Shown: one piece after another, positions 1 through 64,000 of the stretch | Layout: each line of letters begins with the position of its first letter | Position numbering within the stretch: the first letter of the stretch is position 1 | DNA from: Onchidella celtica | Lineage: Eukaryota; Mollusca; Gastropoda; Systellommatophora; Onchidiidae | Assembly (NCBI GenBank): GCA_963931925.1 | Contig: OZ007569.1 | Location: 17,204,545 to 17,268,544 of the forward strand | Length of the DNA: 64,000 nucleotides | Reading direction: 5' to 3' | Made by a program: the position numbers and the translations under genes | The notes under the pieces: model-generated | What the model saw: the letters and a program-made list of their open reading frames with translations, nothing else | Told to the model about the DNA's origin: nothing | Database searches by the model: none

Positions 1-1542
1 TGGCTTTTCCAGCAGACAGGTGGTCGATTGCATTGGAAAGCTCGACTAAGGAAGGTTCAGCGTCAAGTTCGGCCATTATTGGCAGTTTTTGGAGGTGTTC
101 CTCAAAATCTGGTGGAATATTTTTCTCAGTTGAATACAACAGAGAGTAATGCTCTACCCACCTATTCAGTTGTTCATTTTTATCTGTGATGGGTTCACCA
201 TTTACAGACTTAAGTGGGGCGCTTTTGGTGATGATTGGCCCAAGGGCTACTTTCATCTGACTAAAGGCGGTTTTCATATCTCCCTTTTCATTTGCCTCTT
301 GTATGCTGTTACACAAGTCTGTCCAGTATTTGTTGGCGCAACGTCTTACCTCCAGCTGAAGTTTAGCTTTTGCATTTTTCAAACAAGTTTTTGTACTCTG
401 ATTGCAATTTTTGTTATACTCATTGAAAGCAGATTTCTTTTGCTCAATGAGAGGTAGGAGAATTTCGCTGTTCTGGGCTACCCAGTCGTTGTTTGAAACT
501 TTATGCTGTCCAAAAGACTTGATGGCACAGTCATGAATTTTTGAACTGAGAGTGTTCCATGTTTCATCTACCGAGTCACATTGGGTGACATTATCCATGC
601 TTTCAGCAAATAACTTTTCAAATGACTTTCTATTTGATTCATCTCTGATTGCTGTTACATTGATCTTAGGGATTGAAGGGGCTTTTGATCTGTATATTTT
701 CTTGGCCGAAATTTTGATTTTGCTGACTACCAGTGCATGGTCGGTGTCACAGTCAGCACTGTGGAGGGAACGAGTTATTTTTATACAGCCCAAACTCTTC
801 CTCCTTGAGAGAATAAGATCTAATTGATGCCAATGGCCAGACCTGGGATGGCGCCATGATGTTCTTTGGCATCTCTTAAGGTCAAAGTACGTGTTTGTAA
901 CACATAATGAGTTTACGGAGCATAGCTCCAGAAGGCGCTGCCCGTTTTCGTTGATGTTGCCAATGCCGAAGTGCCCAATGCACTTTGGCCATGCGTAGTG
1001 ATCTGCTCCCACTCGAGCGTTAAAGTCACCCAGAATTAGCAGGCCTTCGGTGAGAGGGATGTTGTGGAGAGTCCTCTGCAATGCCTCGTAGAAAATGTCT
1101 TTGGTTTCGTCAGAGGAGGTAAGTGTTGGGGCATAGACACAGATAATGTTGGTAAAACCAGACCGGGTGTTCAGTCTGAGTGTCATGATGCGTTCTGACA
1201 CTCCAATTGGAGTTGCGATCGAATTGATAAGGGAGTTTTTTACGGCGAAGCCCACGCCGTGGATTCTCGGCTGTTCGCTGCTAAGGCCCTGCCAGAAGAA
1301 GGTGTAGTTTTCTTCTTTGACTGACCCGGAGTCGGGAAGTCGAGTTTCTTGAAGGGCAGCGATGTCGATGTTTAGTAGCTGAAGTTCTCGATCAATAATT
1401 TGGGATTTCCTGATGGAGTCAATATTAGTGAGATCTTGCTGTTGCAAGTCTGGGCGCATTGTTCTGACGTTCCAGGTACCAAGTTTTAGTATTTTTCTGT
1501 TTTTGCCAGGTGCACACTTTACGTCAGCTTTTTGACTTTTGG
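1..1542 (-). CDS. LINE ORF2, endonuclease and start of reverse transcriptase (partial at left edge)
   Basis: An uninterrupted minus-strand reading frame runs from just after a TAG at about 1543 to position 1 and off the window, over 500 codons. It begins with an apurinic-type endonuclease (EEP fold). GTWNVRTM comes first, then LQETRL with the catalytic glutamate, VYAPT, LILGDFNARVG with the catalytic D and N, and DTDH near the domain end. The last codons read AIDHLSAGKA, which resembles the first conserved block of LINE reverse transcriptases. The first in-frame ATG is at 1459, inside the endonuclease motif, so translation probably starts upstream by another mechanism or a non-ATG codon. The product would nick target DNA and prime reverse transcription there. 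The family resembles the RTE/jockey-like proteins often mislabelled craniofacial development protein 2; the exact clade is uncertain. No frameshift or stop was found in the visible part. Confidence 0.85.
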
Positions 1543-2090
1543 TCTAGCTCCAACCACCTTATGAAGCAGGCTGACGTGGCGGAACAACACCCAACTGCCT
1601 GGGGGCTGCCCAGGTTACGGCGGGCGGTAGTTGATCAATGCAGCTGAAAAGCCGCTCCCACCGACAGAGGGGACCCCTGGCGCTCATCCGTACGCCAAAT
1701 GGATTGAGCTTATCACCGGTAACTGCCACCTCCCGTGTTGTGCCCATCCGTAACGGATGGCTGGAGTGTCCTCTCCAAATCGGAAATGGGTGGGCTTATA
1801 GAGGAGAGACAGACGCTTGCCAAGCCCGAGCAAACGCTCCTCGTTTTGCTGCCTTGCCTGGGCTATTTTTAAGAGATGGTGCTTTGCCCAGAGGCACCAC
1901 CCCTCTCTCTGCCATTCTAGTTAAACCCAAGGGAGAGACCAGGTCAATACATTTGGAACTAGTCCGGCTGCAGGAGATGCTGGAAGCCAGTTTGATGCAG
2001 TTCTCCCTGACAACCACCTTCGGGTCTCCACTCCTGATTTTCTGTCTGGGTTTACTCCCATAGCCTTTGCTATCATAGCAACACACAAGG
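1543..2090 (-). mobile_element. 5' leader of the LINE at the left edge
   Basis: This GC-richer stretch lies directly upstream (minus strand) of the endonuclease frame and has a composition unlike the AT-rich DNA beyond 2090. It contains short open frames but no recognisable domain. It is inferred to be the 5' untranslated region, possibly with a small ORF1, of the same LINE. The outer boundary is approximate, because no target-site duplication can be checked when the other end is outside the window. Confidence 0.5.
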
Positions 2091-4644
2091 CAGTGTGGTA
2101 TTTGTATTCAGGATTACCTTCCCCTAGTCTTCCTCTCTCCCGAGATGACCCACAAGACAGTGGGGGTGACAGTAGCAGGCTGTATTGTGTACTGTCATAC
2201 AATAGCAGAAAACTCTGGCCTGACATGAGCAGAAAACTCTGGCCTGACATGAATATTACTGTTGACCTTAACAAACCATAAAATCTAAGGTTGGCTCCGT
2301 ACCGTGTTCTCGATATACATGTAATTAAAATATGGGGGGGGGGGGGGGAATTGCAAAGCCACGCGGTAGAAACAAGGAAAGCATCAGATTTCACAATAAA
2401 ACAAAGGATTCGCGTTCTTAGTGAAAAGAGCTCAGAGTAAGCAGCTGGGACGTAGGTTGACATCGTGTAAGAAATTGGCTTTTTTTTACATTTTGTTCTC
2501 ATTAACTCTCAGGCGTCATCGCTTAACTGGAAATACATGTACATGTATTTCTTTCCATGGGCTGTGACAGTATAGGCCAAGAGTTTTTTCCTTTTTTCTT
2601 TTTAATTTCATTTCAAGTTTATTCATTTGTATTTTAGCTGTAGTAGAACTGTCAATAAAATATGGTCAGGTAATTTGGCCCACTTTGCATATAGCAAAGA
2701 AAATTAAATCACGGAAAAAACAGGTTGAAAATGTAGAAAAACAAAACCAAGCTATACATTTTGATCGACCATTTTCGTTGGAAAGCTATGGTCAAGGAAA
2801 CCTCTTTCGCCATTTTATTTTTCGGCGCCCACCCCCACCCCCCTCCCCCTTTTCCTGTTTTTTTATATTTTATTTGGGGGAGGGGGGGAGTTCTTGATGA
2901 GCAATCAACGCCTGGTTTCCTGCAAATCATGTCTTCGGAGGACTCAAATTTCAACTTGCAAGATGCGAGTATTGAATGATTGGACAGTACAATGTACAAA
3001 GATTCAGCTAGACCACACATTCTCGCACTGTTTTGACAGATATCGTGATCGGTGACATGTCGTCAGGTATGTTTTCATTGCTTGGCGATAATGCCAAAGC
3101 CAAAAGCACACCCAGTCAGGTCTATTTTGCGTCCATTTTTGACTCAGACTTTGAACTTCCTTTGAATTAGTGAGACAAGAATTGTTTCGCTGCTGCTAAT
3201 GTACGAGATGTCGATTAATCCATAGACTACAAAACCGAAATAAAATATTCTTGGCTCAGTGCGTTATGGGCCAGATCTCGGGTACATATATTTATTTTTT
3301 ACTGCAGGTAAAAATGAACTCGGGTGATGTAAGATAATAAATTCAGATTATGTTTAGCTGATAGAAGTTTCTTAAACATGTAGTTTATTCATAATTTAGT
3401 ATTGCTCGTTAGCACCAGTTGCCATGATCGTGTAGTCTGCCTTGTGCTTTGAAAATAAAGGGTGTCTCGCACTACACTTTGAATACATGTATTATTTCGG
3501 TGTCAGTTGAGATACATCCAAAATCTGCAACTCAAAGAGGACAAATTTGTACATGTAATTGCTTTGAGTTATCGCTTATGCTCAAACCATAGATGTGTAC
3601 TAATGTAGCCTACTATCTCTATGGTTCAAACTGATGGCCTTTCTGGGTTAGACACTGACAATAACACAGTTCAATAGAGTTGCAAATATTAAGCAGTTCA
3701 ATGTTGTTGTGGTTTTTTTGTTGTTGTTGTTTTAGACATCTTGTAGTTTCTCTATTGTTGTGACTATCATAATTTCTGTTTTTTTGGCACAAAATTAAAT
3801 GGAATTTTACAGAGAGGACTGAGGAAGTCCATGATGGACCAATACACCCAGTTCCACCCAGCGACACACCATGGACTTGGGGACCACCGGCAGAGAATAC
3901 AAGACTCAGGGCGCTGGCTGTTCCTCAATGCTGCAATATTTTCACTTGAATTTTAAAATGTTTATATTATATTATATTCATCCTAGAGGGCCATCCATGA
4001 AGTACATGCATAGAGTCAGCGATACGTTGCACCCAGCGTATGAAAAGCTGAACGTACGAGTTTGTTTCACTTAGGATATTGAATAAAAATATTTGGGTTT
4101 TTTTTTTTTTCCCAACAAAACGAAATAAATTGTAGGATCATGTAACTCAAATACACAAACATCAAATATATATTTTAAAAAATGTACATGTCATGTACAA
4201 GCTGTAAAAAATCTTGGTGCAAAATACCATTAAAGTTTCAAAATATCAAAGTTTTATCATGAACATACATTTTAATGGCTGTATGTTCATACAATGTGGG
4301 GCAGGGATTGAAGCCAAGCCAGGATGAAGGGGGAAGGGTTAAAAATGCCAAAATCTGGCACACAAATTATGTTAAGGATGGCCCCTAGCTGCAATGTCTT
4401 CACTTGAATTAAAAGTGTTTGCTATTTTCATCGTAATCTTAATCCAGAGATATGTAGGCACAACATGAGCCCTTGTGATCATATTTCTGGATGCTATGTG
4501 TTTGGGTTTTTTCTTTTTGTGCTTGTTTACGTCTTTGTGGTTTGTTTTTGTGTAAAGTTTTATTTCAAGGAAAGTAAAAGTTGAAAACCCATAAAATTAT
4601 ATCGTCACGAAATACGGGTTCATAATCATATCGGTGCTGGTATG
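2091..4644. other. No gene recognised
   Basis: This is AT-rich DNA with homopolymer runs (poly-G near 2334-2348, C-rich and G-rich runs near 2828-2890) and scattered ACATGTA motifs. The open frames are short and show no domain or splice-consistent coding pattern. Confidence 0.5.
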
Positions 4645-4830
4645 TGTCGTTCGCTGTTTCGTTGTCGTTCGCTGCTTCGTTGTCGTTGGCTGCTTCGTAT
4701 GACGCTGGCTGCTTCGTATGTCGCTCGCAGCTTCGCATGTCGCTCGCAGCTTCGCATGTCGCTCGTAGCTTCGTTTGTCGTTCGTTGTTTTCGCTGCTTC
4801 AATGTCTTTTGCTGCTTCATAGTCGTTCAG
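4645..4830. repeat. Minisatellite, 18-19 bp unit
   Basis: About nine imperfect head-to-tail copies of an 18-19 bp unit are visible. Typical units are GTCGTTCGCTGCTTCGTT and GTCGCTCGCAGCTTCGCAT, the second repeated twice in a row. The array stays open in several frames, but this follows from its repeat composition and is not evidence of a gene. Confidence 0.85.
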
Positions 4831-6387
4831 TTTCGTTGTCATTTCGTGGTAAAAATCGTATTGGGATGATTTGGTTCATCTCGGTGTCTTTCGGTTTCTT
4901 CTCCGTGTCTAATATATGGGTTTTCAGCCGGACTTGTTACATAAGATGGGCACCTACATCACACTAGCTCATTCACCTGGAAGTGTCACCAATGTTCCCT
5001 CCTAATTTTTTGTTGAGCATTGGTTGCACACGCACGGCTAAGAGGAAGCAATGATTGTCACTACTAAATAACACTTAAGCTGAAAAATCTTTAATGGTAG
5101 ATTTTGTAGTAATAAATTCATTCTCAATAACTGGCTCAATTAGCGGGCACTGACGCATGCTTAAATGTTTGCTGGTGGACAGTAAAAATGGCACATGAGA
5201 AAATGGCACACTTGATAAAATATGAATTTTCTGCATTAAATTGTCAAAAACGATTTTCAAAATATTTTAGGCTGCTATTTGCTATATTAGCCTACATATA
5301 CAAAGCGACTACATTTAAAGCGCATCATTTCATTAAATAGAAAATAATGCATAAAATATAATGCATCAAATAGTTAAAAAATTTAAAGATTTTACTCATG
5401 AGTAAATACATGTACATGTATTTAAAACTCGCCGGTTGCATAAAAAAAAAAAACAAAGGAATCTCCTAAATGTACATGTACTTTGAAGATCACTCTTATG
5501 GACATGGATTTATCAGGGCAAACACACTAATTTGGGAATTGGCAAACTGCAGTTTTAGTACCTTATTTTTTATTTATTTTTTGTAATCGTTCGTATTGTA
5601 ATTTTAATCTGCCATATTTTCTATGCCATTTTTACCTACATTCGTTTGCTGCAATACAAAAGGAAGAAAAAAACAGACGTTGGGAACTGCATTCATAATT
5701 ATTTAGAACCACACAAATCGTGCAATCAATTCTGTACACAACAGTGGTCCATCATATCGGGCGCCACACGCAAATTTGTGTTTAACCCGATTAGTGCTAT
5801 TATCAACTATAAAGGGTGGTTGTTTTTTTTTGCGATCATCCAATTTCCGTTCATTTGATTTTGATCCTGATATATGAAAGTTTCCACCAGTTTCTCGGCC
5901 GACAAACTTTTCACATTGTATAATTTCCAAAGGAATTTCAACTTAAAACGCAAAAAAATACAAAAATAGGATTGGATTAAAGTTTAAATCTCATTTATCT
6001 GGCTTATCTGGCTTTCTCTGTGTTCGGCAAACCCGTGGCTAGATTGGCACGACACTCTGTGATTTGTTCGTTACGAGAGGGTCAAATGCTCAAATCAGTG
6101 TGTGCGGATCAGGGTGACATTATTATAGAGAGAAACAAAATCGTAGAAAAATTTGATGAATCCTCAAATGTCAACCAGATGAAAGCGATTCAAAAATCGG
6201 AGACTAATCTATATGCATGCGTAAGTGTAAGACGGGCCTACATGATGAAAATGCTCAAGAAATGAAACTAATTCACAAAATCCAATTTCCTTTTCAAAAA
6301 TGTATAGATCTAGTTATTCCAAAGAGTTGATCTAGTCATTTTATTATACCACCATAATTCTTTAAAAAGCTAAAACGCGGGGAAAAT
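4831..6387. other. No gene recognised
   Basis: This is AT-rich DNA with ACATGTA palindromes near 5407-5420 and 5470. It includes one copy of a dispersed repeat at 5861-6016. The open frame at 6020-6265 has no recognisable domain. Confidence 0.45.
5861..6016 (+). repeat. Diverged dispersed repeat, copy 1
   Basis: The stretch runs from TTGATCCTG through TTTCCACCAGTTTCT to CTCATTTATCTGGC. It matches 15502-15645 in the same order and orientation with many substitutions and small indels. The two copies lie on either side of the LTR element but well outside its target duplication, so they are not part of it. Confidence 0.6.
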
Positions 6388-6392
6388 GTATG

Positions 6393-7521
6393 TGTCACAA
6401 ATCCCAGACTGGGAGATGTAATAGTTTATGACAGGACAACAATCACGAACAAACATACATTATATTATTGCAATTAACTGCCGTACAACGGCCTTATTCT
6501 CACACACACTCTCCCTCGGATCCACAACCCGGTAGTTACTCTAAAGGCACTTCGGCCTCAGCCTCTCCCCTCAGGGTCTTAATAGCACATTAATAATTCA
6601 CTGGCACCGCAGTCTCTCAATATCACCTTCCTATTGTCATACACCTTAGCATTCCCCTAGCACCTCAGCAGGGCAATAACACATTATCATTTCAATAGAC
6701 ATTATCATTTCATAGTTCACTAGCCCCTCAACATGGCAATAGTACATTATCACATTGACGCTCATATCTACGTCCCTGTCCGTGGCCTGACTGCCACGAC
6801 TTTATGTGCCTCTACTGTCCTGCACTGACAGCCTCACTTCTGGCCTATGGGTGGCCTCCGGCCCTATGCTGGCCTATCCCCTGTGCTCATCGAGGTGGCT
6901 CTGCGGCCCGTCCTCGACACCTACAAGAATAACATTACATTGGTATAATACCCTACCATTTCTATTCACTCCACCTCTCCTTACAATCCATGAAGCGTAC
7001 ACACACTAGTTCACCTTTCACTCACCACACATCTTACGGTAACACACCTCCATCGGAGTACACACTACTCATGAACTCACTTTCATCTATCGCTCATGGC
7101 GCACATTGCTATATCCAATATCAAGGACTTCCACATTCCTCACATATACTTATTTACATCATGGTAATAGACGAATATAATATAATACATCAATCATAAT
7201 AATCAATCAACGTTCTACGTACCAGTTATCACTGGAAACTCTCTCACTGGTCTCTCGACTGCTCCCCTTATGTCCGCCCGATGGGCTCTTACTAGCGTCC
7301 GTTCCGTAGGACCTAACTTGCAGTGATAGTAATACAGCGCTTTCGCCTCATTCAGACCCCCCCCCCCCTACTCACAACAGCACGCTTTAACTTACTTGTC
7401 TACGTGCGTTAATTTTACTCTCTTCCTTTCACGTCTTTCACCACTTGTCTGCCGTGAGCCCTTCTTACTCTACACCCGCTCTGTAGCAATCCCCTTAATT
7501 GCACTCACTCCACTCGTGACA
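6393..7521 (-). repeat. LTR at the element's 3' side
   Basis: This is the left LTR on the plus strand. It starts TGTCACAAATCCCAGACTGG and ends CACTCGTGACA, so both ends have the TG...CA form. It aligns over its whole length with the right LTR and with the solo LTR at 36178-37452. Confidence 0.93.
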
Positions 7522-7541
7522 TCATCTCCCACCCCAAAAAA
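7522..7541 (-). other. Polypurine tract
   Basis: Immediately inside the 3' LTR the minus strand is purine-rich, ending GGGGTGGGAGATGA before the LTR start TGTCACGAG. This is the expected place and composition for the plus-strand DNA primer of an LTR element. Confidence 0.7.
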
Positions 7542-7878
7542 ATTAATGCAATTAATTTCAAATCGCATCAAGATGACTGTCAACGAGTGAGCGTGAGCAA
7601 TACCTACACTAAAAAAAATGACCTAGCAGTTCCCCTAGTATATAAAATACCGAAATCAGGGGAAAATATGGGGATCAGTATGCCCTGCAATATGCATATA
7701 TGTATCACATCATCAATAGCTAACTAAACACAATACCTAATACAGAATCAAAAACCAATCAACCTATCAACCATTCTCCATATTATATTTATAATGTCAA
7801 TATTTTAAAGTCGACTCATTCCCACAGATCCTGTCAATGTTCCTGTCCTCTGATTGTATAAGCTCCTGAACTCTTCCC

Positions 7879-9057
7879 CTAGACTCGACTAAGGTAGTCG
7901 GCGATATGATTGCTGGTTCCTGGAATTGGTTGAATAACGAAGGTATACGGCTGCAAAGCCAATGCCCATCTAGACAAGCGTGGGCTGGACGAACGATTCT
8001 TCGACAAAAATGTCAGTGGCTTGTGGTCTGTCTGGATACAAATTTCTCGTCCCATGAGATAACGTCCTAATTTCTGGACGGACCACACAATGGCAAGACA
8101 CTCACGCTCTATCACAGAATATTTTCTTTCTCTCTGCAATAACTTCCTACTGACATAACATACAGGATGGAGACATTCGTTCTTCTCCTGTAGAAGACAA
8201 GCGCCGACACCAGAGTCCGACGCATCCGTTCTGAGGATAAAATTAGATCGAAAATCGGGTAATATCAGAATGGGTGACGATGATAATGCTGTCACCAAAT
8301 TATCAAATGCTGTCTGACATTCAGACGTCCACTGGACCTTATCGGGTTGTCCCTTCTTAGTAAGGTCAGTAAGAGATGACAAGGAGGAAAAATTTGGAAT
8401 GAACTTTCTGTAATAATTTAAAATTCCCACTAAGCTTCTGACTTGTTTCTTTGTTTTAGGGATTTGCAACCCTACTAATTTGTCAATTTTTGTTACTTCA
8501 GGTCTCTGAACACCTCTACCCACGACATGTCCTAAGAATATTATCTCTGGACATGCCAAATCCATCTTTGCGGGTTTAGCAGTTAACCCAAAATGACGTA
8601 ATCGTTGAAAAATTACTGTTAGTGTCTGAATATGATCAGACCATGTCGACGTATGGCATGCTATATCGTCAAAGAATGACACGACATTAGGTATGTCCTT
8701 CAACACTAGTCTCATTAATCGTGCAAACGTCGCTGGCGCGTTTACCAACCCAAATGGCATGACCTTAAATTGGAATAATCCAATGGGCGTTTGGAACGCC
8801 GTGTATTGTTTAGACTCCTCAGTAAGTGGGATTTCCCAATAACCTTTCGTTAAATCTATCTTGGAAAACCACGTGGACCCGGCCAATGAAGCTATTAATT
8901 CCTCCTGAAACGGAATAGGCTCCCTATCGCCTACCGTAATAGTGTTCAATCTTCGAAAATCAATACAGAACCGCACCGATCCATCAAGTTTTTTCACGAG
9001 GACGATGGGTGATGAATACGGCGATGTTGATGGTTCTATCACATCTAACTTCAACAT
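7879..9057 (-). mobile_element. Gmr1-like element: reverse transcriptase and RNase H part
   Basis: This part has gypsy-type reverse transcriptase landmarks in order: VIEPSTSPYSSPIVLVKK, RFCIDFRRLN, FSKIDLTKGYWEIPL, TPIGLFQFKVMPFGLVNAP and the DD pair in SFFDDIA. The connection region ends in VGILNYYRKFIPNFS. RNase H follows with RTDASDSGVGACL, ERECLAIVWSV and TDHKPLTFL, and the frame ends HIADYLSRV. In most gypsy elements an integrase would follow; here the element ends soon after at the 3' LTR. Confidence 0.93.
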
Positions 9058-9061
9058 TGAC

Positions 9062-10702
9062 TCAACTTCCTTTATGACTATCTCTCGAAGAGAAAGGCAG
9101 CGGATACGGTCTAAGAAATACTGGCTTATCCGAAGTCAACTTTATTTGGTGCTGGATCACCGTAGTGCGACCCGGCAAATCCGTAACAACATCCGGGAAT
9201 GACGCTAACAGGGTCTTAAGTTCCCTACTCCTTGAACTCGTAAGGTCAGGGTTAATTTTTACGTCCCTGTAACCTTGTGTCGGAGTTAACTCCGGCAATT
9301 GAATTTGTAACTCTTCCTGCGCCTCGGTGTCGCTTACGTCACAGTCCAACTGGTCTACGACCCCCGTACAAGCAACAGAGAAGACAGTCTCCTCTGGTCT
9401 TGTCTGTGCACACAGATACTGTGGTCTCTCATAAAATCTCTGTAGCATATTAACATGGAAAACCTTACTCGTTCCATCAATGTAGATAGCGTAATCTACC
9501 TTTGAAACAACTCGCTCAATAACATAAGGGCCTTTCCATGTCATCAATAACTTATTATGGTCCGTAGGTAACAACAATAGGACCTTGTCTCCTGGCTTAA
9601 AAATTCTCAGTTTGGAACCTCTATCTTTATAGTCTTTTGCTCTTTTCGAAGCGATACCAGAAGCTTCTTCTGCTATAGTGCGCGCTGAAGATAGTCTTTC
9701 TCTTAAATCAACAAGGTACTGAAACACCGAAATCTGCTCATCGTCTCCCGATGACGGCGACGTCATCATGTCCCGAAGAACATCAGTTGGGCCCCTAGGA
9801 CTACGACCATACATCATTTCGAACGGCGAGAATCCCGTTGACTCCTGCCGTACCTCTCTGTACGCGAATAACACTGCAGGGATATATCTATCCCAATCTT
9901 TAGGGCGATCAGCAGCTACCTTACGCAGCATCGACTTTAACGTCGAGTTCAATCTCTCGCACATGCCATTAGCCTGCGGATGATAAGGGGTGGTAGTGAT
10001 GGGTTGTATGCTGAATAAGCGGAACAATTCCTTCATCATCTCCGACGTAAATTGCGCGCCCCTATCAGACAGAATTTGCTCTGGTATTCCTACCCTAGCG
10101 AAAATTGCAAACAACGCTTCCGCGACTGCCTCAGACGTTATGGTCCGCAGAGGAATCGCCTCTGGCCATCTCGTAGCATTACATATGACCGTTAAGAAAA
10201 ATCGATTCCCCCTATCGGTCGCTGGGTGAATGGGGCCAACAAGGTCTATCGAGACCTTTTTAAACGGTTCCGAGACCGTGGGGATCTTCTGAAGAGGAGC
10301 CTGGGGTGTACGACCCTTATGCGTCGTCTTTTGGCACGCACTGCACGTCTTACAATAGACTTGCACATCTCTGTGGATCGATGGCCAGTAAAAATTTTTA
10401 AGAACCCTTTCTTTGGTTCTAGCTATCCCCATATGACCCGCTAATGGGACATCATGTGCCAAATGCAATACTGTTGCGATCAGCAACGCTGGCACAACGA
10501 CCTGCTTTAAAATGGAGGCCACCGTTACATACTTACGGAACAGAATGCCCGCCTGAATAACAAAGGAAGACGAGCCGTTCTTATATCTCCTCGTTTTCTC
10601 GGTTCGCGCTTCCCCAAAACATGGGTTTAATGATGGGTCCTCCCTTTGTAATCTCGCCAAGCGCTCTGGCGTGATATCTAGGTTGACCGCTGGCGTCGCC
10701 AA
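9062..10702 (-). mobile_element. Gmr1-like element: integrase part
   Basis: This part has the zinc-binding HHCC region (HDVPLAGHMG then CKTCSACQK) and the DDE core: D in SIDLVGP, D in LSDRGAQFTS and E in NGMCERLN. A GPY-type C-terminal region (WKGPYVIERVVSKVDYAI) follows. The tail runs into the segment that normally leads into gypsy reverse transcriptase. It lies between Gag-protease and reverse transcriptase, which is the copia-like order. Confidence 0.93.
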
Positions 10703-10774
10703 AGGTCTAATCTTATCTTTATCAGCTACCCGTCGACGTGTTTCGACCGCGGCGCAAAAGTCAATACCTTTTGA

Positions 10775-12619
10775 TTACGACCATGCTTGCACGTTCCCAT
10801 CGGAAGGGGAAACTACCCGTGATACATTCCCAATGATGAGCTGGGCGCCTGGAAAACAACCAACGACTGCTTCGACTTCCCCGCTAAGGAAAGGTGTATC
10901 TATCACTATTCTTGCCATGGGTAATTTCTCAATGGCCCCCGAAAATTGGATGCACGGGACAGTCTCACCTGTAAGCTGTGAATCCCGAATGCAGTCTCTA
11001 TGCACTCCCACAACGGTAGATCCTGTATCTCGTAAAACCGAGACCGGTTCGTCCCCAACAAACCCCGGATAAACCCTAAGACCACCTCCTGTATGACATG
11101 AATTTATAACGGGGATCTTTCTCCCACAAGGTAAAACACCGGAAGATAATAACTTCTCACAACTGGGACACTTAGAATACTGTCCGCCTCCGTTGTCCGA
11201 TGTAACACACGCAGCCGCATGATGAAATTTATTTGGGGAACATGGACTGGAGCTACTGTCCACGTTCGCCGCTATCCTACCTGCAGGGCAATTCACGCTG
11301 ATGTGATCTGCTCTACCGCAGTTCCAACACTTCGCGGCCCTACACTCGCGTGAAAAGTGACCCACGCGTCCGCAAGTCCAACACTCCGCTCCCTGTGCTG
11401 CACTAGGCCTGGGTCCCCGTGACCCATCGCGACCGGAACTAGAGTCCCTATGCCGTCGGTCATCGGCAAAGGTCACAAATCGCCCCCGGCCATTACCGCG
11501 ACCTAGCCCTCCTGCTCGGTCAAACTTACCGGGTCCATATGCAGGGGATTGGTGATAGCCCCTACGCTGCCCCTGGGCTTGCCCACTATAGGCACCACGC
11601 TGACGCGACCTGTCCCTAAGTCCTGCCGGCGACCCTTCGACAACGGCGACGTACCCAGCATCTTGGACGTACGCCCTGGCGACTGGTTTGGACGGATGTG
11701 CCGTACGGTATGCTTCCGCCAACTTAGACGCCTCCTGCACCGTCGCGGGTTCGTTTTCTTTCAGGAAGGCCACCAGATCTTTATGGCACGACGCGTACAG
11801 CTGGTCACGGATCATTAGGTCTTTCAGTTTAGCAAAATCCGCGCCCACATGCGCCAAGTCTACCCAGTTCGCGAAATATTCCGTTAGTCTCGCGACGAAG
11901 GCAGCAAAGTCCTCCCTGGTATCCGCACGTGCTCGCCTAAACTGCTCCCGGAAATATTCCTCGGTACGCGCAAATCGGCGAAGCAGCAAAGCCTTCAGCT
12001 TATCGTAATCTTGCACGTCTTCGCGCTGTAGCTCTTTAAAGTAGGTTAACGCTCGCCCCTGCAATAGAGACGCCAGGTACGTGGCCCATAATTCCTTATT
12101 TTCCCCCCATTGCAATTGTGCGTTCAGTTCGAACCTGTAAAGGAAGGCGTCTATGTCGTCCTTCCGGTCGTCGAACGTAGGGAGCTTAATCCTAACGCCA
12201 CCTTTATTGTGTACCTGCCGCTCAACTGTTTCCGCTGGCGTATTCTTCTTGAGTTCTAACTCCGCAATCTTTACTTGCGCCTCTATCTCCTTTAACCTTA
12301 TCTCCTGCTCCCTTTCCTTAGCCTGTCTCTCCTGTTGCTGAGCTTCTAACTCCTTTAACTTAAACTCCCTTTCCTGTTCCTTATCCTTAGCCTCTCTCTC
12401 CTGTTGCTGATGCAACTCCTTTAACTTAAACTCCCTTTCCTCTTCCTTATCCTTAGCCTCTCTTTCCTGTTGCTTATCCTTAGCCTCTTTTTCTCGCTCT
12501 CTATCCTTAGCACGCTCATCGCGCAAATCCGCCTGCTGTTCTTTAATCCAGCCGCGTAGCTCCTCTCCCTCCAGGCCAAGTTCCTTACCCAACTTCATTA
12601 GTTGTTGGAGTTCCGCCAT
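10775..12619 (-). mobile_element. Gmr1-like element: Gag and protease part
   Basis: The first 130 residues are a K/E/Q-rich predicted coiled coil with repeated blocks around REAKDKE and EFKLKEL. Residues 145-310 are capsid-like. Within them about 222-305 match the helical layout and spacing of SCAN domains (YFREQFRRA, LTEYFANWVD, LMIRDQLYASC, LVAFLKENEP, EASKLAEAYR). Two CCHC knuckles follow at about 413-426 and 431-444. An aspartic protease motif, DTGST, sits near 531. The Gag would package element RNA and the protease would process it. Confidence 0.92.
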
Positions 12620-13562
12620 TTCACAGATTTATGGTTATGGTATGTATACTATGAAAACGGCTACCCTGTCGGTATGATCACTAACGACACGACCAGAGAC
12701 CTGAGATCACACCAGATATACAATACCCAATTGCCTCAAATACAATTCAGAAATTTACGTACTTCCTAACTAATTCTATATTTATAAGATGTATTGCCCT
12801 ATTAATAATAAAAAAGAGTAGAAAAGACAAGAATAAGGAAATTCAGTAGAAAGACCACAAGTACGTCAAGGACAACGAACCAGACTAGGACAAAGCTTCT
12901 ACAAAAAAAACTATAATGGAGAAAAAAAAAATGCAACCTACTACGCCGATTACACTACAAGCTACGAACAAGAACAGAGTCTGAAAAAAAAGAACGTATC
13001 TACAGATAGGTAGAAAGAGGGACAAGAGAATACGTCTTCCTGCGAAACAGAGAAGATATCGACGCTACAACTAAACAAAAATACAGGTCCCTATAGAACT
13101 GTTCACTGTGATGAACGAAGTTCCAAATTTAGCCCACCTCCCGAAGAGGATAAACTACGCTCACCACAGCAAACCCGCGCCACCGCCCGTATAATCGATT
13201 ACGACAACAAGAACAGCAAAAACAGGGAAAAAGACAGAAGAAAAGACAGCCCTCAATCCAGGGTACAAAATTTTCACTCAACTTTCAGCCTTATGAGTTT
13301 AAGTCCTCCCCTTAATCGGAGCTCTGGCTGCTTGTCTCCTCAGGCTGCACGCACACACACTGTCTCTCTGAAAGTTTAAGTACACATTAGTACATATTTA
13401 TGGCAATACATGCATCAATACATATTCATAAATATACATAAATCATATCATCATGAAATTTCCATTCATCCCACGAACAAGGACAACAGCACGAATTCCT
13501 AGCACAACAGAAAACAACTAGATATAACGAATACACAATGTCAAAATGACCACAGGTAAACA
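12620..13562 (-). mobile_element. Untranslated leader of the Gmr1-like element
   Basis: This A-rich stretch lies between the primer site and the Gag start. No domain is visible. It is taken as the leader that would carry packaging signals, by position only. Confidence 0.6.
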
Positions 13563-13575
13563 GGACGAGCCCCCA
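13563..13575 (-). other. Primer binding site, proline tRNA type
   Basis: On the plus strand GGACGAGCCCCCA equals the last 13 bases of typical animal proline tRNA including CCA. It lies one base inside the 5' LTR. The minus-strand reading TGGGGGCTCGTCC is the same as the start of the primer site of murine leukaemia-type retroviruses. A proline tRNA primer is therefore likely. Confidence 0.8.
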
Positions 13576-13576
13576 G

Positions 13577-14776
13577 TGTCACAAATCCCAGACTGGGAGA
13601 TGTAATAGTTTATGACAGGACAACAATCACGAACAAACAAGTTTAACACTTAACAGAACAATCCATCAGACTCACACATTTATTAAACATAATTATACAG
13701 ATAATAGCGCAATTACATACATTATATTATTGCAATTAACTGCCGTAAAACGGCCTTATTCTCACACACACTCTCCCTCGGGTCCACAACCCGGTAGTTA
13801 CTCCTAAAGGCACTTCGGCCTCAGCCTCTCCCCTCAGGGTCTTAATAGCACATTAATAATTCACTGGCACCGCAGTCTCTCAATATCACCTTCCTATTGT
13901 CATACACCTTAGCATTCCCCTAGCACCTCAGCAGGGCAATAACACATTATCATTTCAATAGACATTATCATTTCAATAGTACATTATCACATTCACGCTC
14001 ATATCTACGTCCCTGTCCGTGGCCTGACTGCCACGACTTTATGTGCCTCTACTGTCCTGCACTGACAGCCTCACTTCTGGCCTATGGGTGGCCTCCGGCC
14101 CTATGCTGGCCTATCCCCTGTGCTCATCGAGGTGGCTCTGCGGCCCGTCCTCGACACCTACAAGAATAACATTACATTGGTATAATACCCTACCATTTCT
14201 ATTCACTCCACCTCTCCTTACAACCCATGAAGCGTACACACACTAGTTCACCTTTCACTCACCACACATCTTACGGTAACACACCTCCATCGGAGTACAC
14301 ACTACTCACTCGCGCTACAAATCCATGAACTCACTTTCATCTATCGCTCATGGCGCACATTGCTATATCCAATATCAAGGACTTCCACATTCCTCACATA
14401 TACTTATTTACATCATGGTAATAGACGAATATAATATAATACATCAATCATAATAATCAATCAACGTTCTACGTACCAGTCATCACTGGAAACTCTCTCA
14501 CTGGTCTCTCGACTGCTCCCCTTATGTCCGCCCGATGGGCTCTTACTAGCGTCCGTTCCGTAGGACCTTCTAACTTGCAGTGATAGTAATACAGCGCTTT
14601 CGCCTCATTCAGACCCCCCCCCCTACTCACAACAGCACGCTTTAACTTACTTGTCTACGTGCGTTAATTTTACTCTCTTCCTTTCACGTCTTTCCCCACT
14701 TGTCTGCCGTGAGCCCTTCTTACTCTACACCCGCTCTGTAGCAATCCCCTTAATTGCACTCACTCCACTCGTGACA
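13577..14776 (-). repeat. LTR at the element's 5' side
   Basis: This is the partner of the left LTR, with the same TG...CA ends and slightly longer. It is followed by the GTATG target duplication. A short repeated segment around CATTATCATTTCAATAG corresponds to the region that forms a 38-bp tandem array in the solo LTR. Confidence 0.93.
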
Positions 14777-14781
14777 GTATG

Positions 14782-16243
14782 TAGCACTAGCAGTAATGGG
14801 GTTAAACACCGCCTTTGCCTTTAAAATTGAAGTGATTCATGAAGCAAAACGCATGCACAGTAAAGAAGCCTAAACCATTCTCACAGTACACAAACGTAGC
14901 ATATTATATGCTTGACATCTTTTGTAGTATTACATGCATATGTTGATTCCGCCACTCCTTCTTTTTTTTATTTTTTTTTTTTTAAATATCTAATATTTAC
15001 ACGACTCCTTTTTTTCAATGTTCACTACATTCTAGTAGGTACATGTTATTTGTTAGTCAAAACTGATTTTGACTTATCTCACTAATTATTGCCCAGTCCG
15101 ACGGAGCCTGCTTTTCTAAGAATTTTGATACCAAATTTACTACATGTAGTTTGGCTCAAAGGCTTTGAAAGTTATGGCATTTTCAAAAGTGAAAAAAAAA
15201 AACTCGAATTTGCTACCTTTTGAAAACTGCATGATAGTCCATATTTGACCGCCCATAAAATGACCATTTATCGAGTCGTGGCATTGGAAATTCTCGGTTT
15301 CCAAGTCAAGGGGGTGGATATTCCACTCAAATTATTTCGAGGGGTAAAAGTACATATGTACATGTATAACGCACTGAGTGTCAAAGTTGACGAAATGGAG
15401 CATTGGGTGGGTCTATAGAATTGGAAACGGTCGGCGCTTCGCGGCAAAACATACCCCATGTCCGACTTTGGCATACCTTTATATACGTAATATAAAAAAT
15501 GTTGATCCTGGTCTATTAAAGTTTCCGCCAGTTTCTTGGTCAAACTTTTCAACAAATTTTTTTTTTAATTTCATTTTCAACTCAAAACGCTATGAAAAAT
15601 ACATTTGAATTATTATTAAACCTCATTTATCTGGCTTTCCATCTGTGCGAGTTATTTTCAAACACGTGCGCTACATCGACTGTAGTTTTCTACTGTCCAG
15701 CGTTCTATATTCTGAGAAATGTCACTTGATGCCAGTGGTATGTCTTTGGAACACTTTATAATTTATCAGGATCCAGGATACATGTTATTGTTATATTTTT
15801 GCACATTTTCACCATTTTACATCTTGTTTTGCATGTGCATATTTCAGAAGTTTTGGAAAAGCCAGCCCATGTCCTGGCGCGGCACAATGAGGTTAATTTG
15901 AATTAAATAGGAAACATCCAGTCTTTAGAAATTACTAATGGAGAAAATTGAGGGGTTTAGACTTAGATAAGAGTTACAGTGTAAACTGAGTGGATCCGAT
16001 TTCCTCTCCGTTCCCGCTTGTCCTCAGCTTGACCTTTAGTCCCAGTTGCCGAATCACCGGAAGCGTCTCAATATTTCATCATCGCAGACTGAGTGCGTCA
16101 GTTTCCCTTTCGTGTCCCTTCCCTGCCACTCCCAGTTGCTGAACCGATCACGAAGGTTTTATCTCGCAATTAAAATTTCTTCCAGTTTCCTTCCAGCAAT
16201 TTCATTACTACACACGACCTAGCTAGCTACGCCTTCAGTTACA
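14782..16243. other. Mostly non-coding, no clear gene
   Basis: AT-rich DNA with T runs near 14967-14985. It includes the second copy of the dispersed repeat (15502-15645). No coding region could be supported before 16244. Confidence 0.45.
15502..15645 (+). repeat. Diverged dispersed repeat, copy 2
   Basis: Matches 5861-6016. Shared landmarks are TTGATCCTG, TTTCCGCCAGTTTCTT (TTTCCACCAGTTTCT in copy 1), AACTCAAAACGC and CCTCATTTATCTGGC. The divergence is high, so this is an old repeat. Confidence 0.6.
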
Positions 16244-16390
16244 ATGGATTCCGTTTCACAAAACGAAGCTCTTATTGCTGCGGTTAAAAAAAGACAACCT
16301 CTGTATGACAAAAGTGATGACAATTATTCAAATCGAGAGCACATCACAAAAGATGATGATGTTGACCGAATTCCTCTCTTCGTTGAAATA
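16244..16390 (+). CDS. Possible first exon of a MADF-domain gene
   Basis: The frame starts with an ATG and reads MDSVSQNEALIAAVKKRQP, then LYDKSDDNYSNREH. This resembles the first half of MADF (Myb/SANT-like) DNA-binding domains, where L-I-V, a P before L-Y-D and a Y-x-N-R block are typical. A strong donor, GTGAGT, follows at 16391. No second MADF half with the usual A-W-x-x-I-A block was found before TRMT6, so this may be a fragment or a first exon whose partner I could not see. MADF proteins are transcription factors, and related domains also occur in PIF/Harbinger transposons. Confidence 0.35.
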
Positions 16391-17296
16391 TACTGTGAGT
16401 CCAGTAACGTCTTGTATGGCGTCTTCCTTTCACCCAAAACAAAAACAATACTTGCAAAGCCTCCATTGTTCTGAGATTAAAAGACTGGTGTGTCCCGTCA
16501 GTTCTTACCTCCAGCCCAATGTTCACGAGCGGAGAGCAAGCTGAATCAAAAACGTGCAGCATTCGTTTTCCTGCCATTTTACGCCCATTCAGTTAAGGGT
16601 TGCGACACGAAGAGGAGTCTAAATCGGACCCACTCAGTTCACACGTTTAGAAGTAACGGATCGAAGTGCCATTTGACTGCTCTTGAGAAAACAAAAAAAA
16701 TATTTCAGTATAAACCAATCAAATTTAAATTTAATAAATGTTTGCAATACTGTCATCTACTCTTCCAGCTGCCTTGTGTGTTCCTCTACCACACTAACCA
16801 ACCCACAATGTATATAAAAGCAAACATGGGGAATGGAAGGTTTTCAGGATCCAGTACCATGTACACTTTTCAATTTGGTACTGATTTTAAGTTTGATTTT
16901 ATTTACTTCTTTTTTTTCCAGCAAATTAAATTACTGGATTATACAAAAAAAAGCCACGTTTCTAATCCGACAGTCAAGTAATGGTAGTCTATGCAAATGT
17001 GCCCCTTAAAGTTTTCAAACATCAAGGCTTTCTATTGACATTTAGCACACAAATGGCTTTACACTGGTACCAAAGCCAAGCATATGAAAACTATCCATTG
17101 GAGGAGGGGGGGGGCTCAAAATAGCCAAAATCAAGCTATCCTGCTTTATGGACTAACCATTAACAAAAATTACTTCATCAAGTATCATCCAGACTGCACA
17201 TTCTGCCTCCACATTCACTTTTTCAACTCTCTCATTAGACAATGCACAAATCAAAAAACCAATTAAGTCATTCCTCTGGTTTCTTTTTTCTTCAGT
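16391..17296. other. No further gene recognised
   Basis: AT-rich with A, T and G runs. The segment 16900-17150 weakly resembles 4100-4400. The frame at 16490-16981 has no recognisable domain. Confidence 0.4.
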
Positions 17297-17302
17297 TTTA
17301 TT
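17297..17302 (-). terminator. Candidate TRMT6 polyadenylation signal
   Basis: The plus strand reads TTTATT here, which is AATAAA on the minus strand, about 585 bp past the TRMT6 stop codon. It is the first canonical hexamer I noticed downstream, so use is plausible but unproven. If used, the inverted-repeat element at 17382-17789 lies in the 3' UTR. Confidence 0.35.
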
Positions 17303-17381
17303 AAAACATTGTGACTCACTGCTGCCTCCTCATATAGACTGTTGGTAGGGGACGATGGCATTCTAAATAATACTATTACTA

Positions 17382-17789
17382 AGCTATAGGTAGAATGCGC
17401 ATCTCCGCCATCTTTAGTGTCCAGACCCACGTATCACCATGATAATGGTGGCATTGATTTTGTTTCATTGGCTGATTTGCATTGCAAGGCACAGGAGGCG
17501 CCACGAACCAACCGGTGGCGAGCTAATAGTAGGTAGCTACAATAAATAACGGCACTTGTGTACATGTTCAATGGGAGACTTTCTGTCATTTCTTTCCCTT
17601 GTTAAAACGGATCGTAGGAATCGGACCAGCTTGGATCCATCCTTTCCACCCGTCATAATAATCAACTGCAATGCAGCCACTTAAACATATCTCGAAGTTG
17701 CACTAATCAGCTGATCCACCAGCCATCTTTAGTGGTGGAAGAACAAAACAAAAACACTCTGTGACGTCATGAGCATTCTACCTATAGCT
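17382..17789. mobile_element. Short inverted-repeat element (MITE-like)
   Basis: The ends are perfect 17-bp inverted repeats, AGCTATAGGTAGAATGC, 408 bp apart overall. No clear target duplication is visible, so the superfamily is unknown. It lies about 95 bp downstream of the TRMT6 stop codon. No coding capacity is seen. Confidence 0.6.
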
Positions 17790-17884
17790 CGGGAGCAAAC
17801 AATTCAGCATTTTCTCTGTTCGGCTTTGTAATAAGGTCACGATCCCCAAACAGCCTTTCATACATCATGATATTCTTCTCTCCC

Positions 17885-20800
17885 TCAGCGTCCACTTTTT
17901 GATGGTCCTGGCTCAGCTGTCATAAAGGTCAGCAAATATCCACCAGTCCCACTCATGTTCATCATGGGATGGGTTCTTTGTGGAAGTACCTTTAAACAAA
18001 TACAGAAAGAAAAATTACTACATGTACAATTCTTCAGAGTGAAAATCAATTTTCTATTTCAACCTTTGCCATACTAAAACTGCACGGCGCATGCCATTGT
18101 GTTTGATTGACACCATACTTGTAAAGAACAATTTATTAGGATACCCTCTTAAAAATATGGTATCTGTCAGACCCCAGAACACAAGTAGGAATACAATAAA
18201 AAAAATCCTCTTTAGGAGTGTAGTGCATTTGAGGTCCCAGGATGTATGATGAAAAGTATGACAATAAAATCCTCTTTAAACGTATCGTGTCTGTGAGATA
18301 CCAGGACATACGAGTAGGAATAGTAAAAATGCATGTGCATTGGTGAGCAAGCCTGTGCATATTTAAAATGTTAAAGCTATGGGCAATGACATCATTGAGG
18401 AATAGCTGGAATTTCAAGGATTCCCAGAAATAAGATAATTACAAACATTTTTAATCACTTCTGGGTCCATTAGACCCATGATGTACAGCAAAGGTTTATC
18501 AATATTTCATAAGATAACATGGGTAAACCACAGCAAGTGGTTCATTATTTTGATCACAACCATGTCATGCTCACTGCTCTGGCCATGAATAGTAGTTGCA
18601 CGTCTCTCACTCAAAAATCTGATTACTGAGTATGCAAACTGGGGAAAAAAGTCCTGCTTTGCCCCTTAAATTAAATTAATAAAAATCTTAAAGTAGTAAA
18701 TGTGTTTAGTTCTGAGGCCAAAAAAATTTTCAAAGTGCTTTGAAAGAACTTTGCTCAATGTTATCACACCCTGATAGCTGTCATCTAAATGAACCTCACA
18801 AAGAGTGTGAACAGAGTTAGTACACTTTCATTCATTCATTTTTTTCGTGAGAACCTGGGAAAGTGAATGACTGACACAGTACAGGGTGAATTGGTTCATG
18901 ATCTTTCACGTGTGTAGGTTTTTGTTTGACATTATTATTCCATCAGCCATGGACCCAGCAACCAAGCTCATATTGTGGTACTGGCTTAAACACAAACAAA
19001 AGAGAAGACCTTGAAATTGGATACATAGCCTCTATAAGGAAAGAGAACAATATGGTGAATTTCACCATTTAATGTACCAAGTCTATCTCATTTGAGAATG
19101 AAGGCTTCGACTTTTGAAACACTACTTGAGAAAGTTAGATCCAGGATTGAAAAAGAACCAATTTTAGAAAACCTTTATCACCAAAGGAACACGAGACAAA
19201 ACGAATGCAATTTTATTACAGCGCTGAAAACATTCACTCATAAAAAACACGAGAGGCCATGAATCGGAAATGAGACAAACCCACTCTGTTGGAGGCACTC
19301 TTATTCATTAGTATTTTTGTACATGTCATTTATGAACGTAAAATGAATGAATGAAAGTGTAATAACTCTGTTCACACTCTTACAGAGTGCTCTGTTGTTA
19401 AATGTATCATTTTAATTGTATTACATATTAATGCAATATCTTTGTATATATATCACTTTATCAGCTCTATAGCAGTAGTAATTTTATACCTGATACTGTC
19501 TGAACCATGTTTCTGACAATTTCAGCTGAAGACCAATGTGTTTCTCCTTGATCTGTTTGTAGCAATCCACCAATGGCTGCAGAAAATGAAAGTGTATGGC
19601 TATGACTCTTTTTCTCACAAGTGAATGTACTGCTGATCAGTTAATAATGACTCGTTAACCTTCAGCGTAACTTGCTAAAAACTATGCATGGCGCGCGCTG
19701 TGGTGCCTAATTGACACTCTTTAAAAGTAGGAAGTGTATATTTAGGCCGAATACGGCCTAAAGAACCCGGTGCTGTGCTATTTGGGCCGAGAGTATTTTA
19801 GGCATGGGAGTGCCAATTGTCACTGCGGAATACGGTGTCCATTGTCGATTTAAGTGTGCATTGGAACGGTCAGATGGACCTGGGGGCATGAGGGTCTAGT
19901 CAGTTTGTATCAATGGGCGGTAGTCAGATTGACTCATCAGGCGAAAAGGGGCTGGGGTAGCCATTGGCGATCGACGAACTGTCAATGGCCATGCGGTGGT
20001 AATTGACGCTACCGGCTACCGGAAAATGCGGTGGTAATTGACGCTACCTTTAGGCAGTACTGTACGGACACAAATTCCGTGTTTCAAAAAAAAAATTACA
20101 TTCAAATATAAATTCAAACTGTAACAAACTCATACTATCGGCCCAAATAACCCGGAACCGGGGTTTTGTGCTATTTAGGCCGTATTCGGCCCAAATATAC
20201 CTAGCCCTTAACCCTTTGAACCCTGACCCCCTGTGGGAAAAAATCCAAAATGTGAGCCCCTGAGCTAAAAAATCAGGTATTCCTGAGCTCCTGAGCAAAA
20301 AAGAGCTAAACTGAATGTCATATCCACTCACACTGTTTTCATACAAGCTACTAAAGGGCCTATTCCACGCACAGTTTTTCCGGACAGGTTTTTTAACTGC
20401 AGCCAGGTTTCAGTTTCACTGCAGTTCAACTGCAGTTGATCGTTTAACTGAAGATGTAATAGCATTTCTTTTAAACTGCAGTCGGACTGCAGTTGGGTGT
20501 GTATGCGCGAAGGTAATCAAGCTAAACTACACAGCACACAAGAGTGATGGCGGATAGCCAGATACTTGATCTCCTTGCAATTTATGTTGTTTTGAATAAA
20601 AGAAAGAAAAAAAGAAGACCACGCAAAATTTGGTCAAAGGATTGCTACACACGCGCTACGCAAAACACACGACACAGCGTTTCCCAGAATTTTGTGTATA
20701 GTAGGAGTGCTCAGTGCGTGCTGTGTAATTTGAGTTTTTAGTGAAAGCTAAAAAATGTTTGCTATAGAATCTAATATTTTTTTAAAATAAGCATTTTAAA

Positions 20801-23800
20801 AGGGCGTGTACGCGATGACTTTGCTAAATTTAATGCGCTGATTTGAAAAATGCAATTCATTTTAAAATCGGATGACTTTTAAATAAATTTGATATTTCTC
20901 GAAACGGCGTTCTAGTAGAATACGTCACTGGGCGCCATGCCGTCTAGGACTGAAGCAGCGGACATACGGTAAAAATATTTGGCTGGCCAAATATTTCTGA
21001 GCATGAGGCTAGACTGCAGTAATTCCGGATTGATGACGCAATACTGACGACGGTTTTGTGATCACACGCACAGGTTTAACTGCAGACTTGCTTCAGTTTA
21101 ACTGCAGTCAGACTGCAGTCAAAATCCTGTCCGGAAAAACTGTGCGTGGAATAGGCCCTTAAGACAGACAAAAGTCCTGCCTTATCTCCAGTACTCCACT
21201 TTCTTGTGCCAGTCTCTCCAGCAGGTAGCACCTTTCCTGATGCACAGGTACCTCCTACAGTGGCCACACCAGAAGGTTGTCTTTGTTTTTTTGTTAGGGT
21301 TGTCCTTGGATTTTGTGCTTGAAATGGGCGCTGCCATCTTTGACTGATGCTATTCCATGATTCCGTGCTGAACCGAGTATTTTTAGTGGAAGATATTAAT
21401 AGTTTTTGACATCACCCCTTTGCATCCCGAAATATCGGGCTTACGGTGTATAGTGAAATAAGGGCTCAGCCCGATTTTTCGGGCTAACGGTATATGCGTA
21501 AATAAGCATCAGCCCGAAATATCGGGCTTATGGGTTCAAAGGGTTAAAAGTATGGTGAGACTCCAGGACATACAGTTAGGAACAGGCATGTGCTTTGGTA
21601 AGCATGCACGTGTATATTTTAAAACTGTGAGAAGATGGGCAATGACATCGTTGAGGAATACCTGGAATTTCAGAAAAATTCCCCCAAATAAGATAATTGC
21701 AAACATTTTTGCTTCTGGATCCATTAGATCCATGATGTACGGTGAAGGTTCGGGTGCAAGAGATTTCAGGTGACTAACCTAACACGAAACAGGATCTCAT
21801 AATGTATAATACCGAGGTTAGCCACAGGTATACTTTGCTCTACTCAGTTTTTACAAAGCAGTAAATGATCCTTCTACCTTACTTTATGAGAAAAAGGCTG
21901 CAAGCAATTTACATTCAAATATAAATTCAAACTGTAACAGACCAAAGACAGAAGCCATTTTCAAAGGATGTATTTTATATTCAATTTTATTTCCTGTCAT
22001 GTATGGGGATGCATATTTACAGCATTTATTGGAGACACTGCAACAAATTACAATACAAACTTAAGCTACACTTGAAAATATCTGGCCTCATTAACTACAT
22101 GGTATCTACTCACATAAACTCTTAACATGTTATTTGATAGTTCGCCAAAAAGGGAAATCCTGGGAATTTCTTTGCTTTGTGCAGTACTGAATGATGAATG
22201 TTTTTAAACATACCTCCAGAAACTGACAGAAGACAACCACCGGGCGAGAAGGCAGCAGAAACTCTAACATTTTCATCAAAATTGGGGCTGGATCATATTT
22301 GCAGGCCAAGATCAAACTGAAACAAAAAATATAATCTACATGAATCTTGGCAATGGTTCTTGACAAGATACTCTCCTTGATGAAACACAAATATCTCTGT
22401 CATTAATGTCAAGACTACAGTCAACTGATCCTCATCACTCATATCAAAGTTTCTGAAATGTTGCCCCCCCCCCCCCCCCCCCCCCAAAAAGGAGAAAAAC
22501 ATGTATTTTCCATTTGAAACGATCCTTTGGGTTTTCTGTGATTAAAAAAAAAATAATTTATATACTGCAAATATGTTTGCCACAATTATCCCTCCTCAAC
22601 TGAAGTTCCCAAATGAAGCTGACACAGCATTGAGTGCATTTAAAATGAGATTAATGAAAACTGCATGACATTGATTATTAAAATATAAAGCATTCACCCT
22701 TCTTTATGAAGAACAAAATATGTGAGTGTTTTACACCGTACATGTAAGTTTTCTGTAGCAAAACAAGATAAACATCCATCCCACACCTTATCCTACAGTT
22801 CCATCAGCTCTATACCCATTTTCTTTACCTGTCCAGCTCCTTTGACTTGATGATGTTCCCTGCTTCTTTCTGTCTCAAGGCTCTCTGTTTCCTTTGCAGT
22901 TCCCGCTGTGGCCCCAGCTAAGAGCACAAAGACATACATAAAACTTATTGACAAAATATCACACAAAATGTGTTGGGTTGTAGCAAGGCTTGTGGCAAAG
23001 TCAAAATATGACAAATAGTGCTTTAATGTATCATTTCAGTATTATTTCTTATGCGAGGCTTTGCTACGTACAACTTCTGTTTGCCATATTTTGACTTTGG
23101 TAAAACTTATCAGTTGTTTAATATACAGTAAAACCTCGTTATACCGCAAAGTAAGGGGCAAACAGAAAATTGGCGGTATAACGAGAATGGCGGTACAACG
23201 AAAATACCATGTAGAACAAGGAAAATAAGTAATTAAGTAATTTACCAACATTGGACTGGCTAACATGTCTAAAATATTGCAGTTATCTCCCTTATCTCTC
23301 CACTAGACATAAACCTCCGTTGTCATTTTGAAGTTTATATTGCTTTCATTTGTATTTTTTTGTTGTTGTTTTTTGTGTTTATGTGTGTTGGAGTTTATTT
23401 ATTCAGGAAATCGCACCTTAAGAGTAAAAGTATTATGTATTGCAACACGACAAATAATGCTACATTACAATTCAGCAACAAACGTGCGTTGTTTGCATCG
23501 TACCCCGCGATCGATATGAACCAGTTGAAGTATCACCTCGCGCGCGTTTAAGTTCTTTCGCAAACTCTCTATTGAACTGTGACCCGTCTTTCCCACTGCA
23601 TGCCCCATCAGTAGGCCTATCAGGACTTCAAAAGCGAAGGCTGTGCAGGCTAGTAGGATTGGTGTTTGAGTAACAAGCACAGACTGTGGCGCCAAGTGAT
23701 GTTCCGACTGTTAGCTGGATTTAGGTAGATGTGGGGAGTGGGGGTTAAATTTACGTTGGCGCTATAACGAGCAATATTTACTATACTCCAGTTATGAATG

Positions 23801-26800
23801 TAGCAGTCAAACTGTTGGCAGATGGCGGATGGCCGTATAACGAGATTTTTAGTGACTTTATATAGGTGTCAGATCCTTACCGCGGCGTAAAGCTGGCGGT
23901 ATGCGGGAATGGCGGTATAACGGGCGGCGGTATAGCGAGGTTTTACTGTAATTCGTTGATCTTTCCTAACCTAAGAGTATAAACCAAAACTTCCAGATGT
24001 AATAAGTGCTACATAACACTGTATTTGATGAGTCTTTCAATATTGTAAGCAGACACAAATACACACATCTAAATTTCCTGACAAAATATCTTTTTTTCTT
24101 GGTTTCCTAAACATTTACAGAATAACGCACTTTCACTTCTTTCTCCAGAATAATTTCAGTAGCCTAAATACTGGACTATCTCTTCGCAGAACAAATTTCA
24201 CTCCTTTCTCAACTGTTCCCTTTTAAGAAGAAAGATAATTATATATACAGAAAATTTTTTAACATACTTTTTTAAAGACGAACACAAGCAAAATGTTTTA
24301 ACTGAATGCAGAAAAATGTCTAATTTTCCATTCTATAAGCAAATATTAATTTCCACAGAGAATTTTTCCCACTTTGCAGCGGTTTCTCAGGAATTTGGTC
24401 TTTCACCTAAAGATCCACTCACAAATATTAAAAAAACATATGTTCCACTTACACGTCTCTTTTCCCCTAGTTTTACATCTCCACTGGCTTGACTCACATC
24501 ACTTCTTGTCTCCACTTCCTCCTCACCATTACCTGTACTTGTGACTTCTTGTCCCTCTGAAATTTCACACTCTTCTGTCTTGTTTGATTTTTCAATGTCT
24601 TTACTGTCCACCGAACCACCGATTGCATCTGACTTTTCTTTATGTTGTGTGGATGCTGCACTTTCTGAGATAGTTGACTGTGATGTGGTTTCAACAGCTG
24701 TCAGTTCTGTGGGCTTTACTAGGGGACTTTCTGCTGTGCTGTCTTCACAGGTATCTTGTTCACCGAGAGACGAAAGTTTATCTAATGGAAAACTGTACAA
24801 GTTGTCCAGGTGTTCTTTTGGGAAACCAAAGTAATCTACCACCTGGCTGGAGAAGCAAATGGGCACTTTATTCAAATGACATCTCTTTTTCTACAATTCA
24901 AATACTTTATTTGTGCCCAGGAACTTAAAATCTAGAATGCTAAATGAAAAGAACAAAAAAGTTAAACCTCAGGTCATTTCCCATGAAACAGATATTTTTG
25001 GCAATGCTTTAAACAGAATTCCAACTCATTTGTGACTTCTCATAAATGAAGAGGATTTTTCAAACTCACGAAACAAAGTTTCATTGAAAACTGAGTTACC
25101 ACATGTGCTTCACATGCTACTTGGTTTAAAACTAAAAGTTCAAAGTGTGATTGTGAAGAGTAAAAAGCTCTTAACATTTAATAACACATAGTTCAAAAAT
25201 TCACAAATGTCTTGGATGCATGCAAGAAGCAAATGTTCAAGGATAATCTCATCCTTATCACAGGGTCTTCATCAGAAGATGGAAAAACGAAAAAAAAGTA
25301 ATATACGAAGTATTTGGTTAAATAATATCAAATTCTTAATTTTTGGTAAAATTTGAAAAACTTTGATTTTGGCCTCCTAATCCATTTTTGTATCTGGCAC
25401 AATGTGCAAATCACGAACTATGCATTTTTAGGGTTCGAATTGGTATCATCAACCATATTTTGTACTGTTGTAATAGGAATTTTGTGAACTCTTCAGCGTT
25501 TTTCTCAAAATTGATATTTTCAGTACAAAAATCCCTCTAACTTATTTTTTTCTGTCCAAATCAGCTGAAATTTGCACAGATGTTTTGTCATGTATAAGAC
25601 AATTTGTATAGAGCAAAATTACAACATCTGTGTCCATTTTTGTTTTATTATTATTTGAATGAAGGAAAATTAAATAAAAATGGAACATGAAGGATCAGAA
25701 ATGAATTACGGGAGACAGAATGAATGGATTTCAAAACTCTTCCATACAAAGATATATATGCATGCCCTAAGTTACCACCTGCCAGGTTTCAGAACAATTG
25801 ATAAAAAATATAGTATTTATAGGGAAAATAGAAATGTATGATATAAATCCAAGATACTATTGTTAGATATATGAAAAAAAAAAATTCTGTCCATTTATCA
25901 TGTCCTAGCAACCCAATGGACAGATCTATGAAGTAAATTATATAATGTGAAGAAATAGACAAACTGGTTTATTTGGCCGCACATGCCCTTAAATACAAGC
26001 AAAATATTGATAATTACTCACCGGCAAACTGCATTGTTTTCATTTGGAATTAACTGAACCAGTTTACCTTGACCTGAAAAAAATGTAGCCGATCAGAAAA
26101 ATTTCAGTGTTTAGTGAATAATTTCATAAAAATCTGTATGAGGCAAAAATAATGAACATTTTCAAATTGTCCAGCATAAAGGTAATAAATTTATGACAAT
26201 AGAATTGGAGCCGTTCAAATTCTGATTGGTTCACTCAAACTAAATTTCAAGTCAAGTAAAAACAAATTATTCCAAAATGCAGGCTAAAGAACTGACAATT
26301 GAAATATTATACAAAAAACACCAAAGAATATTTATGGCCTGTAACTCTACATGAAAAACCACAGTGCAAAATCATTTTTTGTATCTGCCAAGATAGTGAG
26401 CACACAGTATCACAAAGGTGAACGGATGAGATGTCTAACTTTCCAAAACTACTACGAATTCAGCTTTTTTTTAACAGCCTTGCATGCAGCCTCTTCCATT
26501 CCTAACATGCAAATAGGGGATGTGAAGGAATGGTCATGCAAAATACAATTTACTTAAGTTCTAATCTCCTCATCCCTTGGATTTGGATTTGCCATAATTT
26601 GCAATGATACATTCCAAATACATTGCAACTCTTTACCTCCCATTCTCTGCATAATGCAGGCTAAGACAAGTCCTTGACAGGTTTCCACAACAGCCACTTT
26701 GCTCCCACACATCACATTGCTATAGCACAGCAACTGTGATAACGTGTCTGGTCTCAAGTAACTGTAACAATCAGAGATATTGCATAATTATTTTCTAAAC

Positions 26801-29800
26801 TATACTCTAAATCATCCGGCAGTGTGTGTGATACTACAGTGAGCACTGTGTCACTGTCTTGAATGCACAATAACAAAGCCAGATTAAAACAAAATGTCTA
26901 TGATTTCATTAACTCCAGCAAAATGACATCTCTTTAATAATCTGAATAACAACTGCAAAACCTTCTTCAAAATCTCCTTCTCTTTGAGACCAAATGCATG
27001 CTGATACAGTAGTCTCCGTCTAAGAACTCGCTGCCTTAGAACCCGATCCGCCTTAGAACCCGCTGTTGCCGCGAAACCGAATTTTTTCACTATAATTTAC
27101 ATGCGTAAGAACCCGCTCTGAAACGAAAAATCTGCCTAAGAACCCGGCATTTGACCGTGAGACAAGCACACTTTTACGTAAAATTTCGATATTAAACACA
27201 AAATTCCCTTTCAAGTTGACGGAATAGAACAAAGCCACACAGTGCAGTGAAAGAGAACAGGTGGAGGGAAGGTAGGGGGAGGCGAATCGCACAAAGGATG
27301 GAGCCCAGTTACGTCTTTCGTGTGCAAGCAGGCCACTCCTAGGCTACATTAGCATAGTCATTACCTAACATCTATTGTTGTCTGACTCGAGGGGCAGAAT
27401 TTTATACGTAATTGACCACGCGCTTGGTTTGCATGGCACATGTACATGTACTGAAGGCTGTATGTGGTTATTACACATGATATCACTGGGCCTCGTGTTG
27501 TATCCACCTAAGAACCCGCTTTTTCTGTCTCCCGTTGACCAGGTTCTTAGGCGGAGACTACTGTACATGTATTTGCCATATCCAATTTTGGAAGTCTGCA
27601 AGTATCATGTCATGACCACAAATACATCAGTTTATTTCACTTCACAAACACTAAGTTGACAAAACAAAACACTGTGCTGTACAGTCACAAACATGTCCTA
27701 CATCTCCATCTTTTGCCTGGTCATTTAGAACTCAAATTTTAATTATGGAAAAAGACATTTAAGATCACAACACAATAGATTCACTTCACTAAGGAGGAGA
27801 AATGAGAAAAATGTATTCACTTCTCTTACAAATTCAGTCATACCAAATTTTTGCTGGTTCCTTGGCAAAAATGTCCATAACAAGCCTTGCTGTTGGCCTT
27901 AAGACTGTGAACACGGTCATGTGCCTGGCAAAATAAAACAATGATTTGTTAGAGATCTCGACCTCTGAAGGATCAAAATGAACGAAAAATTTACAAAGAT
28001 AAATGTCAAACATTTAACAACATCATATTTCAAATATTGTGAAACCTTTCTTGATATTTCAGAAAATGGAAACTTGTTTTGTACAAACAACTGCCACTGC
28101 AAGATATGTATAAAATAAAGGGACAATTCCTGAAATCAAACATGACATGACACAGAAAAGCATCAACAAACTGTCTTACTGTAAATCTGTACATATCTGA
28201 TAGCCAAGAAGATTTTCACCGACAAAGATTTGGCAATTAGCGCTTGAGAAATGATACATCTCATTCATCAATGGCACCCATAGTGCATGATGTACAAGAG
28301 AACTGACTGCAAGGCCATGTTGTTTGTTGTGCTGTCTGTATTGTAAATTGCATCCATTTCAAACAAAAACTTTATTCCAAGTATTTCAACAGTTGTCAGA
28401 AAGTATACAAGACTGGAATTTAAAGTCAGGTCTTAATCTTTTCATACCACCCTTTCAGGTGAGGCCTGTTTTACAACCGATCAATATTACGGTTGCCCGC
28501 AAGATGCAGCCACTCGCTCACCCGTAAATGGTACCCGCTCTGCCCAGGATAACACATACTGTTTTTGTAAACATATGATTGCCACTATTCTTCTCTCCAA
28601 GAATACCAAATATCATACACTAGATTTTATATGAATTTTCAAAAAAAAAACCAGAATAGTGCATACACAGGTAATAGCCAACATAAACAAGGAATGGACA
28701 GCAAGCATGCGAGAGCTGTGATCTCCACGTTGTGAAAAGGCTAAGAATCTTTGGGAAAAGTGCAAAATGCAAGTAAACTTGCAAGTTACAAACATACAAA
28801 ACCACTGGCACCACATATCGGAAAGTTACAAAATGAGAGCTAAAAAAAAATAAAAAAGCAAAAGTTCACTGCTTACTTCTGTTTCTTCTTTTTCAGATAT
28901 TTGGCTTGGGAAAATTCTGTTTTTGTCTTGAATGTTTCACTGTTTTCAATCAGTTCACCAATAAGTTCCTATGAAAAGAAGAATCAGCATGTGAAATCAA
29001 ATCATCACTGAAAGAGAATGAAAATGCGCTCCCTGCAAAATTAAAATTGTCCAACATTTAACCCTTTTCAATCTCAGCCTCGTCTATTAGAGGGACAGTG
29101 ATGTCAACCGCTCAGATAACAAAAGCCATAAAATTTTCCAATACCTGAATTGCAACATAAAACTAAAAAAAACTACAGTGAAGAACAGTTAAACTGAAAA
29201 TGGCTAAAACGAAACTAGCGCTAAACCAAAGGAAAACAGGAATCCCCAATTCTTTTCCTCTTTTTTTTTTGTATTTTTGTTAACAAAATAGCGCTAAACT
29301 GAAAAAATAACCCTATGGTTAAACCGAAAAAAAATTTGCTGGATTCGATTCAGTGGCCAGTCCACTGTGGTTTGCCACAGGTCGAGTCAAGCCAGTGTAT
29401 CACCGAACTGCCCCCCCCCCTGCCCCTCCCCAAAAAGCATAGCATGCTTCGTTCTGCCTGGCAGTTTAGGCCTACATGGGAGCGGCAGCACAACATGGAG
29501 AGGGAGGGAGGCCTATAACCTCATGGGTCCGAAATCAGACAGTAACAAACATTATGTTTGGTGCATCACGAGTGACTTTTCATGTAAAATGTATGACATC
29601 AGAGAGACAACACTAGTTATCGCGGTCAGCGTATTTCATGGCATCTTGTATATTAACGGTAACAAGATCGGCAGGATGGCGGTTCTGTACTGTCCATCCA
29701 CGCATGTGTCCCTGTTCTGAGAGTTTGTCCACATTCACCCGCATATTCAAGGTTCATGTGTCCCTTGGCCTGAGCAATCGCCCATCCTCATTCTCAGTCA

Positions 29801-32800
29801 AAAACACAGAGCAAGAGAGGACGTGTTGAGCTAGTTTAGCCTGTGCACTTACATTATTTGACCTCTGTGATAGTGATTTGAGCTGCCTCTCTTGAAACTG
29901 GCATTTTTCAAACCTCCTATCGTTAAACCGAAACTCTGTCTAAACTGAAAACAAACCCGTGGTCCCGCCAATTTTGGTTTAACCGTTGTCTACTGTATAA
30001 GGGTCAATTCAAAAAATGTATGTGTTCTCTAATAATGCTTTTGTGTGGGATAAATGATGAACACTTTAATACAAAATAAAAACTTCAGACACACTGATCA
30101 CTAAAGCTATAAAATTTTCTAACTGCACCATTTAAAATTTCATCATAATACTCAAGAGAACACTAACAATCAATTCAAAAATAGGTATTCTCCAATAATG
30201 CTTGTGGGATAAATGACTAACACTTTCATACATAATGTAAACTTCAGATATACTGATAAAATAAGACTGAAGATTTCACTGTATTGAAGAAACATGCCTG
30301 CGACATTTAGGACAATATTTTCTTACCTTTCCAGTAATCCCTTCTTCTTTCATTTTCATTATGTCTTCTTTAGACATCTTTTGATTACTGTCTGAGTCAT
30401 GTAGGTTTCTGTTATCAGCCCCTTGCTGTACAGCTGAATTTTAAAAAAAGATAAATCACAAAGTATATCCCAGAACTATAACTGCTGAAGAAAATGTCCT
30501 CATCATAATTTTTGTACATACTTCTTTTCACACTCGCCTCTGTCATATCTCAGTCAGTGTGATGGATAGGGGCATTAATTTGCAACATCATGTTCAAATC
30601 TAAATGTGCAACTTTCATTGACAAATCTGATGGCACCTCATTATTCATAAGCTTACATCCCTTCCACCATCACCCATTAGATTTGCACTTTATCATACAG
30701 TTTATGCATTTTATTTGTCATACAATTAATCTGAAAGGGGAATAAGACAATCGTGGCACCAGGCGAGATGGTAATAAATTATATTACACCAAAATGCGCA
30801 AGTCTGATCTATTAATGTTCCACTTATTAAGCGACTTTCCAGTCTTGTAAGATAGTAACCTTCCGTAACAAGATTAAATTTTCCTTCACTGACAAGAAGA
30901 AACCTTCTTATGTCTTCCACACCGAAAAAGAAAAAGACACCATTTATTGTTCATGTTCAAGGCACTTCTCTAACATGTTTTTCCACTTGTTTTCTGGATC
31001 ACACTTAGCAGGTCTCATTCCTTTTGTCAGAAGGTGAAAAAGGAATGCTTTGAAACTGACCTACAGATGCTACTGATTACACGCCTTTCAATGTTTTATA
31101 TAAACTTACTGTGCCAGTACATTTCTGTTGAGATGAACAGAGACACTTTATGACCATTGCGTGCAGAAAAAAGAAATTTCCTACAGTTCACGATTTTAAA
31201 TCTCACAGTCAAATATAAAGAAGAAAAAATCCAAAATTAAACATACTGATCTCATCTATCTGTAGTTGACCACCTTTGTCCCCACTAACTTTCATCAGCT
31301 TGCCACGGTCAAGCTCAAAGGTTGATCCATATGGCTCTCCTATAAGTTCATCCACATTAAATTTGTTTTTTTCAAAGTACACCTGTCTGGGAATGAAATA
31401 AAGAGAAATTATTACAAGGTAACGACTTCAAGTTAAATGTTTAAAACATTAATCAGTGCCATCACCTCTGAAGTCTAATACCACATGTCTGACAGTATTA
31501 GTATTACCTGTCTTTCTTCATGGGATAAAGGGCTAAACAATATCCAGTTCTTCATTTGCATTTGTGTACCCACTGTTATTAACATGTAGGATCCAATAAA
31601 TTAGCATTTTATCGGGAACTCTTCATTTGTGGTATTAGTATTACCTGTCTTTCTTCATGGGATAAAGGGCTACAAACAATATTCAGTTCTTCATTTGCGT
31701 TTGTGTAGCCACTGTTATTAACATGTCACCTCACCTGTCACCTGTCGGCTTCATCGTCATCGATGTTAGCTGCTACAGTGGATGTCACGACAAAATCTCC
31801 TCCACCCAATCCTGTCCTTAGCTTTCCTAGTTAGTTCACTTATTTCCAGCTGGCTGACTTTCTTGATGTTATCGTGATATGTAATGGGTGGTCTTCCTTG
31901 TTTTCTCTTTGTTTCTGTCTTTCCTTGAAGGATTGATATCATAAGGGCCGTGCTTTTGTTTCGGGCCGCGTGGCCGATGTATGCAAGTCTTCTTTTATTT
32001 ATTTCAGGTGTTATTCTTCTGGTGGTGCCAAGCTGTTCTAAGATGCTTGTATTTGTTCTCCTTTCTGTCCAACTTATTCTGAGTAGCCTTCTGTAAAACC
32101 ACATTTCAGCTGCCTCCAATCTTGTTATGTCTGCCTTTTTGAGTGTCCAGGCTTCACAACCATATAGTAGGACTGGCCAGATCAAGCACTTAAGTATGTT
32201 CACTTCGAGGTCCATTGGTGTGCCTCTATCCTTCCAAATGTTGTTTAGTTGAACCATTTTGTGTTTTGCCATTCCTATCCTTGTTTTTATGTCCTTTGAG
32301 CAGCTTCCATCTTGCGATTTATGTGATCCTAGGTATTTGAAATCAGTCACTTTTTCTAGTGCTGTTTTGTTTACTAGTATCTCCTGGTGTTCATGGTGCC
32401 CTGTTCCAGTATGCATGACTTTCGTTTTCTTAGCATTTAGGTGTAGGCCTGCTGTCTTGCCCGCTTCATCCACTCTGTGCAACACTCTTTTCATGCTGGT
32501 GATGTTATCTGACATAAGAGCTGTGTCATCAGCGTAGCGAAGGTTTGTGATGTTTCGGCCTCCGATCTTTATTCCCATATCTTCTATGTCTGCGTTTCTC
32601 ATGATCTGCTCAGTATAAATATTGAAAAGATGAGGTGAAAGTATGCAACCCTGTCTGACTCCTTTCTCGATGTTGAAATATGGACAGTTCTCATTGTTCC
32701 ATCTAATCGTTGCCTTTTGTTCGTGGTATAGTGCAGCGATGAGGGTCACATGGTGTTTCGGGAATCCCATCTTAATCATTATATTGTACAGGTGATGGTG

Positions 32801-34509
32801 CCTAACGCTGTCGAACGCTTTGCTGTAGTCTATGAACGTGATGAAGGCTTCGTTTCCATTGCTTCTTATCTGTTCAATCATTATTTGTAGTATGAAGAGC
32901 ATGTCAGCGGATTCAATAAATTGGCATTTTTCCAGTAACTCTTTATTTGTGATATAACCTTACTAATTTGAAAGTAATGTTTTACTATCTTTGGTGAAAC
33001 TGCAGCTTTTCCTTAAAACTATGAGGTATGTATCAATTTTTAAGTATAATTAATTATTCATTGCGATTAAAAACAACCATTTAAATGCACAAACTGCTAC
33101 ACTGAACAGATGTTAGCTACATGAGTGGGTGGGCAGCATTTTCAGCCTTTGCCTCTCTAAAGAGAGGAATGAAAATCCAGTAAAAGTAACTTTTAAAACA
33201 TCAAAATATATCTAAATTAAAATTCTGAAAACATGCACTGAATCCAGTTCTAGATCCAGATAATTTCGCAGAAATATTATGATGTGGGACCTTGCCAATC
33301 CAAATCGTGAATTGATTGATATAAATAATTCAATGACCAAACTTGCCACAGAGTACCGGGAGATCAAGTAAACTCTACAAGAGTGAATTAGAAACTACTT
33401 CAAAATACTTTTAATGCTTCAGTATTCATTAAATCTAGAGTTAGATCCAAGAAGCCTTATATTATAACATTGTCCTTCTCATCAAGCCAGTTCCATCTGA
33501 ACTTATTCTTCACACCATCTTTGATTTTCATAAGTTCCCAGTTACTATATATCTGACATATGCCATGGTATATAAATGCAATATATTATTATGGTGAAAG
33601 ACCTAGACTAATTGATAATTCTGACACTACAATTACAAAGTCTGGGATGTTAGGCCCAATATAGCAAAGTGTCGATACGAAATTCAAAGACCAAAAAAAA
33701 AAGCAGTTTGGGCAGCACCTATCTAATGGTGTTTTGCTCGTCAGGCTCATGCCCTCTCACAAGTCACATGTGGTCAAATCATCATTTCCAGCAATTGCAA
33801 TTTAGGCATCTTATCTGTGACATTAAAATTGTTTTACTCAGTGTCAGAAATCCACCAGAGCTCTTGATGGTTAGAATCTCGGATAGGAAAACTAATTCAC
33901 TGGCAAATCATTGGAATTCCAACAAACCTGTTACAAAACTTACAGGTATAACAATGGGAAGAACCGCTGCCATCTCGATGCTTTGGCTGATTCGATACCA
34001 GTCGATGGCACAACGCAGAGGTTTACAGATCCCCACAAGGACACAACTTTAAGAGCGGCCATGCATGGGGGCTGAGACTCCCTGGCCAGTTAGTCTTCCA
34101 TAGGATGTTGTTTTTTTAGAGTAAACGCACGGCTCAGGGATTTCCTGCTGAGAACAGATAGCCTCGATTCAACCAGTATCACATCAGCCAAACCATCAAG
34201 AATGCGGACAAAAGCAGGAGGACCACCAAATCCATCAAGTGCCTCTGAATGTACTTAATCTGACTTTCAAGAATAAGAGAAATTGCAACCCCCTCATATA
34301 CAAACGAGGGGAAGGCCTACGAGTTGATAACTAGCATAGGTAGAAGTCTAGTCGGAGCATGCCGAAGTTTTCACGTGGTCTTATTGCTTAATTCACGGGG
34401 TATGAAACTATCAATTGACCTACCTTTTCCTACGGATCTGAAAGACTCTTGAAGAACCATCTCGTCTAAAAATGACTTGGTCTCCCTCTTGTATCAAATT
34501 TGTTGTCAT
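17885..34509 (-). CDS. TRMT6: tRNA (adenine-N1)-methyltransferase non-catalytic subunit TRM6
   Basis: Twelve exons join in frame to 486 residues, close to human TRMT6 (497): 34509-34424, 31386-31247, 30433-30327, 28968-28877, 27924-27844, 26761-26637, 26073-26022, 24846-24453, 22917-22829, 22316-22214, 19576-19490 and 17989-17885. Every junction has GT/AG ends and keeps phase. Recognisable blocks are IQEGDQVIFRRDG, ADNRNLHDSDSNQKMS, ELIGELIENSETFKTKTEF, LRPDTLSQLLCYSN, ETCQGLVLACIMQRMGG, DYFGFPKEHLDNLYSFPLDK, DPAPILMKMLEFLLPSRPVV and MSGTGGYLLTF near the end. TRMT6 pairs with the catalytic TRMT61A to make m1A at position 58 of tRNAs in the nucleus. It has the methyltransferase-like fold without a working cofactor site. 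Exon 8 encodes a long Ser/Thr/Glu-rich linker (about residues 250-360) that is poorly conserved, as in vertebrates. The last intron ends in AAAG rather than CAG. Introns hold many mobile elements. Confidence 0.95.
18121..18480. repeat. Dispersed repeat, TRMT6 intron 11, copy 1
   Basis: It contains three degenerate tandem versions of a block around CCAGGACATACGAGTAGGAA (near 18170, 18235 and 18300), each with TCCTCTTTA nearby. A longer unit with ATGGGCAATGACATC and GGTCCATTAGACCCATGATG follows. The latter part matches 21546-21760. Confidence 0.65.
19737..20199. mobile_element. Foldback element with long inverted ends
   Basis: The left end, TATATTTAGGCCGAATACGG, is mirrored at the right end (CCGTATTCGGCCCAAATATA). 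A second inner pair, around CTATTTGGGCCGA, extends the palindrome. The interior has two direct copies of ATGCGGTGGTAATTGACGCT (near 19992 and 20027). It also has a core, GGTCTAGTCAGTTTGTATC (from about 19892), that recurs in the foldback element at 53434-53990. It lies in TRMT6 intron 10. Confidence 0.7.
20355..21159 (+). mobile_element. PIF/Harbinger-like non-autonomous element nested in the TTAA element
   Basis: The terminal inverted repeats start AGGGCCTATTCCACGCACAG and continue through TTTTTCCGGACAGG, over 30 bp nearly perfect. The flanking 3-bp duplication is TAA (20352-20354 and 21160-21162). A 3-bp TWA target and GGGCC-type ends are PIF/Harbinger traits. Next to each end are repeated CTGCAGT blocks, a plausible set of transposase binding sites. 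The interior keeps a remnant frame at 20544-20741. Confidence 0.82.
20544..20741 (+). pseudogene. Remnant N-terminus resembling a Harbinger nuclease
   Basis: The frame reads MADSQILDLLAIYVVLNKRK, then KKRRPRKIWSKDC. This resembles the N-terminus of HARBI1-like nucleases, where a hydrophobic ALLL-type stretch, acidic or basic low-complexity residues and an RRxWW block open the protein. No catalytic DDE region follows, and the frame ends after 65 residues. The element therefore looks like an internally deleted derivative of an autonomous copy. The match is by pattern only. Confidence 0.4.
21546..21760. repeat. Dispersed repeat, TRMT6 intron 10, copy 2
   Basis: It matches 18290-18500 in the same orientation. 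Shared landmarks are CCAGGACATAC, ATGGGCAATGACATC, TTGAGGAATA and GGATCCATTAGATCCATGAT. It starts right after the TTAA element, so that element inserted at the edge of a repeat copy. Confidence 0.65.
23126..23948. mobile_element. TA-flanked pogo-like MITE, family A
   Basis: The ends are CAGTAAAACCTCGTTATACC and a near-perfect reverse complement, each bordered by TA. The motif GGCGGTATAACG and variants recur at both ends and inside. CAGT ends, a TA target and the AACCTCGTTATA pattern are typical of pogo/Tigger-derived elements. It lies in TRMT6 intron 8. Confidence 0.82.
24280..24410. repeat. Dispersed repeat, copy 1
   Basis: Landmarks such as AAGCAAAATGTTTT, GCAGAAAAATG and GGAATTTGGTCTTTCACCT are shared in order with 40336-40475. 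The copies are diverged and lie in TRMT6 intron 8 and NAA80 intron 1. Confidence 0.6.
27007..27563. mobile_element. TA-flanked pogo-like MITE, family B
   Basis: The ends are CAGTAGTCTCCGTCTAAGAA and the mirrored TTCTTAGGCGGAGACTACTG, bordered by TA on both sides. The motif TAAGAACCCGC or TTAGAACCCG occurs about six times, mostly near the ends. It lies in TRMT6 intron 5. Confidence 0.82.
29176..29995 (+). mobile_element. TA-flanked pogo-like MITE, family C, copy 1
   Basis: It starts CAGTGAAGAACAGTTAAAC and ends mirrored as GGTTTAACCGTTGTCTACTG, with TA on both sides. It is an 820-bp copy of the same family as 41358-42176, in opposite orientation. Shared interior includes ATGTATGACATCAGAGAGAC (with one difference). 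It lies in TRMT6 intron 3. Confidence 0.85.
30002..30270. repeat. Local tandem duplication
   Basis: The block around AATTCAAAAAATG...CTAATAATGCTT...GGGATAAATGA...AACTTCAGA appears at about 30006-30110 and again at about 30172-30265, with small indels. It begins just beyond the MITE at 29176-29995. Confidence 0.7.
31495..31726. repeat. 137-bp tandem duplication, second copy split by a LINE
   Basis: The unit starting GTATTAGTATTACCTGTCTT occurs at 31495 and 31632. The second copy stops at 31726, and its remaining part resumes at about 32905 (TTCAATAAATTGGCATTTTT). The gap is exactly the LINE at 31727-32899. Confidence 0.85.
31727..32899 (-). mobile_element. 5'-truncated LINE insertion in TRMT6 intron 1
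   Basis: The insertion is flanked by CATGT on both sides (31722-31726 and 32900-32904), a likely target duplication. Its 3' end is at the left and terminates in short repeats around AGGTGACAGGTGAGGTG. The 5' end is cut inside the reverse transcriptase domain, as usual for LINE copies. The uninterrupted tandem duplication next door shows what the empty site looked like. Confidence 0.85.
31766..32902 (-). CDS. LINE reverse transcriptase, C-terminal 378 residues
   Basis: The frame is open and carries reverse transcriptase motifs in order: A as FIDYSKAFD (about 23-31), B as GVRQGCILSP (81-90), and C as YADD (123-126). The thumb-like block FKYLGS and the C-terminal WPVLLYGCEAWTLKK region follow. 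The endonuclease and the first reverse transcriptase blocks are absent, so the copy cannot move by itself. Its first ATG is supplied by the reverse complement of the CATGT target site rather than by the element. The family is RTE/jockey-like and differs from the LINE at 45425-48662. Confidence 0.88.
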   Translation of the reverse strand: MLFILQIMIEQIRSNGNEAFITFIDYSKAFDSVRHHHLYNIMIKMGFPKHHVTLIAALYHEQKATIRWNNENCPYFNIEKGVRQGCILSPHLFNIYTEQIMRNADIEDMGIKIGGRNITNLRYADDTALMSDNITSMKRVLHRVDEAGKTAGLHLNAKKTKVMHTGTGHHEHQEILVNKTALEKVTDFKYLGSHKSQDGSCSKDIKTRIGMAKHKMVQLNNIWKDRGTPMDLEVNILKCLIWPVLLYGCEAWTLKKADITRLEAAEMWFYRRLLRISWTERRTNTSILEQLGTTRRITPEINKRRLAYIGHAARNKSTALMISILQGKTETKRKQGRPPITYHDNIKKVSQLEISELTRKAKDRIGWRRFCRDIHCSS

Positions 34510-36172
34510 TCTGGTCGTGGAATAGCTGATCGCACGAATCTTTCGTCAGCAACTCAGGTCAGGAAGTAAATACATAAAACAGGTTTACTAAAAAGCTAAA
34601 ATGTGCGCGATAAATAATTGATCGGAACAGTTTGCCATTTTCAAAAATTGAACTTTCTCAGCATGTTCTATTTTTTAACCTTTTTTTTAAATTCACATAC
34701 GCTCTCCAACTCGCCCTTTCTGTTTCTCCGTTTCACACAAGCTACAAACACACACACTTTCTTTCTGTCTTGATTCGTTGCCTCGATCCGAATAATCATG
34801 GTTTTTACATTTGATAAATCTTCAAAAATTAGAATGGCAATTTTTTCAACGAATTTAGAGAGTGACATTATGTAACTTACATGCGTGAAGGAAAAAGAAT
34901 TAATGTTTGATTTTACCCACACTATAGTATCTTCTGGCTGTTGAATTATATTTGGTGAATTATCTATTTTTTAAGTTACAAAAATGAGAGACACAATACC
35001 TATATTTTTCGTAAAAATACGAACTCACTTTTTAGAGTGCATAACCATAAACCGTAACCAACCCCAAAGTTTTGTCTGCTAAGATATAACCAAATAAGGA
35101 CAGAAGTTCAAAAGAATGGAAGCATGGCAGGTAATCGCAGAGTTGGTAGCACCGCTTATGTTATGCCCCATACGAAATTTCCATTTTCTTTGTCCTGTGT
35201 CGACTAGATCTATCCCGCAGGCTGCCCATTTTGCTCCATCGAATGTGTAAACCAGCTCATGTTTGCGAACTGATCAAGGAGTGTATAGATATCAAGCTAG
35301 CATGTCAATGAATAGATAAATTCACATATCTAACAAAGAATCAGCTTTTATTTCAACATAATATATTCTACAATAAGATACACTGGGCTTTGAAGTTGAC
35401 ATACGGTGATCTTCTGCCATCAGTCGGCTTCATTTTGTTTGACTGTTATAGCTACCCAAGTCCAGTAGTGCACAGTAAAAGGAAAATTTATGTTTTTTTG
35501 GCAAAATTTCTATTTCATAAGTGACAGGATAGCAACTACAGTTCAATCCACTTATGCCGACATGGCTTTTGTTGACATTCTGAGTAACACGATGTAATTT
35601 TTAAGTCTCAACCTGTTCCTTCTTTAACTAATTAATATTTCCCTGTAATTCGACGTGTTATTCCACTCTTTCCTCTTATATCAACACATGTGTTCCCGAC
35701 CAGAGCACAACAAGTGCACTATATCTACTTATGTGTTGCTGAAAACATCCACGTAACTCCCCGTATATATTTTGTTGCGGTGCTGGCAGGGAGGGGTGGG
35801 AGAGCTGGTGTGTGGATGAAAAGGATGACTATTGGCTTCAATAACGCGAGTGTGGAGTGGGATGCATAAGCGCACAGCAGTGAAATTACAGAGTACTACA
35901 GACTGTGTTTACTAAAGTGTTGTTGTTTTTTTTATAAAACATTCCTACGCCGTTGATATTAGGCCTTGACCCAGATCTCTTGGCTCTGCCTTACTGTATG
36001 TGTACCGGTGTCATCACTTCTTCCGAATAAACAGTCAGGTCGAGGTGAAAAGAAATAGTAAAACACTGGGCATTTGAAGAGATTTGATGTATTATAGTTT
36101 CAGCATCTCGCTGACATCGGCAAATGTTTATCACATATATATCTGATCCACACAACAATGATATTGAAGGAA
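34510..36172. other. Intergenic space upstream of TRMT6 and NAA80
   Basis: This is the divergent interval between TRMT6 and NAA80. It should contain the TRMT6 5' UTR and promoter and perhaps a 5' UTR exon of NAA80, but I could not define either. A one-ended CAGTTCAATCCACTTATGCC near 35540 resembles the end of a pogo-like element, with no mate found. Confidence 0.4.
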
Positions 36173-36177
36173 CAGGT

Positions 36178-37452
36178 TGTCACGAGTGGAGTGAGCGATA
36201 GTTAATAATTACGGGGGGAAAGGAGGAGAGTAAAATTAACGCACGTAGACAAGTGAGGGAAAGCGTGCATGTTATGAGTGGTGGGGGTCTGAAGGAGGCG
36301 AGAGCGCTGTATTACTATCACTGCAAGTTAGAACGTCCTAAAGAGCGGACGCAAGAGAAAGCCCAGTGGGCGAACATAAGGAGAGCAGTCGGAAGACTAG
36401 TGAGAGAGTTTTTTCCAGTGATGACTGGTAGGTGAAACGATGATTGATAATTATGATTGATGTATTATATTCGTCTATTACCATGATGTAAATAAGTATA
36501 TGTGAGGAATGTGGAAGTCCTTGATATTGGATATAGCAATGTGCGCCATGAGCGATAGATGAAAGTTGAGTTCATGGATTTGTAGCACGAGTGAGTATTG
36601 TGTACTACGATGGAGGTGTGTTACCGTAAGATGTTTGGTGAGTGAAATGTGAACTATTGTGTGTACGCTTCATGGGTTGTAAGGAGAGGTGGAGTGAATA
36701 GAAATGGTATGGTATTATACCAATGTAATGTTATTCTTGTAGGTGTCGGGGACGGGCCAAAGAGCCGCCTCGGTGAGCACAGGGGATAGGCCAGCATAGG
36801 GCCGGAGGCCACACATAGGCCAAGAGTGAGGCTGTCGGTGCAGGACAGTAGAGGCACATAAAGTCGTGGCAGTCTGGCCACGGACAGGGACGTAGATATG
36901 AGCGTGAATGTGCTACTTGAACTGATAATGTACTATTGCCATGTTGATGGGCTATTGAAATGATAATGTACTATTGCCACGTTGATGGGCTATTGAAATG
37001 ATAATGTACTATTGCCACGTTGATGGGCTATTGAAATGATAATGTACTATTGCCATGTTGATGGGCTATTGAAATGATAATGTGTTATTGCCCTGCTGAG
37101 GTGCTAGTGGAATGCTAAGGTGTTATGGCAACAGGAAGGTGATATTGAGAGACTGCGGTGCCAGTGAATTATTAATGTGCTATTAAGACCCTGAGGGGAG
37201 AGGCTGAGGCCGAAGTGTCTTTAGGAAGTAACTACCGGGTTGAGGATCCGAGGAAGAGTGCATGTGGGAATAAGGCCGTTGTACGGCAGTTAAATTCAAT
37301 AATATAATGTATGTAATTGCGCTATTATCTGTATAATTATGTTTAATAAATGTGTGAGTCTGATGGGTTGTTCTGTTAAGTGTTAAACTTGTTCGTTCGT
37401 GATTGTTGTCCTGTCATAACTTATTACATCTCCCAGTCTGGGATTTGTGACA
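36178..37452 (+). mobile_element. Solo LTR of the Gmr1-like family
   Basis: It starts TGTCACGAGTGGAGTGAG and ends GGGATTTGTGACA, and it is the reverse complement of the LTRs at 6393-7521 and 13577-14776. It is flanked by a perfect 5-bp duplication, CAGGT (36173-36177 and 37453-37457). This shows a full element inserted here and then collapsed by LTR-LTR recombination. At about 36925-37085 it has a 38-bp block (TATTGCCATGTTGATGGGC...GAAATGATAATG) in about four tandem copies. Confidence 0.93.
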
Positions 37453-37457
37453 CAGGT

Positions 37458-38395
37458 GAGACTATGCAGATAATTAGCAGGAAAAAGGACATAATGGCGT
37501 TATTTATTGGACACTTTTCCCATAGTGGTGACGTTTGACCCTCCCCCCCCCCCCCTTTTTTTTTGTTCTCTTCCACCACTAATCTGTTATTTCGACTTTC
37601 TCTTTACTCGACGCAATTTAGAGGGTCCCACTGATGTCGAGATATTAGGATTGCACTGTAAATATACAAATTTCTTGTACCATTACTACCAATGCAGGAC
37701 TTCCAATCCATTTCTTCCGCGCCTTGTTGTAATACCGATCCAGAATTCACACTCGCTCACATTTCTCAGGAGGAGTTCCACATGAGTTACACTATAAGGA
37801 TATTACAAGGACATGACTTTAGGAGCACCCGTGATGAGCTGCGCTCTCCCCCCCCCCCCCTTCCCTCCGGGCGAGTCTGTCCACTAGGTAGATGTTTTTA
37901 CAGTAATGCATGACTCAGATCATGAAATATGCACGTGACTACAGTTGTGTAACTCATAATGGTACTTCTTCCCATTTCTCTTCATCCTGCCATGTGTCTC
38001 AAGGGTTCATTGGCCCCGCTTTGTTGTGAAGAAATAGGGAGGTAGTTCCAAGGTTTTGTGCACAAACTCATGTACATCAGACAGCATTACAAAAAAGCAC
38101 ATATTTCTAAAGAAAAATGAATGAGCTATCTATTCAGTTAATGTATATTTTTCCCAAAATTTTCAGTCATTGAACAAAAAATTGTATTTCAATGTTAATA
38201 GCTTCGATTTCTGTCCATCTGCTTGATGCAACCAGGACTGAAATAATCATAATAAACATCATTCTAAGGACTATAAATATCAGCCAATGAGATGGCTCTA
38301 TTTATATGACACTGTGAGTGCGCCCTTGAAGAAGAAGGCATTGTGTGTTGAACTTTTTTGCTTTTTGTTGTTTTTTGTTGTTTTTTTCATCCTAG
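37458..38395. other. No gene recognised; upstream region or 5' intron of NAA80
   Basis: Contains C runs near 37541-37553 and 37850-37861 and AT-rich DNA. The 3' end is the acceptor TTTTTTTCATCCTAG of the first recognised NAA80 exon. Confidence 0.45.
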
Positions 38396-38409
38396 GTGAC
38401 ACAAATGAA

Positions 38410-41400
38410 ATGACTGAGATGGAAGTACTACCCCTCCATAAACATAAGAATCTCACTGATGCATGTGCAGAGATTTTAAATACCTTTTGGCCTAGGTCAA
38501 AGGCAGCAAGGTTTGTTTGAAATGTCACACATATCCTTTATTTGTTTTATGCATGGCTTTAATGGTGTTTATCTGAGCATAAGATTTTTTTCAATGATAG
38601 TTTAAATAAAAATCAAGTACTTGCTAATGAGATTTTCACCCCCTGAAGAGACCTGAAGGAACTAAAGGTGTCGGTGTCTATTATATAATATATGTGTATA
38701 TCTATGTGGGTGGATCTGACAAACCTGGGCTTAATTTTTGTGAAATTTTTACACCTTTTTTAAAAAATCGAAATGAAATACAGTCGACATTGCTTAGCAT
38801 GATGTCTGGGGGACATAATAAATAACATCAAGAAATCCGTCAAATCATGCTAAGCATTTATTGAGTTACCTCCTTGAGATAAACTATGATTATTGGGGGG
38901 GGGGGGGGGGGGGGGGGGACACAAGGAGGAGTATTTTCTGTGTGAGGACTACGTACATTAGAGAGTGTGAGAGGTTACTGTTTAAAAAATGTATTCATTC
39001 AAAGTGATGGTAGGCCTATATTATATGAAATATTTTTAAAACAATACTCTTTTTCAATCATAACCAATAAGGGGAAAAATAAATTACTAGATCCATCTAA
39101 ATGAATGTTAACATAAAGATATCAAACCCAACGAGACACTATACATCTATAGCTGGTCCAGACCTCTCAACTACATGTTGTACTAACAGGATAGGGAAGA
39201 TTTTATAAAATAACCAATGAGGTTACCGCAAGATTTTAGAAACTCAACAGATAAATGCACACGTTCACACAGAAAAATGCCATAACCGTGTGGGAAAAAA
39301 AAAAGCACAAACTGCATCTATAAACCACGCTCCCCCTCCCCGTGCTGAAAATGAGGGTGAAAATGCTACTCTCTATAATGCGACCCCTGACTTTGTAAAA
39401 CCTGGTAGGTGTATAAAGAACATTTTCGACAGAGCTGATGAAAACCTAAAGATAATTTTCACGTTGATTCTTAAGCAGTTTGGTCCGCCCAATCTGGCAT
39501 TTCAATGTGATAATCAAAAAGTTATGTTAATGGACAGTCTCCCTCCCTTCTTCACCCTTCCATTGGTCATACTCGCATCATATAGCGCAGAGCCTAAACA
39601 AACAAACACAATAAACATTGCCCGTTGACAGTGACCAAGTGAGTACCGTATGGTATTTGACATCTTTGTGGACTTACTGGCGCCGACTGTCTTTACTATG
39701 TGTCCCGTGAAAACGAAGGAATCTCTATTGCGTAATTATTTTTTTTTTAATTTGTGGCCGCGCGTGTTACCTCCACATGGGTAACCCATTTTGCCCTTTC
39801 TCCCTATCGTAATCTCCCCCGTACCCGACCCCTGTAAAATCAGTGGTCTTACGCATTTTATGACATACTGCATTATCGGCCCACATGGTGAATAACTCAT
39901 GGCAATGATAATGAGTTCGCCTGGTGCCAGCAGAATGAAATCAGTAAAATCCTACACTCAGAGACAAAGTGACCACAGCCAGTCATACACATGACGTCAC
40001 GGGCGCATGCTGGGTAGTGACATAACAGGTGTAAGTAAGGCGAGGCAGACACAGAACAATGGCAGGTACGAGCTGTAGCAAAACAGTGATTACGAAAGAT
40101 GATGGTGTGCATTTGACCATGACACGGATTAGGAAAATCATGCTAAGCATTTTTTTCCCTCTATCTGTCTTCAAAATGAATCACACTGAGAGTAAAGATG
40201 GATTCCAAGATGTCATGCTAAGTGTTTTTCCGCGTAGAAATGAGGCATTGGAAAGGAATAAAAGAAAAACATCACGCTAAAGGAAGATCACGTAAAGCGA
40301 CTTCATGGTATGTGGAGTCGACTATGTTTCCAAAATTATTTCAAGCAAAATGTTTTCACTGAACACAGAAAAATGACTAACCTTGCATGTAATTGTTACT
40401 TGTAGCAAATCTTAACTTCGACAGAAAATTATTCCGCCATTGGAGGAGTTTTTCTCGGGAATTTGGTCTTTCACCTTAAGCCCAATTTCGTCAGAGCCAT
40501 TCACATGTAATGTATCTTATGAATTTAATTTATAAAGCACATGGTTTATCAAAATGAATGAAAAGTATCATTCTAATTCATATTATATTTAATAACACAG
40601 GAACCACAGCCTTGGCCAATCATGTGACCAGTTTCCAGTGTGCTTGGCCTTTGTAAGACGTGATGGCAACAAAACTGAAGTTTTGGGATTCAGTAAAATT
40701 TCAGCCGTTCAGGGTATTGAGAATGCCAGCTTAGTAGAATCAGGTAACGCTAAATCACAGCATTATAATTGTATGCACTTCAAATTTTGTGACAGTTAAT
40801 GAGTTATTAATTCTTGGGTTCAGATAACCATTATTTCAATGCTGTCCAAGGGGATGAATGGCTATAAAAATCATGAATTCAGCATAAGATGATTTTGTGT
40901 TCTTTATATAAATATAAGACAATTACCCATATCTTTTCTTGTCTGAAAGTTTCATTTCAAATAAACAATAATAAGTCATTAAAAATTGCAGTCTTGTAAA
41001 GGATATACAAAGTAGACAGTCCTGTGTTCTGTCAAAAATGGCCCATTTCTCATAAAGTTCTTGACAGACCTTGATGCAACTTAGTGGGCTTCTTATTTCC
41101 TAATTTTTGGTGATATTGCATTTTACATAACTTTTTTTTTTTTAATTTCTTTTTTCACCACAAATGCATCCCATACCGGTAATTTTTCATATGAAATATG
41201 TACATTTTTGAAAATGTCATATAAAATAGGCCTACAGTTTAAATATATAAATGAACAAAGTGTGTTGACATAATATATAAAATGGGTGGTAAGACATATA
41301 ATGTGTGCAATTTTGTAACATTTGAAATTGAACAGTAGGGAAGTATGAAAGTTTGTACAGTAGACAACAGTTAAACCAAAATCGGCGGGACCACGGATTT

Positions 41401-44400
41401 GTTTTCGGTTTAGACAGAATTTCGGTTTAGCGATAGAAGGCTTGAAAAATGCTAGTTTCAAGAGGGGCAACCCAAATCACTATCATAGAGGACAAATAAT
41501 GTAAGTACACAGGCTAAACAGACTCAGCACGTTCTCGCTTGCTCTGTGTTTTTGAGTGAAAATGATGATGGGCGATTGCTCAGGCCAAGGCACACTCGAA
41601 ACATGGATGTGCGGGCGAATGTGGACTAACTCTCAGAACAGGGAGGCCTGCATATGGACGAACAGTACAGACCACCATCCCGTCATTCTCTTTACCGTTA
41701 TCGTACACAGCAATGAAATGCTCTGTCCGCGATAACTAGTGTTATCTCTCTGATGTCATACATTTTACATGAAAGCTCACTCGCGCTGCACTAGACGTAA
41801 TGTCTGCTGCCGTCTGATTTCGGACCCGTGAGGCTATAGGCCTACCTCCCTCTCCCCCTATCCCTGTAGTGCGGCCGCTCCCATGTAGGCCAGTACTACC
41901 GGGCAGAACAAAGTATGCTCTGCATTTTTTATTTTTTTTTAGAGGGGGGGGAGGAGTGTAGTGGGGTGATACAGTGACTTGACTCAATCTATGGCAAATC
42001 ACAGTGGACTGGCCACTGAATCCAGCAATTTTCTTTTCGGTTTAACCATAGGGCTATTTCGCTTTAGCTCTAGTTTGTTAACAAAGATAAAGAGGAAAAA
42101 AATCGGGGATTCATATTTTCCTTCAGTTTAGTGCTAGTTTCGGTTTAGCCATTTTCGGTTTAACCGTTCTCCACTGTATATAACATTCAGTACGGTGGGC
42201 GATATAATCAGTTACCATGTCAACAGTTGAAGTTGTAAACAAATTGAACCTCTGGGCCATTTCTGTAAACTTAATTACATGATTATACACAGTGGAACTC
42301 TGATATTAAGAAATCGAAGGGACCAGGACTTTTATTTCTTAATATCAGAATTTCTTGATATCCAACAGAAACCATAAAACAAGGGGGGTGACCCGTACAT
42401 TGACTCATCGTTACTATTAAGCATCCCCTTACAAAGCCTGTGCATGCGTTTTTCAAAAATGTCTAACAGTAACAAATTTTAACTATGAAATATTGAAACA
42501 GGTAGGCGACTGAACGATACGTTTTACTCTGCACTGAAAGCTAGAGTAATGTGCTGCAGTGTGTAGGCTGAGCAATTGTAGTGTCTCACTGTGTCCTACC
42601 CCCGTATTGCGGGTCGCACTCGGCAACCTTTCTCCCCCCTTCCTCAATAGTCCCTGTTTTTGCCTTGATGTCTCGCAGCTTGACCTGTGTTTGTTTTATT
42701 GTAGATCTAGGTCAATTTAGAAAGTACTGGAGCGTTCGTGTCAGGCTTATTTATGCTATGTTGGCCTTGGAGTGTGATGTAATATGTGGGTGTGCATGAG
42801 AAAACCCACAATAAGTCGCAAACATGACATTTTGAGTTCTGTACACACAATAAAAGACAAGACATTTCTGATAAATTAAAGTCAGTGACCCCCCTAAAAC
42901 AAGATTTTGAGAAAACGGCATTTAATCCTAAAAGTGGCAATAGCTATTTGACCCATTAATATTGGAGTGATTGCTGTTAGGAGACCGTAGTCTAATAACT
43001 AAGCCGTTATAGAGATCATACTGAGTAGTGTTCACTGCTCTCAAAAGTTACCCTGTAACATGCCACGGTCCCCTAAACAACAGCCAAGTCGGAAGTTTTT
43101 TGATCTTGTTAGGAGACCGTAGTCTAATTACAAAGCCTTTATAGAGATCATAGTGAGTAGTGTTCACTGCTCGTCTAGTTTACCCTGTAATATGCCACGG
43201 TCCCCTAAACAACAGCCAAGTTGGAAGTTTGTGTCGGACCCATATTTTCACGTCAAAGCCGTTTTTCTCAAAATCAGCTGTCGACATATTGTGGGTTTTC
43301 TCATGCACACTCACATATATTGACGTATTCGTGTGTGATTGGATGATTAGTATGTATCTGGCATGTTCTGGACTTGTATGGAGCTAGTTAAGAAGTCAAG
43401 CCAGTTCAGGAACGTTCCATCTGTACGTATATATATATATGGGCGAGCCAGGCGAGAGGGTGCGTGCAAGATCCAGTTATTCCTCATGTGTGCAAGATCC
43501 AGCCTAAGTTATAGTTACATCTGTGTGCCTTCCCCGTAAGTAAGTTGTGAGATGTCCAGCGTTCATCTACAGTTATTAAACGTTAGTGTTAAGTGTTCAT
43601 CAGATCCTGTTATCATTTATTTCTACAACAGTTCGAGACAGTTTCGTTTTTAAAGGGTAGCAGTTCAGATCATCTGACTCGCCCTACCATAACATGCTGA
43701 AATTTACATCAACTGTTACAGCAATAAACTCGGTTTAATTGATGACCACTCCCAGACCATTGTCTGCATGTGTTACGATTTTGCAGAACATTCCTTAACA
43801 TGGTAAATATTACTCCTCGTCTCCCCCACCCGGCATGCCCTGCCCAAACCACTTTACTTCCACCTGCATGGACAAAGATACATCTCCCCCACCCCAGGTT
43901 GTTTTACCTGGGCCTAGCCTATTGCATAAGTATCACGCAAACGTTGTCCTGCCTTTTACCATCAGTGTGTAATCGGAGCCAGTGGGCACTGTTAGGAGTG
44001 GTTGAACAAATGAAAAGCTGGTCCCACGCGCAGTTTAACCATCTTCGGCATGCCACCACGTGGTTTTACTCGTCACTTTCTGGGAAAATTATTTCTTTAT
44101 AAGCAAGATCGAGAAGATTGGCATTTCACAACTTCTGAGATTTTATTAGAAGAAAGAATAAAAAAATAAAACGGGACTGCATATTCTTTTCTTTATTAAA
44201 CCGAAATTTCCCAACATCCGATTTTGTAGTATCAGAGTTCCACTTTACACAATGCCAGGGCATGAAAATATGCATTAGAAAAGGTGGGATGTGGATTTTT
44301 GTCTTCTCTGCAGCACATCCCTTAATTGTAAAGATAGAATCATACTACAACTAGATTGCGGACGTTGCTGCTGAAAAGTGATGCATGCCTGGGCAGTGGC

Positions 44401-47400
44401 AGCTATACTGTTAGACCTTGTTTCACTTAGTGGCTCGTGCGGCAAGATAGAAGGCTTGCATAGTTCTGCTGGCAAATTGCCTCCCTCATCCCTCTTCACC
44501 ATACCCACTACCATGCCAGTATTATTACATACGTATTTAATTAATAAAACAACCACACATCACTGCCCATACCCATAGGTCTAAAATAATAGTAACAGTA
44601 ACAATGAAAAACATAGGCTACTAAGTACCATTCTACTCAAATTTAGAAAAATATACACAAAAATTGAATACAAGCAAAAATCCTGACCAAAAAGACAGTA
44701 TTTACGCTAAGGGCAGTTTTCTATGAAATCGTGAAAAAAGACAGTGGCAGCAGCAAGAAAATTATAAGGCTGCATCAATAAATCTTTAATACATGTATAA
44801 CCTTCTTCAGCAGAAGAGTAGACATCCTTTAGCAAACACAAAAGTTCAGTACCGGTAATATGACATTGTATACAAGTTGAGTAGGAAACACATTTTATGC
44901 AATATTAATCAGATTTCACAGAATACAAATCTGGGCAGCTGTTGTTCGGGGACCGTAGTATTTTTACATGGTAAGCTCCAGCTGAAAAGTGAAAACAACC
45001 CAGTACATGTACCAGTATTTTCTCTACACAGCTTTGTGATTAGAGATTACGTTCCCCTAACTACAGCCATGTGGGAAATAAGTCGTAAGAGTTCGTTTGC
45101 GTTTGACAAGTCCAGAGAAAGCATGTCAACACAATAATGGTCATATAATGCTAGGGAGAAGCAAGACCCTACAAAAAATATAACAGAACAATAGGACCGT
45201 AGAGTCTACTTCTGAGAAGCACCCATCAACAACCCATAATCATAAATTTTATGTAATTGCATGCATAATTAATTACATGTAGTAGTAGCCTATAGGGAAT
45301 GCAGATTACCCCCCCCCCTTCTTTTTTTCTACACACACATGCTGGCACATGCAAGCAGGCTTCTCTGCATATCGGTGTAACATTTGCTCACATATTATGC
45401 CAAGGCATACAGCAAAATCACGCCCGTGCAGATGCGGGGCCCTCTTGCAGAAGAGGGACAGCAAAGAATACATCTGACGTGATACTGCGTGTCGCAAGAG
45501 GCGACTAAAGGTGCAAAGGTCCTGGTCTCCCGAGAAGAGCCAGTTGGCGGTGGGCCAACTACCCACCCTGTAAAAATAAACCAGTTACAGAAACACAAGC
45601 AAATACTTTAAATCAGTCTTTTATTTTGGGAGAAGGGGGAGCATCTGCACCTGTAGATTCAATGAAGGACAATGGACAAAGCCGAAAGGACTCCACTGGC
45701 CCGACTGCTCCTTCATCAAACAAGTCACTCCGGATTGCGTCGTGGAATGTCCGCTCCATGTATGAAGCAGGAAAGAGTGCCCAGGTTACAATGGAGATGA
45801 GGCGATACAGACTGCACATACTTGGAGTTAGCGAGACCCGCTGGATACAGTCCGGACTGAAACAACTTAATTCTGGGGAAAAGATTTTGTATTCTGGAAG
45901 GGAGGACAAAAAGCATACAGAAGGGGTAGCGATCATCTTGAGCAAGCACGCCCAGAGGTCACTGAGGGGATGGGAACCCTACGGAAGGAGAATTATATTG
46001 GCATCATTTACTACAAAGAACAAGAACATCAACATGAACATTGTGCAGATATACGCCCCAACAAATGAAGCAACCGATGAGGACAAGGACGATTTCTACA
46101 ACCAGCTTCAGGAAATAGTTGACACATTGCCAAGAAAAGATGTGAACATTATAATGGGAGACGCCAATGCCAAGATAGGACAGGACAATACAGGGTATGA
46201 GGACATTATGGGGCGCAATGGTTTGGGACAAATGAATGAGAATGGAGAGCGGTTTGCAAGTTTCTGCGCATTTAACAGCTATGTGATTGGAGGTTCAGTA
46301 TTCCCACACAAGAGGATCCATAAGGCCACTTGGATTTCACCGGATGGAGTAACTGAAAACCAGATTGACCACTTTTGCATCACCCGACGATTCAGACGCT
46401 CACTGGAGGATGTCATAGTACAGAGAGGAGCTGATGTTCGATCTGACCATCACATGCTGCTGGCAAGACTCAAACTCCGCCTCAAGAAACAAGGTACCAG
46501 AGCAAGAACAAAGAGGAGAAAGTTTCAAGTGAGCCTTCTGGATGGAGACAAGAAGGAAGAGTTCCAGCTGACACTGAGGAATAGATTCAAACCCCTTGTT
46601 GACCTCGAAGAGACAGTAGATTTGGAGACTCACTGGGCTAAGGTAAAAGGAGTATTTACATCGACATGTCAGGATGTTCTTGGGGAAAAGAAAGTGGAAC
46701 ACAAGGAATGGATCAGTCAAAAATCACTGGACTTGATAAGGATAAGAAGAGACCTAAAAGAACAGGTAAATGCAAGTCGTACAAGAAGCTCAAGAGTTGG
46801 TAACCAGGAAGAGTACCGAGCATCAGCTAAAGAGGTCAAAAAATCAATTAAAAAAGACAAAGAGGAGTTCATAGGAATGTTAGCAGAGAAAGCAGAGAAG
46901 GCAGCAACAGGAGGACACACGAGGATCCTCTACCAGACTACAAAGACTCTTGCTGGAAAATATGGAAAACCGGAAGTTCCTGTCAAGGATTGCAACAGGA
47001 AGGCTATTTTTGGAAAGGAAGCTCAGGCAAAAAGATGGATAGAACATTTTAGTAGCCTCTTGAACAGACCTCCACCAAGCAACCCACCCGACATTCTACC
47101 CGCAAGAAATGATTTACCGATCAGTTGCGACCCTCCGACTAAAGCAGAGATTAATGATGCCATAAAGCAGTTAAATCGAGGCAAGGCAGCTGGACCAGAC
47201 CAGATCCCACCAGAGGCGCTGAAGGCAGATGCTGCTGGGGCTGCAGAGGATCTGCACTCACTATTCTCGAGGATTTGGATCGGAGGCAAGTTTCCAAAGG
47301 ACTGGAAGGAAGGACACCTCGTGAAGCTTCCAAAAAAAGGGGACCTCAGCAATTGTAGTAACTACAGAGGAATCACACTTCTCTCCATCCCAGGAAAGGT

Positions 47401-50400
47401 TTTCAATCGGATTATTCTCAAGCGAATACAGAATGCAACAGACCCAAAACTTCGTGAGGAGCAAGCTGGTTTCAGGAGTAATCGATCAACCACCGACCAG
47501 ATCGCCACGCTGAGAATTATAGTAGAGCAGTCGCTAGAGTGGAACTCCCAACTGATAGTGAACTTCCTTGACTACGAGAAGGCCTTTGATAGCATCGATA
47601 GAGAAACGCTGTGGAGAATATTGAGACATTATGGAATCCCAGAGAAGATGGTGAATCTTATCAAGAGCATGTATGAGGGGACAAGTTGCAGAGTCATACA
47701 CGATGGTGAGCTTACTGACAGCTTTGATATCAAGACTGGTGTTAGGCAGGGTTGTTTGCTGTCCCCATTTCTGTTTATTCTGGTGATTGATTGGCTTATG
47801 AAAGAAACCACCAATGGAGGAAGAAATGGCATACAATGGACCCCATGGACACAGCTGGACGATCTAGATTTTGCAGATGACTTGGCACTATTGTCGCACA
47901 CACACGACCAGATGCAAGCAAAGACTACAGCTCTAAACAAAATTTCAGAATCTATTGGATTGAGGATACATCCTGCGAAGTCGAAGGTCCTAAAAATTGT
48001 GGCACCCCCAAGCGAACAAGTCAAAGTAGGAGATCAACCACTGGAAGATGTAGAGTCCTTCTGCTATCTTGGTAGTATCATTGACAATAAGGGAGGAACA
48101 GAGGCAGAAGTCAAAGCACGAATTGGAAAGGCACAGGCAGCTTTCACGTCCTTAAGCAAGATTTGGAGAACCAAGGATATATCTCTAAAAACAAAGCTGA
48201 GGATATTCAACTCGAACGTGAAGTCAGTCCTGTTGTATGGATGTGAGACTTGGAATGCGTCCCAGGCCTGCATAAAGAGAATCCAAGTTTTCATCAACAG
48301 ATGTTTGAGGAAGCTACTTAAGATCAGATGGACAGACAAGGTCAGCAATGAAATTGTTTGGAAAAGAACAAGACAGAGCCCAGTCAGAGAGGAAATTGGT
48401 AGGAGGCGATGGAGATGGATCGGCCACACTCTCAGGAGGCCAGGAAACAGCATCGCGAAGAAGGTATTGGATTGGAATCCCCAGGGCAAGAGATCAAGAG
48501 GAAGGCCGCGCGGAACGTGGAGAAGAGCCAGAGAAAATGATGTGCAACGAAGCGGAAAGACTTGGAATAATGTAAAGAGGCTGGCCCATGATAGAGAGGG
48601 ATGGAAAGTGTTTGTTGGTGGCCTATACCCTGATCCAGGGTGAGAAAGGCATTGATGATGATACAGCAAAATCACCAATTACCCCTGTAAAAACACAGTA
48701 CACTTCAAATTTCAAATTGTCGGAGAATCTATACCCCACTAAAATGGACAAGCTTGTTAAGTTTCATTCTTCTAGAGCTCTGGCCTAGCAAGCTCATCCT
48801 CTGGTGGTGTAGCTTCACAGCCTTCAAGAGTCTCATTCGCAGATAGAAAGACACAATTTTCCTGACTAGTTGGCTGACATGGTTTTCTTCAACCATAATT
48901 TCATGATCGAAGAAGTGGTCTTTTAAAGTGGGGAACAAATCAAAAAGCTTGTCCCTTAGGTGGACCTGGACAAGGGTTTGCATCCGCAGATCAACATGCG
49001 ACGTTGATAGGAGACTGGCCATGAAGTGGGGAGAGGGCACCAGAAGCCTGAATGCCTTCTCTGTTGTGATTAACACCTGAATTACACCCTCAGAGGGGAT
49101 ATAGAGACGGCCACTGTTCTGTTGATGCAGAAATGCAAATCTGTCATCTATGATGGTATCACTCGGTGAAAAGAGTGCTTCTCTGCATTCTAGGCAATCA
49201 GTTCCTTTCTCCAAGTGTCTGCATATGAAGCCTGCAATGTAGGCAATACAAGAGTACCTCCAGTCTGAATCCTGCATAAGGGATGAGTCGAGTCTGGAAG
49301 CAACTTCAGCAAACTCTATATATGCAGACTGAACATCATTTGATCTGCGGGAGCTTGGGACCAACTGCACCTCTTGTGTTGAATCAAGGACAGTAGTATC
49401 AGGGTGACCTGATGATCTGATTTCATTCATCAGAGTCTTCAGTGCTGCTCTGAACTGCTCATAAGTTGGATTGTTGTTCCAGTCATTCATTTGTCTGATC
49501 TAAAACAGTTGAAAGAAATAATACTGTTTATTTGTACAAAATAAATATGAACCAGTAGATTACTAATACATGTACAAGAACTGTTATGGGAAACAATATC
49601 TCAAATTTACTTACCACTCACACTCCCCATTCCCCTGTTAACACAAAGATGCTAAAATGTTAACCCTCACCCTGCGAAGGGCTTACAAATACAGCATTGA
49701 CTTTCCATGCATTCACTCTGCACGGGCGTACAAATACGGCAAGGTCAATCTGACCGCGCAGCGCGCAAGCCGTATTTTCATGCGTCAGGTCACTGTCCTC
49801 TTTGAGATGTAACTACTGTCTTATTATTCACTGTATTTCTTCTAAATCAAAGGCATTGTGTCAAGGACATGTTAACCAGTGAACCACTGGTCGGAATCAC
49901 AAAGACTTAAGCTTTCAAAAGCTCTCCCTGCACTATCAAAAGGTGTAACATCGACATGCGCACTTTTGCTCAACAAATTTGCAATATTATCTCATTTTCT
50001 CACAAGCTGACCATCATCTAGAGTTGTCTGTATCTAAGAACCAATCAGAAACAACCTCTGAAATGATCTTTGCCCCAAATGCCCACATTGGTTTATTAAC
50101 TAGTATGTGTCAATTTGGATGAAACCATTTGTTTAGGACTTGGAGGGCGTGGCTACTTATCATGCTTCGTTCTCACGAAAACTGCAGCTGTCAGTTTGGT
50201 ATCATAAGTCAGATCATTGGTTAGAGACTGACAGACAAAGGTTTTGATGGTTAATTCATTATCAAGCGTGATAAGGCATAGTAGCGAATGTTTTCATACC
50301 GATCACATACAAACTGAACCACATGGACAGCAATAATGTGGTCATAGCACATCGGCAAGGGTCAGTGCGAGCCAGATAAGATTCTCCGTGAATAAGGTCA

Positions 50401-53400
50401 CTGACCGGACAGCAGGCTTTAAGCTGTCACACGCAGGGTGTGGGTTAAGATCTGAGGGGGGAAAAAATGCATTTTTCTTTCTTCCTCTTTCATGCTGGTT
50501 TTTTTTGTGGAAGGGTTAGTGGATGTATTTGTTTTCTGTTTTCAAAAACAAATGGAGACATACATGGCAGATCTATAATACCTTGTTGAAAAATATCTTG
50601 ATATGAGCTTGAGAGAACTTGTATGGGAGTAGGTGTGTAAACCTTCTCCTTTCCATTACTTCACGGGCCAACATCAGAGTGGACTGAGCTGTAGTGAGAA
50701 ACCCATTGATTGCCTGTCCCCTGGTGCCTTGATGTAGTGGCATTCCGGACACATCTTGAAGTGACAGAAGGTAATCAGGCGCTTCTGTCAGGAAGTTTAG
50801 CCAGGAATCTGAGTTCCATGTCCCTAGAGGGGCCTTGTATCCTTTTGCTAGAGGGTTTTTGGAATTCAAGAGGTCAAAAAGCCTGTTAAAAAATCGAATA
50901 AAATCACAGGTGGCTTCTGACCCCTGAAACTGTGGCAGCTTGATGTCATCCCTAAAGTGGTCAATTGCTGTTGCTACATTTGCTGAGAGAGGCTGTACTG
51001 CAGTATGCACTTTCATCTTCATGTTCTTATACTGGATGTGTTTGTCTCTCAGCTTGTTGGCTGTTGTTGCTCTGCAGTTCATACAACTGTCGAATGAAGT
51101 CCCAGCTGATTGTTTCTGTACCTTCCACTGTTTTACACTTAATCACACCTTTTTCTGCTAGAAGATTCTGTGCCAATTTCCACATGTGAGATGGATCAAA
51201 GACGAAGAAAATGCGTTCGAAGCAGAAGCCTGGATGAGGGTGAGGAAAAAATGGCTTCAGAGCAGTGACATTAAGGTCGCAACCTAGGAGCTTGGCAACC
51301 TTCATATTAACTTTAAAGCCATCAGCCACAACTGCCTTCACAAGAATCCCATAATCGCCAGCCTTGATAATCGCTTGCCGTATGTCCCTGCTCAGTCGTT
51401 CGCCATCAGAGTAATCGATCAGGAAGTAGGCCATGGGTAATTTCCAGTTTCCCCTAAGACTGCATAGCATAAAGAGCATGACACTGGAGGCAATCGTATT
51501 GTCTATAGGCCCTCCACCATAGTCCACAAGCCCAGTGTACATGTGAGTGGATGGGCACCAGGATATATCTTTGCAGATACTCATTTCATCTATGATAAGG
51601 GAACAGATGTGGTGTCCATCCTTTTCACTGGCCCTTTTCTGTGCTGCCTCAAGCATGGAGTCCAAATATCCAGGCTGACAGAACATGGAGCTTCTCCATT
51701 CTCTAAGTGTGAATGGATGAGGCAGAGGAAGTATAGGTTTAAGATAGTCATAGGCCTTGGGAGACAAGTAGTGCACAGTTGTTACAAAGGTCTTTACCTT
51801 TGAGGAGTAACGACGGGCAGACTTTTCCACTTTTGAAATATTCAGCAAGTGTTTGATTAACGCCAAGGACATGCCACCAAAAGCATCATTAAGCATTTCA
51901 TGGGCTGCACTTTCCATTAAATGTTTGTCCTTTAGGTCATCAATGAGCTCCTTTAAGCGCTTCTGGGCCTTCGTCCTCCTTTGAACTCTCTGCCTTGCAT
52001 GGCCCAGCTTCTTTTGCGTATTTTTCAAACATGATTTTAGAATAGCAAGGCCCTTCCATGCATTTTGCTCTGATCTGCAGTACAACCCATGATCATGTAC
52101 TGTTGAAGAATTTATATTGCATGCCAAATCTTCCTTGACCAATGGCACTTCATTTGAGGTGTCAGTCAGTGGTTGCCTGATTAACTTTCTCTGTGGTGCA
52201 GGCTGTTTAAGCTGGAGATGTTGTGGGAAATCAAAAATAGATGGTACTGCTCCTCTGTTTAGCTTGCGGCGGAAACCAGCGTCATCAAAATCACTAGGTA
52301 GAAAGTGGTAACTGCAGAGACGAGATGCAGAGGTAGGCTTAAAGTGTTCTCGTTGCACAGCTGCCAACCATTTCTGTAGGAGCTGTGGATTCCTTATAGG
52401 AAAACGATGGAATGTCAGATCAGCTGCTCGCTCCTTAGTTCCCACTTCAGAACGTCTGCCTTGCTTTCTTGTGCAGCCCCTTGCACAACAGTAGACAACC
52501 ATTTTCCAGCCACTGCAAGGAAATGTTAAATGCAAAAAATATAATATCTGTCCAGCAGTGAAAGAATTTCAGAGATAATCAGTCAAGACAAACAGATGAA
52601 AAAATTCACAAATAATTTGTTCATGACATTGTATGTGATGCTATCCAACTGCAGAAATAATTCATCGCAAGATTTATTAAGATTCCTAACCACAATGTCA
52701 ACATCAAAGTCGTGAGCAGAGGGACCCATATATCTTAACATGTAAACTCAGACCAGGGGTAATGGGGTGTAAAAATGTAAGTGTAATAAACTGTTTAACA
52801 CTAAAGGACCAGTCAGCAAGACATTTAATTTTCCTTTAAATACCGCAACAAATTAAAGAAATTCTTGAAACTAAGCGTCTTGATTTTAAAAAATCACTTC
52901 TCTGTAAGTTATGAAGATAAAGCATTCAAATTTTCAATATAATACCTGATGTATTAAAATACAAGACATCATCATACCACAGTCACTGCTGCAGTTAAGT
53001 CACATGACCTGGCAGCTAATTCCCCCCATATTAATTAGGTAAGGTAAAAAATAGGGTGCATCCAAGTAAAAAAAAAAATTGGTAAAAAAAATTACTTATT
53101 CGTCAATAGTATGGTATAGATTATTACTGACTATTGTTCAACCGATTAGCATGACTATAAAGTATGAAATAATGAATGCGCTTTTTGCTTTGTTGCAGCA
53201 CATTGGTAATATAACCTGTGAAAAAAAACTCCAGCAAATTTATAACAGTGTGAAACAATTTTAAAACGATTTGATTCAGAACTTGGTTTGCAATGTTTGT
53301 TTTTCCACACTGAAGCATGTATTCTTGCGGGATAGATCTCGGCTTGTCTGCTATCACTTCTACTCTAGTAATACATGTAGGCCTACTGGACACTGATCTT

Positions 53401-56400
53401 TTCCTTTCCCATAAAGTGTATTTATCATTGGAAGTGTCTAGCGAGACCAGGATTCTGGTCTCCCTAGCCTGTGGTCTTGGGAGACCAAGATCCTGGTCTC
53501 TCTAGATTCGGGGCTAGGGAGACCAAGATTTTGGGAGGACTTCTGAATGCGTTCCGTAACTCGACAAGTGCATAGGCATTGTCAGATTGATATGTAACGA
53601 CGTGAGGGTCTAGTCAGTTTGTATCATCGAGGCCGTAGGCCGATGTTCGTCTGGGCAGTAGTCAGAATGACATATCAGGGAATGCCGCCGGGGTAGCTAT
53701 GTACTGTTTTCACTCGGGCTATGGAACGCGGTGTGTACACAAGGGTGCTTTATCCCCAACAGACAAAGTTGCCGCCATGGCCAAGGCTGGGTGCTGACGC
53801 CTGTGAGGTGAAGAGATCGGGAATGATGCGTTCTCTTATTTTAAAAAATCGAGAAGGAAGGATCCGGCGTAGACAGGCGCACTGGCCGGGAAAAATCTTG
53901 GTCTCTCTAGCCCCGAGTCTAGAGAGACCAGGATCCTGGTCTCCCAAGACCACAGGCTAGGGAGACAAGAATCCTGGTCTCGCTAGACACGTCGAACTAA
54001 CGGGGCTAGGGAGAATCCTGGTCTCCCTAGACTAGGGTACCAGAATCCTGGTCTCCCTAGCCTCTTCATCATTTGTGCCTGGGTGAAAATGTAGTATCAT
54101 CTGATCCTAAAATTTCACGCCCTCCGCATCCATGCCCATCTGTTGCATCTCCTGAACGCGTACTGGATCTAGATCTAGATAAGATCTAGACTCTAGATCT
54201 AGATTAGTTATTTAATCTAGTCTAGTATTTTAGTACCCATCAACTTAGACACAATCATTTTTGTCAACTTCTTCTGCCAGTAAGACTTCGTTCCGGTGGC
54301 TTAAATAGCTATAATCTAAACCAACAGACAGCTCAGATTCCTAGTTTGGAGAAAAAAAAATATCGTCACCAATTCGAAAAATCGTTCAGTGTAGACAAAA
54401 AAAAAACGCAGGCGGCCGCGTTGAGAAAATTCCGCCGGCATTCGACATTTTAGACTAGAAAGCGGCAGTGACGTCCCTTTGACTTCGTGCATTTTACTAG
54501 TCGCAGTGTTCGGTTTACATAATTGTAAATAAAAGCATACTGCAATTTATACTACATTTACTAGATTTGTTATAAGAAGTCTTCTTGTGTCTGCGCATTA
54601 CGGGTACTAAGGCCTCTATTTTTTTTTTTAATGTATTCTTTCCATTCATTTGGTCCTCGCGTGTCTGTCCACTTTCGGCCTTGATAGCTTTTACATGTTT
54701 TAAATTTTGACTGTCTTTCAATCTAATACTAATAGGAACAGCATGCGTGGCGTACTAATGCGCATGGAAGACTAAATTTGAGAGAGGAGAGGGGAGGGGG
54801 GAAAGGTAGCAGTGGTGGACCCACACTGTTGGGACTCTGAACATTGAACTGTTCTGGGGCCCCTTCCCAACCAGTAACTTTACTACATGTATAGGATAAT
54901 GTCCAACAAGGTCCCCTAAGAGCTTTGCTGTCCCTGCAAGGACCTCGAGGCTATTCGCTCATTCAAAAAAAAGTTTCTTCAGGCCCCCACCGGGATTGGG
55001 GGCCCTGAAGCTTAACAGCTTCATAGTATTAGTAGATCCGCCACTGATCGGGAGGAAAACAGATGGGTAGGCCTACACGAAGAGGGATGGAATGGAAGGC
55101 GGAAGCAGTTATAGGTTTATCCCTGGCTTCACCGAGAGCTTCAGCTAGTGCAAAATATATCAGAATCAGAGAAGAAAGATGTTGGTATGAACGTTATTAA
55201 CCACCCAGCCTGCAACCTTACGAAAGTCCGATGCGTATGATCTTTTGCACATTATAGGAATGGCATCGTTCCTACGTAGATCTGCTGGTTGCGACATCGC
55301 ACCGCCGTCGGTTTGGTGTAGGGAGCCCGCACTATGGTAACCCTACTAATCTTACGAAAATTTACGTAGGGTTGTTGGCTGGGCACTGTCAGTCACCGAC
55401 CACTTGTTATGGTACTGCACCAGCCTTCCCCTACATCAGAACTTCATCGTAGCATGTATAGGCCAGAGACGAACGGCACGGCTGGAATGCAGAGTTTATA
55501 ACGTAACATCAAAGACAAACATAACATAAAAATTGAACTTCAGTTTAATGGTCAGGAGACACCCAAGCAAGGAACGTGATTAGGAGAAAAGTCAATGGAA
55601 AACGAAAGCTCTCGATCGTGATCGATCAGTACAGCACTCACTGTTTACAAATAATATGTACTTGTATGTACATGTAGTTGAAACAGCTTATTGCTACCTA
55701 CAATGTATCGTTACCTTGATTTTAAGCTTTGATGGTCAGTTCTTATCGCAACTGTCTGTCATGAATCGGTTTTAAAGACACAATACATGTAGGCCTACAT
55801 GTATTTTTATAATTGCGTGGTGCTTCCATCCCCCTGGTTTGTCCTCAGGATTGTAAACAAGAAAGTGAGAGTTTGAAAGTCTTAGAAATAAGTCAAGGGT
55901 CACGCTAGTATTGTGTAAAGATAGACTATAGTCATTTCTGTAAGTAGTTCTAGTGGAGTTAAAGTAATTAAGGACCTCAAAGATTCGAATCTTTTAAAGT
56001 TCATGAGTTTGAGTGAGTTTGGAAAAAGCACGTCCACACGGTGACGGTGACATTGTGCTAGGAAGAAGCAACGGTAGACGAAATAATTATACCGGTAGCT
56101 GAGCGATAGGATAGAGGCAGACCAGAACCCCTGTGGAAATAGGGTGCATAGGATTGACTTCAAGTTTGCACATAGGAATGACATTGCTCCCATGTAGATC
56201 CGCTGGTTACAATAACATTTGTGATCACCAGTTTGGTGTAGGGAGCACGCCCCAACGCCCTCAACAGTCAACCTTATAAAAATGTACAAATCTACATCGG
56301 ATTGAGGTGGTGATACTGGCTGGGCATTTGTTTCTTGTCGTTTCATCATGCGAAAAAAGAGCCATGGTACCGTAATGAATTACAATGTACATATTGTAAA

Positions 56401-59400
56401 AATCCCCTCAACCGACGCAGTTTATTTAGTATGAAAAAGATGTATACTTTACAACACATAATTTATGCATGCTTGTCCTTTCACTATCATTAACTTCATT
56501 GTGCCTAAGGAAGTCACTCACACATATGAATTATAGGGCACAATAACTACAGCACATCTGTGGTCACTCGCTTGTCAGTGATGACCCCAAGGCCTAGTAA
56601 ACTGGCGGATGATCTGCGTGACAGTGACACATTAAGCGGGTGCGGATTGTGGGAGGCCACCATCTACATGTAGTTCACTTGTATAAGGGATAAAACATTC
56701 CCAGTTCTCAAAGGAAGGAAAAAGTGAGAGCATGAAAGTGAAAAATTCATTTGTTGTTGTTATACTGGTGGGGGGAGGGGGGGGGGGATCGAATTAAGAT
56801 CTGGAAACCTGCTTTTTTTTTTTTTTTCATTTGATTTGATTTGATTTTTTGCCAGTAATTCTGAGGGATGCCGATCGAGGCAAGGGACTGGGAAGAGTGC
56901 TTATGAATCTCACGGAGGACTACGCAAAGACGTGAGTGCATGTTGTCATACTAGACTCTAGTGAAACTTTGAGTTCTCGGCCTCATCAGAAAAACTAATC
57001 AAGTCACTATGACGGGAAAATGTTTTTGATGGATTCGATTGGAAGGGTTGCATTGCCCCTCAGATGCACATATATTCAGTTTTGACTCCTCATTTTATGA
57101 TGGAACATATATACATGTATTTAAAAAAATAATCAATGTTTCAGAGTAGGAATAGTGAAAAAAAATAAATAAATACAGGTATGCGGGGTGCAGTAGGCTT
57201 ACTACTCGCATATACTAATGGGGGGGGGGGGGGGGGGTACTTGTTGATGCTTGAGTTTTTTTTTATTTGTTTAATAAAAATAACAGATTAGTCTTACATA
57301 AATTAAAGAAAGAAATATTAGCAATAGTCTTTTTTTTTTTAAATTAAAGTTTAAAAGATAGGCATCTCATGGGTCTAAATTTTATCCTGAATTCATTTGG
57401 AAATTTTGATAACTTTCTTCAGTTCTTGATTATTCAGTATTAACTACATGTATTATCTATGAGTAGTATAATATGTCATAAGTCACCAGATTACTGTGCA
57501 TTGACATTTCTGGATCACACTGATTACTTCAAAACCGTTATGCTTTTTTCCTTCTCTATTTTCCAGACAAGGTGTTAAAACCATGTATTTGAACACATTT
57601 GATCAAGAGGGCTTTTATACCAGAATAGGCTATACAAGATGTAAGCCAGTTATCAGTCTAGGTGCCAATGCCAATAGAGTGCCCAAGGAGATGGTAAGTG
57701 AACACAACCAGTACATGTAGTACATTTTTACATGTACTTGAGCATTATGTTCTCTTCATCCCGGAGACAATTTATGATCATTCATCCAAAACACATGTAG
57801 TATCATCGAATGTGTGATTCATGAAAAACCTCACAAGTTTTTTTAGTAAGAAGTAACATGGCCTTAACAGAAGCAAATCAGATTTTAATACAGCCTCAAG
57901 CATCTCACAGAGTGGTGCTCAGGGGATTAGGTAACTTCACCACTTGCTTTGTCACAACACATTAACACACATCTCTTTGAAGACTAAACAAAATGGATAT
58001 AGCTCACTAAAGTATGAACTGGAGAGCTGTTTTCCTTTTTTTGCTGTTGCTGTTTTTGCCCAGACAGGTAATGATTTGTAGCGGGAAATGCTTTTTGCTG
58101 ACCATTAAATGGTCTACCTACATAATATAGTCTTATAAAAGCACTTTTCAGAGACCACATGATGGGACAATCTGGTACATGTATGCATGTAATACCACAG
58201 ATTATGGAAAACATGTATGATCTTAACATTAAGCACACTTATTTCAAAAGAGATCATCAACATGTATTTGAAATAAGTGTGCTTAATGTTAATATCATAC
58301 ATGTTTTCTATTTTGGTGATTCATGTTGTTGTCATGGTGTCTGGCAGTCCCCATGTAACAGCTAAAATTGGTTAAATATTTAATTTTAATGATATGAAAT
58401 AAGGTAATAATTATGTGATGCAAAGTATTATCAGGGTAATACACTTGCAGGTAAAAACTTTTTTTTTTTTTGCATGAACCTTGTAAATTTGACAAACAGT
58501 GCCATATACACGTACAGTGCACTCTCCCGATAACGACATGGCTCGGGACCAGAGGTGCATGTCGTTATCGGGAACATGTCGTTATTCAGAGATTTTCAAG
58601 ATGGCGGAAAAAGGGGTGTGGTTAGACCCTTAGAATGTAACGTACCAACCATAGTGGGTGATCAGTGATCGGACTTTCCAAACATGTAAAATACACGAAG
58701 TGTGTGTGTGTGTTGTGTGTGTTGTTTTGTTTTTTTTGTTTGTTTGTTTTTTTTGTTGTTGTTGTTTTTTGTGTGTCATTTTCCCTCTGTTGTTTATCCG
58801 GGCTTGGGACCGGCATGAGTGCAGCTGTATTTAATAATACAACTGAACACATGGCCACATTAAAAATGTTTTTTTTTTTGTTTGTTTGTTGTTTTTTTTT
58901 TTAAACTAACAGTCGGATTTCGATTTAGGGAAGAAATCCATAATCCCGGTCTGTCGCTTGTTGCTGCAAATCATAGGGCCGACTTTATCTTCCATCTGAT
59001 GCAACAAGTCGAAAAGAGATGCACCATCCTTATGTTGCAGTGCAAACCGTCTGAGAGTTTGTAGTGCCGAATTTGCGTCACTACCCATGACAAGAGGGGC
59101 AGCTTCATTGCTAACTCAATGTCGTTATCCGGAGAGTGGTCTAAAAAGTATGTCGCTATTTAGAGAGTTTTATTACTAATAACATATAGTAAAAAAATCG
59201 GGACCGGGGGTCAATGTCGTTATCGGGAGAATGTCGTAATCGGGAGAGTGCACTGTATATAATATATATACATTACCAATATCTTTTCACAATTCAGCTG
59301 CAGAAGTTGATTGGCACCTCAATATCTCCAGAGGACACAACATGTAATAATCAGTCCAAATCAAACCATGCAGGAAATAATGTCTCTGAATCATCCAAAG

Positions 59401-59597
59401 AGAATGGTAAAGAGAGTAAGCCATCCACTCTGCCTGTTTTAACCTCACAGTCACCGTTAGTGCCACCACCACCACCACCACCACCTCCTCCGCTGGCATC
59501 AACACAAAGTATTTCTACGGCCAAGTCAAAATCCTATAGTCGGCAGGTTATTAAAATGGACCCCAATTCTTTGACTTGGATGAAGAAGGACCTCTGA
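38410..59597 (+). CDS. NAA80: N-alpha-acetyltransferase 80 (actin N-terminal acetyltransferase)
   Basis: Five exons join in frame to 248 residues: 38410-38510, 40601-40743, 56856-56931, 57567-57693 and 59298-59597. All junctions have GT/AG ends. The blocks match human NAA80 in order: LTDACAEILNTFWPRS, HSLGQSCDQFPVCL, VILRDADRGKGLGRVLM with the acetyl-CoA motif RGKGLG (about 89-94), and MYLNTFDQEGFYTRIGY. Then come a run of ten prolines (about 205-214) and the C-terminal LTWMKKDL. NAA80 is a GNAT-fold enzyme that acetylates the processed N-terminus of actin in the cytosol, and its proline run binds profilin. The exon containing the first ATG opens with an acceptor and its frame is open upstream, so an earlier coding or 5' UTR exon is possible. 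Intron 2 is 16.1 kb and full of mobile elements. Confidence 0.94.
38781..40324. mobile_element. Probable TA-flanked pogo-like element, family D
   Basis: It starts CAGTCGACATTGCTTAGCAT after TA and ends near GGAGTCGACTA, a shorter mirrored match. The right flank is not a clean TA, so the end may have mutated. The motif CATGCTAAGCAT or CATGCTAAG recurs at both ends (near 38797, 38855, 40138 and 40214), which supports a single element. No transposase was recognised. It lies in NAA80 intron 1 and contains a poly-G run at about 38896-38918. Confidence 0.5.
40336..40475. repeat. Dispersed repeat, copy 2
   Basis: Matches 24280-24410 (AAGCAAAATGTTTT, CAGAAAAATGACTAA, GGGAATTTGGTCTTTCACCT) and sits just before NAA80 exon 2. 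Confidence 0.6.
41358..42176 (-). mobile_element. TA-flanked pogo-like MITE, family C, copy 2
   Basis: It starts CAGTAGACAACAGTTAAACC and ends mirrored GGTTTAACCGTTCTCCACTG, with TA on both sides. It is 819 bp and aligns end to end, inverted, with 29176-29995. The two copies differ at many positions, so both are old. It lies in NAA80 intron 2. Confidence 0.85.
42785..43316. mobile_element. Nested element with 24-bp inverted ends
   Basis: The left end is TGTGGGTGTGCATGAGAAAA followed by CCCACAATA. The right end is the same in reverse complement with one change. Between them are two tandem copies of a smaller unit. The superfamily is unknown. It lies within 42300-44245. Confidence 0.65.
42973..43230. 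repeat. Two tandem copies of a small palindromic-ended unit
   Basis: Each unit of about 125-130 bp begins TGTTAGGAGACCGTAGTCTA and ends GGTCCCCTAAACAACAGCCA. The units start at about 42973 and 43106. A third, more diverged unit is at 44938-45080. Confidence 0.75.
44938..45080. repeat. Third copy of the small palindromic-ended unit
   Basis: It begins GCTGTTGTTCGGGGACCGTA and ends TTCCCCTAACTACAGCCATG. The ends are inverted relative to each other and match the ends of the tandem units at 42973-43230. The middle is different. Confidence 0.55.
45425..48662 (+). mobile_element. Full-length RTE-like LINE
   Basis: The single large reading frame, short leader and short 3' tail fit the RTE type of LINE. 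The leader (about 45425-45625) contains CGCAAGAGGCGACTAAAGG, a type of sequence common upstream of such ORFs. The 3' end is close to the stop codon and ends TTGATGATGATA, a short-repeat tail as RTE elements have instead of poly-A. Exact 5' boundary and target duplication were not identified. It lies sense to NAA80 in intron 2 and abuts the THAP9-like transposon. Confidence 0.8.
45626..48643 (+). CDS. LINE endonuclease-reverse transcriptase, intact 1005 residues
   Basis: The endonuclease has ASWNVRSM (about 38-45), VSETRW with the catalytic glutamate at 70, IYAPTNE, MGDANAKIG and RSDHHMLLARL. The reverse transcriptase has KAAGPDQIPPEALK, NYRGITLLSIPGKVFNRII, QAGFRSNRSTTDQI, motif A FLDYEKAFDS (D649), motif B GVRQGCLLSPFLF and motif C FADD (749-752). 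The C-terminus has YLGSIIDNKGGTEAEVKARI and the basic RRRWRWIGHTLRRPG and GKRSRGRPRGTWRR blocks. No stop or frameshift is present, so the copy could encode a working protein. It would nick DNA and copy its own RNA at the break. The start codon is the first ATG, about 38 codons before the endonuclease fold; the true start could differ. Confidence 0.93.
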   Translation: MGEGGASAPVDSMKDNGQSRKDSTGPTAPSSNKSLRIASWNVRSMYEAGKSAQVTMEMRRYRLHILGVSETRWIQSGLKQLNSGEKILYSGREDKKHTEGVAIILSKHAQRSLRGWEPYGRRIILASFTTKNKNINMNIVQIYAPTNEATDEDKDDFYNQLQEIVDTLPRKDVNIIMGDANAKIGQDNTGYEDIMGRNGLGQMNENGERFASFCAFNSYVIGGSVFPHKRIHKATWISPDGVTENQIDHFCITRRFRRSLEDVIVQRGADVRSDHHMLLARLKLRLKKQGTRARTKRRKFQVSLLDGDKKEEFQLTLRNRFKPLVDLEETVDLETHWAKVKGVFTSTCQDVLGEKKVEHKEWISQKSLDLIRIRRDLKEQVNASRTRSSRVGNQEEYRASAKEVKKSIKKDKEEFIGMLAEKAEKAATGGHTRILYQTTKTLAGKYGKPEVPVKDCNRKAIFGKEAQAKRWIEHFSSLLNRPPPSNPPDILPARNDLPISCDPPTKAEINDAIKQLNRGKAAGPDQIPPEALKADAAGAAEDLHSLFSRIWIGGKFPKDWKEGHLVKLPKKGDLSNCSNYRGITLLSIPGKVFNRIILKRIQNATDPKLREEQAGFRSNRSTTDQIATLRIIVEQSLEWNSQLIVNFLDYEKAFDSIDRETLWRILRHYGIPEKMVNLIKSMYEGTSCRVIHDGELTDSFDIKTGVRQGCLLSPFLFILVIDWLMKETTNGGRNGIQWTPWTQLDDLDFADDLALLSHTHDQMQAKTTALNKISESIGLRIHPAKSKVLKIVAPPSEQVKVGDQPLEDVESFCYLGSIIDNKGGTEAEVKARIGKAQAAFTSLSKIWRTKDISLKTKLRIFNSNVKSVLLYGCETWNASQACIKRIQVFINRCLRKLLKIRWTDKVSNEIVWKRTRQSPVREEIGRRRWRWIGHTLRRPGNSIAKKVLDWNPQGKRSRGRPRGTWRRARENDVQRSGKTWNNVKRLAHDREGWKVFVGGLYPDPG
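48729..52502 (-). pseudogene. THAP9-like P-element transposase, two exons, one frame break
   Basis: Exon 1 (52502-50582) starts MVVYCCARGC and has a C2CH THAP finger: C6, C10, W45, C63, H66 and AVPSIF at 85-90. A P-element transposase core follows (LIIDEMSICKDISWCPST, VDYGGG, VFDPSHMWKLAQN, NKLRDKHIQY, KLPQFQGSEAT). The reading frame shifts once near 51060, where several residues expected before NKLRDKH are also missing, pointing to a small deletion. The donor GTATTA at 50581 and acceptor TTTTAG at 49500 join FSQAHIKIFFNK to IRQMNDWNNNPTYEQF, a join conserved in P-like transposases. Exon 2 (49499-48729) ends with the IAGFICRHL and C-x2-C region. Vertebrate THAP9 is a domesticated relative; here the break and the nested setting suggest a transposon copy, not a host gene. 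Confidence 0.85.
49664..50444. mobile_element. TTAA-flanked element inside the THAP9-like intron
   Basis: The ends are CCCTCACCCTGCG and, mirrored, CGCAGGGTGTGGG, each bordered by TTAA (49660-49663 and 50445-50448). This fits a piggyBac-type non-autonomous element of 781 bp. It accounts for most of the 1.08-kb intron between the two transposase exons. No coding region was seen. Confidence 0.78.
53434..53990. mobile_element. Foldback element with about 100-bp inverted ends of GGTCTC modules
   Basis: The left arm starts GTGTCTAGCGAGACCAGGAT and the right arm is its reverse complement over about 100 bp with few differences. Each arm contains alternating GGTCTC...CTAG and CTAG...GAGACC modules. 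The loop carries the GGTCTAGTCAGTTTGTATC core shared with 19737-20199. No clear target duplication was identified. Confidence 0.75.
53995..54062. repeat. Extra AATCCTGGTCTCCCTAG copies beside the foldback element
   Basis: Two further direct copies of AATCCTGGTCTCCCTAG follow the right arm, separated by about 30 bp. They appear to be detached modules of the same arm. Confidence 0.7.
54163..54232. repeat. CTAGAT-rich simple repeat
   Basis: The stretch is built of overlapping CTAGAT, AGATCT and TCTAGA hexamers, nearly all self-complementary. No other feature explains it. Confidence 0.8.
55200..55390. repeat. Inverted-repeat unit with GCCCAGCC ends, copy 1
   Basis: The left end reads CCCAGCCTGCAACCTTACG and the right end reads mirrored CGTAGGGTTGTTGGCTGGGC. 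The interior contains CTACGTAGATCTGCTGGTT and GGTTTGGTGTAGGGAG. A related copy lies at 56160-56330. Confidence 0.65.
56160..56330. repeat. Inverted-repeat unit with GCCCAGCC ends, copy 2
   Basis: Shares CACATAGGAATGACATT (CACATTATAGGAATGGCAT in copy 1), ATGTAGATCCGCTGGTT, AGTTTGGTGTAGGGAG and the end CTGGCTGGGCA with 55200-55390, in the same orientation. It is more diverged at its left end. Confidence 0.6.
58207..58308. other. Long near-perfect stem-loop in NAA80 intron 4
   Basis: Two 42-base arms (58207-58248 and 58267-58308) are reverse complements with one mismatch, separated by an 18-base loop. The arm contains TTAACATTAAGCACACTTAT. The length and near-perfection exceed a typical microRNA precursor and fit a recent inverted duplication, a very small foldback element or a hairpin RNA source. 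Confidence 0.8.
58515..59255 (-). mobile_element. TA-flanked pogo-like MITE, family F, with transposase tail
   Basis: The ends are CAGTGCACTCTCCCGATAAC and mirrored ATCGGGAGAGTGCACTG, bordered by TA (58513-58514 and 59256-59257). The motif GTCGTTATCGGGA recurs at both ends. The interior keeps a minus-strand fragment of a pogo/Tigger transposase C-terminus at 58906-59088. It lies in NAA80 intron 4. Confidence 0.85.
58906..59088 (-). pseudogene. Pogo/Tigger transposase C-terminal remnant
   Basis: The frame reads ALQTLRRFALQHKDGASLF, LLHQMEDKV and then QTGIMDFF shortly before the stop. Leucine-rich ALxxLR..F, LxxLE/D and a terminal Q-x-x-I-x-x-FF block are characteristic of Tigger/pogo transposase tails. 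Q-x-x-I/L/M-x-x-F-F is the PCNA-interacting (PIP) motif known in pogo transposase. No DDE core is left, so this is a deletion derivative. Confidence 0.6.
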
Positions 59598-59645
59598 TAA
59601 GATAGTGTACATGTGATGGTGTATATGAAGTGATATTTTATGTAA

Positions 59646-59651
59646 AATAAA
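59646..59651 (+). terminator. NAA80 polyadenylation signal
   Basis: AATAAA lies 49 bp past the NAA80 stop codon, the first canonical hexamer downstream. Confidence 0.65.
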
Positions 59652-61728
59652 ATCTATACTGAGAAGTATACCCTGTTAACTTTGCTGTATTCTTTCAGGG
59701 TTGTTTCAGCCTGGCTTTTGATGTTTAATTATTTATATTGTAATTTTTAAAGTTTTGTCATTATTATTGTAGTTTCATAATCTCTTGCTTGTAGTCCTCA
59801 GCCTGTACATTTACTTCCTTGTTACTTTTTCTGTTTAAATTTTGTTCTTATCAAATTTATCTATTGGTAGTCCATCAGCTCTTTGTGAAAACCAAACATG
59901 CATGTCAAATTGTCAACCCACTGCTGACATACATACAAACATAAACTATCTTAAAATCTGGAATGTAAAATAGAATTACATGTATATTTTTCTGGTGCAA
60001 ATTCATGTACAACAGCATCTTTAGCCACCCATTGTTTCATGACAATTTACAACGCAAATTAAATACATTAGTTTTGTATAATATAGGGAGGAACACATGT
60101 TCAGTTTAATCACCTGGTTTCATTTGGCCCTCACAAGAAGAATGCATAGAAATGGTTACGCTTTATAATAAGAGAAAAAACAAACACTACAATATTATAA
60201 GTGTCAGCTATGAAAAAATTCCGAAGTGATGAAAACTTCGAGGCTCAATGAAGTAGTACATGTATCTGAATGCATTAGTTGCCGTAGCAGTACTGAGCAA
60301 GTTACATCAGCAACCCTATTTGGGAGCCAGTTCCTATCCACAATAAAAAGAATTTTGTTAAATAAGGAATATTCTGTGGCTGTAGCCTTGTGGTTTGAAT
60401 TTTACCCCTCGTGAGTTACTCCACAAATCTGAACATACAAGATAAAACCCTATTGATAAAATCTTTTTTTTTTTACTTTCAATATCTTATATTTCCATGA
60501 ATTCGAGTTGATGATACTGATAGAATTTCTTCAAATACATAATGTATCACATTCCCTCCTACATTTTATGTGCATTTTGATGAAGTAAGTCCTTGTCTAT
60601 TCCCCAGGGATTTCACTGCATCCATACATTCAGCAAAAACACAACAACTGCTGTACACTACACTAACTATAACAAAACAAACAAAAAATATATACTTGAT
60701 AAATAAATTACTTTATTCTCACCAGGAGGGTTGCAGATACATGCAAAATATATTACGCCTTCAAATACAAATTATATACGTTTACTACTGTACACTTTAA
60801 ATAAAAAGAAAAAACAAAAAGTTCTGCTTTATGCCAAATCATTGATGGTTTCTCTTGTGTCTGTGGGCTATTCCCAAAAACATAATATTTGGACTGTTTT
60901 TGCATCAGTACTTAGAAATGACAATTAGTAATAAAAAGTGGACTTCCACATCTTTTTTGTCTAAAATGATACCTTGCAGTTTTACCTCTGTAGACTTTCT
61001 CATTCATTTTTCAAAAACATAGGAACATCACGATGCAATAGTGCAAGTGAATAAAACCCATATCTCATCTGGCCTTGACACACTTAACAGGGTCAACAAT
61101 CTTAAAAAAAGACACCATTATCACTGATCCACTGACCAAAAGTCTGATATGTGTTCAAAACATAACAAGACAGGATACAAAAATCTGTGAAATTATCAAA
61201 AATATGTATAGCTATTTTTTTTTATTTTTTTTTAAAGTGCCGGGATTCATTCATTGGGGTGTAATTTGGCCACTTTTTTTGCTCGACGCTGCAACCTGAC
61301 TAAGCTTAAAAAACTATGAAATTTAATTTTCTCGGGTGCCAAATAATCTAACCTAATTGCTTTCATGTCAAACTATTGTGTGCACTGAAGTTTCAGGCAA
61401 TCTTTTATAAATTTGTTATGACGGTACAATACAATGAACATTCTTGTCTCCCTTCGATAATCTGTGCACATGGGAGACTGTATTTGACATGCATTCACCT
61501 TGAAAATTAACTAAATGGGGGCAGGGTGGATAGAAAAGGACAGATTTGGGGAGAGAGGGGCAGGGAGAAAGAGAAAACAACGCCGATCCAAAAAAAGACT
61601 AAGACATGTTAAGATTGCAAACTTTGTTACCAGACAAGACATTTCCAATTTTATTAAATTATCACAGATCTGGCAAATGTGAAGAAAATTAAATTTTGAT
61701 GCCCACAAAGACACTTCAACCACAAACA
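59652..61728. other. Intergenic between convergent NAA80 and CHAC2
   Basis: AT-rich, with no recognisable coding region. It should contain the 3' UTR of CHAC2 at its right side; a minus-strand AATAAA (TTTATT on plus) is near 61650. Confidence 0.5.
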
Positions 61729-62115
61729 TCAAGACAATGTGTGATCCTTGCTTGTGTGTTCGTGTTCAAGTCGTAAAAGTTCCTGCTCCAACTCAAACAA
61801 ATGCTGGTCTTCTGCCTCCGGTGCAATCTGTCTCAAAGCAGCTGCTAAATTAAATATGTAGTCTTTGTTTCTGCCACTTGGTCCTTCTGAATGAAAGATC
61901 TGTGTGGCCATTTCCTCCACTGGTGCGGGACCCAAGAAAAAAGGGTTGTCCTCTGTCCCAATGTAAAGAGTCAACTGAAAGGGCTCTTCATTTTCATGTG
62001 GGAAAAAGGTAACTTCTGTCTGCTTGTAGCCCCCTTTTTCTCTGTAGTCCAGATGGTCTCTCACTGCTGTGATCTGTGAGGCTTCAATTTTATATGCAAC
62101 ACCCCATACTTGATC
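61729..62115 (-). CDS. CHAC2: Glutathione-specific gamma-glutamylcyclotransferase 2, last exon
   Basis: The exon starts after the acceptor GTTACAG and reads DQVWGVAYKI, then YREKGGYKQTEV, TLYIGTEDNPFFLGPAPVEE, QIFHSEGPSGRNKDYIFNLA and EDQHLFELEQELLRLE to a stop. This matches human CHAC2 from about residue 57 to the end. REKGGY carries the glutamate that corresponds to catalytic E83. The enzyme breaks cytosolic glutathione into 5-oxoproline and cysteinyl-glycine. The N-terminal third, with the YGSLIW phosphate-loop-like motif, was not found between 62116 and 64000, so at least one upstream exon should lie beyond the right edge. The paralogue CHAC1 is a less likely alternative; the short C-terminus and sequence fit CHAC2. 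Confidence 0.9.
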   Translation of the reverse strand, partial: DQVWGVAYKIEASQITAVRDHLDYREKGGYKQTEVTFFPHENEEPFQLTLYIGTEDNPFFLGPAPVEEMATQIFHSEGPSGRNKDYIFNLAAALRQIAPEAEDQHLFELEQELLRLEHEHTSKDHTLS

Positions 62116-64000
62116 CTGTAACGAAGACAAATAAACCTACAATAGGTTGGATTTTATTTGTACAATCAAAACAACTAACCAAGACACCAAATTTGCCCTT
62201 AATGAGCTGGAGTAATCCAACACAATGCCAACAATTTCACTTTATTTTTTTCTGGGGGGGGGGGGGTCAGCCGTTTTCACATAAATTGAATAGACTTGTC
62301 GGCACTGGCAAGTAACTTTCTAATAATCACATAGTATCACAAGATCACGCTGAAATAGATTGGGCTGGCCAGACTGGACAGGTATCACGGTGAAACTCAT
62401 AAGGTCCTCTCTATCTGTGCTGAAAGTGTTTCAAAAACACCAAATGAGGTTTTTACAAAGACTGAGGTGGTATTTTCACATACATTTTCAGCACTGAAAG
62501 TGGGCAAGATATTTTAAATACAAGTAAGCTATCACATATTATGCGCACATTTACGGTATTTATTTTTTACTCTTCTGTAAGGCATCAAACTTCAAGCTTT
62601 TCAGGCACCACAAAAAATTTTTTCTCAGGAGTTAAATGAAAAAGAGTATATTTGATACTGTAATTGTGATGTGAAATTGCATCACCTTGCTCTTCCCAAA
62701 TTCTGTTAGAGCACTTGAATTCACAAACTCCAGTAATCATTTTTCTTTAAACCTTATTACAGGATCGGAAAAATGTTTATTTTAGCCTGACTTACTCGAT
62801 TGCACAGATGGTCTAGTGACCATTCAAAACTGATACAAAATTCTTATGAAAAACTTGATAGTGTGGCTTTTTCTTTTTTCTTACCAAGATAATCATGTCA
62901 TCTGCACCCACGCCAGCCTATATGGCCTTTAATCAAGCCTGCCGACTTTAAATTTTGCACAAAAATAAAAAAACAGTTTCGACTAATCGCTCTTGCCATC
63001 AAATACATGTTCTCTTTTTCTTTTTTGACAACTGAAGCCTTTGAAATTATTGGAAACATCTAATCTAATCTATTATAAAAACTCGTGGGATTTTTAACAG
63101 GACCTCTGGCTCGGATTTGCATAAAATTTTACCTGTGCCTTCCTTTTGACCTGCAGAGGGTTGGTTCTTTTTAGATTTGAAACGGTGGGGAAGTTCTGTT
63201 GCTGTTTTTTTTTTTTGAGTTTGCTTTATGTTGTTAATTTTGCCTGCTATTCTCCTTTTCACGTAAACATGAGCCCGTGATGTCATCACTTCCTTCTGCT
63301 TGACCATCCACACTGAGTCAACACACTTTGGTGAACACATATCAAGCTTACTTTCTTTCATTCGCTACAGAACAGAACACACCAAAGGAGATACTTAAAC
63401 AAACTAACTACCCAGTGTGCAGATTACCGCCATTTCATGACAAACTTTGCCTCAAATGCTGACGGAGTGCATAGAGCATTAATGCGCATGGGGAATGCAT
63501 TAAAGACTTATCTAAAAGCAAACAAACAATGATGAAATAAACCTAAAAGAACGTGCAAACTGAAGCATATTGGTAATAATCACCCAGAATTGAAACTAAT
63601 AACAGTTTATTCTGGGCAGTACCGGAACCACAGCTCATTTCCCATAAATTCTATAATTGAACAATAATTTATGAACCAAACTGCACCTTGTTTGAGTGAT
63701 TCATTTAATGGCTAATTTACATTTTGTCAGATTAGGCAGTATTGCAGATATATATAATATACATATATATTTTTATTAAGAAAATATGCTCATCCACAGC
63801 TCTAAGGATAATCTGTAAAAAGTACAATATTAAGTATCACTCAGCAGTTTCTGAATGAACAAATGGTTACAGCAGGTGCAATGGCAAAGAAGCCTGTAAT
63901 TTAATTTTCTTAATGGATTTTTTTGTCTTTTAGTATTTCCTGACTGGTCAAAGTACGAAATATTCTCAAACAAAACTTTGAACCTGCAAATCCTCATTGA
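62116..64000. other. Intron of CHAC2, no other gene recognised
   Basis: AT-rich DNA with a poly-G run near 62254-62268. The open frame at 63065-63361 (minus) has no recognisable domain and no clear splice context. Confidence 0.45.

Follow-up and report, generated by a model that had tools for sequence, protein, structure and literature searches.

The window, by which we mean the whole stretch of 64,000 nucleotides of Onchidella celtica DNA analysed here, very probably contains a defective member of a Ty3/gypsy LTR retrotransposon family that is present in many copies and has the pol order of Gmr1-like elements. Read on the minus strand between positions 6393 and 14776, the element encodes Gag-protease, integrase and reverse transcriptase (RT)-RNase H, in that order, and domain matches bear out this arrangement, which had been proposed in a first-pass annotation.

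Structure and coding capacity of the element

All hallmarks of an LTR retrotransposon are present: LTRs with TG..CA ends, a short target-site duplication, a tRNA primer-binding site and a polypurine tract (Table 1). The outer LTR ends fall exactly at 6393 and 14776 and are flanked by the perfect GTATG duplications that the first-pass annotation had noted. Its description of the LTRs as similar also holds, as the pair differs by 6 mismatches in 1101 compared columns (0.54%) and by 6 gaps, the largest of 78 nt; a seventh gap printed in the alignment lies two bases outside the LTR and was excluded from the count. The primer-binding site is the complement of the last 13 nt of a host tRNA-Pro called by ARAGORN in L043; of three loci with the tRNA-Pro pattern that were submitted to ARAGORN, two gave no tRNA. 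ARAGORN likewise called no tRNA in the mitochondrial locus L045; the mitochondrial gene order points to a host among the heterobranch gastropods. A near-matching polypurine sequence occupies the equivalent place in 14 of 20 other copies. A search of the whole window against Rfam returned no match at the gathering score.

Table 1. Features of the element and its flanks in the window
Feature	Positions	Strand	Details
Target-site duplication	6388..6392	.	GTATG; adjoins outer end of 3' LTR
3' LTR	6393..7521	-	1129 nt
Polypurine tract	7522..7542	-	adjoins 3' LTR
RT-RNase H frame	7882..9135	-	418 codons; RVT_1, RT_RNaseH
Integrase/RT frame overlap	9062..9135	-	site of frame break in window copy
Integrase frame	9065..10774	-	570 codons; H2C2 and rve
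Stretch absent from integrase-core-deleted copies, present in window copy (approximate)	9709..10236	-	
In-frame TAA, protease/integrase boundary	10775..10777	-	
Gag-protease frame	12628-10778; from first ATG 10778..12619	-	SCAN-like region, two zinc knuckles, DTGS
Protease DTGS motif	11018..11029	-	
Zinc knuckles (zf-CCHC)	11282..11383	-	
SCAN-like capsid region	11696..11959	-	PF02023, 32.5 bits, cut-off 27
5' leader, primer site to Gag	12620..13562	-	
Primer-binding site	13563..13575	-	TGGGGGCTCGTCC on element strand
5' LTR	13577..14776	-	1200 nt
Target-site duplication	14777..14781	.	GTATG; adjoins outer end of 5' LTR

The rve catalytic residues of the window integrase are D177, D237 and E273, the last two separated by 35 residues, and the WKGPY at residue 413 is GPY/F-like. 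The RT-RNase H frame contains an FFDD box, together with TDAS, ERECL, TDHKP and IADYL, which we take to be RNase H motifs. The coding parts had been called mostly open; they are largely so, except for two defects, the TAA before the integrase and the frame break before the RT. At the site of the TAA the frame is open in at least nine fetched copies. The window copy is defective and unable to make the whole polyprotein, and because of its defects it could now move only on the integrase of other copies. From established LTR-retrotransposon biology, the element would be transcribed from its LTR and reverse transcribed in Gag particles, primed by tRNA-Pro; its own protease would cut the polyprotein and its own integrase would integrate the new copy.

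A programmed frameshift at the integrase-RT boundary was considered and rejected, as many copies (including L027 and L028) are open there in one frame and the short indels differ between copies. The clustering of indels at this boundary is at least partly a sampling effect, because L009-L024 were chosen by their match to the window's out-of-frame first 14 residues.

Affinities of the Gag, reverse transcriptase and integrase

Integrase followed by RT was also found at six further loci in the genome (L029, L030, L031, L033, L039 and L040), amounting to about five families, with L029 and L030 near-copies of each other, and in four contigs from outside the genome (L046-L049). The normal order, RT then integrase, is that of Ty3 and of nine loci used for comparison. 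A scan of viral contigs gave 51 pattern matches, none of them a relative, and a genome search for SH3_Tf2-1 gave no match at E 1e-6.

The integrase-first order is tied to a SCAN-like Gag. SCAN was detected in 10 of the 11 integrase-first Gag pieces scanned, eight above the cut-off and two (L040 and L046) below it, as against none of the eight RT-first Gags scanned; the Gags of L029 and L053 lay outside the scan. The piece from the single integrase-first miss, L049, begins near its zinc knuckle, and the L040 Gag is matched better by Retrotrans_gag than by SCAN. The association fits the published view, as given in an excerpt of PMC3424704, that vertebrate SCAN domains derived from a Gmr1-like Gag, and here the pairing is seen in a protostome.

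The trees were built from integrase-first and RT-first rows, with no reference Gmr1 and no copia among them. L032, with no RT in range, entered the integrase trees only, the integrase stretch of L035 was too short for those trees, L010 and L053 were dropped from the enlarged trees as near-copies of kept rows, and L054, a fragment, was left out of the analyses. In the RT tree the nine integrase-first rows formed one group apart from six RT-first rows (97/97), and in the enlarged tree, with 12 integrase-first and nine RT-first rows including Ty3, they did so at 88/93. Comparison with other gypsy elements, which had been suggested as a check, therefore places the window RT beside the integrase-first elements and away from the RT-first rows.

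The integrase-first rows came together at just 56/11 in an integrase tree of 15 rows and fell into two separate groups (100/99 and 94/98) in one of 21 rows. This last arrangement speaks for the order having arisen more than once, such that the window family and the lineage of L039 and L047-L049 are not one clade and 'Gmr1-like' describes a grade. We consider this unlikely: the enlarged RT tree unites the integrase-first rows, a single group is not rejected in the 21-row integrase tree (AU p 0.44), and a SCAN-like capsid is found in the Gags of both lineages.

Since the order is that of Ty1/copia, a gypsy RT might have recombined with a copia integrase, a hybrid origin that we regard as highly improbable. 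Both proteins have Ty3 as their closest solved structure (RT, 2.7e-75; integrase, 1.3e-28), in agreement with their earlier description as gypsy-type; the integrase of the retrovirus PFV matches almost equally well (4.2e-26), and chain 7z0h_W, presumably the Ty1 integrase, only at 1.5e-7. The window RT matched RVT_1 and RNase H families only and no copia RT family, which we take to be RVT_2. The integrase and RT trees are broadly alike in their groupings of the integrase-first and RT-first rows. The copia-type RT and integrase that would mark a Ty1/copia element were not found in the window element.

Order and age of other copies

Normal order in other copies had been named in the first-pass annotation as a refuting case; integrase lies ahead of RT in all 20 other fetched copies of the family, and in 19 a gag match precedes both (L023 has no gag match). 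In L011 a second RT stretch precedes the integrase, on the far side of LTR pieces, and we attribute it to a neighbouring copy. In L027 and L028, Gag, integrase and RT share a single frame, of 1569 and 1555 codons, respectively, and in 38 of 100 scored genomic rows (counted by eye) the RT lies in an open frame of 1,500 codons or more. That an ordinary RT-first gypsy element was rearranged in one copy, or that nested or adjacent fragments mimic the order, might be read from the spread of the window copy over three frames, interrupted by a stop and a frame break, yet it merits practically no credence, being refuted by the copies that hold the integrase-first order in one open frame and opposed by the exact LTR ends and matching duplications.

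Different 5-bp target duplications were found in 13 of 21 loci, the window included. Seven loci (L011, L013, L018, L022, L023, L024 and L028) have no clean element duplication, being truncated, nested, in tandem or beyond the sequence retrieved; the L020 duplication is that of a solo LTR. LTR pairs of the other usable copies have 0 to 5 mismatches, with the highest rate in L015 (5/869), and those of L014 and L027 have neither mismatches nor gaps. Among the fetched pairs the window pair is at the older end. 'Fairly recent insertion' is a fair description of it, except that the copy is defective and outside the youngest fetched. Judged from their sequences, the identical LTR pairs of a few copies suggest recent movement only.

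A lineage lacking the integrase core

The copy count that had been proposed along with LTR divergence revealed one integrase-core deletion at 745 sites, beside 2,215 undeleted sites in the genome, so that roughly one in four of the copies that could be counted (745/2,960) is deleted. The two main deletion junctions fall within an imperfect direct repeat, which points to copying across repeats and not to splicing; an intron was rejected on this ground. The four fetched copies of this lineage have ordinary 5-bp target duplications, each different, and integrase was therefore probably supplied in trans. Deleted copies would be integrated by the integrase of complete copies, and most likely moved in this way. 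Literature searches on trans-mobilised integrase-less elements and on duplicated primer sites gave no full match among the papers searched.

More tentatively, and with doubt outweighing confidence, we propose that integrase-first gypsy elements radiated in this gastropod together with their own parasites, the deleted lineage having spread on borrowed integrase, and that the order favours loss and regain of the core in mosaics. Because the integrase lies between protease and RT and is not the last part of Pol, loss and regain of its core may come more easily than in RT-first elements. If so, integrase-less parasites would be a recurrent feature of the integrase-first order. The deleted and undeleted sites offer a natural case for measuring the spread of LTR elements on another copy's integrase.

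Comparison with known elements

The Gmr1-like group was reportedly defined by Goodwin and Poulter in 2002, and Gmr1 comes from Atlantic cod, whereas the host of the window element is a gastropod. With integrase upstream of RT-RNase H, gypsy-type RT and integrase, and a SCAN-related Gag capsid, Gmr1-like membership of the window element is supported, its likeness to Gmr1 itself being one of description. In frogs, according to an excerpt of PMC4131045, a SCAN-like Gag is present in more than half of Gmr elements and absent from all other groups, which lends support to the assignment. The integrase-first gypsy order itself is already known: excerpts of PMC3587641 and PMC6238403 place integrase upstream of RT in Gmr1-like elements, which, compared by description, have this order and a SCAN-like Gag in common with the window element.

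Crustacean and fish examples include GyRex4, Gychoro2, GyMaja1, GyLiva4 and Saugg1 of sea bream (PMC3587641, in part), and Gmr1 is among five gypsy clades found in several phyla (PMC8556966, in part). LGF3 of the tubeworm Lamellibrachia luymesi is Gmr1-related and has fewer than 25 elements (PMC8220671, in part), as against thousands of sites for the window family. Finding such an element in a protostome is no novelty, because the excerpted texts already record Gmr1-related elements outside deuterostomes (PMC3587641, PMC8220671).

Ty3 of Saccharomyces, nearest by sequence among solved RTs and integrases, has its RT (612-1008 of 7q5b) before its integrase (1088-1350), the reverse of the window element. 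Cigr-1 is a Ciona element. Elements of Ciona, a tunicate, are counted with Gmr1 in an excerpt of PMC8220671. A mollusc gypsy survey (PMC6238403, in part) distinguishes clades MolGy1-16 and has Cigr-1 in molluscs in its Table 1; like the window element, these are gypsy elements of molluscs. The survey's gypsy tree was built from RT/RNase H sequences, and no Gmr1 clade is named in its section 6; the window family may therefore belong to one of the survey's clades without its domain order having been noticed. Against this main survey of molluscs, as far as that section goes, the window element represents a high-copy integrase-first family in a gastropod genome.

A gypsy-type element with integrase ahead of reverse transcriptase

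The complete-length LTR retrotransposon of the window is bordered at each end by GTATG, the duplication reported by the first-pass annotation. One base in from the 5' LTR is a 13-nt primer site whose complement forms the final 13 nt of a host tRNA-Pro; ARAGORN found this tRNA in one of three loci tried (L043). A purine tract lies directly ahead of the 3' LTR. In Pfam, the Gag frame matched SCAN (7.7e-8) and zf-CCHC, the second frame Integrase_H2C2 and rve, and the third RVT_1 and RT_RNaseH. Integrase residues D177, D237 and E273 form the triad, with a D237–E273 spacing of 35 residues. No envelope-like gene was seen, as the ~360 nt between RT and the 3' LTR hold no frame of at least 100 codons on the element strand. 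Among the other frames of the window, all recognised by eye, the CHAC-like one probably belongs to a host gene.

Table. Features of the window
Feature	Position	Strand	Remarks
LTR retrotransposon	6393-14776	-	window element
5' LTR	13577-14776	-	window element
3' LTR	6393-7521	-	window element
Non-LTR RT-like frame	31766-32959	-	397 codons
Non-LTR retrotransposon-like open frame	45509-48643	+	1,044 codons; endonuclease and RT
Frames resembling THAP-domain DNA transposase	48729-52568	-	
Gamma-glutamylcyclotransferase (CHAC-like) exon-like frame	61729-62136	-	

In the surveyed genome (1.14 Gb, 43 contigs), 100 scored of 17,163 candidates matched the window RT at 96–100% identity. All 20 family copies fetched (L009–L028) carry integrase before RT, as does the window element; the proposed order was thus upheld, and none of the 20 has the normal one. 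Gag precedes both in 19 of them. An additional RT stretch upstream of the L011 integrase, past LTR pieces, was read as part of a neighbouring copy.

Pattern searches of the genome (up to 2 mismatches in 32; reversed-pattern controls, 0 each) counted 2,215 sites for the undeleted integrase stretch, 745 for an integrase deletion junction (junction A) and 11,658 for the LTR. Doubling the internal count gives 5,920; many LTR sites are therefore probably solo or from other deleted forms. On contig C1, internal sites are evenly spaced by 7,063 or 7,123 bases (for example 1664578, 1671641, 1678704; 2371275, 2378398, 2385521), representing either tandem arrays sharing LTRs or an assembly effect. Beyond the 3' LTR of copy L028 lie another primer site and leader. 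As to the host, a bantam microRNA match of 55.9 bits (E 4.1e-8), short of the 61-bit cut-off, points to a protostome. On the mitochondrial contig a Proton_antipo_M gene, taken to be nad2, and cox1 come after cox3 but on the opposite strand, an order that would suit a heterobranch gastropod.

Condition and relative age of the window copy

The coding parts, described as mostly open, do form three long frames, but a single TAA parts the protease from the integrase frame, which share a phase, and the phase changes between integrase and RT. At least nine copies (L009, L010, L014, L016, L017, L018, L022, L027, L028) keep a single frame through Gag and integrase, L016 even across its deletion, so the window's stop is not common to those nine. 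Near the RT start, short indels differ from copy to copy in L009–L024; these 16 were picked from the 100 scored RT rows for matching the window's out-of-frame start, which biases the sample towards that frame state.

The window LTR pair differs by 6 mismatches in 1101 compared columns, plus 6 gaps, while usable pairs of other copies show 0–5 mismatches (top rate 5/869, L015). The insertion, previously called fairly recent, is young by this yardstick, yet not among the youngest seen; these figures give relative age only.

Other families and outside relatives

Twelve loci of other gypsy families were taken, as non-random picks, from the genome's H2C2, SCAN, Ty3-RT and Retrotrans_gag match lists. 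Integrase precedes RT in L029, L030, L031, L033, L039 and L040, which represent about five families since L029 and L030 are near-copies; RT precedes integrase in L035, L036, L037, L038 and L041. In L032, Gag is followed by integrase and no RT lies within range; its integrase is close to that of L039.

When bacterial and archaeal genome contigs were scanned, nine relatives emerged: L046–L049 are integrase-first, L050–L053 RT-first, and L054 is a fragment. All nine presumably lie on eukaryotic contaminants or misbinned contigs; L046–L053 are eukaryote-type gypsy elements. The L052 and L053 records are not marked as MAGs, and their elements have the same match figures. The MAG that contains L046 bears the title Candidatus Thiodubiliella, a mussel symbiont.

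SCAN matched 10 of the 11 integrase-first Gag pieces scanned (matches: window, L030, L031, L032, L033, L039, L040, L046, L047, L048). L040 (25.9 bits) and L046 (20.9) fall below the SCAN cut-off of 27, and in L040 Retrotrans_gag (29.3) outscores SCAN. SCAN was not found in the L049 Gag, whose contig starts about 50 residues ahead of the zinc knuckle, so that the capsid part is probably absent. None of eight RT-first Gags matched SCAN at E 0.1; they matched DUF7041, PNMA, Retrotrans_gag or nothing.

Trees of RT and integrase were built from integrase-first elements, RT-first gypsy elements and Ty3. With 15 rows, the integrase-first rows fell on one side of a branch in both, at 97/97 for RT and only 56/11 for integrase. 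With 21 rows, the RT grouping stood at 88/93 (not starred), and the integrase tree split these rows into two groups; a single group was not rejected (p-AU 0.44), and Ty3, L041, L052 and L051 formed long branches. The groupings are broadly alike with local differences, L046 and L031 pairing in the integrase tree only.

A lineage without the integrase core

The integrase core is missing from 7 of the 20 fetched copies, which is not a frequency estimate because copies were chosen by RT. Junction A (about 530 nt lost) is common to L012, L019, L025 and L026, and junction B (528 nt) occurs in L016; one imperfect direct repeat holds both. L023 and L024 have other junctions. The element duplications of the junction A copies (GATTG, TACAG, GTACA, GCCTA) and the junction B copy (GCAGC) all differ, and in a flank comparison of 14 loci (up to 250 nt a side) the sole alike pair was L009/L020, neither core-deleted. 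Each of these five copies therefore integrated separately. Since junction A removes all three acidic residues, and junction B the second acidic residue and the glutamate, their integrase was most likely supplied by complete copies. Two kinds of 5' leader accompany junction A (L012, L025 and L026 versus L019), suggesting that packaged RNAs recombined.

Just inside the 5' LTR, L009, L010, L012, L025, L026 and L028 repeat the primer-binding site head to tail, with two or three copies of a 23-nt unit in which the LTR end is included; one site copy is altered in L012. The window, L011, L016, L018 and L022 have one site each. Faulty primer removal or strand transfer may have produced the repeats.

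Comparison with Gmr1-like elements

Among the papers searched, the mollusc survey PMC6238403 alone brings together Gmr1, gastropods and retrotransposons; its text names Gmr1 once, as background, and its Table 1 names Cigr-1 and no Gmr1 clade. Published work describes Gmr1-like elements as gypsy elements with integrase upstream of RT (PMC3587641; PMC6238403; PMC8220671), on record from fish, tunicates, frogs, crustaceans and an annelid (PMC3587641; PMC8220671; PMC4131045), and places Gmr1 among five gypsy clades that occur in several phyla (PMC8556966). In those features that its sequence could settle, the window family appears to fit the Gmr1-like kind.
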